The translations under genes and the position numbers were made by a program. From Streptomyces sp. NBC_00461 (GTDB lineage Bacteria > Actinomycetota > Actinomycetes > Streptomycetales > Streptomycetaceae), in NCBI RefSeq assembly GCF_036013935.1, contig NZ_CP107902.1, positions 9,085,001 through 9,149,000 of the forward strand: a stretch of DNA of 64,000 nucleotides, read 5' to 3'. Below are positions 1 to 64,000 of this stretch, piece by piece (the first letter of the stretch is position 1; each line of letters opens with the position of its first letter). Under the pieces are notes generated by a model. That model did not search any database. It saw only the letters and a list, made by a program, of their open reading frames with translations, and was not told the DNA's origin.

Positions 1-739
1 GCCGACACCCGCGGCGCTGAGCGGGTATGAGCTCGATGCCATACCGTTGGCCGACACGCTGCCCTCGATCGTCCATGGAGTGCTTTTCCCAGTTTAGGGT
101 CATTTGCACCTCTCTGTGGATGGATGTCGGGCTGGTATGGGTGAGCCGATTTTGTCCCCGCAGGCCAGACGGAGCGGGGGAACGTTCGCCAGGTTGCCCG
201 ATCATGAGCGAGAGCGAGTCGGCCGCCCCAGCGGAAGCTCCTCTCGCCACGGATGCGGGCGTGCTCGCGCCGTTGGGGCGGCCGGCACCTCGGGGGTCGG
301 GCGTTGGCTGCGTGTCCTGGCGGAGTGCTGGATGCGGCCCGTATTGCAAGAACCGAGCCGTGTGTACTCGCCCTCAGGGGTCGAGCAGAATCTCCTGGAA
401 ATGCTGGACGTGGTCCTGTCGTGGATGCAGGGTTCCCGACGAGTTGGAAGCTTCTCTGAGCCAGGGCGCCCTGGAGCCGCCCATGGACTGTCAACTGTGG
501 GCCCTCAAGCTGAACCAGGGGTTGCCCTAACGGAGTTTGGTGGATCCGAACAAGGACAACGCCCATCGAAAGGTGCGTCTGAGCTTCCTCGCGGGCGGCT
601 GACTCCGGAGCGCGCGGCTTGGCTGCCTGTGAACCGAGCGTCGGTTTTAGACAATTGTGGCGCGTGTTTTGCCGGCCCTTGCGTTGTCCGCTTCGCCACA
701 CGGACCTAGCCTCCCCTGCGGAACCGTGGGAGGGCCGGC
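1..739. other. Stretch with no supported gene
   Basis: Several overlapping open frames of 60-200 codons exist on both strands. None shows a recognisable domain, a convincing ribosome site or a plausible composition; they are rich in Arg, Ser, Cys and Trp in the way of high-GC chance frames. A six-base-pair hairpin (632-637 with 641-646, three-base loop) followed by TTTT could be a weak terminator for something upstream of the window. The last 60 bases presumably hold the promoter and leader of the MFS gene. A decayed gene cannot be excluded. Confidence 0.4.
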
Positions 740-2002
740 ATGCTGAAGACCGTCCGAGAGCAGGCAACAGGTCTTACCAAGGATCAGCGCAACGCCTTCG
801 TCGCCGCCTATCTGGGCTGGGCGATGGATGCCTTCGACTATTTTCTGGTGGTTCTCGTCTACAGCGAGATAGCCGACGACTTCCATGTCTCCCTCACCGA
901 CATGGCTTTCCTCACCACCGCGACCCTGGTGATGCGTCCGGTCGGTGCCCTGCTCTTCGGCATGTGGGCGGACCGCAGAGGCCGCCGGCTGCCGCTCATG
1001 GTCGACGTGGTCTTCTACTCGATCGTCGGCTTCGCGTGCGCCTTCGCGCCCAACTACGCCGTCCTGCTGGTCCTTCGCCTGCTGTACGGCATCGGGATGG
1101 GCGGTGAATGGGGCCTGGGTGCGGCGCTGGCCATGGAGAAGATTCCCGCTGAGCGGCGGGGCTTCTGGTCGGGCCTGCTGCAGAGCGGCTACTCGCTGGG
1201 ATACCTGCTCGCCGCCGTGGCCTTCTTCGGCATCGAACCCACCTTCGGCTGGCGGGGGTTGTTCGCCTTCAGCCTGGTACCCGCGCTGGTCGCCCTGTGG
1301 GTGCGCACCCGGGTGGAGGAGAGCGAGGTGTGGGAGAAGAGCGTCCGGCTCAACCGCACTCCCGCCTACCAGGTGTTCAGGAACCCGGCGGTGCTGCGCC
1401 GCTTCGTGTACCTGGTGGCGCTGATGACCGCCTTCAACTGGATGTCGCACGGCACTCAGGACGTCTATCCGACCTTCGTCAAGAAGGGTCTGGGCCTTTC
1501 CCCGGACACGGCCATCGCCATCGCGGTGGTCTACAACATCGGCGCCATGATCGGAGGCGCGCTGCTCGGTGCCTTCTCCGAAAGGCTGGGGCGCCGCCGC
1601 ACGATCATGATCGCGGCGGCCGGGGGCCTGGCGGTGGTGCCGTTCTTCGTTCTGTCCACCGCCGTCGGCTGGTTGATGCTCTCCGCCTTCCTGATGCAGG
1701 TGTGCGTACAGGGAGCCTGGGGTGTCATCCCCGCGCACCTGACAGAGATGAGCCCGGACGCGATCCGAGGCTTCTACCCGGGCGTCACCTACCAACTCGG
1801 CAACCTGATCGCCGCCCTCAACCTGCCGCTCCAGGAGGCCATCGCGGACCGTCACGGCTATCCCGCGGCGATGACGTGGACCGTGGTGCCCGCCCTGGCC
1901 GTGGTGATCGCCCTCAGTGCAGTCGGCAAGGAGGCCAAGGGCATCCGCTTCGGTGGCACGGGCCTCCAGACGCCGAGCACGGCACCGGCCGACACGGTCT
2001 AG
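740..2002 (+). CDS. MFS transporter, sialate/lactate:H+ symporter-like (SHS) type
   Basis: This is a 420-residue integral membrane carrier with about twelve hydrophobic segments. Residues 22-40 begin the first helix (GWAMDAFDYFLV). The loop between helices 2 and 3 carries the MFS signature as WADRRGRR near residue 75, and a second copy (ERLGRRR) follows helix 8. This helix-1 pattern with an internal Asp is typical of the sialate/carboxylate symporter group, so a small organic acid is the likely substrate. That is family inference, and the true substrate is unknown. The ATG at 740 has a GGGAGGG ribosome site at 728-734. The gene stands alone on its strand and I see no link to the pigment operon downstream. 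Confidence 0.85.
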   Translation: MLKTVREQATGLTKDQRNAFVAAYLGWAMDAFDYFLVVLVYSEIADDFHVSLTDMAFLTTATLVMRPVGALLFGMWADRRGRRLPLMVDVVFYSIVGFACAFAPNYAVLLVLRLLYGIGMGGEWGLGAALAMEKIPAERRGFWSGLLQSGYSLGYLLAAVAFFGIEPTFGWRGLFAFSLVPALVALWVRTRVEESEVWEKSVRLNRTPAYQVFRNPAVLRRFVYLVALMTAFNWMSHGTQDVYPTFVKKGLGLSPDTAIAIAVVYNIGAMIGGALLGAFSERLGRRRTIMIAAAGGLAVVPFFVLSTAVGWLMLSAFLMQVCVQGAWGVIPAHLTEMSPDAIRGFYPGVTYQLGNLIAALNLPLQEAIADRHGYPAAMTWTVVPALAVVIALSAVGKEAKGIRFGGTGLQTPSTAPADTV

Positions 2003-2284
2003 TTCCGGTGCTCGAATGCTCGAACGACACACCGACGGTGTCGGTACTGCGTGACGTAAGTCGTACGAACTGCCTTCAGATGCCCACGTCTTGCCGGAGT
2101 GTCCTCGCGGGGTCCCTTCGGCGCCGGCGGCAGCCGCCGTACCCCCTTCTGCTTCACGCACCGTGGTGAGAATCCACGGAATCACCGTGTGTCACCCGCC
2201 AATTGCGAACATTTCGCCCTAACTTCCATGGCTGTCGAAGGCGATCTTTCGCGATCGCATCCACTTCACTCCATCGGAGAGAAC

Positions 2285-2578
2285 ATGCACATGCTCCGCA
2301 AGGCTGCCGTTCTGGTCGTCGCCCTCGGGACCGTCGGGTTCCTGAACGTCGGCGCAGCGCAGGCCCACGGGGGCCAGGACGGCGGCGGTCAAGGCGGCGT
2401 GTTCACCGTCCAGCAGAGCACGACTTGCCGGTCCCACGACCTGAACATCGACATCCTCGGCGCGGTCGGACTGCTCAACGGCGTCCTGGGCGGCGCGCTC
2501 AACGGCGAGGGCAACCCGGGCGCCCAGGAGGACCACCTGGGCTCGACCATGGGCTGCAACAACGCCGTGGGGAAGTAG
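2285..2578 (+). CDS. Small secreted protein, two cysteines
   Basis: The product is a 97-residue preprotein. Residues 1-29 form a Sec-type signal (Arg-Lys, then a hydrophobic stretch ending GAAQA/HG). The mature part is a Gly/Asn-rich peptide of about 68 residues with exactly two cysteines (TTCRSHD and MGCNNA), suggesting one disulfide. It is chaplin-sized but lacks the chaplin hydrophobic pattern, so I do not call it one. The ribosome site GGAGAG (2276-2281) lies 3 bases from the ATG at 2285 and 9 bases from the in-frame ATG at 2291; the second start is equally possible and gives 95 residues. It is monocistronic and closed by a strong terminator. Function is unknown; surface exposure is inferred from the signal peptide. 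Confidence 0.75.
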   Translation: MHMLRKAAVLVVALGTVGFLNVGAAQAHGGQDGGGQGGVFTVQQSTTCRSHDLNIDILGAVGLLNGVLGGALNGEGNPGAQEDHLGSTMGCNNAVGK

Positions 2579-2596
2579 GCGGCAGGTCAGACCTTC

Positions 2597-2627
2597 CCCG
2601 GTGCCCGGCCACAGGCCGGGCACCGGG
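2597..2627 (+). terminator. Rho-independent-type terminator
   Basis: A perfect 14-base-pair GC stem (2597-2610 with 2614-2627) closes on a three-base loop and is followed by CTTTCTTGT. It lies 19 bases after the stop codon of the small secreted protein. Confidence 0.9.
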
Positions 2628-2846
2628 CTTTCTTGTGTCGCGCCGTCAGATCGGAGTGTCGTTCCTTGCCTTAACGCCTCTCGCCGTACTCAGACCCCGC
2701 TCAGATCCGCTTTCCGCACCCATTGGGCTGCCCACCGGGTGACAGGCGGGTGAAGCCTGAGCCGCCGTCCGATTCGCGGGGCATGCATGAGGACCGCGGC
2801 CCGATCCGGCCGGTCGCGGACAAAAGACGTGCTGGAGGCGAGAGTG

Positions 2847-4502
2847 ATGAACGAACGAGTCGACCTGGCCGACAACCACACCATCAGGGTCCCGGTCCTC
2901 ATCGTCGGCGGTTCCCTGGTCGGCCTGTCGACCTCGTTGTTCCTGGGACGGCTGGGGGTGCGCCACGCCCTGGTGGAACGGCACTCCGGCACCTCCATCC
3001 ACCCGCGCGGCCGCGGCAACAACGTCCGCACGATGGAGGTGTTCCGGGCGGCGGGCGTCGAGTCGGCGATCCATGAGGCCGCCGCCACCCTGGCCGACAA
3101 CCACGGCATCCTGCAGGCGCCCACCTTGGTCGGCGACGCGGGCGAGTGGCTGTTCCGGGAGATCGACCCCGGCGGTGGACTGGCCCGCTTCAGCCCCAGC
3201 GCATGGTGCCTGTGCAGCCAGAACGACCTGGAGCCGGTCCTGCTCGACCACGCCAGGGCCCTCGGCGGCGAGCTGCGGTTCTCCACCGAACTCATGTCGT
3301 TCGAGAGCGACCCCACCGGCGTCACCGCCGTGGCCAAGAGCCGCGAGACCGGCGAGCACACCACCATCCGCGCCGACTACCTCGTCGCCGCCGACGGCCC
3401 CCGCAGCCCCGTCCGTGAGCAGCTCGGCATCGGTCAGAGCGGTCCGGGCGACCTGTTCCACAACGTCAGCGTCACCTTCCGCTCCCGCCGTCTCGCCGAC
3501 GTCGTGGGCGACCGCCGCTTCATCGTCTGCTATCTGACCAGCCCGGACGCCGACGGCGCGCTGCTGCCGGTGGACAACCGCGAGAACTGGGTCTTCCACG
3601 CCCCCTGGCACCCCGAACACGGCGAAACGCTGGAGGAGTTCACCGACCAGCGGTGCATCGAGCACATCCGCCGCGCGGTCGGGGTGACCGACCTCGACGT
3701 GGAGATCACCGGCCGGGCGCCCTGGCACGCCGCCCAGCGCGTCGCCCGCAGCTACCGCTCCGGACGGGTCTTCCTGGCCGGTGACTCGGCCCACGAGATG
3801 TCGCCCACCGGTGCCTTCGGCTCCAACACCGGAATCCAGGACGCGCACAACCTCGCATGGAAGCTGGCCGCGGTCCTCGGCGGCTGGGCGGGGGAGGGGC
3901 TGCTGAACTCCTACGACGCCGAGCGCCGTCCGGTGGCGGAGGCGACCAGCGCCCGCGCCGCCGACCGTTCGGCCGAACACAGTCACCCCGGATTCACCCC
4001 ACCGCCGGGTGCGGGCGGCGGCCGCCAGCGAGGCATCCTCAACGTGGCGCTCGGCTACCGGTACCCGCAGGGCGCGGTCGTCGGCGCCGATCCCGCCGCA
4101 GCGGTCGTACCGGAGAACCTCGACCTGAGCGGTGCGCCCGGCACCAGGGCGCCCCACCTGTGGGTGAAGCGCGGAGGTGAACGGATCTCCACCCTCGACC
4201 TCTACGAACGGACCCCGGTCCTGCTCAGCGACGCCGGTGACCCGAGCGGATGGCACGAGGCCGCCACCCGCCTCGCCGACGAGATGTCGGTCCCCGTCCG
4301 GTCGTACCGAGTGGGTGCCGGACCCGAGGCCGAACTGGTTCCGGAGGGCGATGTGGACTGGGCGGAGCGCCACGGCACGACACGCGGTGGCGCCGTCCTC
4401 GTACGGCCGGACGGGTTCGTCGCGTGGCGGTCGTCCGGGCCGGATCCGGATGCCGGATCGGCGCTGCGCAGGGCCCTGGAAGGCGCTCTGTCACTGGCCT
4501 GA
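2847..4502 (+). CDS. FAD-dependent aromatic polyketide hydroxylase, spore-pigment type
   Basis: This 551-residue class A flavoprotein monooxygenase uses NAD(P)H and O2 to hydroxylate an aromatic polyketide. Near residue 15-35 it shows the dinucleotide fold as VLIVGGSLVGLSTS, then the mid-protein DG motif (ADYLVAADGPRSPVR). The FAD ribityl-binding GD motif follows (VFLAGDSAHEMSPTGAFGSNTG), and a thioredoxin-like C-terminal domain completes the PheA/TcmG/RdmE layout. The ATG at 2847 is chosen because GGAGG lies 8 bases before it (2834-2838). It corresponds to the hydroxylase of whiE-type pigment clusters (whiE ORFVIII/schC-like). Here it is on the same strand as the PKS operon but separated from it by a sortase pair. 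Exact substrate and position of hydroxylation are unknown. Confidence 0.85.
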   Translation: MNERVDLADNHTIRVPVLIVGGSLVGLSTSLFLGRLGVRHALVERHSGTSIHPRGRGNNVRTMEVFRAAGVESAIHEAAATLADNHGILQAPTLVGDAGEWLFREIDPGGGLARFSPSAWCLCSQNDLEPVLLDHARALGGELRFSTELMSFESDPTGVTAVAKSRETGEHTTIRADYLVAADGPRSPVREQLGIGQSGPGDLFHNVSVTFRSRRLADVVGDRRFIVCYLTSPDADGALLPVDNRENWVFHAPWHPEHGETLEEFTDQRCIEHIRRAVGVTDLDVEITGRAPWHAAQRVARSYRSGRVFLAGDSAHEMSPTGAFGSNTGIQDAHNLAWKLAAVLGGWAGEGLLNSYDAERRPVAEATSARAADRSAEHSHPGFTPPPGAGGGRQRGILNVALGYRYPQGAVVGADPAAAVVPENLDLSGAPGTRAPHLWVKRGGERISTLDLYERTPVLLSDAGDPSGWHEAATRLADEMSVPVRSYRVGAGPEAELVPEGDVDWAERHGTTRGGAVLVRPDGFVAWRSSGPDPDAGSALRRALEGALSLA

Positions 4503-4555
4503 TCACCCGTTGGGCACAGTCCCGGGTGAGCTGTGCCCGCTTCACCCGGGTGATC
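4501..4555 (+). terminator. Multi-stem hairpin, probable terminator with alternative folds
   Basis: Two exclusive structures are visible. Fold 1 pairs 4501-4508 with 4548-4555 and, inside it, 4512-4519 with 4531-4538. Fold 2 pairs 4521-4529 with 4542-4550 (nine perfect base pairs). It begins in the stop codon of the hydroxylase gene. Termination is the simplest reading; no U-tract follows. Confidence 0.55.
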
Positions 4556-4663
4556 GTCCCGACTGGTGGCCGGGCCACGTCTGGCTGACGGTGGATCACG
4601 TCGGGGCCCGGTCAAGACAGCTGACCAAGTCCCAGCTGCCGGGCCTGACGGAAGGACCATCAG

Positions 4664-5170
4664 ATGCGCTCTGCTCGCATGATCCTGGCGACAGCGGCGG
4701 CCTCGGCCGTCCTCGCCATCGGTGCACCCGGCGCGTACGCCGCCGGGGGCGACTGGGATCACGACGACTCTTCGTACGGCGACGGCTCTTCGCACGGCAA
4801 GGAGCACGGCCAGGACACCAAGCACGATTCCCCGCACGGCGGCATGCACACGGGTGGTGGCGCGCTCACCGCGGTGAACGACCGCGACGACTGGGCCACC
4901 GCGAAGGACCCGAAGACGGACCCGGAGACCTACAAGGACAAGGACGGCGAGCACGGAAAGGACTCCTGGGGCGGCGACCACGACAGTGACGGTGGCCGCG
5001 GCAACGACTCATGGAGTGGCGGACACGAGAAGCCCAGCGGCGGCATGCACACCGGCGGCGGAGGCCTTGCCACACCGTCGGCGACCGCGGGCGGACTGGC
5101 GGTACTGGCCGTCGCCGCGACCGGCCTCTATGCGGTGCGCCGCAAAAAGCTGGCCGGAAGCCCGGCCTGA
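4664..5170 (+). CDS. Surface protein with duplicated GGMHTGGG motif, likely sortase substrate
   Basis: The product is a 168-residue secreted protein. Residues 1-27 are a signal peptide (ending GAYA/AGG). The mature region is highly hydrophilic and rich in His, Asp, Gly and Lys. The motif GGMHTGGG occurs twice, near residues 64-71 and 126-133. The second copy is followed by a hydrophobic helix (about 138-157) and a positive tail RRKK, which is the layout of a cell-wall sorting signal: motif, membrane helix, basic tail. No classical LPxTG or LAxTG is present, so TGGG is the candidate recognition sequence (inference). GGAAGGA lies just before the ATG. A class F-like sortase gene follows 118 bases downstream on the same strand, which supports an enzyme-substrate pair. 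The many His residues could also bind metal. Confidence 0.75.
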   Translation: MRSARMILATAAASAVLAIGAPGAYAAGGDWDHDDSSYGDGSSHGKEHGQDTKHDSPHGGMHTGGGALTAVNDRDDWATAKDPKTDPETYKDKDGEHGKDSWGGDHDSDGGRGNDSWSGGHEKPSGGMHTGGGGLATPSATAGGLAVLAVAATGLYAVRRKKLAGSPA

Positions 5171-5198
5171 TCCATGCCTGATGCGATAGCGCAGCCGC

Positions 5199-5228
5199 GG
5201 CCGCCACCCGTTTGCCCGTGTGGCGGCC
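5199..5228 (+). terminator. Hairpin between surface protein and sortase genes
   Basis: Nine perfect base pairs (5199-5207 with 5220-5228) close a twelve-base loop, 28 bases after the stop codon of the surface-protein gene. No U-tract follows. It may terminate or attenuate, so that the substrate is made in excess of the sortase. Confidence 0.5.
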
Positions 5229-5288
5229 CGGCTCGCTGTTCGCATCCCCGGTCCGCCCCGCTGCCGTGCCCGATTGAGGTGATCTCCG

Positions 5289-5999
5289 ATGGCAGCCCCC
5301 CCTTCCCCCACCGGTGACGAACCGGTGCCCACCGGCCAGGGATCGTCCCGCTCGGGGGCGATGATGATGTGCGCCGCGGCCGGCCTGCTGCTGGCCGCGA
5401 GTTTGATCAGCGGCCAGGGCGAGTCGACCGACGAGTCCAGCCCGCCGGGCGGCCCCCAGTCCGCGGCGACGGCCCCGCAGGCCGCAGATTCGCTGCCGCG
5501 GTCGGCCGTGTCGGCACCGCCCGCCGGGCAGCCGGCGGGGAAGCATCTGCCCCGGTCCAGGCCCGTGCGCCTGCGCATTCCGAAGATCTGGGTCGACGCC
5601 CCCTTCACCGACCTCTACATCGGCTCGACCGGACAACTGGAGCCACCTCCCGCGGCCGACACCAACCTCGTCGGCTGGCACGTCAAGGGAGCATCCCCAG
5701 GCGAGGCCGGAACCGCGATCATCGCCGGTCACGTCGACACCAAGACGTCCGCGGCGGTCTTCGCGAACCTCGGCGAGCTGCGGAAGGGCGACCGGTTCTC
5801 CGTCCTGCGGGCCGACGGGCGCACCGCGAACTTCCGGGTCGACGGCGTGGAGACCTTCGACAAGTCGAACTTCCCCAGCGACCGCGTGTACGCCGACACC
5901 CCGCAGGCCCAGGTGCGGCTCATCACCTGTGCGGGTGACTACGACCGCTCGGTCCGGGACTACACGGACAACCTGGTGGTCTTCGCCCATCTCGTCTGA
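5289..5999 (+). CDS. Class F-like sortase
   Basis: This 236-residue membrane-anchored cysteine transpeptidase would cut a sorting signal and attach surface proteins to the cell wall. A short cytoplasmic N-terminus precedes one hydrophobic helix (about residues 30-45, AMMMCAAAGLLLAASLI). A Ser/Pro-rich linker follows, then a sortase beta-barrel from about residue 95 (VRLRIPKIWVDA). The catalytic triad is visible: His148 in AGHVD, Cys214 in LITCAG, and Arg220 or Arg223 in the following YDRSVRDY. The compact domain and the ITCAG...NLVVFA ending are typical of the actinobacterial class F (class E/F-like) group. The gene pairs with the upstream surface protein. It lies inside what is otherwise the spore-pigment locus. 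Confidence 0.85.
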   Translation: MAAPPSPTGDEPVPTGQGSSRSGAMMMCAAAGLLLAASLISGQGESTDESSPPGGPQSAATAPQAADSLPRSAVSAPPAGQPAGKHLPRSRPVRLRIPKIWVDAPFTDLYIGSTGQLEPPPAADTNLVGWHVKGASPGEAGTAIIAGHVDTKTSAAVFANLGELRKGDRFSVLRADGRTANFRVDGVETFDKSNFPSDRVYADTPQAQVRLITCAGDYDRSVRDYTDNLVVFAHLV

Positions 6000-6125
6000 G
6001 CATCACCCGCGTAGTGCATACGAGTCGCGCTCTTCACGGGACGGGCACACGATCGAGGAACGCTGACGCCGCATCACCGCGGCTCGAACAACCACTTCCG
6101 CCTCCGCGAAGGAGATGTGCGCAGG

Positions 6126-7268
6126 ATGACCACCACGTCCGAACGTGTTTCCGGCCCGCTGACCCAGCAGGTGTCGCCACGTGTCTCCCAGTCCGTGTTC
6201 GACGGCTCCAGACTCAGGGTCGTCCTGCTGGTGGACGTCTACGACGGAGCCCAGCAGCAGTTCCTGGAGGCGTACGAGCTCCTGTGCAACCAGGTCGCGT
6301 CCGTTCCCGGGCACGTCAGCGACCAGCTGTGCCAGTCCATCGAGAACCCCTCCCAATGGCTCATCACCAGTGAGTGGGAGAGCGCCCCGCCGTTCCTCGC
6401 ATGGGTGAACAGCGAGGAGCACGTGCGGATGGTGGAACCCCTGCACAGCTGCGTGCGGGACACCAGGTCGCTGCGCTTCCACATCGTCCGCGAGACGGGC
6501 GGACCGGCCGTGGACACCAAGGCCGGCAAGCGCCGGCTCCAGGCGTCGCCCAGGATCGGCGACGGCATCATCCGCCACGCACTCACCTTCACCGTCAAGC
6601 CGGGCAGCGAGGAGACGGTCGCGAAGATCCTCGCCGACTACGCCTCGCCCGACCCCAAGGTCGATGCCGCCACCCGGCTGTGCCGCACGTCGCTGTTCAT
6701 GCACGGTAACCGGGTGGTGCGGGCCATCGAGGTGCGGGGCGACCTGCTCGCCGCGCTGCGCCACGTGTCCCGGCAGCCCGAGGTGCGCGCGGTCGAGGAG
6801 GCCATCAACCCCTACCTGGAGCAGGACCGGGACCTGAACGACCCCGAGTCCGCCCGCGTCTTCTTCACCCGTGCGGCCCTGCCCGCCGTGCACCACGTGA
6901 CGGCGGAGCAGCAGGACGCGCGGGCCGAGCGGTACGCGCTGTCCTACCCGGCCCGGCCCGGCTGCGGCATGCGCCTGGCCGAGCTGCTGGCCCGGCAGGA
7001 CGAGGCGGCGGCGGACGACCCGCGCAGCCCGGTCCTGCGCAGCACGATCTTCCAGCGCGATGACGTCGTCGTACGGCTGATCGACGTGCACGGCGGCCTC
7101 GACGCCGCCGACCCCGCGCTGGCTCTCGGCCTCCCGGACCCGGGTCAGGCCGCGGAGCTGATGACGTTCACCGGCGACGCGTCCGCACCGAAGGACGGCG
7201 AACTCGCGCGCTACGTCGGGCTGGCCCGTATGGACCTCGTCACCGACCGCCGCTCGCCCGACGCCTGA
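6126..7268 (+). CDS. SchA/CurD-like spore-pigment protein with ABM-type domain (whiE ORFI-like)
   Basis: The product is a 380-residue soluble protein. Residues from about 25 to 115 resemble the antibiotic-biosynthesis-monooxygenase (dimeric alpha-beta barrel) fold (VVLLVDVYDGAQQQFLEAYELL). The remainder matches the SchA/CurD domain known only from spore-pigment clusters (MHGNRVVRAIEVRGDL is characteristic). Its biochemical role in the family is not settled; a monooxygenase or a scaffold/cyclase helper has been suggested. It heads the pigment operon, with a cupin 69 bases downstream and then the minimal PKS. The ATG at 6126 has AAGGAG at 6109-6114; a GTG at 6117 is too close to that site. Confidence 0.85.
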   Translation: MTTTSERVSGPLTQQVSPRVSQSVFDGSRLRVVLLVDVYDGAQQQFLEAYELLCNQVASVPGHVSDQLCQSIENPSQWLITSEWESAPPFLAWVNSEEHVRMVEPLHSCVRDTRSLRFHIVRETGGPAVDTKAGKRRLQASPRIGDGIIRHALTFTVKPGSEETVAKILADYASPDPKVDAATRLCRTSLFMHGNRVVRAIEVRGDLLAALRHVSRQPEVRAVEEAINPYLEQDRDLNDPESARVFFTRAALPAVHHVTAEQQDARAERYALSYPARPGCGMRLAELLARQDEAAADDPRSPVLRSTIFQRDDVVVRLIDVHGGLDAADPALALGLPDPGQAAELMTFTGDASAPKDGELARYVGLARMDLVTDRRSPDA

Positions 7269-7337
7269 TCTGCCGTCACACGCCCGTGGCGGCGGCCACA
7301 CCCCCACGTCGATGCAGGACCTGAACGGAGGAACGTC

Positions 7338-7748
7338 GTGATCACATCCCGTCCCAGAATCGTGGATCTCAGCGAGGTCGAGCCCAACCGTCGGCGCGGC
7401 GGCGATCTGCGCGCCATGCTCACCCCGGCCACGGTCGGCTCCACCAGCGGATTCATGGGCGTCGCCATCGTCGAGCCCGGCGACCGCATCGGTGAGCACT
7501 ACCACCCGTACTCCGAAGAGTTCGTGTACGTCGTGTGCGGGGAGCTGGAGGTGGACCTGGACGGCGTGCCGCATACGCTGCGGCCCGAGCAGGGGCTCAT
7601 GATTCCCGCCCACATGCGCCACCGCTTCCGCAACGTCGGCAACGTGGAGGCCCGCATGGTCTTCCACCTCGGCCCGCTGGCCCCGCGCCCGCAGCTCGGC
7701 CATGTCGACACCGAGGAGACCGAGCCCGTCGCCGAGGTGCATTCATGA
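7338..7748 (+). CDS. Cupin-domain spore-pigment protein (whiE ORFII-like)
   Basis: This 136-residue single-domain cupin has both metal-binding motifs. The first is [25 protein letters not shown] (read as G..H.H..sEE...v..G). The second is [20 protein letters not shown]. Two His and a Glu in the first motif plus His in the second are the usual metal ligands. In whiE-type clusters the matching gene is thought to help fold, cyclise or modify the nascent polyketide. The GTG start at 7338 has GGAGG six bases before it (7327-7331). Its stop overlaps the KS-alpha start by 4 bases (ATGA), indicating translational coupling. Confidence 0.85.
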
Positions 7749-9013
7749 CGAGACGGGTGGCCGTCACCGGCATAGGCATCGTCGCACCGGGCGGCATAGG
7801 CGTACCGGCCTTCTGGGACCTCCTGGCGGCCGGGCGCACGGCGACGCGGGGCATCACGTTCTTCGATCCGGCCGGTCTGCGTTCGCGGATCGCCGCCGAG
7901 TGCGACTTCGACCCGTCGGAGCACGGGCTGGACGCCGGGCAGACCGAACGGTGCGACCGGTACATCCAGTTCGCCCTGGCCGCCGGGACGGAAGCGGTGC
8001 GGGACGCCGGCCTCGAACTCGACCGGGAGGACCCCTGGCGGGTCGGCGTCTCCCTGGGCACCGCGGTCGGCGGCACCACACGACTGGAGCACGACTACGT
8101 GCTGGTCAGCCACGGCGGGCAGCGCTGGGACGTCGATGCCCAGCAGGCAGAGCCGTACCTCCACCGCGCGTTCGCACCGAGCACGCTCGCCTCGACCGTG
8201 GCGGAGCGGTTCGGGGCGCGCGGGCCGGTGCAGACCGTCTCCACGGGCTGCACCTCGGGGCTCGACGCGGTCGGGTACGCCTTCCACACCGTGGAGGAGG
8301 GCCGGGCCGACATCTGCATAGCCGGCGCCTCGGACTCGCCGATCTCCCCGATCACCATGGCCTGCTTCGACGCCATCAAGGCCACCTCCGCGCACAACGA
8401 CGATCCCGCGCACGCCTCGCGTCCCTTCGACGCCGACCGCGACGGGTTCGTCATGGGCGAGGGCGGCGCGGTACTCGTCCTGGAGGAACTCGAACACGCC
8501 CGGGCCCGTGGCGCACACGTGTACTGCGAGCTCGGCGGCTACGCGACCTTCGGGAACGCGTACCACATGACCGGTCTGACCCGTGAGGGCCTGGAGATGG
8601 CGAAGGCCATCGAGGCCGCCCTCGACCACGCCAGGCTCGACGGCACGGCGATCGACTACGTCAACGCCCACGGGTCGGGCACCCAGCAGAACGACCGCCA
8701 CGAGACCGCCGCGGTGAAACGGGCCCTGGGCCCGCACGCCTACGACACGCCGATGAGTTCCATCAAGTCCATGGTGGGCCACTCCCTCGGCGCGATCGGC
8801 GCGATCGAACTCGTCGCGTGCGTACTGGCCCTGGCGAAGCAGACCGTCCCGCCGACCGCCAACTACGAAACGCCGGACCCCGAGTGCGACCTGGACTACG
8901 TCCCGCGTGAGGCCCGCGCCCGGAAACTGAACAGCGTGCTCTCGGTGGGCAGCGGGTTCGGCGGCTTCCAGTCCGCGGTGGTCCTGTCCCGGCCGAGGGA
9001 GAAGACACGATGA
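7745..9013 (+). CDS. Type II PKS ketosynthase alpha (spore pigment)
   Basis: This 422-residue KS-alpha is the catalytic half of the chain-elongating heterodimer that builds the aromatic pigment from malonyl-ACP. The catalytic residues are all present at canonical positions: Cys169 in STGCTSG, His309 in NAHGSGT, Lys341 in SSIKSMVGH and His346. Length is normal for the family. The ATG at 7745 overlaps the cupin stop, and the KS stop overlaps the KS-beta start at 9010 (ATGA). KS-alpha and KS-beta are therefore made in equal amounts. The surrounding SchA/CurD, cupin and TcmI-like genes identify it as a spore-pigment PKS rather than an antibiotic PKS. Confidence 0.95.
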
Positions 9014-10263
9014 GCGAACCCTATCCACGGCGCGCGGCCATCACCGGAATGGGCGTGGTCGCGCCCAACGGCTCCAGCACGGAGACCTTCTGGAAGTCCA
9101 CCAGGGAGGGCATCAGCGTCCTGGACCGGGTCACCCGCGAGGGCTGCGAGCACCTGCCGCTGCGGGTGGCGGGCGAGGTCCGCGACTTCGACCCGTCGGC
9201 CGCGGTGGAGGAACGTTTCCTCGTCCAGACCGACCGGTTCACGCACTTCGCGATGGCCGCTGCCGACCTCGCGTTGGACGACGCCCGTCTCGGCCGGACC
9301 GAGACCGACGACTCCCCGTTCTCCGTGGGTGTGGTCACCGCGGCCGGCTCCGGCGGCGGTGCGTTCGGACAGCGGGAACTGCAGCAGCTGTGGAGCAAGG
9401 GCAGCCGGTTCGTCGGCCCGTACCAGTCCATCGCCTGGTTCTACGCGGCAAGCACCGGCCAGATATCCATCCGCCGGGGCTTCAAGGGGCCCTGCTCGGT
9501 CGTCGCCAGCGACGAGGCCGGCGGTCTGGACGCCCTCGCGCACGCGGCGCGTGCCGTACGGCGCGGCACCGACGTGATCGTGGCCGGCTCGACCGAGGCG
9601 CCGCTCGCCCCCTACTCCGTCGTCTGCCAGCTCGGCTACGAGGAGCTCAGCACCGCGGACGACCCGACCCGTGCCTACCGCCCGTTCACCTCCGCGGCCT
9701 GCGGATTCGTCCCTGCCGAGGGCGGCGCCATGCTCGTGGTGGAGAACGAGGCGTCGGCCAGGGAACGGGGCGCGCGTGTGCAGACGGTGCTCGCCGGACA
9801 CGCGGCGACATTCACCGGCGCCTCCCGCTGGGAGCAGTCCCGGGAGGGGCTCGCCCAGGCCATCCGGGGCGCCCTGGACGAGGCCGGCTGTGTCCCCGAG
9901 GAGATCGACGTGGTTTTCGCCGACGCCCTCGGAGTGCCGGAGGCGGACCGCGCGGAGGCCCTGGCGATCGCCGACGCGCTCGGCGTGCACGGCACTCGCG
10001 TGCCCGTCACGGCGCCGAAGACCGGCATCGGCCGGGGCTACGGCGCGGCGCCCGTGCTGGACGTCGCGGCGGCGGTTCTCGCGATGGAGCACGGCGTGAT
10101 CCCCCCCACCCCCAACGTCTTCGACATCTGCCACGACCTCGACCTCGTGACCGGCCGGGCCCGTACCGCCGAGTCACGTACGGCGCTGGTCCTGAGCCGG
10201 GGACTCATGGGATCGAACTCGGCGCTGGTGCTGCGGCACGGCGCCACCGACGCCTCTAGGTGA
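9010..10263 (+). CDS. Type II PKS ketosynthase beta / chain-length factor (spore pigment)
   Basis: This 417-residue partner of KS-alpha sets chain length and starts synthesis by decarboxylating malonyl-ACP. It is KS-like but lacks the active-site Cys. In the alignment [13 protein letters not shown] against the KS-alpha [10 protein letters not shown], the Cys position holds Glu169, preceded by Asp. Most chain-length factors carry Gln there. This substitution is seen directly; I believe other spore-pigment factors differ from the antibiotic ones here, but I could not check. It is coupled to KS-alpha by a 4-base overlap. The ACP begins 30 bases downstream. Confidence 0.93.
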
Positions 10264-10293
10264 GGCGCCGCGCAGCAGTAGAGGAGCAAGCGC

Positions 10294-11029
<736 letters not shown>

Positions 11030-11057
11030 GCCGGACGAAGGACGGAGAGCAGTCCCC

Positions 11058-11390
11058 ATGCACCAAGCTCTGATCGTCGCCCGAATGGCTCCGGGATCGG
11101 CACCCGACATCGCCAAGGTGTTCGCGGAGTCCGACCGGGGAGAGCTGCCGCACCTCGTCGGGGTGGTCCGTCGCAGCCTCTTCCAGTTCGGCGATGTGTA
11201 CATGCACCTCATCGAGTCCGAGCGCGAGCCCGGTCCCGCCATCGCCAAGGTCACGCAGCATCCCGACTTCCGGGACGTCAGCGAACGGCTCACCGCGTAC
11301 GTCAGCGCGTACGACCCCGAGACCTGGCGTTCCCCGAAGGACGCCATGGCGCAGCGCTTCTACCTCTGGGAGCGCGACCCGGCAGGCTGA
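11058..11390 (+). CDS. TcmI-family polyketide cyclase (whiE ORFVII-like)
   Basis: This 110-residue ferredoxin-like cyclase normally closes late rings after the aromatase. Diagnostic pieces are HQALIVARMAPGSAPDIAKVFAESD at the start, the RRSLFQFGDVYMHLIE strand pair and the YDPETWRSPKDAMAQRFYLWE ending common to the TcmI family. It is the last gene of the pigment operon, starting 28 bases after the aromatase stop, and is followed by a strong bidirectional terminator. Confidence 0.92.
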   Translation: MHQALIVARMAPGSAPDIAKVFAESDRGELPHLVGVVRRSLFQFGDVYMHLIESEREPGPAIAKVTQHPDFRDVSERLTAYVSAYDPETWRSPKDAMAQRFYLWERDPAG

Positions 11391-11404
11391 GCCTGCCGGA
11401 CATC

Positions 11405-11447
11405 ACCGGTGGCCGGGCCCGCGACGCTGCGGGACCCGGCCACCGGT
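11405..11447. terminator. Bidirectional terminator between pigment operon and O-methyltransferase
   Basis: A perfect 13-base-pair stem (11405-11417 with 11435-11447) continues inward as five more pairs (11418-11422 with 11429-11433) after a single-base bulge at 11434. It lies between two convergent stop codons and would serve both strands. Confidence 0.85.
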
Positions 11448-11469
11448 GGTCTGTGCGGATGCGGTCCGA

Positions 11470-12498
11470 TCACTCCGGGACGTGACAGTCGAAGGCGTGC
11501 AGGTAGGGGTTCACCGGTCGGATGTCGTCGATGACCAGGCCCGCCTCGGTCAGCCGGGCCACCATGCTCTGGGTGGTGTGCTTCGCCCCGCCGACGTTCA
11601 GGAGCAGCAGCAGGTCCATCCCGGTGCTGAACCGCATCGAGGGCGTGTCGTCGACGAGGTTCTCGATGACCACGACGCGGGCCCCCGGCCCGCCCGCCTC
11701 GCGGACGTTGCGCAGCGTCCTGGCCGTGCTCTCGTCGTCCCACTCCAGGATGTTCTTGATGACGTACACGTCGGCTTCGACCGGGACGGCCACCCGGACG
11801 TCGCCGGGCACGATGCGCGCGCGGTCGGCGAGGTCGCCTCCCGCACGCAGCCTCGGCACCGCGTTCTCCACCACTCGGGGCAGGTCGAGCAGGGTGCCGT
11901 GCATCGAGGGGTACTTGTCGAGCAGGCTCGCCACCACGTGCCCCTGGCCGCCGCCGAGGTCGGCGACCGACGAACTCCCGGACAGATCCAGGAACTCGGC
12001 GACGTCCCGGGCCGACTGCACGCTGGAGGTCGTCATGGCGCGGTTGAAGACGTCGGCCGATTCCGGGGCGTCCTCGTTGAGGTAGGGGAAGAACTCCTTG
12101 CCGTACAGGTCCTCGACGACGTTGCGCCCGGTGCGCACCGCCTCGTCGAGCCTCGGCCAGGCGTCCCAGGTCCATGGCTCGGTGCACCACAGCGCGATGG
12201 CGCGCAGGCTGTTCGGGTCGTCCTCGCGCAGCAGCCTGGAGACGTCGGTGTGCTCGAACGTGCCGTCAGGCAGTTCGGCGAAGATGTCGTAGCAGGACAG
12301 CGTGTGCAGCAGCCGGCGCAGGGGCCGGGGCTCGGCCTTCACGGCGGCGGCGAGGTCCTCCACGGTCATGGGGCTGTCGCCGAGGGCGTCGGGGACTCCC
12401 AGCCGGGCGGCGGCCCGGAGAGCGGCGGCACATGCCGCCGCGAACGCGAGCTCCCTCAGCCGCATGGACGGCGGTGGGGCGGTCTGTGCAGTCGTCAT
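11470..12498 (-). CDS. SAM-dependent O-methyltransferase, acetylserotonin/TcmN-like family
   Basis: This 342-residue methyltransferase has an N-terminal winged-helix dimerisation domain and a C-terminal Rossmann domain. The SAM loop is DLGGGQG at residues 180-186. The usual catalytic stretch HDWxDE appears here as NILEWDDE, so the histidine base is replaced by Glu. Some antibiotic tailoring members of the family also lack that His, so the enzyme may still bind and methylate by proximity. It converges on the spore-pigment operon and is the natural candidate for O-methylating that polyketide, although expression is separate. The ATG start at 12498 has GGAAG in the leader. Confidence 0.85.
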   Translation of the reverse strand: MTTAQTAPPPSMRLRELAFAAACAAALRAAARLGVPDALGDSPMTVEDLAAAVKAEPRPLRRLLHTLSCYDIFAELPDGTFEHTDVSRLLREDDPNSLRAIALWCTEPWTWDAWPRLDEAVRTGRNVVEDLYGKEFFPYLNEDAPESADVFNRAMTTSSVQSARDVAEFLDLSGSSSVADLGGGQGHVVASLLDKYPSMHGTLLDLPRVVENAVPRLRAGGDLADRARIVPGDVRVAVPVEADVYVIKNILEWDDESTARTLRNVREAGGPGARVVVIENLVDDTPSMRFSTGMDLLLLLNVGGAKHTTQSMVARLTEAGLVIDDIRPVNPYLHAFDCHVPE

Positions 12499-12548
12499 GT
12501 GCCGCTTCCTTCCTCATGGGTTCATCGGGTTGGCCGGGGATCGAGTGG

Positions 12549-13607
12549 TCAGCACAGTCCCGCGGGCTTGGACGCGCGGCAGTGGTTGTCCTGGAAGGTG
12601 TTGCCCACTCCCTGGTCCGTGTTGACGATGTCCGCCGGGGAGTTGCCCCCGAGGACGTTGCCGCTGACGCGGTTGCGGTCACTGGTGACGCCCACGAAGC
12701 TCTTGAACAGGACGATGCCGCCGGACAGCGGGGACGCGCCGGCGTTGTCCCGGACCACGTTTCCCGTCACCGTGTTGTCCTCGGCGCCGGTCACGACGAT
12801 GCCGGAGCCCTGGAGCGCGTCCAGCCGGTCCGTCTTCGGGCACGACTTGTTGTTGCGTACGACGAAGTTGTCGCGCACGGTCACGGCGCCGGCCTTCGGC
12901 TTGTTCTCATCACCCACGACGAACACGCCCGCGCAGTTCCCCGAGATGCGGTTCTGCGTGACGGTGAGGTTCCGCAGCCGCCGGACCGTGACGCCGATGC
13001 GGTTGCCCTCCAGCCGGTTGCGCTCGATCACCGTGCCCCGGGTGTCGTCGGCGCCGGCCTCCTCCTTGATGGTGTTGGCGAGGAACAGACCCGCGTCGCC
13101 GTTGTCCTGGGCGGTGTTGTTCTGGAACACACCACGGACCGAGCGCTCCTGGGCGATGCCCCACACACCGTTCTTCACCGCGGTCACGTTCCGCACCGTC
13201 ATCCCGTCGGTCGCCATGCCGAACACCCCGGCCCGGGTGAAGCCGGTGACGGTCAGCGAGGCGACGGTGACGCCCTTGACGTTGCGGTCCTTCGTACCCA
13301 GCACACAGATGCCGTTGCCGGCCTCGGAGCAGCTGTCCGCGGCCTTCTTGGTGCTCGGCGCGATCACCGTGCCGCGCCCCATGCCCCGCAGGGTCAGCCC
13401 GGGCGTGGTCACCTTGACGCTCTCGTGGAACGTGCCGGGGGCCAGCAGCACGGTGTCACCTGACTGGGCGGCGTCCACCGCCTTCTGGATCGACTCGCCG
13501 GGCCAGACCACATGGGTCGCATGATGATGTGCGGCCGGCGGAGCGGCACCGAGTCCCGTCCCGACGACCACAGCGGTGCACATCAGGTACGCGCGGTATT
13601 TCTTCAT
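12549..13607 (-). CDS. Secreted right-handed beta-helix (NosD/pectate-lyase-like) repeat protein
   Basis: The product is a 352-residue exported protein. Residues 1-25 form a signal peptide. From about residue 35 the chain begins with a typical parallel beta-helix entry (IQKAVDAAQSGDTVLLAPGTFHESV). About ten coils of 20-25 residues follow, marked by repeated N-x-V/I-x-x-N ladders such as RNVTAVKNGVWGI, IERNRLEGNRIGV and VSGNVLGGNSPADI. Six cysteines, two of them in the last coils (CRASKPAGLC), suggest disulfides. Such proteins bind or cleave polysaccharide; no catalytic site can be assigned. It is divergent from the P450 gene with only 90 bases between starts, and a link to pigment or NRPS is not evident. 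Confidence 0.8.
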   Translation of the reverse strand: MKKYRAYLMCTAVVVGTGLGAAPPAAHHHATHVVWPGESIQKAVDAAQSGDTVLLAPGTFHESVKVTTPGLTLRGMGRGTVIAPSTKKAADSCSEAGNGICVLGTKDRNVKGVTVASLTVTGFTRAGVFGMATDGMTVRNVTAVKNGVWGIAQERSVRGVFQNNTAQDNGDAGLFLANTIKEEAGADDTRGTVIERNRLEGNRIGVTVRRLRNLTVTQNRISGNCAGVFVVGDENKPKAGAVTVRDNFVVRNNKSCPKTDRLDALQGSGIVVTGAEDNTVTGNVVRDNAGASPLSGGIVLFKSFVGVTSDRNRVSGNVLGGNSPADIVNTDQGVGNTFQDNHCRASKPAGLC

Positions 13608-13697
13608 ATCGCGAACGTTATGACCCGATATGCCGCTCAGTGGCAGGATGGGCCATCCGGCGGCGTGTCACCGTCCGAGTGATTGTTAGCCTGTGGT

Positions 13698-14873
13698 GTG
13701 AACGCCGCCGTCTCCTTCCCGCTCGGTGCCGCGACCACGCTCGCGGAACTCGCCCACGATCCACATCCGCGACTGGCGCTGCTGCGTGCACACGAGCCCG
13801 TGTCCTGGCTGCCCGAGCTGGGCGGCTGGCTGGTGACCCGTCGCGACCTCGCGCTGAGCGTGATGCGGGACGCCGAGACCTTCACCGTCGACGACCCCCG
13901 GTTCTCCACCGCCCAGGTCGTCGGGCCGAGCATGCTCTCGCTGGACGGCGAGCGGCACACCCGCCACCGCGAACCCTTCAACGCCCCTTTTCGCCCCCGA
14001 CAGGTGCGGGACGGCTTCGCCTCGTTCATCGAGCGGGAGACCGACCGGCTCGTCACCGCGCTGGAACCGGCGGGTGCCGCCGAGCTGAGGCGCGTCTTCG
14101 CCGGACCGCTCGCGGTCGCCGTCGTGACCGAGGCGCTCGGACTGGTGGGCACCAGCGCGGACACGGTCCTGACCTGGTACGACTCCATCGTCCGGTCGGT
14201 CTCGGACATCACCGCCGGAAACGAGGCGGGGCCCGCCGGTGCCGCGGCGTACGCGCAGCTGCGTGCCGCGGTGGAAGGCACCGTCGCCGACCGGGGCAGC
14301 AGTTCGCTGCTCCTCTCCGCGGCCGGGCGGCTGACGCTGCCCGAAGTGGCGTCCAACGCCGCGGTCATGATGTTCGGCGGCATCGAGACCACCGAGGCGA
14401 TGATCACCAACGCGCTGCTGCAGCTGCTGGCGAACCCCGGCCAACTCGCCCTGGTCCGCGCCGACTTCGACCTCCTGGACGGCGCGATCGAGGAGTCCCT
14501 GCGCCTCGAACCCGGCGCCGTGGTGGTCGACCGATACGCCACCCGGGACATCGAACTGGGCCCCGCCTCGATCCGCCGCGGTGACCCGGTCACCGTCTCC
14601 CTCGCGGGCGCCAACCGAGACCCGGCCGTCTTCCCCGATCCCGACCGTTTCGACGTGCGCCGCGCCAACGCCCGTCTCCAACTGGCCTTCGCGCACGGCC
14701 CGCACCACTGCATCGCCGCCCACCTGGCCCGCCTGGAGACCCGCATCGCCCTCCAGCACCTGCTCGAACGCCTCCCCGCTCTGCGCCTCGACCCGGACCA
14801 CCCCACGACTCCGCACGGCCTGGTCTTCCGCAAGCCCTCCACCCTGCACGTGCTGTGGGACAGGCTCGCCTGA
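13698..14873 (+). CDS. Cytochrome P450
   Basis: This 391-residue soluble bacterial P450 is of CYP105/107 length. Visible motifs are the I-helix oxygen-binding GGIETTEAM (usual form AGxDT), the K-helix EESLRLEP (ExxR), and the haem loop FAHGPHHCIAAHLAR with Cys338 as thiolate ligand. The second Gly of the usual loop is Ala. The GTG at 13698 is preferred. A TTG at 13683 would add five residues including a TTA (bldA-type) codon, and neither start has a good ribosome site. It lies between the pigment operon and the NRPS cluster and could oxidise either product; beta-hydroxylation of a carrier-bound amino acid is one possibility. Assignment to a pathway is open. Confidence 0.85.
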   Translation: MNAAVSFPLGAATTLAELAHDPHPRLALLRAHEPVSWLPELGGWLVTRRDLALSVMRDAETFTVDDPRFSTAQVVGPSMLSLDGERHTRHREPFNAPFRPRQVRDGFASFIERETDRLVTALEPAGAAELRRVFAGPLAVAVVTEALGLVGTSADTVLTWYDSIVRSVSDITAGNEAGPAGAAAYAQLRAAVEGTVADRGSSSLLLSAAGRLTLPEVASNAAVMMFGGIETTEAMITNALLQLLANPGQLALVRADFDLLDGAIEESLRLEPGAVVVDRYATRDIELGPASIRRGDPVTVSLAGANRDPAVFPDPDRFDVRRANARLQLAFAHGPHHCIAAHLARLETRIALQHLLERLPALRLDPDHPTTPHGLVFRKPSTLHVLWDRLA

Positions 14874-14949
14874 GGGCCGGCCGCGGCACGGTCACACAGA
14901 TCTCCTGACGCCGACATCGTGGCAACGGTCGCCCGCCGCGCGGCGCCGC

Positions 14950-17007
14950 TCAGGAGCAACTACCCAGCCGGTCAGACGAGTTGAGGCAGTCAATGACTCG
15001 GCGCAGGAAGCCTGCCGCCGTGCCGCCGTCGCAGACGCGGTGGTCGAAGGTCAGGGACACGTTGACGACCTTGCGGACCTCGACGCGGCCGTCCGTCACC
15101 CAGGGGCGGTCCGTGATGCGGCCAAGGCCGATCATGGCCGCCTGGGGGTGGTTGAGGATCGGGGTGGCGCCGTCGACGTCGAAGCCGCCGTAGTTGTTCA
15201 GGGTGAACGTGCCGCCGGTGAGGTGCTCGGCGGGCAGCGAGCCTCGGCGGGCGAGGCCGGTCAGGCGCCGCAGCTCGGCGGCGAGGTCGTCGAGTGCGAG
15301 ACGGTCGGCGTCGCGGACCACGGGGACGACCAGGCCGTGGTCGGTCTGCGCGGCGAAACCGAGATGCACCTCGGGCAGCCTGAGGAGCTCCTGGCGGCCG
15401 GTGTCCACACGGGAGTTGAGCTCCGGGAACGCGGCGAGAGCGTCGAGGCAGGCCCGGGCCATCAGCGGCAGCAGGCCCGTCCCGTGGGTGGTGCGGGCGG
15501 CGAGCAGGCGGTCGGCCTCGGTGTCCGCCCAGATGGTCACGGCAGGCGTGTCACGGTGCCCACGGGAGAACTTCTCGGCCGCCGGACCCAGCGGGAGACG
15601 GGCGGCGGATCGTTGCGCAGGGACCGGGGCGGCCGACGCGGCGGCGTCTTCGGGCGGCGCGGTCGTGGTCGCCGGCCGCGGCGACTGGTGTCGTCCCGGC
15701 CGGGACGACGTGCCGTAGCCGGTCAGGACGGCGCCGGAACCGGCCGTCTCCTGCACGGTGAGCAGCGGCGCGCCCACCCGGACGACCTCACCGGCGAGGC
15801 AGTGCAGGGCCGTCACCGTCCCGGCGAACGGACTCGGCAGCGTCACCACGGACTTGGCCGTCTCGACCTCCGCGACGACCTGATCGTGCTCGACGGGGTC
15901 GCCCACGGCGACCATCCACTCCAGCACCTCCGCCTCGGCCAGCCCTTCCCCCAGGTCGGGGAGGAGGAACGTCTGCCCGGGTGCGGTGGTGCCGGAGAGC
16001 GGCACGGGGCCGCGAGGTCCGCGTACGAAGGCGGGCAGCAGACGGTGGAGGCCGTCGAGCACCCGGCGTACCCCCGGCAGATGGGCGTCCTCAAGCAACG
16101 GCGGCGGATACGGGATGTCGAACCCCGTGACCCGCAGCACCGGAGCGCGCAGCGCGTCGAAGCACCGCTCCTGCACCCGCGCCGCGATCTCGGCGCCCAC
16201 CCCGGCGAAGCCCTGCGCCTCGTGCACCACCAGGCACCGGCCGGTCCTCCGCACCGACGCCTCCAGCGCACGGTCGTCGAGAGGGACGAGGGTGCGCAGG
16301 TCCAGCACCTCGACGTCCAGGCCTTCCGCGGCGGCCAGTTGAGCGGCTTCGAGCGCTACGGCGACCGAGGGGCCGTACGCCACGAGCGTGGCGTCACTTC
16401 CGGCGCGGCGCACCCCCGCGGTGCCGAACGGCTCGGTGCGGAGCGGGAGTTCGAGCGGCTCCTTGGTCCAGTAGCGGCGCTTCGGCTCCAGGAAGATCAC
16501 CGGGTCCGGGTCGTCGATCGCCTCCCGCAGCAGGGAGTACGCGTCCGCCGCCGTCGCCGGGGTCACGACCTTCAGGCCCGCCGTGTGCGCGTAGTACGCC
16601 TCGCTGGAGTCGCTGTGGTGCTCCACGCCTCCGATGCCGCCGCCGTAGGGGATCCGCACGACCATCGGGAGCGTGAGGGCGCCCCGGGTGCGGTTGCGCA
16701 TCTTGGCCACGTGGGAGGCGATCTGCTCGAAGGCCGGGTAGGCGAAGGCGTCGAACTGCATCTCCACCACCGGTCGCCAGCCGGCCATCGCCATGCCGAC
16801 CGAGAGCCCCGCTATGCCGGCCTCGCTGACCGGTGTGTCGAAGCAGCGCCGGTCGCCGAAGGCCTCTCTCAGCCCGTCGGTGACCCGGAAGACGCCGCCG
16901 AGGCGGCCGACGTCCTCGCCGAGGACCACGACGCGTTCGTCCGCGCCCAGCGCGTCCCGCAAGGCGGCGTTGAGTGCCTGGGCCATCCCCGTGTCGACCG
17001 CGGTCAT
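14950..17007 (-). CDS. Fused branched-chain 2-oxoacid dehydrogenase E1-beta / E2 acyltransferase
   Basis: The product is a 685-residue fusion. Residues 1-325 are E1-beta (GEDVGRLGGVFRVTDGL, VEHHSDS, FLEPKRRYW). Residues 345-420 are a lipoyl domain with Lys385 in ETAKSVV as attachment site. Residues about 470-680 are the E2 catalytic core with His656 and Asp660 in DHRVCDGG. The region 425-470 is a short Ala/Pro linker, and the peripheral subunit-binding domain usual in E2 is missing. Its closest recognisable kin is the BkdB/BkdC pair, normally two genes. With the upstream E1-alpha (one base between stop and start) it would convert valine-, leucine- and isoleucine-derived keto acids to branched acyl-CoA. 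No E3 gene is in the window. Position inside the lipopeptide locus suggests starter supply. Confidence 0.88.
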   Translation of the reverse strand: MTAVDTGMAQALNAALRDALGADERVVVLGEDVGRLGGVFRVTDGLREAFGDRRCFDTPVSEAGIAGLSVGMAMAGWRPVVEMQFDAFAYPAFEQIASHVAKMRNRTRGALTLPMVVRIPYGGGIGGVEHHSDSSEAYYAHTAGLKVVTPATAADAYSLLREAIDDPDPVIFLEPKRRYWTKEPLELPLRTEPFGTAGVRRAGSDATLVAYGPSVAVALEAAQLAAAEGLDVEVLDLRTLVPLDDRALEASVRRTGRCLVVHEAQGFAGVGAEIAARVQERCFDALRAPVLRVTGFDIPYPPPLLEDAHLPGVRRVLDGLHRLLPAFVRGPRGPVPLSGTTAPGQTFLLPDLGEGLAEAEVLEWMVAVGDPVEHDQVVAEVETAKSVVTLPSPFAGTVTALHCLAGEVVRVGAPLLTVQETAGSGAVLTGYGTSSRPGRHQSPRPATTTAPPEDAAASAAPVPAQRSAARLPLGPAAEKFSRGHRDTPAVTIWADTEADRLLAARTTHGTGLLPLMARACLDALAAFPELNSRVDTGRQELLRLPEVHLGFAAQTDHGLVVPVVRDADRLALDDLAAELRRLTGLARRGSLPAEHLTGGTFTLNNYGGFDVDGATPILNHPQAAMIGLGRITDRPWVTDGRVEVRKVVNVSLTFDHRVCDGGTAAGFLRRVIDCLNSSDRLGSCS

Positions 17008-17008
17008 G

Positions 17009-18148
17009 TCAGCGTTCCTCCAACTCGGCCCGCAGCAGGGCTTGTTGATCGGTGAGGTGTGGGGGCGGGGAGCCGAAGACGTCGTCGAAGAGGGCCGACG
17101 GGTTCAACTCCGGGTCCGCGGCGAGCCGTTCCCGCACATCGGCGGCGTACGCCTCCGCCTCGGCGGTCACGGCCTTCACGTCGGCGTCGGTGAGCAGGCC
17201 CTGCTCGCGCAGCGCGGACTCCAGGCGGGCGATCGGGTCGCGCTCCCGCCAGCGGTCGGCCTCCGCGGTGGTGCGGTACCTGGAGGGATCGTCGGCGCTG
17301 GTGTGCGGGCCGAGCCGGTAGGTGTGCGCCTCGACGAGCCACGGCCCGCCGCCCGCCCGGGCGTCCTCGACAGCCGTGCCCAGCACGGCGAGTACGGCCG
17401 CGGCGTCGTTGCCGTCCACCTGCTCGGAGCGGATGCCGTAACCGATCCCCTTGTACGCCAGGCTCGGTGCGGCGCACTGCTCGGACAGCGGGACGGAGAT
17501 GGCGTACCCGTTGTTCTGCACCAGGAACACCACCGGCGCCTTCAGCACGCCCGCCAGATTGAGGGCCTCGTGGAAGTCGCCCTCGCTGGTCGCGCCGTCG
17601 CCCACGAGCGCGAGGGCGACCGTGTCCGTGCCCTTGAGCCGCTCGCCGTGGGCAAGTCCCGCGGCGTGAGCGGCGTGGGTGGCCAGCGGGGTGCACTGCG
17701 GTGCCGTGCGGTGCCGCACCGGGTCGTAGCCGCAGTGCGCGTCACCGCGCAGCAGCGTCAGCGCCTCGACGGGGTCGATCCCGCGGCTGACCAGCGCGAC
17801 GCAGTCCCGGTAGGTGGGAAACAGCCAGTCCGTGGCGCGCAGCGCGAGCGCGGCACCCACCTGGCAGGCCTCCTGGCCGAGGCTGGAGGGGTGGACCGCG
17901 AGCCTGCCCTGCCGGGCGAGCGCGGTCGCCTGCTCGTCGAAGCGGCGCCCCACGACCATCTTCCGGTACGCCGTCAGCAGCGCCTCGGCCGACGGCTCGG
18001 GGTAAGTGCGCTCCCGTGAGCCATGCGTGGTGTCGGATTTCGGCACATTGCCATTCGATGACAGAAGGGAAACCGGAACCTGGGACGGAAGCCAGGTCGA
18101 GGGATCTGTCCAATCCCCCGCTGTCGTATGCATCGGCGTATCGCCCAT
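17009..18148 (-). CDS. Branched-chain 2-oxoacid dehydrogenase E1-alpha
   Basis: This 379-residue thiamine-diphosphate decarboxylase subunit carries the TPP motif GDGATSEGDFHEALNLAG followed by VQNNGYAIS. The substrate loop is RYRTTAE, after GPHTSADDPS. The N-terminal 40 residues are a poorly conserved extension; an alternative ATG lies at 18133. It pairs with the fused E1-beta/E2 immediately downstream to form the decarboxylating component. The start lies 264 bases from the divergent cysteate-synthase-like gene, so both clusters of genes probably share a control region (18149-18412). Confidence 0.9.
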   Translation of the reverse strand: MGDTPMHTTAGDWTDPSTWLPSQVPVSLLSSNGNVPKSDTTHGSRERTYPEPSAEALLTAYRKMVVGRRFDEQATALARQGRLAVHPSSLGQEACQVGAALALRATDWLFPTYRDCVALVSRGIDPVEALTLLRGDAHCGYDPVRHRTAPQCTPLATHAAHAAGLAHGERLKGTDTVALALVGDGATSEGDFHEALNLAGVLKAPVVFLVQNNGYAISVPLSEQCAAPSLAYKGIGYGIRSEQVDGNDAAAVLAVLGTAVEDARAGGGPWLVEAHTYRLGPHTSADDPSRYRTTAEADRWRERDPIARLESALREQGLLTDADVKAVTAEAEAYAADVRERLAADPELNPSALFDDVFGSPPPHLTDQQALLRAELEER

Positions 18149-18197
18149 GTTCCCGCGACCCCTTTCGTCATGGCTCGTGCGCCTCGGATGCTCTCCG

Positions 18198-18306
18198 CAG
18201 TGAGCGCTTTCTCAACTGCCGGGCGGATACGCCCAAGTGAACCGGAACTGAACAGTCCGCAGGTGGGGGGCTTGGTCGCGGCGACCCGACAGTAAGCGCT
18301 TCCCTC
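18198..18306. promoter_or_regulatory. Divergent control region with a direct repeat
   Basis: Between the E1-alpha start and the PLP-enzyme start, a near-identical element occurs twice on the same strand, at 18198-18213 and 18290-18306. The shared core is CAGTRAGCGCTT followed by a C/T-rich tail, and AGCGCT is itself palindromic. The copies are 92 bases apart. This is the natural binding site for a regulator controlling both directions (inference). No clear -10/-35 pair was identified. Confidence 0.45.
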
Positions 18307-18412
18307 GTGTCAACTGCACGTCAGGCAAAGGTAACCCGCAAGTAGCCTGCCCTTCCCGAAGTGCTGGTTCCAATTGATCAGCGAACGCAGCACTGCGGAA
18401 GGCAAGCAAAAA

Positions 18413-19759
18413 ATGTCCGGAGTACGCCCGGGAACACGTCATTACACCGTCGTCTGTTCCTCATGCGGAGCCCGATACGAGGACGACGGTCTCCTCCTCG
18501 ACTGTGACCGTCCCCACGAACCGGCATTCCTGCGCACCGACTACAACAGAACCGGAACCCGGACCGGTGAAAGCGCCGGCCTGTTCCGGCACGCCTCGCT
18601 GCTGCCGGTGACTCGCACCTTCCCCGACGTGCCCGGTCCCGTCGTCCACGCCGCCGAACGGCTGGGCCGCCGTATCGGTCTGGACCGGCTGTGGATCGCC
18701 TTCAACGGGTACTGGCCGGAGCGCGAGGCGTATCTGCCGACGTGCACGTTCAAGGATCTTGAGGCCTACACGGTGCTGGGCCGGCTGCCCGCCGAGCCGC
18801 CCGTGCTCGTGATTCCCTCGGCGGGCAACACCGCCGCCGCCTTCGCCTGGGCGGCCACCCGTCACCAGGTGCCCTGTCTGCTCGTCGTACCCGCCCCCGC
18901 CCTGGAGCGGATGCGGTTCCCCGCCCCGCTCGACCCCCGCGTCCGGATCGTCGTCCTCGACGGCACCGCCACCTACAGCGACGCGATCGCCTGCGCCGAC
19001 CTGCTCTCCGCGTTCCCCGGCCACCACGCCGAGGGCGGCTCGCGCAATGTCGGCCGCCGGGACGGCCTGGGCACCGTCATGCTGGCCGCCGCCGACGCCC
19101 TCGGGCGGCTGCCGGAGACCTATGTGCAGGCCGTCGGCAGCGGCACCGGAGCCATCGGCGCCCACGAGGCGGCACGCAGGCTGCGGACGGAGGGCGAGGC
19201 TCTGCCCCGTCTGCTGATGTGCCAGAACGCGCCCTTCGCGCCGCTGTACGACGCCTGGCGATGTACCGGCGCGGCACCGGCCGACCCCGCCCCCCGACTC
19301 GACCGCGACCGCGCCCCACATTTCGACCGCGACCGTGAGCATGAGCCTCTGGCCCGCGAACTGACCAACAGGCGCCCGCCGTTCACCGTCCGCGGCGGAG
19401 TCCGCGACGTGCTCACCGAGAGCGGTGGCGACGTGCTGTGCACCGACAACGTTGCTGCGCTCGACGCCATGGCCCTCTTCGAGGAGGTCGAGGGCATCGA
19501 CATCGAGCCGGGCGCCGGCGTGGCGCTGGCCGCCCTGGCCGAGGCGGCACGGGCCGGCCGCGTCCGCCGCGACGAACTCGTCCTCCTCAACATCACCGGA
19601 GGCGGCCGGGCCCGCCAGGCCCGCGACCTGCCGCTGATACCCGCCGCGCCCTGGCTGCGCGTGCCGTGGCCCGGACGCGACGAGGGCCCGCGGGCCGTCG
19701 CCGAACTCGTGGCACGGCAGCTGACCGGCCTCACGGCGGTCACGGAGGCCGCCCGATGA
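18413..19759 (+). CDS. Cysteate-synthase-like PLP enzyme (threonine-synthase fold)
   Basis: This 448-residue fold-type II PLP enzyme is of the cysteate synthase/threonine synthase branch. The N-terminus has the short cysteine-containing lead-in typical of that branch ([21 protein letters not shown]). The PLP lysine is Lys114 in TCTFKDLEA, followed by PSAGNTAAA for phosphate binding and a Gly-rich [11 protein letters not shown] loop. Known cysteate synthases turn O-phosphoserine plus sulfite into L-cysteate, while threonine synthases use O-phosphohomoserine. Which reaction occurs here is inferred. The ATG at 18413 has GGAAGG ten bases before it. Its stop overlaps the NRPS1 start by 4 bases, so it is translationally tied to the NRPS and very likely supplies a building block. 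Confidence 0.75.
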
Positions 19760-22700
19760 CCCTTCCCCACGCCCTGGACGTGTCCGCCGCGCAGCGCTCG
19801 ATGTGGTTCGGGCAGCGGCTGGACCCCGCCGGGCCCGCCTACAACGTGGGCGAGTACACCGAGATCCACGGACCCGTCGATCCCGTCCGCTTCCGGGCGG
19901 CCGTCCAGCAGGTCGTGGCCGCCACCGAGACGCTGCGGGCCCGCTTCACGGCCGACGACGACACCGTCCGCCAGCTCGTCGACACCGACCCCGCCTGGGA
20001 CCTGCCCGTCGTCGACCTCACGGGCGAAGCCGACCCCCGGTCGGCCGCGGAGGCCTGGACGGCCGCCGACTTCGCCACACCGTTCGACCTCGAACGGTCA
20101 CCGCTCTTCCGGTACGCCCTGCTGAAGCTCGCCGACGCGCACTGGATCTGGTACCAGCGCTACCACCACATCGCCGTCGACGGCTACAGCTGCTCCCTCG
20201 TCGCGGGCCGGGTCGCCGACGCCTACAGCGCCCTCGTCACGGGCACACCGCACACCCCGCCGCCTGCGCCCCTCGCCCCGCTGATCGCCGCGGACGAGGC
20301 GTACCGCGCCGGCGAACAGCAGGTGTCGGACCGGGAGTACTGGACGGGTGTGCTCGCCGACCGTCCCGAACCGGTGAGTCTGTCCGCCCGCCCGCCGCAC
20401 GTCGCCGGGCGGTTCGTCCGCCGTACCGGTCATCTCCCGCACCCCGCGGGGGACTTGGTGCACGCGGCTGCCGAACAGGCGGGCACCCGCTGGTCGCGCG
20501 TCCTGCTCGCGGCGACCGCCGCCTATCTGCACCGGCTCACCGGCGCCCAGGACATCGTCCTCGGCCTCGCCGTCACCGCCCGCGCGAGCGAGACCGAACT
20601 CGCCACGCCGGGCATGGCCTCCAACGTGCTTCCGCTGCGGCTGACCGTACGACCCGACACCACGGCCCGCGACCTCGTACGACGGACGGCGTCCGCCACT
20701 CGCGACCTGCTGGCGCACCAGCGCCACCGCGGCGAGGACCTGCGCCGGGAGCTGGACGGGCCGCAGGACGGGCCGCGGTTCTTCGGCCCCGTCGTCAACA
20801 TCATGGCGTTCGGGCCGGAGTTGCGGTTCGCCGGGCATGCGACCACCCGCCACAACCTGTCCACGGGGCCTGTCGAGGACCTCGCCGTCAACGTGTACGA
20901 CCGTGCCGACAGCCACGGCATCCGGGTCGACCTCGACGCCGGCCCCGACCACTACACGGACACCGAACTCGCCGCCCACCACCGTCGTTTCGCACGCTTC
21001 GTGGAGCACTTCGCCGCAGCCGTCGTCGCCACCGGCACCCCGGTCGGCCTGGTTGAGGTGACACTGCCGGAGGAGCGCGCCGATGCCCGGCTCGCCGGCA
21101 CCCCTGCATCCACGGGCGGGGCGACGACCGTGCCGGAGCTCTTCACGGCCCGGGTCGCGGCCACCCCGGACGCCACCGCGATCCGCCACGCCGGAAACGT
21201 CGTCACCTACCGGCAGTTGAACGCCCGCGCCAACCGGCTCGCACACCGGCTGATCGCCCTCGGCGTCCGTCCGGAGGACCGCGTGGCGGTCCTGATGGGC
21301 CGCTCCGACGGGCTCCTCACCGCGCTGCTCGCCGTACTCAAGGCGGGCGGTGCGTACGTCGGCCTCGACCCGCGCGCACCGGCCGCCCGCACCCGGCAGA
21401 TCCTGGCGGAGACCGGCGCGAACGTCCTCCTGAGCGACACCGTGCCCAATGAGTCGTACGACAGCCTGGTCATCGTCAGCCCCGAGGACCCGACGCTCGC
21501 CGCCGAACCGGACACGGACCCCGCCGTGCTCCCGCACCCGGCGCAACTCGCCTACGTCAGCTACACCTCCGGTTCCACGGGCACCCCCAAGGGCGTCGCC
21601 GTCACCCACCGCGACGTGACCGCCCTGGCCGCCGACTCGGCGTTCGGCGACGGCGCGCACACGCGCGTGCTGGTGCACTCGCCGACCGCGTTCGACGCCT
21701 CGACGTACGAGATGTGGGTGCCGTTGCTGAACGGCGGAGCCGCCGTGGTCGCCGGGGCGGACGAGGACGTGGACGCCGCTGCCGTCGCACGCCTGACGGA
21801 GCGGCATGGACTGACGGCCCTGTGGCTCACCGCCGGGCTGTTCCGGCTGGCCGCCGAGGAGGACCCGGGCTGCTTCGCGGGCCTGCGCCAGGTGTGGACC
21901 GGTGGGGAGGCCGTCCCCGCCGACGCCGTGCGCCGGGTACTGGCCGCCTGCCCGGGGCTGACCGTCACCGACGGCTACGGCCCGACCGAGACCACGACGT
22001 TCGCCACCTTCCGCCCCTGCGCGGCAGGTGAGCCGGTCCCCGATCCGCTGCCGATCGGCCGCCCCCTGGACGGGATGCGTGCCTACGTCCTCGACGGAGC
22101 CCTGCAGCCCCTCCCGCCGGGCACGGTGGGCGAGTTGTACATCGGCGGCCCCGGTGTGGCCCGCGGCTACCTGGGCCGTCCCGGCGCGACCGCCGAGCGC
22201 TTCACCGCCGACCCGTACGGCCCGCCCGGCGCCCGCATGTACCGCACCGGCGACCAGGCGCGCGTGACGGCCGACGGCGAGCTGGAGTACCACGGCCGCG
22301 GCGACGGCCAGATCAAACTCCGCGGCTTCCGCATCGAGCCCGCCGAGATCGAAGCGCACCTCGCCGCCCACCCCGACGTCACCCAGGCGGTGGCCGCCGT
22401 GCGCGAGGACCGGCCCGGCGACCGACGGCTGGTCGCGTACGCGGTGTGCGCGGCCGAGACGCCGGGGGACCGGGGGATCGAGGGTGTCACCTCGGTCTCG
22501 GACACCCTGCGCGACCACCTCGCCGCCCGTCTGCCCGACTTCATGGTCCCCTCGGCCGTCGTGCTCCTCGACCGACTGCCGCTGACGCCCAACGGCAAGC
22601 TCGACCGGGCAGCGCTCCCCGCCCCGCCCGCCGCTGCCGCCCCGCAGACGCACGCGGCCCCGCGCACCCCGCACGAAGAGGTCCTGTGCGCCCTCTTCGC

Positions 22701-25700
22701 CGACGTGCTCGGACTGCCCGAACTCGGCCCCCGCGACGGCTTCTTCGCCCTCGGCGGCCACTCGCTGCTCGCCCTGCGTCTGCTGGGCCGCATCCGCACC
22801 GCCCTCGGTGTCGAACTGACCCTGCGCGACGTCTTCCAGGAGCCCACGCCGGCGGGGCTGGCCCGGCGGGCGGTCGCCGCCGGGACAGCGGCACGTCCCG
22901 CCAGGCGGCCCGCCCCGCGCAAAACGCCGGGCGAGGCCCCGTTGTCGTCCGCACAGCGGCGGCTGTGGTTCCTGCACCGCCTTGAGGGGCCGAGCGCGGC
23001 CTACAACATTCCCCTCGCCGTACGGCTGACCGGCACCCGTCTCGACGTGGACGCCCTGCGCGCGGCACTCGCCGACCTGGTCGCCCGGCACGAGATCCTG
23101 CGCACTGTCTACCCGGACACCGACGGGCTTCCATGCCAGCGGCTGCTGGAACCGACCACACCGGATCTGCGGGTCGCCGACCACGTCTCCGAGGCAGAAC
23201 TGGCCGATCGGCTGCGGCAGTTGGCGGGGGAGGGGTTCCGGCTCGACGAGGACGCCCCGTTCCGCGCCCACCTGCTGCCCCTCGGTCCCGAGGAGCACGT
23301 TCTTCTCCTCGTCCTGCACCACATCGCCGCTGACGGCTGGTCGCTGGACCCCCTCCTGCTCGACCTGGCGGCCGCCTGTCGCGCCCGGATGGAGGGACGG
23401 GAGCCGGGCTGGGCGCCGCTGCCCCTCCAGTACGCCGACTACTGCGCTTGGCAGCACGACCTGCTCGGCGACGCATCGGCCTCCGACCAGGATCGTCAAC
23501 TCGCCCACTGGCGCGAGGCGCTCGCCGGGCTGCCCGACGAACTCCCCCTCCCCGCCGACCGCCCGCGCCCCGCCCGCGCCACGCACCATGGCGGCGACAT
23601 CCCCGTCCGCCTGGACGCGGACCTGCACCGGCGGCTGCGCGCGGTGGCCACCGAGACCGGCACGACGGTGTTCATGGTCGTGCAGGCGGGGCTCGCCGCC
23701 CTGCTCACGCGCCTGGGTGCCGGGACCGACATTCCCCTCGGCACGCCCGTCGCGGGCCGCGCCGACGAGCTGCTGGACGACCTGGTCGGCTGCTTCGTCA
23801 ACACCCTCGTGCTGCGCACCGACACCTCGGGCGACCCCAGTTTCCGTGAGCTGCTGAGCCGGGTCCGCGAGACCGATCTGGCGGCCTACGCCCACCAGGA
23901 GCTGCCGTTCGAGCACCTGGTGGAGGCCCTCAACCCGCCCCGCTCGCTGGCTCGGCACCCGTTGTTCCAGGTGATGCTCGCCTTCCGCCCGACCGCCGGG
24001 CCCCGCCTCGACCTCCCCGGACTGCACGGCCGCACACTGCCCGTGGAGACCGGATCCACCAAGATCGACCTGACGTTCAACCTGGGCGAGCAGCGCACCC
24101 CCGACGGCTCTCCGGACGGCATCGAGGGCATCCTCCAGTACAGCGCCGACCTCTTCGACCGGCGTACCGCCGTGGAACTGGCCGCCCGTCTGGAACGCCT
24201 GCTGCGGGCCGCGGCCGGTGAACCCGATCGCCCCATCGGTGCCTTCGACATCCTCGGGGACGGCGAACGCCACCGCCTGCTGGCCGAGTTCAACGACACG
24301 GCACGGGAGGTACCGGACACCACCTTCCCCCGGCTCTTCGAGGCGCGCGTTGCCGAAGTGCCGGACGCCGTCGCGGCCGAGGACGGCAAGGACTGCCTGA
24401 CGTATCGTCAACTCGACCTCAGGGCAGAGTGGTTGGCGCGTGTTCTCGTCTCGCACGGTGCCGGTCCGGGACGGATCGTCGCGTTCTCGCTGCCCCGCTC
24501 CGTCGATCTCGCGGTCGCCGTGCTCGCCGTCCTCAAGGCGGGCGCCGCGTATCTGCCGCTGGACCCGGAGCACCCGGCGGAGCGCACCGCCCATCTGCTC
24601 GCGGACGCCGATCCCGTGTGTCTGATCGCCAGGGACCGGCCCCTCGCCGACCGTCCCACGGGCTGTCCCGTCGTGGATCCCGACACGAGCCCGGACGACC
24701 CGGGCCGGCCCCTCCCCGAGGCCCGGCCCGCCGACCCCGCCTACCTGATCTACACCTCCGGCACCACCGGCCGCCCCAAGGGCGTCGTCGTCGAGCACCG
24801 CAACCTCACCACCTATGTGGCCCGCTGCGTCGAGGCGTACCCGAGCCTGCGCGGCACCTCGCTGCTGCACGCCACGATGTCGTTCGACGCCACGGTGACC
24901 ACCCTGCACGGGGCGCTCGCCGCAGGCGGCCGGGTGCACATCGCCGGCTTCCACGACGCGGGCGCGGCACCGGCGAACGGCGGCTACACCTTCCTCAAGG
25001 CGACACCCAGCCACCTCCCCCTGCTGCCCGCGCTGTCCCACGACCTGTCGCCGGCCGAGGAGTTCATGCTCGGCGGCGAGGCGCTGGTCGGCGAGGCGCT
25101 GCGCCTCTGGCGCCGGGACCACCCCGACGTACGCCTGATCAACCACTACGGCCCGACCGAACTCACCGTCGGCTGCACCGACCACCGCATCGAGCCCGGC
25201 GACGACCTGCCGACCGGTCCGGTACCCATCGGCCGCCCCATGTGGAACACCCGGGCGTATGTGCTCGACAGCCGCCTGAACCCCGTACCGGCAGGCGTCG
25301 AGGGCGAGTTGTACGTCTCCGGCGACCAGGTGGCCCGCGGCTACTGGAGGCGCCCCGGCCTGACCGCCGAGCGGTTCGTCGCCGACCCCTTCGGGTCGTC
25401 CGGCGGGCGCATGTACCGGACCGGCGACCTGGCCGTGTGGCGGGGCGACGGCGCCCTGGAGCTGCGCGGACGGGCCGACGGCCAGCTCAAGATCCGCGGC
25501 CTGCGGATCGAGCCCGGCGAGGTCGAGGGCGTGCTCACCGCCCATCCCGGCGTCGCCCAGGCCGCGGTGGTGGTGCGCGAGGACGGGACCGGTGTACGGC
25601 GCCTCGTCGGATACGTCGTCGGAGTCGCCGAGGCCGGCTTCCCCGCCCTCCTGGCGCACGCCGCCCGGCAGTTGCCCGCCCACATGGTTCCCGAGGCGCT

Positions 25701-27459
25701 CGTGGCGCTCGACGCACTGCCGATGACGCCCAACGGCAAGCTGGACCGCGCCGCCCTCCCCGCACCGGCCGCCATCCGTGAGACGACGGGCCGGGCGCCG
25801 CGCACTCCCCAGGAGGAGGCCCTCAGGGACCTGTTCGCCGAGGTTCTCGGGGTCCCCGCCGAGGGCGTCGGCGCCGACGACGGCTTCTTCGACCTGGGCG
25901 GCGACAGCATCACCTCCATCCACCTGGTGAGCCGTGCGCTCGCCACAGGTCTGCGGCTGACTCCGCGTGACGTGTTCGAGCAGCGTACGGTCGCCGGACT
26001 CGCCGCCACGGCGGCTGCGCGACCGGCCACCGGACCCGGCCCGGAACAGGACGCGCCGACCGGCACCCTGCCCCTCACCCCGGCCATGCACCGGCTGCGC
26101 GAACGCGGTGGCCCGATCGGGGCGTTCAGCCAGTCCGTCCTGCTCGTCACCCCCGCGGGCGCGGACGAGAAGCGGCTGACGGCCGCGCTGCAGGCCCTGC
26201 TCGACCATCACGACGTACTGCGGCTGCGGCTGGAGCCCGACGGCCCGTCGGCGGAGATTCCGCCCCCTGGGAGCGTCGACGCGGCGACCGTGCTGGAACG
26301 CATCGGCGAACCGGCCGACTTCGCCGACGTGTTGGACAGATCCGCTTCCCTGCTCAGCCCGCGGACAGGCGAGTTGGTGCGGGCGGTGTGGTGCGATGCC
26401 GGCCCGGACCGGCCCGGACGGCTGCTGCTGACCGTTCACCACCTGGCCGTGGACGGTGTGTCCTGGCGCATCCTGTGCTCGGACCTGGCCGCGGCCTGGC
26501 GCTCGGAGGAGCTACCCGAGCCGGGGACCTCCTTCCGGCACTGGGCCCGCCTGCTGGAGCGGGAGGCCCGCAGTGCGGCACGGGCGGCCGAACTGGACGT
26601 ATGGCGCGCCATGTCGGAGTCTCCCGCCCCGCTGCTGGGTGCCCGCCGCCCCGATCCGCAGCGGGACGTCGTCGGCGGGATGCGCCATCTCGCCCGGCAG
26701 CTCGCGGCCGACGTCACCACCGAACTGCTCACCACCGTGCCCGCGGCCTTCCACGCGGGACCCGACGACGTCCTGATCGCCGCGCTGGCCGCCGCGTTCG
26801 TCCGATGGCGGCGCACCAGGGACGGCCACCCGGCCCTGCTCCTGGACATCGAGCGGCACGGCCGGGAGGACCTCGCCGACGGCGTCGACCTGTCGCGGAC
26901 GGTCGGCTGGTTCACCAGCATCGTGCCCGCGCGGCTCGACCTGGCCGGAGTCGACCCCGCGGATCCGGCCCAGGTCCTGAAGACCGTGAAGGAACAGCTG
27001 AGGTCCGTTCCCGACCACGGCATCGGATACGGCTTGCTCCGTCACCTCGACCCGGAGAACGGGCCGCTCCTCGCGGACCTGCCGGCGGCGGAAGTCGGCT
27101 TCAACTACCTGGGCCGAACGGCCCGTTCGGACAACGGCGACCTTCCCCTGGCGCCGGAGACCCTGCGCAACCTGGGCGCCGTGCACGACCCCGCCACACC
27201 CGTGGCCCACGGTCTGGAGATCACCGCCATGACCACCGAGGACGGCCGCCTCGACATCACCTGGTCCTGGGCCCCCGGCATCTGGTCCGAGACCGACGTG
27301 CACGCCCTCGCGGACGCCTGGCTGACGGAGCTGGCCGCGCAGACCGAAGGCGGCACCGGCGCGGCGGGCGGGCACACCCCGTCCGACCTGCCCCTGGTGT
27401 CGCTGTCCCAAGCAGAGATCGACGAACTCGAAGCCGAGTTCGGCAATGAGTGGAGGTAA
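19756..27459 (+). CDS. NRPS 1: C-A-T-C-A-T-E (starter module plus second residue)
   Basis: The product is a 2567-residue synthetase. The first C domain (HHIAVDG near residue 137) opens with [18 protein letters not shown]...YNVGEY, the pattern of starter condensation domains that attach an acyl group. A1 has pocket residues D-A-Y-W-W-G-G-T-F-K, closest to valine codes. T1 has Ser in GGHSLLAL near 1002. The second C (HHIAADG near 1188) is LCL type. A2 has pocket D-A-T-K-M-G-H-V-G-K, very near the aspartate code DLTKVGHIGK; Lys278 and His322 imply an acidic side chain. T2 carries GGDSITSI (near 2050), the form that precedes epimerisation domains. E ([10 protein letters not shown] near 2228, VGWFTS) gives a D residue. 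The C-terminus ends in a short acidic docking helix. It is probably acyl-Val-D-Asp or, given the upstream gene, D-cysteate. Confidence 0.9.
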
Positions 27460-27465
27460 CCCACG

Positions 27466-30400
27466 GTGACTCGGTCCGGTTCCGGAATAGCCGACATCCT
27501 GCCCCTGTCGCCGTTGCAGGAGGGCCTGCTCTTCCACGCCCTGTACGACGACGAGCAGTCCCCCGACCTCTACGCCACCCAGCAGATCCTGGAGCTGACG
27601 GGCCCCGTCGACCCCGCCGCCGTACGCGCCGCGGGCCAGGCCCTGCTCGACCGGCACCCCAACCTGCGCGCCTGCTTCCGCCGCCGGGACACCGGGCGGC
27701 CCCTGCAGATCGTGCCCACGGACGTCGAACTCCCCTGGGCGGAAGCCGACGTGTCCGCCCTCGGCGAGGACGAGCGCGACAAGGAATGGGAACGGCTGCT
27801 GGACGAGGAGCGCGCCCGCCGCTTCGACCTCGCGAGGCCGCCGCTCCTGCGCTACCTGCTGGTCAGGTGGTCCCCGGACCGCTACCGCCTGCTCCTCACC
27901 AACCACCACATCCTGCTCGACGGCTGGTCCAAGCAGTTGCTCGTACGCGAGTTCACCGCGCTGCACGCGGGCGAGCACCCCACCGCCCTGCCGTCAGCGC
28001 CCGCCTACCGCGACTACCTCGCCTGGCTGGGCCGACAGGACCGCACCGCCGCGGAGACCGCCTGGCGCGACGCGCTGGCGGACGCGGGCGAGCCCACCCT
28101 GCTCGCCCCCGGCCGGTCGGGCGCCACCACCGTGCTGCCCCAGGAACTGGTCGTCGAACTCCCAGAGCAGTTGACCAGCGCCGGCGAGGCCACTGCCCGG
28201 TCCCTCGGGATCACCCTCAACACGCTCGTCCAGGGGGCCTGGGGCGTACTGCTGGGCCGCCTCACCGGCCGCACCGACATCGTCTTCGGCCAGGCGGTGA
28301 CCGTCCGCCCGCCCGAGCTGCCCAACATCGCCTCCATGGTGGGCTTCTGCCTCAACACCGTGCCCACGCGCATCCGTTGGGACGAGAACGGCTCCGTCAC
28401 CGACCTCCTCACCGCACTCCACCACCGGCAGGCGGCCCTGCTGCCCCACCAGCACCTGGGACTCGCCGACATCCGGAGCGCGGCAGGGGGCTCCGGCGAA
28501 CTCTTCGACACCCTGCTCGCCTTCGAGAACCACCCGGCCACGACCGGCCCGGGAGCGGCCCGCGTCACCCAGCTCACCGGCCGCGACGCCACCCACTACC
28601 CCCTCACCCTCGCCGTCCTGCCCGGCCGCCGCCTCGCCCTGCGCCTGTCGTACCGGCCCGACCTGTACGACGAGCCGGGCGCCCGGCGACTCCTCGCCCG
28701 CTTCGCCGCCGTCCTGGAGGCCTTCGTGGCGGATCCCGCGCTTCGCGTGCGCGAGGTCGGCATCCTGCTGCCGGGGGAGCGGGAGCGGCTGCTGGGCGGG
28801 CCTGCCGGCACGGCCGTACCCTCTTCGGCCACCCTGCCCGAGCTGTTCGCGGACCAGGCGGCCCGCACCCCCGACGCCACGGCCGTGGTGCACGAGGGCA
28901 CCCGCCTCACGTACGCCGAACTGGACGCGCGGGCCAACCGTCTGGCGCACCTGCTCGCGGCACGCGGCGCGGGCCCGGAACGCCTGGTGGCTCTCGCGCT
29001 GCCGCGTTCGCCGGAGCTGGTGGTGGCCGTGCTGGCGGTCCTGAAGACCGGCGCCGCCTACGTGCCGATGGACCCGGAGTACCCGGCGGACCGGCTGGAG
29101 TTCATGCTGGCCGACGCCGATCCGGTGCTGTTGGTCACGGCGCCGGACGTGGCAGCCGGCCTGCCCCCGTGCGAGGTCCCCGTGGTCACGCCGGACGAGT
29201 CGCTGACGTATCCCGCCACGGCACCCGAGGCACCGTCCCTGAACGGCGACCACATCGCCTACGTCATCTACACCTCGGGCTCGACCGGCCGCCCGAAGGG
29301 TGTCGCGATCCCGCACCGGAACGTCGTACGGCTCTTCTCGGCCACCCGGCACTGGTTCGACTTCGGCCCGGACGACGTGTGGACGCTGTTCCACTCCTAC
29401 GCGTTCGACTTCTCGGTGTGGGAGCTGTGGGGCGCGCTGCTGCACGGCAGCACGCTCGTGGTCGTCCCGTACGCGGTGACCCGTGACCCGGAGGAGTTCC
29501 TGCGGCTGCTGGCACGCGAGCGCGTCACGGTGCTCAACCAGACGCCCTCGGCCTTCGGCGAACTCCTGCGCGCGGACGCCGCCCTGCCGGATGTCGGGGG
29601 CGAACTGGCCCTGCGGTACGTGGTCTTCGGCGGTGAGGCACTCGACTTCACGCGGGTCGCGGAGTGGTACACCCGGCACCCGCAGGACGCGCCCGTACTG
29701 GTCAACATGTACGGCATCACCGAGACGACGGTCCATGTCACTGGCCTGCCGCTGACCGAGGCCGCGGTACGGGACCGGCCGCAGACCAGTGGCATCGGAC
29801 ACGCCATCCCCGACCTGCGCGCCTACGTCCTGGACGCGGGACTGCGGCTGGTCCCGCCGGGCGCGACCGGCGAGCTGTACGTGGCGGGCGCGGGCCTGGC
29901 GCGCGGATACCTGGGGCGGCCGGGACTGACGGCCGGGCGCTTCGTCGCCGACCCGTTCGCCGCCGCTTCGGGCCAACTGATGTACCGCACGGGCGACTTG
30001 GTCCGGCAGTCGGCCGACGGGGAGCTGGAGTACCAGGGCCGGGCGGACGACCAGGTCAAGATCCGGGGCTTCCGCATCGAACTCGGCGAGGTGGAGGCGG
30101 CGCTCGCCGGCCACCCCGGAGTGGCGCAGGCGGTCGTTCTCGTACGGGACGAGCGGCTGGTCGCCTACTGCGTCGGAGGAGACCTCGACCCGGACGCGCT
30201 GCGCCGCCATGCGGGGCGCACACTGCCGGACCACATGGTCCCCTCCGCCGTGGTCGTCCTCGACCGGCTGCCACTGACCGCCAACGGCAAGCTGGACCGC
30301 GCCGCCCTGCCCGCGCCCTCCCTGCACAGCGGGGGACGCGCCCCGCGCACCCCGCAGGAGGAGATCCTGTGCGGGCTCTTCGCCGACGTCCTCGGCCTGG

Positions 30401-33400
30401 AACCGCACCGGGTCGGCGCGGACGACGGCTTCTTCGGCCTCGGCGGCGACTCCCTGCTCGCCATGCGGCTCACCGATCGCGTCAGGAGCGCGCTGGGCAT
30501 CACGCTGCCGGTACGGGCGGTCTTCGAGGCGGCGACCCCCGCCGGACTGGCCGCGCGCCTCAGCGAGAGCGAGGCCGGCGCCGAACGTCCCGAGCTCACG
30601 GTGCAGGAACGCGGACACGCCCCGATTCCGCTGCCGTACGCCCAGCAGCGGCTGTGGTTCCTGAGCCGCCTCGACGGCAGCAACACCTACACCGTTCCCT
30701 GGGCCCTGCGCCTCACCGGCACCCTCGACCGCCCGGCACTGGAGGCGGCGCTCGCCGACCTCGTGACCCGCCACGAACCGCTGCGCACCCACCACCCCGA
30801 CTTCCAGGGCACCCCGTACCAGCGGATCCTGGACCCGGAGGCGGGACGTCCGAGCCTCACCGTCGTACCGGTCACCGAGGCGGAACTGCCCGCTCTGCTC
30901 ACCGCCGCCGCCGGGCACCGCTTCGACCTGTCCGCCGAAGTGCCGCTTCGCGCCACTCTGTTCACGCTCGGACACGACACCCACGTCCTGCTGCTGCTCG
31001 CCCACCACATCGCCGTCGACGGCTGGTCCATGGCGCCGCTGATGCGCGACCTGGAGACGGCGTACGCCGCCCGGATCACCGGGGTTGCCCCGGGATGGCG
31101 GCCATTGCCCGTCCAGTACGCCGACTTCGCACACTGGCAGCGCGAACTGCTCGGGGCGACGGCGGGAGGAGAGACGGAGAACCTGAGGGGTCGTCAGACC
31201 GCCTTTTGGCGTGAGGCGTTGGCTGGCGCCCCGGAGGAACTGCCGCTGCCCGCCGACCGTCCCAGGCCCGACGAGCCCACCGGGCTCGGCGACCGCGCCG
31301 AACTCACCCTCGACGCGGAGCTGCACACCGCACTCGCCGACCTCGCCTCGGCCTCCCGGGTCACGCTGTTCATGGTGTTCCAGGCCGGCCTCGCCGCGAC
31401 GCTGACCAGGCTCGGTTCGGGCACCGACATCACCATGGGCACCCCGGTCGCCGGACGCGCCGACGCCAGGCTGGACGACCTGGTCGGCTTCTTCGTCAAC
31501 AGCCTCACCCTGCGCACCGACACCTCGGGCAACCCCACCTTCCGTGAACTCCTGGACCGCGTCCGGGACTTCGACCTCGCCGCGTACGCCCACCAGGACG
31601 TGCCGTTCGATCTCCTCGTGGATGCCCTCAGCCCGCGGCGCACCCTCGCCCGCCATCCGCTGTTCCAGGTGATGCTGGCCTTCACCGGTCACGCCGCCCA
31701 CGTCGACCTGTCCCTGCCCGGCCTGGGCGTCGTACGCGAGCCCGTCGAGACCGGCGCGGCCCGCTTCGACCTCTGCCTCTACCTGAGCGAGCGCCGCCAC
31801 GGCGACGGCACCCCGGCGGGCATCGACGGCATCGCCGAGTACAGCACCGACCTGTTCGACCCGGCCACGGCCCAGCGGCTCACGCGGCGGCTCGTCCGCT
31901 TCCTGGCCGCCGTCGCCGCCGACCCCGGCCTGCGTGTCGAGGACGTGGATCTTCCGGGGGACGACGAGCAGCGGCGACCCGGCCGGTGGAACTCGACCGC
32001 TGAAGGGATCCCCCCGGTCTCGCCCGCCACTCCGATCCGGGAACAGACACCCGGTAGCCCGGACGCCCCGGCACCGACGAACGACGGACAGCCTGACCGT
32101 CAGGCGCCGCCCGCACTCGCGCAGGCACCTGAGGCCGCCGGGGGACAGGAACCGGCGACCCCGGCCGAGCGCATCCTCGCCGGGCTCTTCCGCGAGCTGC
32201 TCAAGCTGCCCGAAGTGCCACTCGACGAGGATTTCTTCGCCCTCGGCGGCGACAGCATCACCTCGATCCGGCTCGTGAGCCGGGCAGCGGAGGCCGGAGT
32301 CGTGATCAGCGCCCGCGACGTCTTCAAACACCAGACGGTGAAGGAGCTGGCGGCCGTGGCCCGCGGGCCGGTCGGCGCCCGCGCCGACGGTGCCGGCACG
32401 GCCGGCGTCCACGCCGCCGACGGTGTGGGGTCGGTTCCGCTCACCCCCATCATGCGGTGGCTGCTCGAACGCGGCGGCCCGATCGGGCGGTTCAGCCAGT
32501 CCGTCCTGCTGACGGTCCCGGCTGACGCCGGCCTGCCGCGGCTGACAGACGCCCTGCAGGCGCTGCTCGACCACCACGACATGCTGCGCTCCCGTCTCAC
32601 CCCGGCCCTGGGACTCGACGTCGCTCCGGCCGGCCGCCTCCGCGCCGCGGACCTGCTCGACCGCAGGGACGTCAGCGGCATCTCCGGCACGGCCGACCTC
32701 CACGCGGCCGTGGCCGAGGAGTTCGACCGAGCCCTGGGGCAGCTCGATCCGGAGGCAGGGGCGATGGTCCGGGCGGTGTGGTTCGACGCCGGACCGGACC
32801 GGGCCGGACGGCTGCTGCTGGTCGTCCACCACCTGGCCGTGGACGGCGTGTCCTGGCGCATCCTCGTACCCGATCTGAAAGCCGCCTGGGAGGCCGTGGC
32901 CGCCGGACGAAGCCCTCAACTGCCGCCCGTCGGCACGTCGTTCCGGCACTGGTCCATGGCGTTGACCCGCCAGGCGCTTGCGCCGTCGCGGGTCGCCGAG
33001 GCCGAGCTGTGGCGCCGTATCGCCGACGCCCCGCGCGCCCCGCTGGGCCGGCGCCCGCTGGACCCCGACCGGGACACCGCCGCCACCACGCGCTCGCTGC
33101 GGCTCACCCTGCCGCCCGAGACGACGGGACCGCTGCTCACCGGCGTCCCGGCCGCCTTCCACCTCGGTGTCCAGGACGTCCTGCTGACCGGCCTCGCGCT
33201 GGCCGTCGCCGACCGGCAGGGCTCCCCGCACGTCCTGCTCGACGTCGAGGGGCACGGCCGCGAGGATCTGGTACCCGGGCTCGAACTGTCGGGCACGGTC
33301 GGCTGGTTCACCTCGCTCTACCCGGTCCACCTGGATCTGGGAGGCGTGGACGTGGGCGACGCCCTGGCGGCCGGACCCGCCGCCGACCTCGCCGCCACCC

Positions 33401-33861
33401 GGGTCGCGGAGCGGCTGCGCGAACTGCCCGACCACGGCGCGGGACACGGCCTCCTGCGCCACCTCAACCCGGACACGGCACGCCAGTTGGCCAAGGCCCC
33501 GACACCGGCCATCGGCTTCAACTACCTCGGCCGGTTCAGCGCCCCCGGCACCACCGGCACCGAGCCGTGGGCCTTCGCCCCCGAGTCGTCGGCACTCGGC
33601 GTCGGCTGCGACCCCGGCCTCGCCGCCGCCCACGCCCTCGACATCAACGCGGTTGTCCACGACACGGCCACCGGACCGCGGCTGGTGGCCGACTGGGCGT
33701 GGCCCGAGGGCGTGCTGACCGAGCAGGAGGTGCGGGCTCTGGCCGAGTCCTGGTTCACGGCGCTCACCGCCCTCGTGTCCCGGGTCGAGGGCGGCGCAGG
33801 TCCGTCCGTCGCGGACCTGTCCAGCGACGAGCTCGACGAGCTGACCGCCGGCCTGGACTAG
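27466..33861 (+). CDS. NRPS 2: C-A(Thr)-T-C-T-E with an adenylation-less second module
   Basis: The product is a 2131-residue synthetase. The first C starts [19 protein letters not shown], typical of DCL domains accepting a D-residue donor, which fits the E domain of NRPS1. A3 pocket D-F-W-N-V-G-M-V-H-K is a threonine code. T3 has GGDSLLAM. A second C follows ([11 protein letters not shown]), then no adenylation domain. After [11 protein letters not shown] (near residue 1508), which is the usual C-A linker, about 50 Pro/Ala-rich residues lead straight to a T domain ([10 protein letters not shown], near 1590) and an E domain ([16 protein letters not shown]). Module 4 is thus C-T-E and must be loaded in trans. 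The GTG at 27466 has GGAGG nine bases upstream, inside the 3' end of NRPS1. Confidence 0.92.
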
Positions 33862-33931
33862 CCGCCCCTCCGAGAAGACCCAGCAGCTTCACCAGCTCCA
33901 GCAGAGCCAGAACACAGCGAGACGAGACGAC

Positions 33932-36900
33932 ATGACGCAGCCCGGGCCGGTCGACGTACTTCCCCTGACCCCGCTCCAGGAGGGCCTGCTCTTCCACGCT
34001 CTGTACGAGCACGAACGGGACGCCTCCGACGTGTACCTCGTGCAACTGGTCTTCGAACTCGAAGGCCCGGTGTACGCCGACCGCCTCCGTGCCTCCGTTC
34101 AGGCACTGCTGGACCGCCACCCGAACCTGCGGGCGGCCTTCCGGCGGCGTCGCGGCGGCCAGCCCGTTCAGGTCGTCCCGCACCGGGCGACGCTGCCGTG
34201 GACGGAAGTCGACCTGACCGGGCCGGCCCTCGACACCGACATCGACATCGACATCGACATCGACATCGACACTGGCACTGGCACCGACACCGAGAAGGCG
34301 TGGGCCGAACTGCTGGACGCGGACCGGGCCCTCGGGTTCGACCCCGCCACGCCTCCCCTTCTGCGCTGCACCCTGGTCCGCACCGGCGAGCGCCGCCACC
34401 GGCTGCTCGTCACCCACCACCACATCCTTCTCGACGGCTGGTCGGTCTCCGTACTCCTACGGGAACTGCTCGCCCTGTACGCCGCCGAGGGCGACCCGGC
34501 CGTGCTCGCGCCCGTCCCGCCCTACCGCACGTTCCTGGGATGGCTGGAGCGCAGGGACCGTACCGCCGCCGAGGCCGGCTGGCGCGACGCGCTGGCCGAT
34601 GTGACGGAACCGACCCGACTGGCCCCGACCGCCACGCCGGGCGTCACCGACCCGGCACAGGCCCGCACCGAGCTGTCGGCGGAGACCGGAGCCGCCCTCA
34701 CGGCACGCGCCCGCAGTCTCGGCGTGACCATGAACACCCTCGTCCAGGGGGCCTGGGCGATGCTGCTCGGCCGGCTGACCGGCCGCGACGACGTCGTCTT
34801 CGGCGCCACCGTCTCCGGCCGACCGCCCGAACTCCCCGGGGTCGAGTCGATGGTCGGCCTGTTCATCAACACCATCCCGACGCGGGTCCGGCTGCGGCCC
34901 GAGCAGAGCCTGGGCGAACTGCTCCGCGAGGTCCAGGACGGCTACGTCCGCCTCCTCGACCACCATCATCTGGGCCTGGCCGACATCCAGCGGGCCGTGG
35001 GCGTCCCGGAACTCTTCGACAGCCTCGTCGTCTTCGAGAACTATCCGGTGGATCCGGAGGCGACCGGCGACGGGCGTGGAGGCGACGGCGGCGCGCTCCG
35101 CGTCGTCGGCTCAAGCGGTCGCGACGCCACCCACTACCCCGTGACCCTCGTGGCCCTCCCCGGCACCCGGCCCCGCTTCCGCCTGGCCTACCACCCGGGA
35201 CTGTTCGAGGCCGGCTGGGCCGACGCCACGCTCGCCCGCCTGGTGCGCATCCTCGAAGCCATGGCGGCCGACCCGGAACTCCCGCAGGGCCGCATGGGGC
35301 TCCTGGCGCCCCAGGAACTCCCGCCCCGGACCCAGCTCCCGCCGCCCGCGACCCGTACCCTCACCGACCTCTGGTCGGCCCAGGTCGCGGCCACCCCGAA
35401 CGCCGACGCCGTACTGGACCGCGGCACCCGGCTCACGTACCGCGAACTGGACGCCCGGGCCGAGCAGTTGGCCGGCCGCCTCACCGCCCTCGGAGCAGGC
35501 CCCGAGCGAGTCGTCGGCATCGCTGTGCCCCGTACGGCGGAGCTGATCGTCGCCGTCCTCGCCGTACTGAAGTCCGGTGCCGCCTATCTCCCGCTCGACC
35601 CCGCCTACCCGGCCGACCGCCTGGCGTACATCGTCGCCGACGCCCGCCCGGTCGTCGTCCTCGCCACCGCCGAGACGGCGGCGTCGCTGCCGCCGGGCAT
35701 ACCGCTGCTCGATCCCGAAGGTGAGGTGACGGATAGTCAAAGCTGCATCCCCGCAAGCAGATTGACACCGGACAGCCTTGCCTACATCACCTACACCTCC
35801 GGCTCCACCGGCCGCCCCAAGGGTGTTCTGGCCACGCACCGCAACGCCGTCGAGTTCGTCAAGTGGACCCATGCGGAGTTCGGCCCCGAGCGGCTGGCGA
35901 AGGTGCTGTTCTCGACCTCGCTCAACTTCGACGTGTCGGTGTTCGAGATCTTCTCGCCGCTTCTGTGCGGTGGCCGTGTCGAGATCGTCGAGAACCTCCT
36001 CGCACTCACCGGGGGCACCCCTCGGGACGCCGGCCTCATCAGCGGGGTGCCGACGGTCATGGCCACCGTGCTCGCCGAGCGGCCGCCCGTCTCACCGCAC
36101 ACGGTGGCCCTCGGCGGCGAACCGATCCCCGAACAGCTCCGCGCGGACATCGAGGCCGCGTTCCCCGGGGCACGGCTCGTCAACTTCTACGGGCCCACCG
36201 AGGCGACCATCTACGCCACGGCCTGGCAGTCCGGCGCCGACCCGGACGACAAGGCGGGTCCGCCCATCGGCCGCCCCCTGGCCCGCAACCTCGTCCACCT
36301 CCTCGACCATGCGCTGCATCCCGTGCCCGACGGGGCCGTCGGCGAGGTGTTCGTGGCGGGTGGCGGCCCCGCCCGGGGCTACCTGGGCAGGCCGGCTCTG
36401 ACGGCCGGGCGGTTCGTGGCCGACCCGTTCGGCGGGCCGGGGGAGCGCATGTACCGCACGGGCGACCTGGCGGTGCGCGGCTCCGACGGACAACTGCGCT
36501 TCCTGGGGCGGGCCGACCATCAGGTCAAGCTTCGGGGTTTCCGGATCGAACTGGGCGAGATCGAAGCGGTACTCGCCGCACATGCGGCCGTCACCGAGGC
36601 GGCGGCCACGGTGATGGAGCGCGGGCGCGGCGAGAAACAACTGGTCGCATACGTCGTACCCGCCGAGGGGGCGGTGCCGGGAGCCGACGATCTCGGTGAC
36701 CACCTCGCCCGCACCCTCCCCGCCCACATGATCCCCTCGGCGTTCGTCACGGTCGAATCACTCCCGCACACAGCCAGCGGCAAGCTGGACCGCAAGGCGC
36801 TGCCCGCCCCCGACGCGCCGCTCGCCGCGAAGACGGCCCCGCGAACCGAGCGGGAGGAGACCCTGCGCGGAATCTTCGCCGAGGTCCTCGGCCTCGCCCC

Positions 36901-37987
36901 GGTCCAGGTCGGCATCCACGACGGCTTCCTCGATCTCGGCGGCCACTCCCTGCTGGCCCCACGCCTCACCTCGCGCATCCGTGCCGAACTCGGCGTCGAA
37001 CTGCCCATGCGCGCCCTCTTCGACACCCCGACCGTGGCGGCGCTGGCCCGACGCATGGCCGAAGGCGATCACCCTGGAGGGCCAGGTCGTTCCGGACATC
37101 CCGACCGTGCCGGAGGGTCCGACCGCACCGTTGGGGCCGACCGTTCCGGAGGGTCGGACCGTCTCGGAGGGGCCGACCGCACCGGCGAGTCGAGTGCGGC
37201 CCCGGTGGGACCCCTGCTCCCGCTGCGCACCCGAGGCGACCACGAACCGCTGTTCTGCCTTCCCCCGGCCTCCGGCCTGTCCTGGGGCTTCGCCGGGCTG
37301 GCCCGCCACATCAACCCCGGCCGCCCGCTGTACGGCCTGCAGTCCCGTGGCCTGATCCCGGGTCAGGACCCGGCCGGCAGCCTGGCCGAGGTGGTCGCCG
37401 AGCACACCGCCCTCATCCGCGAGACACAGCCGCACGGCCCGTACCACCTGCTCGGCTACTCCATGGGCGGCCTCGCTGCCTACGAGGTCGCCGTCGGCCT
37501 CCAGGCGGCCGGAGAGCAGGTCGCACTCCTCGCGCTGCTCGACTCCTTCCCCGGGGCCTGGATCCGACAGGGCCCCGCCGTGTCCGACCGCCCGGCGCTG
37601 CTGCGCAGCCTCCTCACCATCCTCGGGCGGCAGGTGCCCGAGGACGGCACGGAACCGCTCACCGATAGCCGGTTCGCGGAACTGGTCCGCCGCGTACCCG
37701 ACATGCCCGGCAGCCTCGACGACGCCGAACTGGCCGCCCTGGTCGACGTGACGGCGAACAACCGGCGTCTGCTGGGCGAGTTCGCCCCCACGTCGTACCG
37801 CGGGGATCTGCTGTTCTTCACCGCCGCACAGGATCCGGACGCGAGCCCCGACCGGTACCGCACCTGGCAGCCGTACGTCGACGGCCGCATCGACAACCAC
37901 GACATCCCCTCCACGCACGGAGAGATGACCCGGCCCACAGCACTGGACCGCATCGGCCCGGTACTGGACAGCCGCCTCCGCAAGTAG
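33932..37987 (+). CDS. NRPS 3: C-A-T-TE (terminal module)
   Basis: This 1351-residue terminal synthetase begins with a DCL-type C domain ([29 protein letters not shown] near 163), matching the E domain that ends NRPS2. A5 pocket residues read D-V-F-S-A-G-F-I-Y-K, which I cannot assign to a substrate; Asp235 shows an alpha-amino acid. T (LGGHSLLAP, Ser near 1005) is followed by a hexapeptide-repeat linker (residues 1050-1085). A type I thioesterase follows with Ser1177 in GYSMGG, which releases or cyclises the product. The C domain also holds a (Asp-Ile)n stretch from a DNA microsatellite at 34238. No strong ribosome site precedes the ATG, only GAGACGAG. Confidence 0.9.
34238..34267 (+). repeat. 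In-frame GACATC microsatellite (five units)
   Basis: Five exact copies of the hexamer GACATC lie inside the NRPS3 C domain and encode a run of alternating Asp-Ile, flanked by imperfect GACACC/GGCACT copies. Being a multiple of three, gain or loss of units would keep the frame. It falls in a loop between the first C-domain strands and helices. Confidence 0.9.
37077..37184 (+). repeat. 18-base minisatellite, six units, T-TE linker of NRPS3
   Basis: Six tandem 18-base units with consensus near GAGGGNCCGACCGTNCCG encode hexapeptides of the form GGxDRx ([36 protein letters not shown]). They form the flexible linker between the carrier and thioesterase domains. Confidence 0.9.
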
Positions 37988-38039
37988 TCCGCAGTAGTCC
38001 GAACCACTGGACGCACCCCCACCACGGAAGGAACCCACG

Positions 38040-38252
38040 ATGACCACCAACCCTTTCGACGACGACAGCATCGAGCACCTGGTCCTGGTGAACGACGAGG
38101 GCCAGCACTCCCTGTGGCCCGCCTTCGCCGAGGTCCCGGCGGGCTGGACCGTCGTCCACGGCAGTGCGAGCCGCCAGTCCTGCGTGGACTACGTCGACGA
38201 GCACTGGACCGACATGCGCCCCAAGAGCCTGATCAAGGCCATGGGCGAATAG
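38040..38252 (+). CDS. MbtH-like NRPS adenylation chaperone
   Basis: This 70-residue MbtH family protein binds NRPS adenylation domains and is needed for their folding or activity. The family signature is intact: [58 protein letters not shown], including the conserved Trp residues. A GGAAGGAA ribosome site precedes the ATG. It sits 52 bases after NRPS3 in the same operon and probably serves the A domains of all three NRPSs and the free A-T protein. Confidence 0.97.
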
Positions 38253-38256
38253 ACCC

Positions 38257-38299
38257 CCGGCCCAGTAAGCCCCCGAACCGGCCCAGTAAGCCCCCCGAA
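38257..38299 (+). repeat. Tandem 21-base direct repeat between MbtH and thioesterase genes
   Basis: Two adjacent copies of a 21-22 base element (38257-38277 and 38278-38299, differing by one extra C) begin CCGGCCCAGTAAGCCC. They lie five bases after the mbtH stop. Neither copy is self-complementary enough for a terminator. A duplication event is the simplest explanation. Confidence 0.8.
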
Positions 38300-38334
38300 A
38301 CGATCGCCCCCCCCGCAAGGAGAGACCGGCAGCC

Positions 38335-39063
38335 ATGCCCACGGACAACCCGACCGCCACGACCGCCACGACCAAGCTGGTGTGCCTCCCGTACGCCGGG
38401 GCGGGCGCCTCGTTCTACCGCCCCTGGACCGCCCTGGCCGGGGACGCGCTGGAGATCGTGCCGCTCCAACTGCCCGGCCGGGAAAGGCTGATCGACGAGG
38501 AGCCCTACCGGGACGTGCACAAGGCCGTCGACGGACTCCTGCCCCAGCTGCGGGAAAAGCTCGGCGACGGCGACCACAGGGTGGCTCTCTTCGGGCACAG
38601 CCTCGGTGCCGTGCTCGCCTACGAACTCGCCCACCGCCTGGTCGCCGAGCCAGCCGTCGAGCTCGTCCACCTGTTCGTCAGCGGGTCGCCGCACCCCGGC
38701 CAGGGCCGTGAACGGCGGGCCACCGGCCTGTCCGACGACGACTTCCTCGCCCGCGTCGGCGAGTTCGCGGGCTACAGCCATCCCGCGCTCGACGACCCGG
38801 AGATGCGCGAGATGCTCCTGCCCACCCTGCGCGCGGACGTCGAGATGCACGAGGCGTACGTACCGAGCACCCACCTTCCGCTGGACGCGCCCGTCACGGT
38901 CATTCGGGGCGAGGACGACGCACTGGTCGGTCGCGACGACGCCGCGTCCTGGAACAAGGCGTCCGGCAGCGACTTCGAGCACGTCGAGATCCCCGGAGGC
39001 CACATGTATCTGACCGAGTCCGCCCCCGCCCTCGTCCGCGTGATCGTCTCGAAGGCGCTCTAG
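38335..39063 (+). CDS. Type II (editing) thioesterase
   Basis: This 242-residue alpha/beta hydrolase is of the RifR/GrsT type. It removes misprimed acetyl or wrong aminoacyl groups from carrier domains. LVCLPYAGAGASFYRPW and PLQLPGRERLIDEEPY are diagnostic. The nucleophile is Ser89 in FGHSLGA, Asp is in GEDDAL, and the catalytic His is in PGGHMYL near the C-terminus. AAGGAGA lies before the ATG at 38335. It belongs to the NRPS operon. The A-less module may make editing, or transfer between carriers, more important here. Confidence 0.95.
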   Translation: MPTDNPTATTATTKLVCLPYAGAGASFYRPWTALAGDALEIVPLQLPGRERLIDEEPYRDVHKAVDGLLPQLREKLGDGDHRVALFGHSLGAVLAYELAHRLVAEPAVELVHLFVSGSPHPGQGRERRATGLSDDDFLARVGEFAGYSHPALDDPEMREMLLPTLRADVEMHEAYVPSTHLPLDAPVTVIRGEDDALVGRDDAASWNKASGSDFEHVEIPGGHMYLTESAPALVRVIVSKAL

Positions 39064-39157
39064 CCGTCCCCACGCCCCCTTTCGCCCCACGCCCCCTCAC
39101 CTCCTCATCCCTCGCACTCCTCAACTCAACCCCTTTACGACTCCAGGGAGTTACCCG

Positions 39158-39982
39158 ATGCGGCTGCAAGGCAAGTCGGTCCTCATTACCGGCGCCGCCC
39201 GCGGACTCGGCAGAGCAGCTGCGGTCGCCTGTGCGGCCGAGGGCGCGGACCTCACCCTGCTGGACATCTGTGCCGACCTGCCGGGAGTGCCCTACCCGCT
39301 GGGCACTGTGGGGCAGTTGGAGCACACCGCCGCTCTGTGCCGGGACACCGGCGCGGCCGTCCTCACCACGGTGGCCGACATCCGCGACAGCCGTGGCATA
39401 CGGGAGGCGGTCACCCGCGCCGAGGAGCGGTTCGGCCGGATCGACGTCGCCGTCAACAACGCGGGCATCGCCGCGCCCTCGGGCAGACCGGTGCACGAGA
39501 TCGGAGAGGACGAGTGGTCCCTGATGATCGACGTGGACCTCTCCGGGGCCTGGCGGGTGATCCGTGAGGTCGGTGGGGCGATGAGCGCCCGGCGCGCCGG
39601 CAGCATCGTCAACGTCGCCTCCACCGCCGGGCTCGTCGGCTACCGGCACTTCGCCGGTTACGTCGCCGCCAAGCACGCCGTCATCGGTCTCACCAAAGCC
39701 GCCGCGCTCGACTTCGCGCCGACGAAGGTGCGTGTGAACGCGGTCTGCCCGGGTTCCGTGCGCGACGACGCGTGGGCCGAGGGCAGGATGCTCGCCGAGA
39801 TCGCGAGGGCGCTGGAGGTGCCCGTCCACGAGCACGAGAAGACCTTCGTCGAGGCGCAGCCCATGAACGCGCTGATCGAACCCGAGGACGTCGCCGCCGC
39901 GATCGTATTCCTCGCCTCGGACGAGTCCCGGCAGATCACCGGGTCGGTCCTGACCGTGGACGGCGGGTTCAGCGCCCGCTGA
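39158..39982 (+). CDS. SDR oxidoreductase, mycofactocin-coupled type
   Basis: This 274-residue short-chain dehydrogenase has cofactor motif TGAARGLG at 11-18, NNAG near 105, and catalytic Tyr168 and Lys172 in YVAAKHAV with Ser upstream in NVASTAG. After the second strand it carries the insert LLDICADLPGVPYPLGTVGQLEHTAALCRDTG. Such an insert (D-I-C-A-D...PY) marks the SDR subfamily that holds its NAD tightly and is thought to pass electrons to the redox cofactor mycofactocin. No mycofactocin genes are in the window. Position between thioesterase and trans-acting A-T protein suggests oxidation of a hydroxyl on the peptide or on the trans-loaded residue (inference). Confidence 0.85.
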   Translation: MRLQGKSVLITGAARGLGRAAAVACAAEGADLTLLDICADLPGVPYPLGTVGQLEHTAALCRDTGAAVLTTVADIRDSRGIREAVTRAEERFGRIDVAVNNAGIAAPSGRPVHEIGEDEWSLMIDVDLSGAWRVIREVGGAMSARRAGSIVNVASTAGLVGYRHFAGYVAAKHAVIGLTKAAALDFAPTKVRVNAVCPGSVRDDAWAEGRMLAEIARALEVPVHEHEKTFVEAQPMNALIEPEDVAAAIVFLASDESRQITGSVLTVDGGFSAR

Positions 39983-40007
39983 GACCCCTGCCCCGGACAA
40001 CGAGATC

Positions 40008-40079
40008 AACAAGAGCAACAAGAGCAACAAGAACAACAAGAACAACAAGAACAACAAGAACAACAAGAACAACAAGGAG
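40008..40079 (+). repeat. A-rich 9-base tandem repeat leader ending in a Shine-Dalgarno site
   Basis: Eight 9-base units AACAAGARC run through the leader of the next gene. The last unit is AACAAGGAG, so it supplies the ribosome site (AAGGAG at 40074-40079), eight bases before the GTG start at 40088. In a genome of this GC content, such an A-rich unstructured leader stands out. Confidence 0.9.
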
Positions 40080-40087
40080 TACGGCCC

Positions 40088-42832
40088 GTGTCCGCGTTGC
40101 TGTCCGATCCCGTCATCCACGCGTCCCACTGCCACGCGCTGCGCGTCAGGTCGGGCCACTCCCCGGACCCCGCGAGCCGAGCGGGGCTGTGGATCGAGGA
40201 CGTCACCGTGCCGGCGGCGGACCCGCTCGCGGAGCGCCGACGCGCCACCGAACTCGCCCGCCCGAGCCACCGCCCGCGCAGCCTCCTCCTGCGCTACGCC
40301 GACGGCCTGTCCGACCTGATCGTCGTCGCACCGCGCGGACGCTGGGACCGTACGGCCCTCGACCGGCTGGCAGCCGGGGAGTCCGTGGCACCGAACGACG
40401 CCCCGTCGGCTCCCGAGGCGTCTTCGGCCGCGCCCGCTCCAGCCTGGGGGCTGGGCGGCGACGGCCCCAGCGCCCCTCATGTCGTCGCCCTGGAGGACGG
40501 AGGCGACGAGGCGAGCTGGCTCACGGCACTCGCCGTCACCCTGCGCCGCTACGACCCCGACACCCCACCGGTCATCGGCACCGGCCACGGCAGCTTCACC
40601 GTCGAACCGGCCGCCACGCTCGGCGAGTCGAAGCCCTCCACCGCGACGGGCTCCGCTCTGCTCACGGGTCTGCTCTTCGACGACGAGGCCGCCGGCTTCG
40701 CCGACTCCGACGGATGGGACCACTCGTACGGATCGGACGGTACGTCCCCTGCCTGGGAGGGCGAGACGGAGTACGTGCCCTGCCTCGCGCCGCCGTTCCC
40801 GCTCACCGTGTCCGTCCTGAGGGACTCGGGCGGTCTGCGGCTGCGCTGCGACCACCTGAGCAGTCACTTCTCCGCGGAGATCGCGGCCCAGTTCGTACGG
40901 CACCTCGCGCATGTACACCAGCAGGTGCTGCACCGTCCGCAGACTCCGCCGGACGACGTCGAGCTGCTCGACGAGGCGGAGCGCGTTCGCACAGCGGCGC
41001 TCGGCCGCCCGCCCCGCGACCTCACCACGAGTCCGGTGAGCGTGCCCGGGGCGTTCGCCCGGATCGTGGCGGCGACGCCGGACCGTATCGCCGTGACCGA
41101 CGGAGACGCCGGCCTGACCTACCGCGAACTCGACGAGCGGGCCGCCCGATTGGCACACGGCCTGCGCGCACGTGGAGTGGGCGCCGGCGATCGGGTGGGC
41201 GTGTGTCTGGAACGCTCCGCCGAACTCGTCGTCACCCTGCTCGCCGTGTTGAAGGCCGGCGCGACCTACGTGCCCGTCGACCCCGCCTACCCGGCGGACC
41301 GGCTCGTCCACACGGCACAGGACGCGGGTCTGGGCGTGGTGGTCACCCGGCTCCAGGAGTTCCCGGTCGGGGCGGACTGCGTGCAGGTGACCCCAGGCGA
41401 ACTGATCGACGAGCCGCGTGACGCAGGCCCGGCGCCGGAGGAGAACTCGCGCACTCGGCCCTCCTCACCCGATGACGCCGCCTACGTCATCTACACCTCC
41501 GGCTCCACCGGCCGGCCCAAGGGGGTCGTCGTACCGCACCGCAACGTGATCGCCCTGATCGACGCCACGCGCGACGAGTACGCGCTCGGAGAGGCGGACG
41601 TGTGGACCTGGTTCCACTCCAGTGCCTTCGACTTCTCGGTGTGGGAGATCTGGGGCTGCCTGCTGACCGGCGGGCGGCTGGTCGTGGTGCCGTACTTCGT
41701 GTCGCGTGAACCGGACCACTTCCGTGACCTGCTCGTCGCCGAGAAGGTCACCGTGCTCAGCCAGACCCCGTCGGCCTTCGCCCAGCTCCTGGACGTCGAC
41801 CACGCCGACGTGTCCGTCCGGCTCGTCGTCTTCGGCGGTGAGCCGCTGGACACGCGGATGCTGCTGCCCTGGTTCGACCGGCATCCCGAGCGGGCCTGCC
41901 GGGTGGTGAACATGTTCGGCATCACGGAGACCACCGTCCATGTCACCGAGCAGACCCTCACCCGGAAACTGGCGCTCGCCGCCACCCGCTCCGTCGGGCG
42001 CGCGCTGCCCGGCTGGCACCTGTACGTGGTGGACCCGGCCGGCCGGCTGCTGCCGCCCGGGGTGGCGGGCGAGATCTGCGTCGGTGGTGCCGGCGTGGCG
42101 CTCGGCTACCTGGGCCAGGAGGAGCTGACCGGCAGGCGGTTCGTACCGGACCCGTTCACCGGCGGCACGATGTACCGCAGCGGCGACCTCGGACGCCTGC
42201 GCCCCGACGGGCGGCTCGAACACCTCGGGCGGATCGACAGCCAGGTGAAGATCCGCGGCTTCCGGATCGAGCTCGACGAGATCCGCTCCGTTCTGCTGGA
42301 GGACCCCGACGTGCGCACCGCGGCCGTACTGGTGCGCCGCGACGACCCGGCACTCGCCGCCACGGCCAGGATCGACGCCTACGTGACCCTGTCGTCCGGG
42401 GGCCACCCCGCCAGGGTCCGCGAGCGGGCCGCCGGCATCCTGCCCGAGTACATGCTCCCTGCCACCGTCACCGCCCTCGACACGCTCCCGCTGACGGCCA
42501 ACGGCAAACTCGACGCGGCGAAGCTGCCCGCGCCCGCCGTCCCGCGCCCCTCGGGCCGGGACACGGCCCCGGCACCTGCAGGGGCCGACGACGACGACCT
42601 CACCGCAAGCCTGACGGAGATCTGGAGCGACGTGCTGGGCGTACCCGTGGCCCCGGACGACGACTTCTTCGAGCTCGGCGGCAACTCCCTGTCCGCCGTC
42701 CGGATCGGTGCCGCACTGCGCGCCCGCGGTCTGCCGTCCCTGCGACTGCGGGAGTTGTACCGGCACCCGACCGTCCGGGGAACGGTGGCGAGTCTCAGGG
42801 CGATGGACGAGGGGCACGCTCCCCTCAAGTGA
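40088..42832 (+). CDS. Stand-alone NRPS adenylation-carrier protein with degenerate C-like N-terminus
   Basis: The product is a 914-residue A-T protein. Residues 1-320 resemble only the C-terminal part of a condensation domain (PLTVSVLRDSGGLRLRCDHLS...ELLDEAE) and have no HHxxxDG, so they cannot condense. The A domain spans about 330-830 ([11 protein letters not shown] near 470) with pocket D-F-W-S-V-G-M-V-H-K, the threonine code with Asn278 changed to Ser. T has LGGNSLSAV (Ser near 866). It has no docking helix of the usual kind. It is the evident in-trans supplier for the A-less C-T-E module of NRPS2. This would resemble the way syringomycin SyrB1 serves SyrE, though no halogenase is seen here. 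The GTG start has AAGGAG from the preceding repeat. Confidence 0.88.
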   Translation: MSALLSDPVIHASHCHALRVRSGHSPDPASRAGLWIEDVTVPAADPLAERRRATELARPSHRPRSLLLRYADGLSDLIVVAPRGRWDRTALDRLAAGESVAPNDAPSAPEASSAAPAPAWGLGGDGPSAPHVVALEDGGDEASWLTALAVTLRRYDPDTPPVIGTGHGSFTVEPAATLGESKPSTATGSALLTGLLFDDEAAGFADSDGWDHSYGSDGTSPAWEGETEYVPCLAPPFPLTVSVLRDSGGLRLRCDHLSSHFSAEIAAQFVRHLAHVHQQVLHRPQTPPDDVELLDEAERVRTAALGRPPRDLTTSPVSVPGAFARIVAATPDRIAVTDGDAGLTYRELDERAARLAHGLRARGVGAGDRVGVCLERSAELVVTLLAVLKAGATYVPVDPAYPADRLVHTAQDAGLGVVVTRLQEFPVGADCVQVTPGELIDEPRDAGPAPEENSRTRPSSPDDAAYVIYTSGSTGRPKGVVVPHRNVIALIDATRDEYALGEADVWTWFHSSAFDFSVWEIWGCLLTGGRLVVVPYFVSREPDHFRDLLVAEKVTVLSQTPSAFAQLLDVDHADVSVRLVVFGGEPLDTRMLLPWFDRHPERACRVVNMFGITETTVHVTEQTLTRKLALAATRSVGRALPGWHLYVVDPAGRLLPPGVAGEICVGGAGVALGYLGQEELTGRRFVPDPFTGGTMYRSGDLGRLRPDGRLEHLGRIDSQVKIRGFRIELDEIRSVLLEDPDVRTAAVLVRRDDPALAATARIDAYVTLSSGGHPARVRERAAGILPEYMLPATVTALDTLPLTANGKLDAAKLPAPAVPRPSGRDTAPAPAGADDDDLTASLTEIWSDVLGVPVAPDDDFFELGGNSLSAVRIGAALRARGLPSLRLRELYRHPTVRGTVASLRAMDEGHAPLK

Positions 42833-42854
42833 CGCCGGTGCGCGGTCACTTGAG
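42824..42854. terminator. Bidirectional terminator between convergent NRPS operon and PKS gene
   Basis: A perfect ten-base-pair stem (42824-42833 with 42845-42854) closes an eleven-base loop. The stop codon of the A-T gene lies within the left arm, and the PKS stop is 20 bases beyond the right arm. Confidence 0.75.
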
Positions 42855-42873
42855 AGGCCCGTCGGAACACGAA

Positions 42874-45800
42874 TCAGTCACCCTTCTCCTTCGAGTCCCC
42901 TTCGAGGGAGTCGAGCCACGCGCGGACGGCCGCCACCGTGGTCCCGGAGTGTTCCTGCAGGAAAGAGAAGTGGTCGCCGGGGACGTCGACCCGCGTGTGC
43001 GGCAGCGGCCACGAGGTCCGCCACTCGTCCGCTTCCGCGCCGGCCGCCATCTCCGGGGTCGGCCGCGTGGCGCGGACCAGCAGGGTCGGCGTGGCGACCG
43101 GCTCCGGCTCCCAGCCGAGGAACATGCGGGTGTACGCGCCCAGCGCCGCGACCCCGGCGTCCTCGTCCCCGGTGAACTCGTTGCCGCCCAGACGCGGCGC
43201 GATGGCCGCGGGCAGGGCCAGCAGCCACTCCTTGTCGCTGTTGCCGTCGTCGACGAGGTACGTGTCCAGCAGCACCTGCGCGACGGGAGCGACCCCCATG
43301 GCTTCCAGCCGCCGGGTCACCGTGTGCGCCACGGCGCCCCCGGTGCTGGCCCCGACGACCACGAAGGGCCGGTCGCCCACGTGCCGCAGCACCGACTCGG
43401 CGTGCGTGCGGGCCAGCGTCTCCCGGTCGGCCGGGACCGCGTCACCCGCACCGATGCCGGGATGCGGGAATTCAAGTACGTCCAACTCGCCCTGGAAACA
43501 GCCGTGGAAGCGGGCGAACTCCCCTTCCGGAGCGGCGAACGGCGGGTGGGTGCCCGTGAAGAACACGAGCACCGGACCGCCCCCGGAACCGGTGGCGCGC
43601 CGCAGCGGCGCGAGAGCGTGCCGCCGGCTGTCGGCGCTGTCGAACGTCGCCGCCGCCCAGGACGCGGTGACCAGCATCTGCATCGCGGCGACCACCTGAC
43701 CGGCCTCGCAGACCCGCCGATAGAGCGAGGAGAGGGACTGTGCGGGCCGCGGGCCGGATGCCTGCCCGGGGCCCGCGGTCTGCCCGCTGTCCGGTGACCG
43801 TCCGCTGTCCGCTGCCTGTCCGCCGTCCCGTGTCCGCCCGGTATCCGGTGTTCGCCCTGTGTCCGGCGGCGTCGCGGGCAGGTCGTCATCGAGCAGGCCG
43901 AGCACGTGGCGGGCCAGTCCCTGGGCCGTCGGATGCTCGAACACCACGGCGGCGGGAAGCCTGAGCCGTAGCGCCGTGCTCAGCCGGTTGCGGATCTGCA
44001 CCGCCATCAGGGAGTCGAAGCCCAGCTCGCCGAACGACCTGCCCGCCGGGAGCGCGTCGGCGTCCGGGTACCCGAGCACCTCCGCCACGTCGGCGTTCAT
44101 CAACTCCGCAAGTACGTCCGTCCGTTGAGCCGCGGGCAACTCGGCGAGCACCTTGCGCCAGGCTCCCGGTTGCCCTGGCTGCTCGGGGCCGGGGAGAGCA
44201 CTCCCGGCGGCGGGCGTGCGGGGGCGCACCACTCCGCGCAAAAGCGGCGGAAGGGGCTCCGCGGCGGAACGGAGGTCCGCCCGGTCCAGCAGGACGGGCG
44301 CCAGCACGGGCTCCCCTCCGCGAAGCGCCGCGTCGAACAGGGCCAGCCCCTGTGCCACGGTAAGCGGCCGGAGCATGTCCCCCTTCCGCTGCTGCGGGCC
44401 GGCCATACCCTCCTCGGACTCCCACGGCCCCCAGGCCAGGGAGATCGCCGGCAGCCCCAGCCGGGCACGGTTGCGGGCGAGGGCGTCCAGGAAGGAGTTC
44501 GCCGCCGCGTAGTTGCCCTGCCCGGCTCGGCCCAGCAGACCGGACACGGACGAGAACAGGACGAACGCCGACAGGTCCAGGTCCCGGGTCAGCTCGTGCA
44601 GGTGCCAGGCCGCGTCCGCCTTCGGCCGGAGCACCGCGGCCATCCGCTCGGGGGTCAGCGCCGCCAGCACGCCGTCGTCCAGAACCCCGGCGGCATGCAC
44701 CACGGCGGTCACCGCGGGTTCACAGCCGTTGATCACCTCGGCCAGCGCGGCCCGGTCGGCCGCGTCACAGGCGACGATCCGTACCTCGGCGCCCAACTCC
44801 GCCAGTTCCGCCCGCAGTTCCTCGGCGCCCGGCGCCTGCGGCCCGCGGCGTCCGGTCAGCAGCAGGTGTCGTACACCGTACGACCTGACGAGGTGGCGGG
44901 CGAGCTCCGCTCCCAGCGCACCGGTGCCGCCGGTGATCAGTGCGGTGCCGTCCGGACGGAGGGTCACGCCCGAACTTCCCGCCGCCGCGACGGCCAGCCG
45001 TGGCGCCGCCAACTGCCCGTCGCGTACGGCTAGTTGAGGCTCTCCGGTGGCCACCGCCGCGGGCAGCCGCCGCAGTGAGCCGGGCCGGTCGTCCACGTCG
45101 ACCAGGACGATGCGTCCGGGCAGCTCCGACTGAGCCGCGCGCACCAGCCCCCACACCGCGGCCCCGGCCAGGTCCGGCTCCGGCGAGGTGGCGTCCCGGG
45201 TGACGACCACCAGGCGCGAGCCCGCCGTCCGAGGGTCGTCCTGCCAGTCCTGCAGTGTGCGGAGCACCCGGTCGGTCAGTGCGTGTGCGGCGGTGAGGGG
45301 ATCGGGGTCCGTCGCCGGGCCTACGGCGGTGACGACGACGGTGTCCGGCTCGGCTGGGGCGGAGTCGGGCAGGCCGGAGATCGAACCGCGCAGGTCCAGT
45401 CCGTCGTCCACGATCTCCCAGCGCGCGGTGTCCGCGGAACGCTCGCCCGCCACGGCGGTCCACTCGGGGCGGAACAGGGCGCGTCCCGCCAAGTCGTCGA
45501 CAGCGGCGGGAAGTTCGCGTGTGGTCAGGGCGTCCACTCGGGCCACCGGGCGGCCCGCCGGGTCTTCGAGCGTCACCGCGACCGTGTCCGCCCCGTCCGG
45601 AGCGACCCGTACCCGAACCGTCGTCGCGCCCGCCGCATACAGGCGGAATCCGTTCCACGCGAACGGCACCCGGACCGCACCGGAGTCGGGTGCGGATTCT
45701 GTGAGCAGCGGTGCGTGCAGTGCCGCGTCCAGCAGGGCGGGGTGGATCCCGAAGCGGTCGGCCGCCACCAACTCCCCTTCGGGCAGGCGGACTTCCGCGA

Positions 45801-48800
45801 ACACTTCGGCACCGCGCCGCCACAGTGCCCGTACGCCACGGAAGGCCGGTCCGTAGGTCAGACCCGTGTCCGCGAGACTGTCGTACGCGTCGGTGAGGTC
45901 GATCTCGGTCGCGTCCTGCGGTGGCCACACCGTCTCCCGCGGTGCCGTCGGCTCCGGCGCCGGACCGACGAGCCCCGTGGCGTGCCGGGTCCAGGAGTCG
46001 TCCGGTGCGTCCTCCGCGTCCCCGGCGTCCGGCTCGTCCGGCCGGGCGTAGATGTCGACAGGTCGCCGGCCACCATCGTCCGCCGCGCCCACGACGACCT
46101 GGAGGCGTACGGTCGTCGCCGGGGGCAGGGTGAGCGGGGCGAGCACCAGCAGTTCGTCGAGCGCGCCGCAACCGACCTCGCCGCCCGCCCGAACGGCCGA
46201 CTCGACGAACACCGTCGCGGGGACGAGAACCGTCCCGGCGACCACATGGTCCGCGAGCCACGGATGGGCGGTGGGGGAGAGCAGACCGGAGAACACCGTG
46301 CGGTCGGTGTCGGGCACGGCGAACCCCGGACCCAGCAGCGGGTGACCCTGCGCGGACGCCGTGAGGTCCGGGGTGCGCGGCGCGTCCAGCCAGTACCGGC
46401 GGCGCTGGAAGGCGTACGTCGGCAGGTCCACCCGCCGGGCACCGGTGCCCGCGAACACGGCGGGCCAGTCGACACGCGCCCCGCGCACGTGCAGCCGCGC
46501 CACGGCGGACAGAAGCGACTCCGGCTCGGGCTCGCCGCCACGCGCGGCGGCGACGCACAGGACATCACCGGTCAGGCAGTCCTCGGCCGCGGTCGTGAGC
46601 CCGGCACCGGGGCCGACCTCCAGGAAGGCCGAGACGCCGTTGTCCCCGAGCGAGCGCACGGCGTCCGCGAACCGCACCGGCCGGCGGACATGCCGTACCC
46701 AGTACTGAGCGGAACACAGCTCCCCGGCCTCGGCCAAACGGCCTGTCACGGCGGAGACCATCGGGATCCGCGGCGGCCGGAACGTCAGCCCCTCCGCGAC
46801 CCTCCGGAAGTCGTCGAGCATGGGCTCCACCAGCGGCGAGTGGAAGGCATGACCGACCCGCAGGCGTACGGTCCTGCGGCCGCGCGCCTCGAACCCGGCC
46901 GCGACGGCGAGCACCGTCTCCCGTACGCCGGAGATCACCACCGAGCGCGGACCGTTGACGGAGGCGATCGCCACCCTCACGCCGGCGTTCTCCAGCGCCG
47001 CGCGGGCCTCGTCCTCCGTCGCGTGCAGGGCCACCATCGCCCCGTCGGCGGGCAGAGCCTGCATCAACCTGCCCCGCGCCGCGACGAGTTGGGCGGCATC
47101 GGGCAGATCCAGTACACCGGCGACGTGCGCCGCCGCCAGTTCCCCCACCGAGTGCCCGGCCAGGAAGTCGGCGCGCACACCCCAGGACTCCAGCAGCCGG
47201 AACAGAGCCACCTCGAAGGCGAACAGACCCGCCTGCGTGAAGTCCGTACGGTCCAGCAGAGCAGCCTGAGGCGCACCCCGTCCGGCGGACAGCACCAGGT
47301 CCAGCGGCCGCTCCAGATGGCCGTCCAGCTCCCGGCAGACCTCGTCGAAGGCGGCAGCGAAAGCGGGGAACGCGGTGCGCAACTCCGCGCCCATACCCAC
47401 GCGTTGGGCCCCCTGCCCGGTGAACAGGAAGGCCGTGCGCAGGGCCGGATCCGCGAGGGCCCGCACCGCGTCGATGCTGTCGCCGCCCTCGGCCAGCGCC
47501 CGCAGCGCGGCCGTCATCCGTGCCCGGTCCGAGGCCGGGACCATCGCCCGGTGGGCGAGCGCGGACCTGGATGCGGCCAGGGCGAAGCCGACATCGGCCG
47601 CCGAGAGGTCCGGCCGGGCCGCCAAGTGGTCCGCGAGACGGCGGGCCTGGGCCCGAAGGGCGCCCTCGTCGGCGCCGGAGAGCAGCCAGGGCGCCGCGAC
47701 CGCCCCGACGTCCGGCCCGGCGCCGGGCGGCTCGGGCGGCTCCTCCAGGATCACGTGCGCGTTCGTCCCGCCGATGCCGAAGGCCGACACACCGGCCCGG
47801 CGCCGTCCGGAGCCGGTCGCAGGCCAGGGCCGCGTCTCCGTGAGCAGTTCCACCCGGCCCGAGGACCAGTCGGCGTGGGGTGTGGGTGTCTGTGCGTGCA
47901 GCGTCCGGGGCAGCGCCTTGTGCCCCATGGCCTGCACCATCTTGATGACCCCGGCGACGCCGGCGGCCGCCTGGCTGTGCCCGAGGTTGGACTTGACCGA
48001 ACCCAGCCACAGCGGCGGTCCGTCCTCGGGCCGGCCCTGGCCGTACGTGGCGAGCAGGGCCCGGGCCTCGATGGGGTCGCCGAGCGTGGTGCCCGTACCG
48101 TGCGCCTCCACCACGTCCACCTCGCCCGGGCGCAGGCCCGCCTCGGTCAACGCCCGGGTGATCAGCCGCTGTTGGGCCTGACCGTTGGGAGCCGTCAGAC
48201 CGTTGGAAGCGCCGTCGGAGTTGACGGCGGAGCCGCGCAGCACGGCCAGGACCGGGTGGCCGTGGCGGCGGGCGTCGGACAGCCGCTCCAGCAGCACGAG
48301 GCCCACGCCCTCGGCCCAGGCGGTGCCGTCGGCCGAGGCCGAGAACGACTTGCAGCGCCCGTCGGGTGCGAGATTCCGTTGGCGGCTGAACGCCGTGAAC
48401 GCATTCGGTGTCGCCATCACCGTGACCCCGCCGGCCAGGGCCAGGGAGCACTCGCCGGAGCGCAGCGCCTGTGCCGCCCAGTGCAGTGCCACCAGCGAGG
48501 AGGAGCAGGCCGTGTCGATCGTGATCGAGGGCCCGCGCAGGCCGTGGACGTACGAGATCCGGCCCGAGGCCACGCTGCCGGTCGAGCCCAGGGCCAGATG
48601 GGCCTCCAGCTCGTGCCGGGTGAGGCGGCCGGCGTAGTCGCCGTGCATGACGCCCACGAAGACGCCCGTGTCGCTGTCGCGCAGGGCCGCCGGGGCGATA
48701 CCGGCCCGCTCCCAGACCTCCCATGACGTCTCCAGCAGCAGCCGCTGCTGCGGGTCCATGGCGAGCGCCTCGCGCGGGGCGATCTGGAAGAGGCCCGCGT

Positions 48801-50982
48801 CGAACTCCGCGGCCGTGTGCAGGAATCCGCCGCTACGTGTGTACGAGGTGCCGGTCCGGTCCGGGTCCGGGTCGTAGAGGGAGGCCAGGTCCCAACCCCG
48901 GTCGGTGGGGAAGTCCGAGATCGCGTCCCGGCCCTCCGACACCAACTGCCATAGTTCCTCGGGCGAGTTGACGTCGCCCGGGTAGCGGCAGGCCATGGCG
49001 ACGATCACCACGGGAGCGTCCGGTCCTGCCTGCGCGGCCGGGTCCGGGGCAGCCGTGGACTCCGGGACGAAGAGCGTGCTGTGCACCTGCCTGGCCAGCG
49101 CGGCCGGCGTGGGATGGTCGAAGATCAGCGTCGAGGGCAGCCGCAGGCCCGTCGCCTCGCCGATACGGTCGATCAGCGTCACGGCGCCCACCGACGTCAG
49201 CCCGAGATCGGTGAACGGGCTGTCGGCGTCGAGCCGTTCGTGCCCTCCGCCTCCGCCCCCGCCCCCGCAGACGCCGGCCGTCTCGGCGAGCACCGCTTCG
49301 CGCAGCGCGCGCTCGCGTCCGTCCGGAGGCAGGGCCAGCAGTCGCAGCCGCAGGGACCCCTCCGTGTCCGTGGGGACAGAGGGGACCGTGGGGACGCCGG
49401 CAGCGGGCCGTGCGGCTCCCGTGACGACCGCGTGGCGGACGATCTTGCCGGACGCCGTGCGGGGGACGGCCCCGATCTCGCGGATCTCGACGGGCAGTTT
49501 GTACTCCGCCAACCGGGCGCGGCATGCGTCGAGGACCCGCCGCGGGTCGAACCCGTCCGGTCCCGGAACGACGTAGGCCACCGGGACCTCGCCGAGGATC
49601 TCGTGCGGCGTGCCCACGACGACGGCGTCCCGCACGCCGGGGCAGCGCAGCAGTGCCTGCTCGATCTCCGTGGGGTGGATGTTCTCCCCGCCACGGATGA
49701 TCAGCTCGCTGACCCGGCCGGTGAGGGCGAGATGGCCGTGTGCGAGGCGCCGCCCGAGGTCCCCGGTGTGGTACCAGCCGTCCCGCAGGGCCGTCTCCGT
49801 CTCCTCGGGCCGGTCGTGGTAACCGGTCATGAGGCTCGGCCCGCGCACCCAGATCTCGCCCTCGTCGCCGTCCGTGACATCGTTGCCGGAGCCCGGATCG
49901 ACGACGCGCACCTCCACGCCCGGGATCGGCGGCCCGCAGGAACCGTCGAGGCGTGCTCCGCCCGGAAGGTTCGCCGCGATCAGGCCACAGGTCTCGGTGC
50001 TGCCGTACGCGTCGAGGAGCGGAGCCCCCAGCAGGTGCTCGACCGTACGGCGCAGAACCGGTGTGCTCGGCGCGCCCGCCACGACGCAGGTCCGCAGGTC
50101 CGGCAGGGAAGGGGGCGGCGCCTTGTGGGCCGACGCCAGCAGCTGGTGGTAGGTGGCGGGCACCCCGGCCAGGAGGGTGTAGGAGCCGCCCAGGGCGGTG
50201 TGAGGTGTGCGCAGCTCCCGCAGGAGGCCGTCGGGTGGGAGGAGGTCGGCGGTGATCCTGGCACTCGCGCCGACGGCGGTGACGGCCAGGACGGCGAAGG
50301 AGTGCCCGAAGCTGTGGAACAGCGGCAGCGGCCACAGCAGCCGGTCCTCGGGTGAGAGCCCGAACAGCGGGGCGTAGCAGGCTGCCGCCGACCACAGCGC
50401 GGCGCGCTGCGTGGACACGACACCCTTGGGCCGGTGTGTGGTGCCCGAGGTGTAGAGGATCCAGGCCGGCTCGTCGAGCCCGAGGTCGTCACGGGGCGGC
50501 CCCTCCGAAGAGGGCTCGGCGGTGATGGTGGAGAAGAGGACCGTGCCGTCCGGGGCGTCGCCCGGTACCGGTCCCGAGCCGGTGAGTACGACGCGTATCC
50601 GGCCGTGTCCGCGGTCGAGGCGGTGCAGGCGGGCCAGGTGCGCGGAATCGGTGACGAGGACCGAGGCGCCGCTGTCCTCGATGAAATGGGCGAGTTCGGC
50701 GTCGGACGAGCGGGGATTGAGGGGCACGCCGATCGCCCCGGCCCTGACGACGGCCAGGATGCTCTCGACCATCTCCACGCAGTTGCCCAGACAGATCGCG
50801 ACCCGGTCGCCGCGCCGTAGGCCCGTGCGGGCGAGGTGCACGGCCAGTCGACGGGTGCGCCGTTCCAACTCCTCGTAGGTGACGGCGCGCAGGTCGTCGG
50901 CGAACGCGATGTGGGACGGCGACCTCTCCGCGTGCGTCTTCAGCAGCTCCGGCAGCGGCCGGATCAGCCCGTCGTACGTCAT
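42874..50982 (-). CDS. Type I PKS: CAL-ACP-KS-AT-DH-KR-ACP-TE
   Basis: This 2702-residue single-module PKS has its own loading and release. CAL (acyl-CoA ligase) spans 1-540 ([11 protein letters not shown] near 178) and ACP1 has Ser in LGLTSVG near 596. KS spans about 657-1085 (DTACSSS, EAHGTGT, NLGHS). AT has GHSVGE near 1277 and the malonyl-type HAFH near 1379. DH has active His in [11 protein letters not shown] and Asp in [12 protein letters not shown] (TGGTGALG near 2012, LDD motif, SSVSG, NYAAAN) is active and B-type; there is no ER. ACP2 has GFDSLM near 2322, then a hexapeptide repeat, then TE with GASTGG near 2544. It should activate a carboxylic acid, add one malonate and leave an enoyl product. 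The ATG at 50982 has GGAGG nine bases upstream. It is likely the acyl-chain source for NRPS1. Confidence 0.92.
43756..43863 (-). repeat. 18-base minisatellite, six units, ACP-TE linker of the PKS
   Basis: Six tandem 18-base units encode hexapeptides [30 protein letters not shown] and GPGQAS. They form the linker between ACP2 and the thioesterase. Unit length, copy number and domain position match those of the repeat in NRPS3, but the sequences differ. Confidence 0.88.
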
Positions 50983-51169
50983 CTTCCCGCCCCTCCGGCG
51001 CGTGCCGGGGGCACGACGGCCGTCAATCTCCGTGCAGGCCAACGAGGTTGAGCCTACGGGGAGGGGGCCGCGTGATCGAGACGATGCGGCTCGGTGGCGC
51101 GCGGGGTGTCGAGCCGGGCGCAGGGGCGGGCGGTGCGGCGTTCGTGCTCGGTCCGCCCCTGCGGAGGGC

Positions 51170-51334
51170 TCACTGAGGGCCGGGCTCCGACGGAACCCAC
51201 TGGTAGCTGCTCAGCTCCTGCGGTGCCTGGTGCTGCATGTGTTCGGCCGCCACGCGGGCTTCCGCCACGACGTCGCCGCGCTCACGTAGCAGGCTTTCGT
51301 AGACCGGTTCGTTTCCGGATGGGTCGGGTGTCAC
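51170..51334 (-). CDS. Unlisted 54-residue hydrophilic protein
   Basis: A short GTG-initiated frame (start 51334, stop 51170) encodes 54 residues: a flexible start, then an amphipathic helix ([24 protein letters not shown]), then a tail rich in Gln, Pro and Trp. The codon choice has the strong third-position G/C bias of neighbouring real genes. AAGGA and AGGA precede the start. It lies on the same strand as the PKS gene, 187 bases upstream of it, and downstream of the exporter gene. No family is recognised. It could be a small accessory or regulatory protein of the cluster. Confidence 0.6.
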
Positions 51335-51462
51335 AGTCCTGTGGTCCTTAATCGTGTCGCGTGAGTCGTCCGGAGAAACACGGTCACGTACGGCTGTGGC
51401 GCGCCGATATGCTTTCTGTGCTCATAGTGAAAATGTCCTGTGACCAGGCCGACGGAGGTCGG

Positions 51463-53073
51463 TCAGGCGGCCGTGGGCTGCTCCTCCTCTTCCTTGGTGA
51501 TGCCCACCGTCGCGTCCTGGTCGCCCTTCCCGCGCAGCGCGACCACGCTCAGAAGACAGCAGGCCAGCGCCGCGATGCCGCAGACCACGTAGCCGATGGC
51601 GTAGCCGTTGCCGAGGGCCTCCAGGGCGATGGGGGCCGCGCCGCCCGGTGGGGACGAGGGCGGGACCGAGTTGGAGGCGAGGGGGCCGCCCTCCGCCGCC
51701 ACCTGGCCCGCGGCCGCCTTGACCTCGGCCGAGAGGTGCGAGGAGGCCAGCTTGGACGTGAACTCGTCCGCCGCGCGGCTCAGCGCGATCGCGCCGATGA
51801 CCGCCGGGCCGAGGGTGAAGCCGAAGTCGCGGAGCAGGCTGGTAGAGGCGCTGGCCATGCCCGCGTAGTGGACCTCCACCGTGTTGACGGCGGTCGACGT
51901 GATCGAGGAGACCGTGAGCGCGAAGCCGATGCCGACCAGGCCGATCGGGAGGATGAGCGAGGTCAGCGCGCGGTCGTGGACCGAGAGAGTGGCGGCGAGG
52001 AAGTCTCCCGCTGCCATGAGCGCCAGACCGGTACCCAGCACCCACCTCGGGCTGACCTTCTCCAGCAGCCGGGAGATCAGCGGCATCAGCAGCAGCGTCC
52101 AGGCGTTGAGCAGGATGAAGGCGAACGAACCCCGCAGCGGGCTCTGGTGCTGGACCGGGCCGAGCCGGATGCTGGTCGCGTAGGCGGTGCCGAGGTAGCT
52201 GAACATGCCGACCACCGCGACGAACGACGCCACCGCGAACGCCCGGTTCTTGAACAGGTCCAGCCTCAACAGCGGTGAGGCGGCCCGGTGTTCGGCCACG
52301 ACGAACAGAGTGATGAACAGCGCCGCCACGACGTAGGCGATCACCACGGGCCTCGCGGTCCAGCCGTCCGCCGGGCCCTGGATCACGGCGTAGAGCAGGG
52401 CGAACATACCGACGCCGATGGTGATCTGGCCGGCCAGGTCGAGTGAACGGCCTTCTGGAGCACTGGAGTTGTGCGCCAGCAGCTGGCTGAGCACGGTACT
52501 GATCAGGGCCAGGCCGGTGACGATGATGAACGCCCAGCGCCAGGAGCCGTAGTTGCCGGTGATGCCGCCCAGGACGGGGGCGACGAAGCCACCGCTGGAG
52601 AGGGCCGCGGCCCAGATCGTGATGGTGCGGGCGCGGTCCTTGGCCGAGTGCGTGCCCGCGGCGATCATGGCGAGCGAGGTGGGGAAGAGGGCCGCGGCGC
52701 CCAGGCCGGCTATGGCCTGGCCCACCCAGAGCATGTGGATGCCGGTCGCGGAGGCGGCGAGCGCCTCGCCGACCACGAGCAGTCCACCGCCGCCGACCAG
52801 CAGCCGCTTGCGGCCGAAGAGGTCGCCGAGGACGCCGAAGGTCAGCTCCAGGACGGAGACGGGCAGCAGGAACGCGTCCGAGATCCAGGTCAGCTGCGAA
52901 CCGACGGGGTGCAGGTCCTCCTGGAAGAGCCCGTTCAGCGTGGCCGGCATGGCGAGGGCGATCTGCGCGAGACAGACGGCGAAGCAGCCGGCGATGAGGG
53001 TGCCGATGGGCAGTCCACCGGATGGTGGTGAGGCGGTGGTGGAACCGGATTGGGCGCGCGTTTCGGTGGACAC
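51463..53073 (-). CDS. MFS drug exporter, DHA2 family (14 helices)
   Basis: This 536-residue efflux pump is of the EmrB/QacA type. It has about fourteen hydrophobic segments, starting at LIAGCFAVCLAQIALAMPATLNGL. The motif-A loop is GDLFGRKRLLVGGG after helix 2. The motif-C region lies in helix 5 (GALFPTSLAMIA and SSGGFVAPVLGG, diagnostic of antiporters). The C-terminus is a short charged tail. It is preceded by its own promoter and by a PaaX-type regulator gene. As the only transporter beside the NRPS/PKS genes, it is the likely exporter and self-resistance determinant for the lipopeptide (inference). Confidence 0.9.
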   Translation of the reverse strand: MSTETRAQSGSTTASPPSGGLPIGTLIAGCFAVCLAQIALAMPATLNGLFQEDLHPVGSQLTWISDAFLLPVSVLELTFGVLGDLFGRKRLLVGGGGLLVVGEALAASATGIHMLWVGQAIAGLGAAALFPTSLAMIAAGTHSAKDRARTITIWAAALSSGGFVAPVLGGITGNYGSWRWAFIIVTGLALISTVLSQLLAHNSSAPEGRSLDLAGQITIGVGMFALLYAVIQGPADGWTARPVVIAYVVAALFITLFVVAEHRAASPLLRLDLFKNRAFAVASFVAVVGMFSYLGTAYATSIRLGPVQHQSPLRGSFAFILLNAWTLLLMPLISRLLEKVSPRWVLGTGLALMAAGDFLAATLSVHDRALTSLILPIGLVGIGFALTVSSITSTAVNTVEVHYAGMASASTSLLRDFGFTLGPAVIGAIALSRAADEFTSKLASSHLSAEVKAAAGQVAAEGGPLASNSVPPSSPPGGAAPIALEALGNGYAIGYVVCGIAALACCLLSVVALRGKGDQDATVGITKEEEEQPTAA

Positions 53074-53171
53074 GTGAGCTCCCCTTTGAGCGGCTTGTGC
53101 GGCTGAGGCGGCTTGTGCTGCTGTGTGCTTTCTGCAGCTTGGGGCGATGCCGGGACGCCGGGAACGCGATG

Positions 53172-53214
53172 AATGTAGGGCAGTTTTTCGACGACGGTCA
53201 ATAGATTGCCCAAT
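53172..53214 (-). promoter_or_regulatory. Promoter and palindromic operator upstream of the exporter
   Basis: On the minus strand a -35 TTGACC (53196-53201) and a -10 TACATT (53172-53177) are spaced by 18 bases, pointing into the MFS gene. Just upstream of the -35 lies the palindrome ATTGCCCAAT (53205-53214), within an A/T-richer patch. This is a good candidate site for the regulator encoded next door. Confidence 0.6.
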
Positions 53215-53289
53215 AACGAAACGCAGGCCTGTCCGCAGGTGGCAAGAGACAGAGACAGCGACAGCGAGTGGGCGGTGCGCGGGCAGGTG

Positions 53290-54129
53290 CTACGGGGCCG
53301 TCGTCCGGATCACGTCCAGCGCCCTTCCGGCCTCCTGGCGGGCCGGCTCCTCGTAGCGGTGCGCCAGCTCGTGGAAGTGCTCCTCCGCGCGGGCCGCGGG
53401 CCAGTCCTCGGGCAGGTGCTCGGCCGGCAGGTGCGGGTCCTGGCGGACCTGCTCCAACCAGTCGGTGTGCAGCAGCAGTTGCCGTACGAGCACACCCGTC
53501 CCGTCCGCGCCCCGGGCCTCGTCCGTGCCCCACCGCGTCAGGAACGCCTCGTACCCCTTCGCGACGGACTCCACGTCGAACGCCGTGTGCAGGACCGTGC
53601 GGGCGTCGGTCGGGGCGACGGCCGTGGCGCCTTGGAAGACCCTCAGATACGGGTCGACGCCGAGTCCCGCGACAACCTCGGGCACGTCCACCGTGCCCGG
53701 CGCGACCCACAGGCCGCTCTGCAACGGGCCGAAACCGTTCCACATCAGCCGGGACCGCAGATCGTGCCGCTCGCTGCGCCAGGACTCCGGCAGGGAGAAG
53801 CCGACCAGGGTCCAGGTGCCGTCCCAGTCCCGGTTGACGGCGCCGGTGTGCCAGATCCGGTCGTGGCCGTCCCGCAGCACGCGGGTGGCACGGGTTGTCG
53901 GTCCGAAGTAGGTCTTACGGCCCCTGCGGTGCCGGTCCAGCAGGCCGCGCTTGACCATGCGGGTGAGCGTCGACCGTACGGCGTCCTCGGTGATCCCGGC
54001 CTGCCCGAACACGTCGATCAGGCTGCTCGCCGACACGGCGACGTCCCGGTCCAGGACGTGGATGCCGAAGAAACTCAGCATCAGCGACTGCGGCCGGGGC
54101 GCGCCTCCCGCCTGATCGAAGCTGGTCAC
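53290..54129 (-). CDS. PaaX-family transcriptional regulator
   Basis: This 279-residue one-component regulator opens with a winged helix (SLMLSFFGIHVLDRDVAVSASSLIDVFGQAGITEDAVRSTLTRMVKRGLL). The PaaX central domain follows (RDWDGTWTLVGFSLPESWRSERHDLRSRLMWNGFGPLQSGLWVAP), then the C-terminal conserved block (LLLHTDWLEQVRQDPHLPAEHLPEDWPAARAEEHFHEL). In the family an acyl-CoA such as phenylacetyl-CoA is often the inducer; here an acyl-CoA or the lipopeptide could be. The GTG at 54129 is the last start before the recognisable domain. It lies immediately upstream of the exporter gene on the same strand and is the only evident local regulator. Confidence 0.88.
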   Translation of the reverse strand: MTSFDQAGGAPRPQSLMLSFFGIHVLDRDVAVSASSLIDVFGQAGITEDAVRSTLTRMVKRGLLDRHRRGRKTYFGPTTRATRVLRDGHDRIWHTGAVNRDWDGTWTLVGFSLPESWRSERHDLRSRLMWNGFGPLQSGLWVAPGTVDVPEVVAGLGVDPYLRVFQGATAVAPTDARTVLHTAFDVESVAKGYEAFLTRWGTDEARGADGTGVLVRQLLLHTDWLEQVRQDPHLPAEHLPEDWPAARAEEHFHELAHRYEEPARQEAGRALDVIRTTAP

Positions 54130-54214
54130 GGGGCCAGAGTAGATCCGCGCCTGGAATCCGGGGCCGTCGGGGCGGCCGCCGGCCTCACTCGGCGCCTCCG
54201 CACGTTCTCCGGTC

Positions 54215-54728
54215 TCACTCGCCGACCGCGCGCGTTGTGGACGGTGACCTCGCCGGAGTCGACGGCCTGCCGGCAGGCGCGGACGACGGTGAGGGCCTCG
54301 TCCCGGAGCACGTCCTCCACGACCTCGATGCCGCGAGCCTCGGACTGCCGGCCCAGTCCGAGCCGACCGGACCCTCGTCGAACGTGGTGATCTCCGCCAG
54401 CTCCGGGCCCTCGCCCGCGACCACCGGACCCCGCACCCCGGACCCCGGACCACATGGTCGCGCCGTAACACTGCACGCACGGACGCCAGTTGACGGCCGG
54501 CTCGTGCGCCGGCAGCCCGTCGCCCCCGAGGTCCCAGCTGCCGGTCGCGGTCTGGGCCAGGCCCAGCGCGACGACCTAGGCGTGGGCGCTGGAGACGCCG
54601 GAGGCGAGCACGACGTTCGCGCCGACGGACACGATCCGTCCTGTCTCCCGCTCGGGGACGAGCGCCGCGAACGGGCCGCCGTCGCCCTCACGCCAGTTGC
54701 GGTCGCCTCCTCAACAGGCCCCCTTCAT
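54215..54728 (-). pseudogene. Broken nucleoside (guanine/cytidine) deaminase
   Basis: On the minus strand a deaminase can be read as GGPFAALVPERE...SSAHA-stop-VVALGLAQ and then WRPCVQCYGATMWSGVRG. The zinc motif HAE of this family has its catalytic Glu codon changed to an amber codon (54576-54578), while the Pro-Cys-x-x-Cys zinc ligands remain. Further down, the frame shifts near TMWSGVRG and again near GSDWAG before the usual tail (EDVLRDEALTVVRACRQAVDSGEVTVHNARG). A start ATG at 54728 overlaps the stop of the preceding gene but meets a stop after five codons. The gene is dead by several lesions. Confidence 0.75.
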
Positions 54729-55576
54729 CTCCGCACCTCCACGGAGAGATCGTTGTCGACCGTGTAGTAGGTACACAGCGCGACACCTCCCGCGGTCACC
54801 GGCGGGTAGACGAAGACCTCCTTGCGGTCCGCCACGTCGTCGAGGAGACGGGCGAGCCGGATGACAGGTGCCTTCGCCGAAGGCTGCACGAAAACGTTCC
54901 AGACACCGCTTCCCGCCCCCGTCCCCCGTTCCGTCGCGGCCGCCAACTCCGCGTGGTCGAGCGTGAAGGAGAAGCTCCGGCCGTCGCTTCCGGCCTGCGG
55001 CTCCAGGGTGTGTTCGGCACCGTCGCTCCCGCGCAGACGCAGGCGTACGACGGCTCCCGCGAGGAGCGACGTGCCGTGCAGGCGAGCCCCCACCGTCGTC
55101 GACCCCGCCGCCACGTCGACGTCGATGCCGTCGACCTCGGCGTGCGCGGGGCGCAACCAGGCCCGTACCGCGAGACAGCCGTCCTTGGTGACGTAGGGGA
55201 TCCGGACGGCCACCGGCGACGGCCGGTCACGGAGGTGGCCGTCGACCAGGGCGCGCAGATCGCGCAGGCCGGGGCGCAGACGCTGCCGCTCGTCTCCCGG
55301 TCCCAGCAGGTACACGTCCCACCGGCCCTCCGCGAGCACCGGCTGTCCGCCCAAGGCGGCGCGCACGCGTCCCTCGCCGGCGGGCTCCAGGTCCAGGACG
55401 TGGAGAGCCTGCTCGGGCCGGCCCTTCTTCGGACGCAGCCGCAGCAGCAACTGCGGCCTTTCGGCCTCGGCGGACGGCAGCGACAGGTCGAGGGTGATCC
55501 GGCCGTCCGCGTCGACCGCGCAGCCGACGCGCGGTTCCGTACGCACCCCGGCGCTGCCCCTACCGTCACTCACCAC
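54725..55576 (-). CDS. Conserved-looking protein of unknown function, coupled to a glycosyltransferase
   Basis: The product is a 283-residue soluble protein with no signal peptide. It is made of beta-rich repeats, each with short strands such as ITLDLSLPS, WDVYLLGPGDERQRLRPGLRDLRAL and SGVWNVFVQPSAKAPVIRLARLLDDVADRKEVFVYPP. The two WD/NVYL-type halves look internally duplicated. I recognise no named family. The start overlaps the glycosyltransferase stop by 11 bases, so the two are translationally coupled and likely act together, perhaps as enzyme and accessory or polymer-binding partner. Confidence 0.7.
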   Translation of the reverse strand: MVSDGRGSAGVRTEPRVGCAVDADGRITLDLSLPSAEAERPQLLLRLRPKKGRPEQALHVLDLEPAGEGRVRAALGGQPVLAEGRWDVYLLGPGDERQRLRPGLRDLRALVDGHLRDRPSPVAVRIPYVTKDGCLAVRAWLRPAHAEVDGIDVDVAAGSTTVGARLHGTSLLAGAVVRLRLRGSDGAEHTLEPQAGSDGRSFSFTLDHAELAAATERGTGAGSGVWNVFVQPSAKAPVIRLARLLDDVADRKEVFVYPPVTAGGVALCTYYTVDNDLSVEVRR

Positions 55577-56834
55577 CGCCTCCTCGCAGCGTCCGGCGTA
55601 CGGTGCCGGCCGAGGTGATCGCGGCGTCGCGGGCCGCGAAGCCCTGGCTGACCAGCGTGTGGTGCACGCGGGCGCGTCCAGTGGCGACCCGCCGGCCCGC
55701 TCTTCTCGCCGAGACCGCCTCGTTCAGCAGGTGTTCGGCCTGCTCGACCACCGGGCCGGGAGCGAACCGCCGCGCGTTCTCCAGGGCCGCGCGGCCCGAA
55801 CGGCGGCGCCGCTCGTCGTCGCGCACCAGGTCCAGCAGCGCCGCGCCGAGCGCGTCACGGTCCCCGACGGGCACCAGTCGGCCGTCGACCCCGTCCGCGA
55901 TGATCTCGCCGGGGCCGTGGGGACAGTCGGTGCTCACCACCGGCAGACCGCAGCGCATCGCCTCGACGATCGTCATGCCGAACGGCTCGAAGTTGGACGC
56001 TGCCACACCGATCGAGCCCTTGACCCACTCCGCCTCCATGGGAGCCGCAGCCCCCATCAGGAACACGTTGTTGCACAGTCCGAGATCCGCGACCAGCCCC
56101 CGCAGCCGGTCGTGTTCCTCGCCCTTGCCGTAGATGCGCAGCTGCCAGTCGGGGCGCTCCGCGGCGACCAGCGCGAAGGCCTCGATGAGCAGGTCGTAGC
56201 GTTTCACCGGGACCAGCCGCCCGGCCGCGACGACCACCTTCGCGTTGCCGTCCGCGGCCGGCAGCGCCGGATCCGGCACGCTGTTGGGCAGAGCCTGGAC
56301 CCGTACGCCCGGCAGCCGCATCTTGCGCCGGTAGGCCCCGGCGTCGGCCTCGGTCACCGTGGTGAGCACGTCCAGCCTGCGGTAGGCCCGGCGCAGCGCA
56401 CCCCGCAGCCGGGGCGAGTGGTTGTCCAGCGTGAGGTGCTCCTGCCCGACCCGGGCGACGTGCCGCGGGGCCTGAAGCGCGAGGTGCACATTGAGGCCCG
56501 GCCGGGTGCCGATCACCACGTCGGCGTCGATGGCGGCGAGGCACTCGCGGATCCGCCGGTCGGTCAACTCGCTGTACTGCCGGTACCGGTACTCGGCGCG
56601 GGGAAACACCCTCGCCGGCCGCTGGTGCAACGCGTGCTCCTTGTCCTGTCTGAGGTCCACCAGCGGCCGCAGCGTCACCGCCGGGTCCAGGGTGAAGTTC
56701 GTACGCTCCCGGTGCCGCAGCACCGAGACGATCTCGACCTCGTGCCGCTCGGCCAGCGCCTGGGCCAGGTTGAACGTGGTGGCGATCGTGCCTCCGATCC
56801 CGTAGGCGTTGTGGAGAAGGAAAGAGATCTTCAT
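55566..56834 (-). CDS. Family 4 glycosyltransferase (GT-B fold)
   Basis: This 422-residue retaining glycosyltransferase begins MKISFLLHNAYGIGGTIATTFNLA, the donor-side glycine loop typical of GT4. The C-terminal half holds VVAAGRLVPVKRYDLLIEAF and the E-x7-E motif as EPFGMTIVEAM followed by GLPVVSTDCPHGPGEII. The sugar and acceptor are unknown. An in-frame GTG at 56849 has GGGGAG five bases upstream and is an alternative start adding five residues. It is coupled to the downstream unknown protein by an 11-base overlap. Surface-polymer decoration is more likely than lipopeptide glycosylation, but this is not settled. Confidence 0.88.
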   Translation of the reverse strand: MKISFLLHNAYGIGGTIATTFNLAQALAERHEVEIVSVLRHRERTNFTLDPAVTLRPLVDLRQDKEHALHQRPARVFPRAEYRYRQYSELTDRRIRECLAAIDADVVIGTRPGLNVHLALQAPRHVARVGQEHLTLDNHSPRLRGALRRAYRRLDVLTTVTEADAGAYRRKMRLPGVRVQALPNSVPDPALPAADGNAKVVVAAGRLVPVKRYDLLIEAFALVAAERPDWQLRIYGKGEEHDRLRGLVADLGLCNNVFLMGAAAPMEAEWVKGSIGVAASNFEPFGMTIVEAMRCGLPVVSTDCPHGPGEIIADGVDGRLVPVGDRDALGAALLDLVRDDERRRRSGRAALENARRFAPGPVVEQAEHLLNEAVSARRAGRRVATGRARVHHTLVSQGFAARDAAITSAGTVRRTLRGGGGE

Positions 56835-56911
56835 GCCGGACTGGACCACGGCAACTCCCCTATAGTTGCGGTCTGTTACCACTTCGTAGTCGTCAACCCG
56901 GCTGCGGGGGA

Positions 56912-57780
56912 CTACCCGATGTGGACCACCCGGGCCCAGGCGGGCGGCGTGTCCGGCACGTATCCGGGGTCGTCCTCGTCCCAGTTCGCCGAGTGCCGGG
57001 AGAACAGATCCACCACCGTCCGGCACGCCGGTCGCATGTCCGGCCACGGCGTCTGACCGTCCGTCAGCACGACCACGACATCGGGGCGCGGCCGCGTGCG
57101 CAGCGCCCTGGCGAAGCCCGCGCGCAGATCCGTACCGCCACCGGCCGGCAGGGGAACGCCCTCGGCACGGCACAGCGGGTGCGCGATCCGGGCCGCCGCG
57201 TCGCACGGCACCACGGTGACCAGGTCGCGACGGCCGCCCACGGCACGGGCGATCGCCGCGACCTCCAGGAGGGCACTGCCCAGCTCGGTTTCGCTGACCG
57301 ACGCGGACGTGTCGATGACCACCGAGACCGGGGGCTGCGTGCACAGCAGGCTCGGCAGGACGACGCCGGGCGTCCCGGCCGAGCGCCGCGAGGGCCGGCC
57401 GTAGCCGTAGTCCTCACCCGCGCCCGGTCCGGAGGCGGCGGAGCGGACCGCGGCGCCCAGCAACTCCCACCACGGCTGCGGCGGATGGAAGACCTCCTCG
57501 GCCCACGTCCGCCACCCTTCCGGGGCGCTTCCCGGAGGGCCTTGAGCCCTGCGCCACCCGGAACGGCACCGCGTCCCGTTCCTGCGCGCCCTCCGGCCCC
57601 GGTTCCCACTCCCGCTCCAGCCCGTCCGCGCCGCTGCCGCTGCCGCTGCCGCTGCCGCAGTCCAGCCAGGCCATGCTCTGCGTCCGCGCGCCGAGGGTGA
57701 ACCGGCGCAGGTAGTCCTCCATGAGCTGCCCCGCGGACAGCCCGGCGGCGCGGGGTCCGTCCCGCGTCCCGCGCGGAGGT
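56912..57780 (-). pseudogene. Frameshifted, 5'-truncated VWA-like (DUF2201-type) gene
   Basis: The C-terminal part is intact: a von Willebrand A-like domain with MIDAS motif VVIDTSASV, then GGTDLRAG and VVLTDGQTPWPD. The preceding reading frame runs MEDYLRRFTLGARTQSMAWLD...VPFRVAQG and then needs two frame changes near 57530-57545 (one missing base, then two extra C) to reach APEGWRTWAEEVFHPPQPWWELLG. The usual N-terminal metallopeptidase-like domain of this family is absent, cut off where the divergent aminotransferase gene begins. The homopolymer-like lesions could be sequence errors, but the truncation could not. Confidence 0.65.
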
Positions 57781-57857
57781 GGCTGAGCGTCCTGTTGCCA
57801 CGGAGTCGGCGATCGCGGAGGATCTTTGCCTCGGTCCGGTATCCACAGGAGCTTCTC

Positions 57858-59063
57858 GTGACGTACGACATCGCCGCCATCCGCTCCCGATTCCCCGCTC
57901 TGCAGGCCGGAACGGCGCACTTCGACGGACCCGGTGGCACCCAGACCCCGGAGCCCGTCATCCGGGCCATCGTCGACGCGCTGTCCAACCCGCTGTCGAA
58001 CCGGGGCCACGGGGTGCCGGGGGAGCGCAACGCCGAGAGCATCGTCGTCGAGACCCGTCGGGCCATGGCCGACCTGCTGGCCGCGGGCCCGTCGGGGATC
58101 GTGTTCGGCCGCAGTGCCACCCAGCTCGCCTACGATTTCTCCCGCACCCTCGCCAAGACGTGGCAGCCCGGGGACGAGGTGGTCGTCACCCGCCTCGACC
58201 ACGACGCCAACATCCGACCCTGGGTGCAGGCCGCCGAACGCGCCGGAGCCACCGTACGCTGGGCCGAATTCGACCCCGCCACCGGCGAGTTGACCACCGA
58301 CGACATCCGTGCCGTGCTGTCCGAGCGCACCCGTCTGGTCGCCGTCACCGCCGCCTCCAACCTGATCGGCACGCGCCCCGCGATCACCGAGATCGCCGGC
58401 CTGGCCCGCGAGGTGGGGGCGCTCACCTATGTCGACGGCGTCCATTACGCCGCCCACACGCTGGTCGACCTGGAGACGCTCGGCGCGGACTTTTTCGTCT
58501 GCTCCGCGTACAAGCTCCTCGGCCCGCACCATGGAGTCCTCGCCGCCCGGCCCGAGTTGCTGGACACCCTGCGGCCGGACAAGCTCCTTCCCTCCACCGA
58601 CGTGGTCCCCGAGCGCTTCGAACTGGGCACGCTGCCCTACGAGTTCCTCGCGGGCACCAGGGCGGCCGTCGACTTCCTCGCCGGTCTCGACGCGAGCGCC
58701 ACGGGAACGCGACGGCAGCGCCTGATCGCGGCCTTCGCGGCGCTCGAAGCGCACGAAGCAGGCCTGCGCACCCAGATCGACAAGGGCCTGTCCTCGCTCG
58801 ACGGCATCACGGTCCACTCCAGGGCGGCCGACCGCACCCCCACCCTGCTGCTGACCTTCGAGGGCCGCTCCACGACGGACGCGTACCGCTTCCTCGCGGA
58901 GCGCGGCGTCCACGCCCCGTCGGGATCCTTCTATGCCGTCGAGGCCTCCCGCCACCTCGGCCTCGGCGACACCGGCGGCCTGCGCATCGGCCTCGCGCCC
59001 TACAACAGCCCGCAGGACGTCGACCGGCTGCTGACCGGGCTGTCCGACTTCCTCACGCTCTGA
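57858..59063 (+). CDS. Class V aminotransferase, cysteine-desulfurase-like
   Basis: This 401-residue PLP enzyme is of fold type I, class V. Features are FDGPGGTQTPEPVI at the start, SATQLAYDFSRTL, the PLP-pocket Asp-x-x-His in YVDGVHYAAH and the PLP lysine in CSAYKLLGPHHG. The C-terminal small domain ends with LRIGLAPYNSPQDVDRLL. It belongs to the cysteine-desulfurase-like subgroup of uncertain substrate. No active-site Cys loop of the IscS kind is apparent, so true desulfurase activity is doubtful. The GTG at 57858 has an AGGAG site seven bases upstream. The AraC gene follows 37 bases after the stop and probably forms an operon with it. Confidence 0.85.
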   Translation: MTYDIAAIRSRFPALQAGTAHFDGPGGTQTPEPVIRAIVDALSNPLSNRGHGVPGERNAESIVVETRRAMADLLAAGPSGIVFGRSATQLAYDFSRTLAKTWQPGDEVVVTRLDHDANIRPWVQAAERAGATVRWAEFDPATGELTTDDIRAVLSERTRLVAVTAASNLIGTRPAITEIAGLAREVGALTYVDGVHYAAHTLVDLETLGADFFVCSAYKLLGPHHGVLAARPELLDTLRPDKLLPSTDVVPERFELGTLPYEFLAGTRAAVDFLAGLDASATGTRRQRLIAAFAALEAHEAGLRTQIDKGLSSLDGITVHSRAADRTPTLLLTFEGRSTTDAYRFLAERGVHAPSGSFYAVEASRHLGLGDTGGLRIGLAPYNSPQDVDRLLTGLSDFLTL

Positions 59064-59100
59064 GCAGAGGGTCCGGACATCTGACTGTGCCGTCAAGGTC

Positions 59101-60129
59101 GTGTGGTTGACTACGGCCGTGCTGCACGAATCGGTCTTCCGGACCGCGGATCTCCCGGCGGGCGACCGGTTCGAGGCCTGGACCGAGCGCATGGGCCGCA
59201 CACATGCGCCCATGCAGCTCGCCAGCGACCGCGCCGCGGACTACCGAGGGGAGCAGCGCCTGGTCGGCCTGGGGGACGTGACCATATGGCCGGCGGCCTT
59301 CGACCACCTGGTCTTCCGTCGGACACCGAAGCTCGTCCGGCAGTCCGATCCCGAGGTCTACCACCTCTCCCTGCTGAGACGGGGAGAAGGAGCGGCCAAC
59401 TGGGGCAGACAGCAGGTCGCCTACCGGATCGACGACATCCACACCAACAGCTCGTCGCGTTCGTGGGAAGTGTGCACCGGCCCCGACCCGGTCGCCCTCA
59501 TCGGAGTCGAGATACCGCGGGCCCTGGTGCCACTGCCCGCGCACCGGGCGGAGCGGGTGGTCGGCGGCCGGATCTCGGGCCGCGAGGGGGTTGGCGCGCT
59601 GCTGGCGCAGTTCCTGGTCCAGTTGGTCTCGGACACCGCGCCCTACCAGCCCCTCGACGCGCCCCGGCTGGGAACCGTCGTCGCCGACCTGGTGACCGCG
59701 GTTTTCGCCCACAGCCTGGACGCCGACCGCGAGTTGCCGCCCGAGACCCGCACACGAACGCTGACCCTGCGCATCAAGTCGTTCATCCGCCGCCACCTCC
59801 ACGACCACGAACTGACACCCGCCCGGATCGCCGCCGCGCACCACATCTCACGCAGCTACCTGTACCGCCTCTTCCAGGCCGAGGGCACCACCGTCGCCTC
59901 CTACATCCGCGATCAACGGCTGAAGAACGCCTGCCGCGATCTCGCCGACCCGGCCCTGCGCACGCTGCCGATCCATGCCGTCGGCGCCCGGTGGGGTTAC
60001 CCCCGCGCCGCCGAGTTCACCCGGGCCTTCCGCACCGCCCACGGCGTTCCACCGAGCGAGTTCCGCGAGGTGGCGTCCGCCGCGGACCGTGCACAGACAC
60101 CGCCCGGGCGTGGACTCTCCGCCAAGTAG
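59101..60129 (+). CDS. AraC-family transcriptional regulator
   Basis: The product is a 342-residue regulator. Residues about 15-190 form an AraC-binding-like sensor domain (FEAWTERMGRTHAPMQL, EVYHLSLLRRGEG). Residues about 225-330 hold the double helix-turn-helix: first HTH in LTPARIAAAHHISRSYLYRLFQAEG, second in LPIHAVGARWGYPRAAEFTRAFRTAHGVPPSEFR. The GTG start lies 37 bases after the aminotransferase stop. The ligand is unknown. It likely controls its own small operon rather than the NRPS cluster. Confidence 0.9.
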   Translation: MWLTTAVLHESVFRTADLPAGDRFEAWTERMGRTHAPMQLASDRAADYRGEQRLVGLGDVTIWPAAFDHLVFRRTPKLVRQSDPEVYHLSLLRRGEGAANWGRQQVAYRIDDIHTNSSSRSWEVCTGPDPVALIGVEIPRALVPLPAHRAERVVGGRISGREGVGALLAQFLVQLVSDTAPYQPLDAPRLGTVVADLVTAVFAHSLDADRELPPETRTRTLTLRIKSFIRRHLHDHELTPARIAAAHHISRSYLYRLFQAEGTTVASYIRDQRLKNACRDLADPALRTLPIHAVGARWGYPRAAEFTRAFRTAHGVPPSEFREVASAADRAQTPPGRGLSAK

Positions 60130-60213
60130 GTGTGGACCGGCCGCCAACGACACAGCGGTGACCTCCTGTGCATCCTTGTGATCACCGCGAGGGAAGTACG
60201 AGCGGATCAAGGC

Positions 60214-60244
60214 GGGGCCAGGACTGCGGGGGAGTCCTGGCCCC
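60214..60244. terminator. Bidirectional terminator
   Basis: A perfect 12-base-pair stem (60214-60225 with 60233-60244) with a seven-base G-rich loop stands between the AraC gene and the convergent SDR remnant. Confidence 0.8.
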
Positions 60245-60264
60245 GCAGCCATCGGCCCCGGAGG

Positions 60265-60935
60265 TCAGTCGGAAACCGGCCGCAGGGCGTCGGAGACGGA
60301 CTTGGCGCCGCAGTGTGCGGTGGCCGCCGTCGACGGGGATCTCGGCGCCGGTGGTGAAGGGCGCGTCGTCGGAGACGAGGAACACCAGCAGCGGGGTGAT
60401 CTCGTCGACGGTGCCGGTGCGGGCCAGCGGCGTCTCGCGGATGTTCGCCTCGCGGAAGGCGGGCGCGGCGGAGGCGGTCATCTCGGTCTCGATGAAGCCG
60501 GGATGGACGGTGTTCACACGGATGCCCCGCGGGCCCAGCTCTACACAGGCCGCCTTCGACAGGCCGCGCAGCGCCCACTTGCCGGCCGTGTACGCGACCG
60601 GGTAGTGCCCGGTGAGCCCGGCGGCCGAGCCGACGTTGACGATCGACGAGCCCGGCGGCATCAACGGCGCCAGGTGTGGATGCCCAGCAGCGGGCCGGTG
60701 ACGTTGACCGCGTGGACGCGGGCGAAGTCCTCGGCCGTGACCTCGCGGAGCCGCGGGCGCCAGGTGACGTCGGCGTTGTCGACCAGGCCGTGGACGTCTC
60801 CGTACTGGCAGCGCAGCCCTTCCGCGAGCGCCGCCCACCTCGCCGCGTCGGTGACGTCCAGACGCAGACAGCCCGGAGCCTCGGTCACATCGGTGGCGAC
60901 GACCACCGCCCCGGCCCGGGTCAGCGCCTCATCGG
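60265..60935 (-). pseudogene. Broken short-chain dehydrogenase
   Basis: On the minus strand an SDR reads VVVATDVTEAPGCLRLDVTD...VHAVNVTGPLLGIH. It then shifts frame near 60670 (one base lost) into LAPLMPPGSSIVNVGSAAGLTGHYPVAYTAGKWAL (catalytic Tyr and Lys present). Near 60310 it shifts again to reach the natural ending SVSDALRPVSD with stop at 60265. The N-terminal cofactor motif TGxxxGxG is missing, since the sequence runs into an MFS tail on the other strand at about 60930. Two frameshifts plus truncation make it non-functional. Confidence 0.75.
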
Positions 60936-61152
60936 CCAGTTCATCTGCCCGCTGGTGCTGATCGCGGCCGAGTCAGGCCTCGGCACCCTGGCCGCCGCCG
61001 TCGGCCTGCTCGGCCTGACCGCGGCCGTCGTTGCGGCAGGCCTCTTCCTGACCGCCCGGCGCAGGGGCGCGGCCGTCGCACCGTTGCCCAAGGAGCAGGA
61101 AGCGGCCCGCGACGGGCGACTTGAGGACGGCGCGGTCCGGTCCGCGCCCTGA
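60922..61152 (+). pseudogene. C-terminal fragment of an MFS transporter
   Basis: From about 60922 a plus-strand frame reads RLIGQFICPLVLIAAESGLG, then a hydrophobic helix LAAAVGLLGLTAAVVAAGLFLTARRRG and a charged tail. This is the last helix or two of an MFS protein without the rest. It begins exactly where the oppositely oriented SDR loses its N-terminus, so the point is a recombination or deletion scar. Confidence 0.6.
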
Positions 61153-61378
61153 GGCCCGACGACGGGGTGCGCGCCGTCGTACAGCGGGCCAAAGGTCGGG
61201 TGCAGCAACTGTTCATGGACGTCACAGGTCGGATTGCGCGACGATGACGGGCATACAGCTGATCAGCGTCTCACCGCCCACTGGCAGCAAGCTACTGAGC
61301 AAACCCCTGACAGCCCAAGCCGCGCTTGCGAGCCGAAGCCCCTTCGGCTCGGGTGCCGGCCCTCGGAAGGGACGGCCC

Positions 61379-62554
61379 TTGTCCTCCTCATCCACCTTCC
61401 GCTCCGTTCCGCCGACCGCTGACGTCGTGATCATCGGCGGTGGCGTGATGGGCGCCAGTGCCGCGTTCCATCTCGCCGAGGCGGGGGTCACCGACATCGT
61501 CGTCGTCGAGCGCGGCGACCTGGCCTGCGGCAGCTCGGGCAAACCGATCGGCGGGGTACGTGCCCAGTTCTCCGACCCGCTCAACATCGAGCTGGGCAGC
61601 CGGAGCCTGCGCGCCTACGAGGACTTCCCGCACCGCCCCGGTGCCGACATCCGCCTCGACACCGTCGGCTACCTCTTCCTGCTCACCTCCGACCGGCAGG
61701 CCGCGGACTTCGAGGTGAGCGTCAGGACCCAGAACGCGCTGGGCGTACCGTCCCGAATGGTCACCCCGGACGAGGCCCGCGCGCTGTGCCCCTATGTCGA
61801 CGCCGACGGACTCGTGGCCGCCGTCCACTCACCCACCGACGGCCACGCCCGCCCGGGCCTCGTCGTCCACGGATACGCGGACGCCGCCGCCCGGGCCGGC
61901 GTCACCTTCGCCACGCACACCACCGTGACCGGCATCGACACGTCGGGCGACCGCGTCACCACCGTCCACACCGACCGCGGCCGCATCGCCTGCTCCACCC
62001 TCATCTGTACGGGGGGCGCCTGGTCCGGGCAGATCGGCGACATGGCCGGCATCGACCTCCCCGTCCGGCCGGTACGCCGCCAGCTCGCCTTCACCGAACC
62101 GCTGACGCCCCCGGCGCCGCGTATCCCCTTCACCATCGACTTCGCTTCGTCGGCCTATTTCCACAACAGCGACGACGGCCTGCTGTTCGGCCTCGCGGAC
62201 CCTCGCCAGCCCGAAGGCTTCGACACCACCTGGACCCCGGAGTGGCTGGAGCTCTTCCGGGCCGCCGTACGCCAACGGGCCCCCGAACTGGCCGACATGA
62301 GGACCGTCGGCGGCTGGGCCGGCCTCTACGAGGTCACCCCCGACCACAACGCCCTCATCGGACGCTCCGACGAGCTCGTCAACTTCCTCTACGCCACCGG
62401 GTTCTCCGGCCACGGCTTCCTGCAGGCCCCCGCCGTCGGCGAGATCCTGCGCGACCTCCACCTGGAGCGTGAACCCTTCACCGACATCTCGCCCCTCGGC
62501 GCCGACCGCTTCCGGTCCGGAGCCGCGACCCGTCCAGAGGCCCACGTGGTGTGA
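61379..62554 (+). CDS. FAD-dependent amino acid/sarcosine oxidase-like oxidoreductase (DAO family)
   Basis: This 391-residue flavoenzyme is of the D-amino acid oxidase/sarcosine oxidase family. The dinucleotide motif ADVVIIGGGVMGASAAFHLAEAG lies near residue 15, GKPIGGVRAQF follows, and ICTGGAWSGQIGDMAGIDLPVRPVRRQLAFTEP lies mid-protein. The C-terminal FAD motif is YEVTPDHNALIG...LYATGFSGHGFLQAPAVGE. It oxidises a secondary or primary amine of a small substrate to an imine, making H2O2 or passing electrons on. The TTG at 61379 is chosen because GGAAGG lies eight bases upstream and the length then fits the family. An ATG at 61244 would add 45 unusual residues. Confidence 0.85.
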   Translation: MSSSSTFRSVPPTADVVIIGGGVMGASAAFHLAEAGVTDIVVVERGDLACGSSGKPIGGVRAQFSDPLNIELGSRSLRAYEDFPHRPGADIRLDTVGYLFLLTSDRQAADFEVSVRTQNALGVPSRMVTPDEARALCPYVDADGLVAAVHSPTDGHARPGLVVHGYADAAARAGVTFATHTTVTGIDTSGDRVTTVHTDRGRIACSTLICTGGAWSGQIGDMAGIDLPVRPVRRQLAFTEPLTPPAPRIPFTIDFASSAYFHNSDDGLLFGLADPRQPEGFDTTWTPEWLELFRAAVRQRAPELADMRTVGGWAGLYEVTPDHNALIGRSDELVNFLYATGFSGHGFLQAPAVGEILRDLHLEREPFTDISPLGADRFRSGAATRPEAHVV

Positions 62555-62596
62555 ACCCCCCCTCGACCGAAAGGGCACTGTGCACAGCGCTCGTGG

Positions 62597-62785
62597 ATGT
62601 CTCGCGAGGTCAACGTCGGCGCCCTGTGCGCGCAGGGCTCCAACGCCCGGCGTGCGTACCTGCGGTCGGTCACCGACACCGTCAACTACTCCGGCCTGCT
62701 CGACTGGCCCAGAACGTCAACTTCCCTCAGGAGTCCGGGAGTTCGGGGTGCCGAGCGGATCAACGGCGTCCGGCGATCGCCGTGA
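62597..62785 (+). other. Possible gene fragment
   Basis: A short frame reads VNVGALCAQGSNARRAYLRSVTDTVNYSGLLDWP and then dissolves into unstructured sequence. It looks like a piece of a former coding region, but I do not recognise the family. It overlaps the 3' end of the convergent TetR gene. Confidence 0.25.
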
Positions 62786-63404
62786 GATACCCCCGCAGCA
62801 TGACCTTCGCCTCGTCGAGGAGTCCCGCGTCCCCCTCCGCGTCGCGCCGGAAGGCCTCCTGAGCGAGCGCGTCGGCCGCCAGGACCGCGGCGTGGCAAGC
62901 CCGGGCGAGGGCCTCGTCGTCGTACGCGACGTCCAGGGCGAGGAGAACGCGGCGGAGCCCGTCGGCCACCCGGCGCTTGTGGTCGCGGTCCGCGGCCCGG
63001 GTCCGCTCGGTCAGGCCACTGCCGAACCACAGGGCGCGGAAGCCGTGTTCGGTGCGGTAGATCGCGGCGTACTCGTCGAGGAGCACACCGACCGGATCGT
63101 CCCAGCGCTGCTCCGCCGCGGCCTCGGCGAAGCTCTCCATGGCGGCCTCCAGTTTCGCGAAGTAGCCGGCCGCCAGGGCGTCGATGATCGCGTCGCGGTC
63201 GGGCAGGTACTGGTACAGCGACCCCACCGACACCTTCGCCTCCGAGGCGACACGGGTCGTGGTGAGCGCCTCGACACCGTCGTCGATCAGGACGCGCTCG
63301 GCGGCCTCCAGGACCCGGGCCAGCCGGGCCCTGCTGCGCGCCTGCTGCGGGGTGCGGCGCAGGGGAACGCCGGCCCCGCCGATGTCCGCCGTCGGCTCGC
63401 CCAC
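62760..63404 (-). CDS. TetR/AcrR-family regulator
   Basis: This 214-residue repressor has its N-terminal helix-turn-helix at about residues 25-65 (RARLARVLEAAERVLIDDGVEALTTTRVASEAKVSVGSLYQYLPDRDAIIDALAAGY). It then has an all-helical ligand domain (FRALWFGSGLTERTR; ALARACHAAVLAADALAQEAF). It is divergent from the class II aldolase gene with only 59 bases between starts. A near-palindrome lies in that gap, so it probably represses both itself and the aldolase. Confidence 0.92.
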   Translation of the reverse strand: MGEPTADIGGAGVPLRRTPQQARSRARLARVLEAAERVLIDDGVEALTTTRVASEAKVSVGSLYQYLPDRDAIIDALAAGYFAKLEAAMESFAEAAAEQRWDDPVGVLLDEYAAIYRTEHGFRALWFGSGLTERTRAADRDHKRRVADGLRRVLLALDVAYDDEALARACHAAVLAADALAQEAFRRDAEGDAGLLDEAKVMLRGYLTAIAGRR

Positions 63405-63421
63405 GAAAACAACCTCCGAAT

Positions 63422-63451
63422 GTGAACGTGACTTTGTTTCACCTTTAGGTT
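63422..63451. promoter_or_regulatory. Probable TetR operator and aldolase promoter
   Basis: In the 59-base divergent gap, an imperfect inverted repeat GTGAAC (63422-63427) ... GTTTCAC (63436-63442) is followed by a -10-like TAGGTT (63446-63451). The latter is 12 bases before the aldolase ATG, with no ribosome site visible, so the aldolase mRNA may be leaderless. Confidence 0.5.
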
Positions 63452-63463
63452 ACGGTCCCGCAC

Positions 63464-64000
63464 ATGACCGACTCAACCACGGTGCTGGGTCAGGAACGGG
63501 CCGCCGTGGCGGACGCCTGCCGCCGTCTGGGGGCCGAGGGCCTGCTCATCGGCACGGCCGGGAACGTCAGCCTGCGCGTGGGGGAGCGGGTCGCGATCAC
63601 CGCGACCGGAGCGGTGCTCGCCGAACTCACCGCGGACCAGGTGACGGTGGTCGACCTGGAGGGGACGGTCGTCGGCGGTGCCTTCGAACCGACCTCGGAA
63701 CTGGACCTGCATCTCGGTGTCTACCGGCGCTACGGCACCGGTGCCGTCGTCCACACCCACGCCCCCATGGCCACCGCGCTCTCCTGCGTCCTCGACGAAC
63801 TGCCCTGCATCCACTACCAGTTGCTCACCCTCGGCGGCACCGTCCGCGTCGCGCCGTACGCCACCTTCGGCACCCCCGAACTCGCCGAGTCTGTGCTCGC
63901 CGCGCTGGAGGGCCGCAGCGCCGCACTGATGGCCAACCACGGCGCGGTCACCCACGCACCCACCCTCGGCAAGGCGGTCGAGCACGCGCTGCTGCTGGAG
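63464..64000 (+). CDS. Class II aldolase/adducin-family protein (3' end beyond window)
   Basis: The visible 179 residues match the L-fuculose-phosphate aldolase type of zinc lyase. Features are GTAGNVSLRVG (phosphate loop), TGAVLAELTADQVTVVDLEG, the catalytic Glu in FEPTSELDLH, paired zinc His in VVHTHAPMATALS and the third His in ANHGAVTHAP. It cleaves a ketose-phosphate or similar substrate by retro-aldol reaction. It is divergent from the TetR gene and likely under its control. The C-terminus, probably 30-50 residues, is missing because the window ends. Confidence 0.9.
   Translation, partial: MTDSTTVLGQERAAVADACRRLGAEGLLIGTAGNVSLRVGERVAITATGAVLAELTADQVTVVDLEGTVVGGAFEPTSELDLHLGVYRRYGTGAVVHTHAPMATALSCVLDELPCIHYQLLTLGGTVRVAPYATFGTPELAESVLAALEGRSAALMANHGAVTHAPTLGKAVEHALLLE

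Follow-up and report, generated by a model that had tools for sequence, protein, structure and literature searches.

Module 4 of NRPS2 in Streptomyces sp. NBC_00461 has no adenylation (A) domain of its own and is very probably charged in trans by a free A-T protein encoded downstream in the same cluster. At the level of sequence, the A domain is missing, a relic of its start remains, the condensation (C), carrier (T), and epimerization (E) domains keep their motifs, and a conserved trio of genes ending in the A-T gene is present where the A domain is gone. A rotihibin-type trans cassette has probably replaced an excised cis A domain. The window, which is the whole stretch of 64,000 nucleotides analysed here, is a further example of the published allo-Thr cassette of himastatin, WS9326A, globomycin, and rotihibin. 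The new part is a natural comparison between orthologous clusters, some of which keep the A domain while others lack it.

The cluster lies on the plus strand in the order cysteate-synthase-family gene, NRPS1, NRPS2, NRPS3, MbtH, type II thioesterase, SDR, and free A-T (Table 1), and 3' of the A-T gene is a PKS gene on the opposite strand. The genome holding the window is a single contig of 10.37 Mb. The product of the first gene matches NCBIfam TIGR03844 with 374.5 bits (cut-off 324.9), and its top PDB match is the cysteate synthase 9k3c (296.6 bits). A search of the open literature found no paper joining cysteate synthase with a biosynthetic gene cluster. The pocket of NRPS2 module 3 is DFWNVGMVH, which is of the Thr type. 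A promoter and terminator scan gave no match and is uninformative.

Table 1. Features of the cluster, in positions of the window
Feature	Position	Strand	Family or type
Cysteate-synthase-family PLP enzyme; opens the conserved cluster; independent anchor	18374..19759	+	TIGR03844
NRPS1: C-A-T-C-A-T-E = modules 1 and 2; start codon inferred	19756..27459	+	
NRPS2: C-A-T (module 3), then C-T-E (module 4, without A)	27466..33861	+	
C domain of the A-less module, HHIAVDG; ends approximate	30613..31980	+	LCL-like
Relic: C-A linker and start of the lost A domain, 37 residues	31963..32073	+	Ungapped alignment to G285
Pro/Ala-rich linker; length varies among homologous clusters	32074..32154	+	
T domain of module 4, GGDSITS; putative acceptor; end approximate	32155..32380	+	
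E domain, HHLAVDG and EGHGRE; end approximate	32434..33830	+	
NRPS3: C-A-T-TE	33932..37987	+	C domain DCL-like
MbtH-like protein	38040..38252	+	PF03621
Type II thioesterase, GHSLG; proposed aminoacyl shuttle or proofreader	38335..39063	+	PF00975
SDR oxidoreductase; would oxidize and re-reduce C-beta of carrier-bound Thr	39158..39982	+	PF13561/PF00106
Free A-T protein, pocket DFWSVGMVH, carrier GGNS	40088..42832	+	PF00501+PF00550 (Pfam)
Pseudo-condensation domain = N-terminus of the A-T protein, without HHxxxDG	40088..41053	+	

The absence of an A domain from module 4, first proposed from a reading of the sequence, is borne out by domain searches. Pfam finds three condensation-superfamily stretches in NRPS2 (C, C, and E), one AMP-binding domain, one AMP-binding_C domain, and two carriers. 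The sole AMP-binding domain occupies residues 461-816, and in the stretch that separates the second C from the second T Pfam detects no such domain. At E 1 the 80-residue piece at 32000-32240 has no Pfam match, and custom domain HMMs place only 69 residues between C and T. The 11-residue linker text that had been read at the end of the C domain is indeed found at 31984-32016. An assembly artefact is ruled out because the same A-less C-T-E arrangement occurs in all eight further clusters of the type that were fetched and in G260.

The domains that remain appear fit for a D-residue. The LCL-like C domain of the A-less module is 58% identical to the second C domain of NRPS1. The module's E domain is 54% identical to that of NRPS1 and has the catalytic motifs. 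The C domain of NRPS3, which follows this E domain, is 55% identical to the C domain that follows the NRPS1 E domain and only 30% identical to the A-less module's own C domain, so it is DCL-like, suggesting that the assembly line is wired for a D-residue at position 4.

The free A-T protein lies about eight kilobases downstream of module 4, as the original prediction had it. Nine pocket letters read by alignment, D-F-W-S-V-G-M-V-H, agree with the earlier reading; the position numbers and the tenth residue, Lys, follow the usual convention. The prediction had described the pocket as a threonine code with Asn278 changed to Ser. The Ser is there, but it is the commonest state of this family of A-T proteins rather than a departure from it. 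Among 81 A domains (the window and the best 80 of 292 loci), position 278 is Ser in 59 and Asn in 22, and the pockets are DFWSVGMVH (51), DFWNVGMVH (15), DFWNIGMVH (7), DFWSIGMVH (6), and two singletons. Ser278 was also considered as a marker of SDR-modified Thr and was rejected, since four of the six A-T loci without an adjacent SDR have it. A search of plasmids for A-T homologues gave no match at 1e-200.

The N-terminus of the A-T protein had been called a remnant of a C domain. It does lack HHxxxDG, the corresponding strand reading IVVAPRGRWD, and its sole Pfam condensation match covers the last 64 profile positions and falls below the gathering score. It is not a mere fragment, however. 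That view was rejected because 33 homologues align along its length (from 80 loci; L028 and L049 were left out of the 35 prepared) and the model is a whole small fold. In Foldseek, TM to the query is 0.39-0.55 among the matches listed, so this conserved condensation fold is strongly shrunken.

The A-T gene is the third gene of a cassette of type II thioesterase, SDR, and A-T, the first two of which the earlier reading had overlooked. Relatives were taken from the best 80 of 292 confirmed loci, of which 74 have at least 3 kb of upstream sequence and are assessable. In 68 of these 74 the thioesterase and SDR genes are directly upstream of the A-T gene; one of the others has the thioesterase only and five have neither. 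The loci come from Streptomyces, Saccharothrix, Amycolatopsis, Micromonospora, Nocardia, Pseudomonas, and acidobacterial records. A TGxxxGxG-type motif is found in 70 of 72 SDRs, the window's included, and a G-H-[S/C]-x-G motif in 70 of 72 type II thioesterases, with Ser in 69 of these. Within the 10-kb flanks, an A-less C-T unit is visible in at least 34 of the 80 loci, and an E domain follows it in eight, all of the window's cluster type. The window has the whole set: a free A-T protein with a Thr-type pocket, an SDR with intact nucleotide and catalytic motifs (TGAARGLG, NNAG, and YVAAK), an intact thioesterase motif, and an A-less receiver in the cluster.

Orthologous clusters were sought with the cysteate-synthase-family protein, independently of the A-T gene, because choosing clusters through the A-T gene would bias the comparison. 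Searched against 295 genomes of the window's genus, this anchor has matches at 1e-60 in 16, of which nine (its own and eight others) reach at least 79% identity and seven lie at 47-54%. All eight close clusters and four of the seven distant homologues were fetched. Seven of the nine close clusters are complete, with NRPS2 as C-A-T-C-A-T-E (G285, G284, G137, G327, G014, G173, and G324), while the other two, the window and G260, are A-less and have the trio. The module 4 code of the complete clusters is DAMLVGAVC (five) or DAMLIGAVC (two), which is not a Thr code. Module 3 has a Thr-type pocket in both forms; in the complete clusters it is DFWNVGMVH in six of seven and DFWNIGMVF in G014. The latter also differs at module 1, with DFWNVGMVH instead of DAYWWGGTF.

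The trio is not found within the 30 kb read in any of the seven complete clusters. Their genomes have no A-T homologue at 1e-150 among the candidates scored genome-wide (up to 113 per genome, fewer than were found in G285, G137, G014, G173, and G260), and in G260 the same search finds two A-T copies. Eight more clusters were picked through the A-T gene (L099-L106, from the genomes of L004, L002, L001, L003, L007, L020, L008, and L005). All eight lack the A domain and agree in gene order and in module codes, where the only differences are single-letter changes affecting module 1 of L101 and module 5 of L106. The anchor orthologue is present in all nine genomes that carry loci L001-L005, L007-L009, and L020.

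Supply in trans, as originally proposed, is thus matched by the distribution of the genes: clusters whose module 4 has no A domain possess an A-T homologue, and none was found in those with a complete module. The order MbtH, thioesterase, SDR, A-T is found in all ten A-less clusters (the window, L099-L106, and G260) and the trio in none of the seven complete ones, although the 17 clusters are related, so that one or a few events lie behind the pairing, and eight of the ten A-less clusters were found through the A-T gene. The same split recurs in homologous loci, and an A-less cluster without the A-T gene is seen in none of ten, of which only the window and G260 are free of A-T-based selection.

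The alignment of 17 NRPS2 proteins shows that C4, T4, and E4 are orthologous across the two groups and that the A domain alone is absent. Identity between the groups, calculated per 80-column block, is 0.70-0.88 in the module 4 C domain, 0.69-0.73 in T, and 0.60-0.77 beyond T. The corresponding values are similar among the complete clusters, at 0.72-0.91, 0.76-0.80, and 0.65-0.80, and higher among the A-less ones, at 0.78-0.92, 0.76-0.85, and 0.73-0.85. When the gap is set against complete modules, the linker start noted earlier proves to be part of a longer relic, which aligns without gaps to G285 with 17 of 37 residues identical. The local score is 78 compared to a mean of 26 for shuffled sequences, and none of 1000 shuffles reaches it; nor does any of 1000 reach the score against G284 or G327, the other two of the three complete proteins (of seven) that were compared. 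Loss from a complete module is favoured because the relic comprises the C-A linker and the start of an A domain, and as to the direction of change this sequence evidence, clear in three of the ten A-less clusters (the window, L101, and L103), favours deletion.

The unrooted tree of concatenated NRPS sequences unites the complete clusters in one clade (UFBoot 100), and in the rooted anchor-gene tree the outgroup attaches at a support of 65, too low to fix the direction of change. The A-T proteins encoded in the A-less clusters group together as one clade (UFBoot 95), which adjoins a rotihibin-type clade (99) holding L033. This tree has ten A-less rows. L020 is left out, its translation being out of frame, and L009 is included, being placed with the A-less loci while its NRPS2 lies off its contig. 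The label rotihibin-type was set by species and similarity, and L018, L048, and L051, which carry it, fall outside the clade with support 99. The monophyly of the A-T proteins fits a single acquisition of the trio; the SDR tree, in which A-less and rotihibin-type sequences are intermixed with mostly low support, is uninformative on this point or speaks against it.

Similar cassettes have been described in several pathways. The hypothesis given in PMC9943842 for GlobD/GlobE, HmtG/HmtF, and WS21/WS22 is that L-Thr on the A-T carrier is oxidized at the beta-hydroxyl and re-reduced with inversion to L-allo-Thr, and for himastatin and WS9326A transfer, with a type II thioesterase, to a module lacking A is also proposed there. 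In globomycin every module is described as having an A domain (PMC9943842). Rotihibin synthesis uses RthB, RthC, and RthD with the A-less module 2 of RthA (PMC8552735), and disruption of rthB abolished the rotihibins, although complementation of the mutant is reported to have failed (PMC8552735). Disruption of cal22Thr likewise abolished WS9326A (PMC7539972). Trans loading for enduracidin and ramoplanin is stated in PMC8552735; in the open literature no paper was found linking ramo17 with threonine adenylation.

The closest relatives of the window's trio are RthB, RthC, and RthD, and the A-T protein of the S. scabiei rotihibin locus (L033) is 69% identical to the window's over the best segment. 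The rotihibin receiver is described as C-T without an E domain, giving L-allo-Thr (PMC8552735), whereas the window's receiver has an E domain. WS9326A resembles the window in its Thr-preferring A-T protein (Cal22Thr/WS22), SDR (WS21), thioesterase (WS20), and A-less C-PCP receiver (PMC7539972; PMC9943842), but this receiver lacks an E domain and there is a second trans A-T protein for Asn. The combination of trans loading with an E domain in the receiver had been considered unusual, yet himastatin provides a precedent: by the description in PMC9943842, the third module of HmtL has no A domain and has an E domain, the free A-T protein HmtF is beside the SDR HmtG, and the product contains D-Thr. 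Module 4 of the window has the features of this C-T-E receiver, with intact E motifs followed by a C domain of the D-accepting type. Its NRPS and product differ from those of himastatin, and it can be compared with complete orthologous clusters.

Syringomycin-type loading, the model offered by the original prediction, is a poorer match than the allo-Thr cassette of himastatin, WS9326A, and rotihibin. The type II thioesterase and SDR genes that precede the A-T gene point to one of the two routes first suggested, loading after modification of the residue rather than directly. No non-haem iron halogenase is beside the A-T gene in the window, where the genes from NRPS3 to A-T are MbtH, thioesterase, and SDR and the next is the PKS gene. 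The nucleophile of SyrC is Cys, unlike the Ser of the window's GHSLG. What the SyrB1/SyrB2/SyrC system, which PMC7539972 mentions, shares with the scheme proposed for the window is trans loading of Thr onto a module without its own A domain.

Trans charging by the A-T protein after excision of the A domain is the core of an explanation in which we have high confidence. The substrate, SDR chemistry, transfer route, and stereochemistry that we infer are as follows. Module 4 would derive from a regular C-A-T-E module by excision of the A domain. The free A-T protein would activate L-Thr and load its own carrier, on which the SDR would oxidize and then re-reduce C-beta to give L-allo-Thr. The type II thioesterase, or direct contact between carriers, would hand the residue to the module 4 carrier, and the module 4 C domain would add it to the chain as residue 4. 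The E domain would invert C-alpha, and the resulting D-Thr (2R,3S) would be accepted by the C domain of NRPS3, which is DCL-like. Beta-inversion of Thr is likely, and on balance we expect D-Thr (2R,3S) at residue 4 of the predicted product. C-beta is 3R in L-Thr and 3S in L-allo-Thr. Epimerization of L-Thr gives D-allo-Thr (2R,3R), while that of L-allo-Thr gives D-Thr (2R,3S), and this would be a simple reason for the trio and an E domain to occur together.

It is improbable that plain L-Thr is trans-loaded without beta-inversion, with the E domain forming D-allo-Thr and the SDR acting elsewhere or on another group. Such a scheme would agree with the preference of Cal22Thr for Thr in vitro, where it also has some activity on other amino acids (PMC7539972), and the SDR step has the standing of a hypothesis in PMC9943842, while the rotihibin authors leave the role of the SDR open (PMC8552735). 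Against it, the thioesterase and SDR are kept directly before the A-T gene in actinobacterial, pseudomonad, and acidobacterial loci alike, and cassette products are stated to carry L-allo-Thr or, with an E domain, D-Thr (PMC9943842). We regard it as very unlikely that the module 3 A domain charges both T3 and T4 and that the free A-T protein serves something else. Its standard Thr pocket does adjoin the A-less module, and one A domain serves more than one carrier in viomycin and capreomycin (PMC8552735) and in yersiniabactin (PMC7539972), but the Thr-type pocket occurs in both forms of the cluster while an A-T homologue was found only with the A-less form, and the trio would be left unexplained. 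Least likely of all is that module 4 is decayed and skipped and the A-T gene a leftover, as a degenerate linker, the lost A domain, and the L020 A-T reading frame broken ahead of its A domain (by sequencing error or decay) might suggest, for T and E have their motifs intact, ten clusters preserve the A-less form and are 73-92% identical to one another per block of C, T, and E, the downstream C domain is still DCL-like, and the A-T protein retains its pocket and carrier motifs.

In six of the seven complete clusters a P450 gene follows MbtH, in the place where the trio stands in the A-less ones; none was found at that place in G014, and the 30 kb read for each of the window and G260 showed none either. 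The G285 P450, the one of the six that was compared with the PDB, has as its top relatives 4l0e together with 4pwv and 4pxh (503 bits), which we take to be P450sky, presumably the same enzyme as Sky32. P450sky is a carrier-dependent beta-hydroxylase (PMC5683658), and Sky32 is described as S-selective (PMC9321520). It is conceivable, though doubtful, that the means of supply was exchanged, from a cis non-Thr A domain with a P450 to the trio, while the beta-hydroxyl of residue 4 and its 3S configuration were kept. If the P450 is S-selective like Sky32, the side chain would have been swapped with the hydroxyl and its configuration held, and this would explain the need for an SDR. Observations against this idea are that G014 is complete without such a P450 and that a different P450 is encoded in the window at 13683-14873, upstream of the anchor.

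The complete and the A-less orthologous clusters form a natural before-and-after pair for a trans-loading cassette. The pair shows the site at which the A domain was removed, the C, T, and E domains that were retained, and a rotihibin-type trio in the clusters without the cis A domain, and it may be useful for the engineering of A-domain replacement. It also makes the unproven inversion of Thr to allo-Thr testable, as D-Thr versus D-allo-Thr at one position of the product.

The position after MbtH is occupied by different genes in the two kinds of cluster. In six of the seven complete clusters, where module 4 has its own adenylation domain, it holds a P450 gene (the L124 cluster and five others), whereas the clusters without this domain have the trio of type II thioesterase (TEII), SDR and free A-T protein. 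The structures 4l0e, 4pwv and 4pxh are close relatives of the L124 P450. In the Streptomyces turgidiscabies record (locus L020), the A-T gene has a frame break before the part encoding the A domain, upstream of position 10914, reflecting either sequencing error or decay. The second A-T homologue in genome G260 possibly belongs to a rotihibin-type cluster.

Positions of features in the window and in related genomes
Feature	Position	Strand	Remarks
Spore-pigment-like type II PKS set	window 2787-11390		by-eye reading shows a ketosynthase pair, cyclase, cupin and monooxygenase
Sortase-like gene	window 5289-5999		among genes of the type II PKS set
Branched-chain 2-oxoacid dehydrogenase-like genes	window 14950-18148	-	adjoin NRPS operon; translation read by eye
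Cysteate-synthase-family enzyme gene	window 18374-19759		heads NRPS operon; scores over the TIGR03844 cut-off; the top PDB match is the cysteate synthase 9k3c
Module 5 (NRPS3)	window 33932-37987		pocket DVFSAGFIY, kept across clusters
Type I PKS	window 42874-51042	-	starts with AMP-ligase and carrier
P450	L124:1537-2763		directly 3' of MbtH
Second A-T homologue	G260:C1:4484824-4487442		77% identical; same genome as an A-less cluster

The pocket of module 5 shares D-V-F-S with reported piperazate codes such as DVFSVGPYAK (PMC9866976); no amino acid is assigned to the module 5 pocket.

As in the window, L001 and L004 have A and carrier matches adjoining A-T on the - strand, and none were seen there in L002, L003, L005, L007, L008 and L020. 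Because of this distribution of matches, the type I PKS may not be part of the NRPS cluster. A possible role for the branched-chain 2-oxoacid dehydrogenase-like genes is the supply of a starter acid.

The operon is headed by a cysteate-synthase-family gene, and its module 2 has the pocket DATKMGHVG followed by an E domain. Going by the Asp code, we take this to be an Asp-like pocket with a smaller residue. No paper naming both cysteate synthase and a biosynthetic gene cluster was found in the open literature searched. More distant family members adjoin NRPS or MbtH genes in three of the four loci fetched (L139, L140 and L142, from genomes G142, G023 and G154; 52-54% identical), and the fourth, L141 (G321), has no such neighbour. 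Streptomyces sp. NBC_00249 has a TEII-SDR-A-T locus of another type (L068), with a cysteate-synthase-family match at position 21698 on the - strand, some 9 kb further along than the A-T gene. D-cysteate may be a constituent of the peptide made by the window's NRPS operon.
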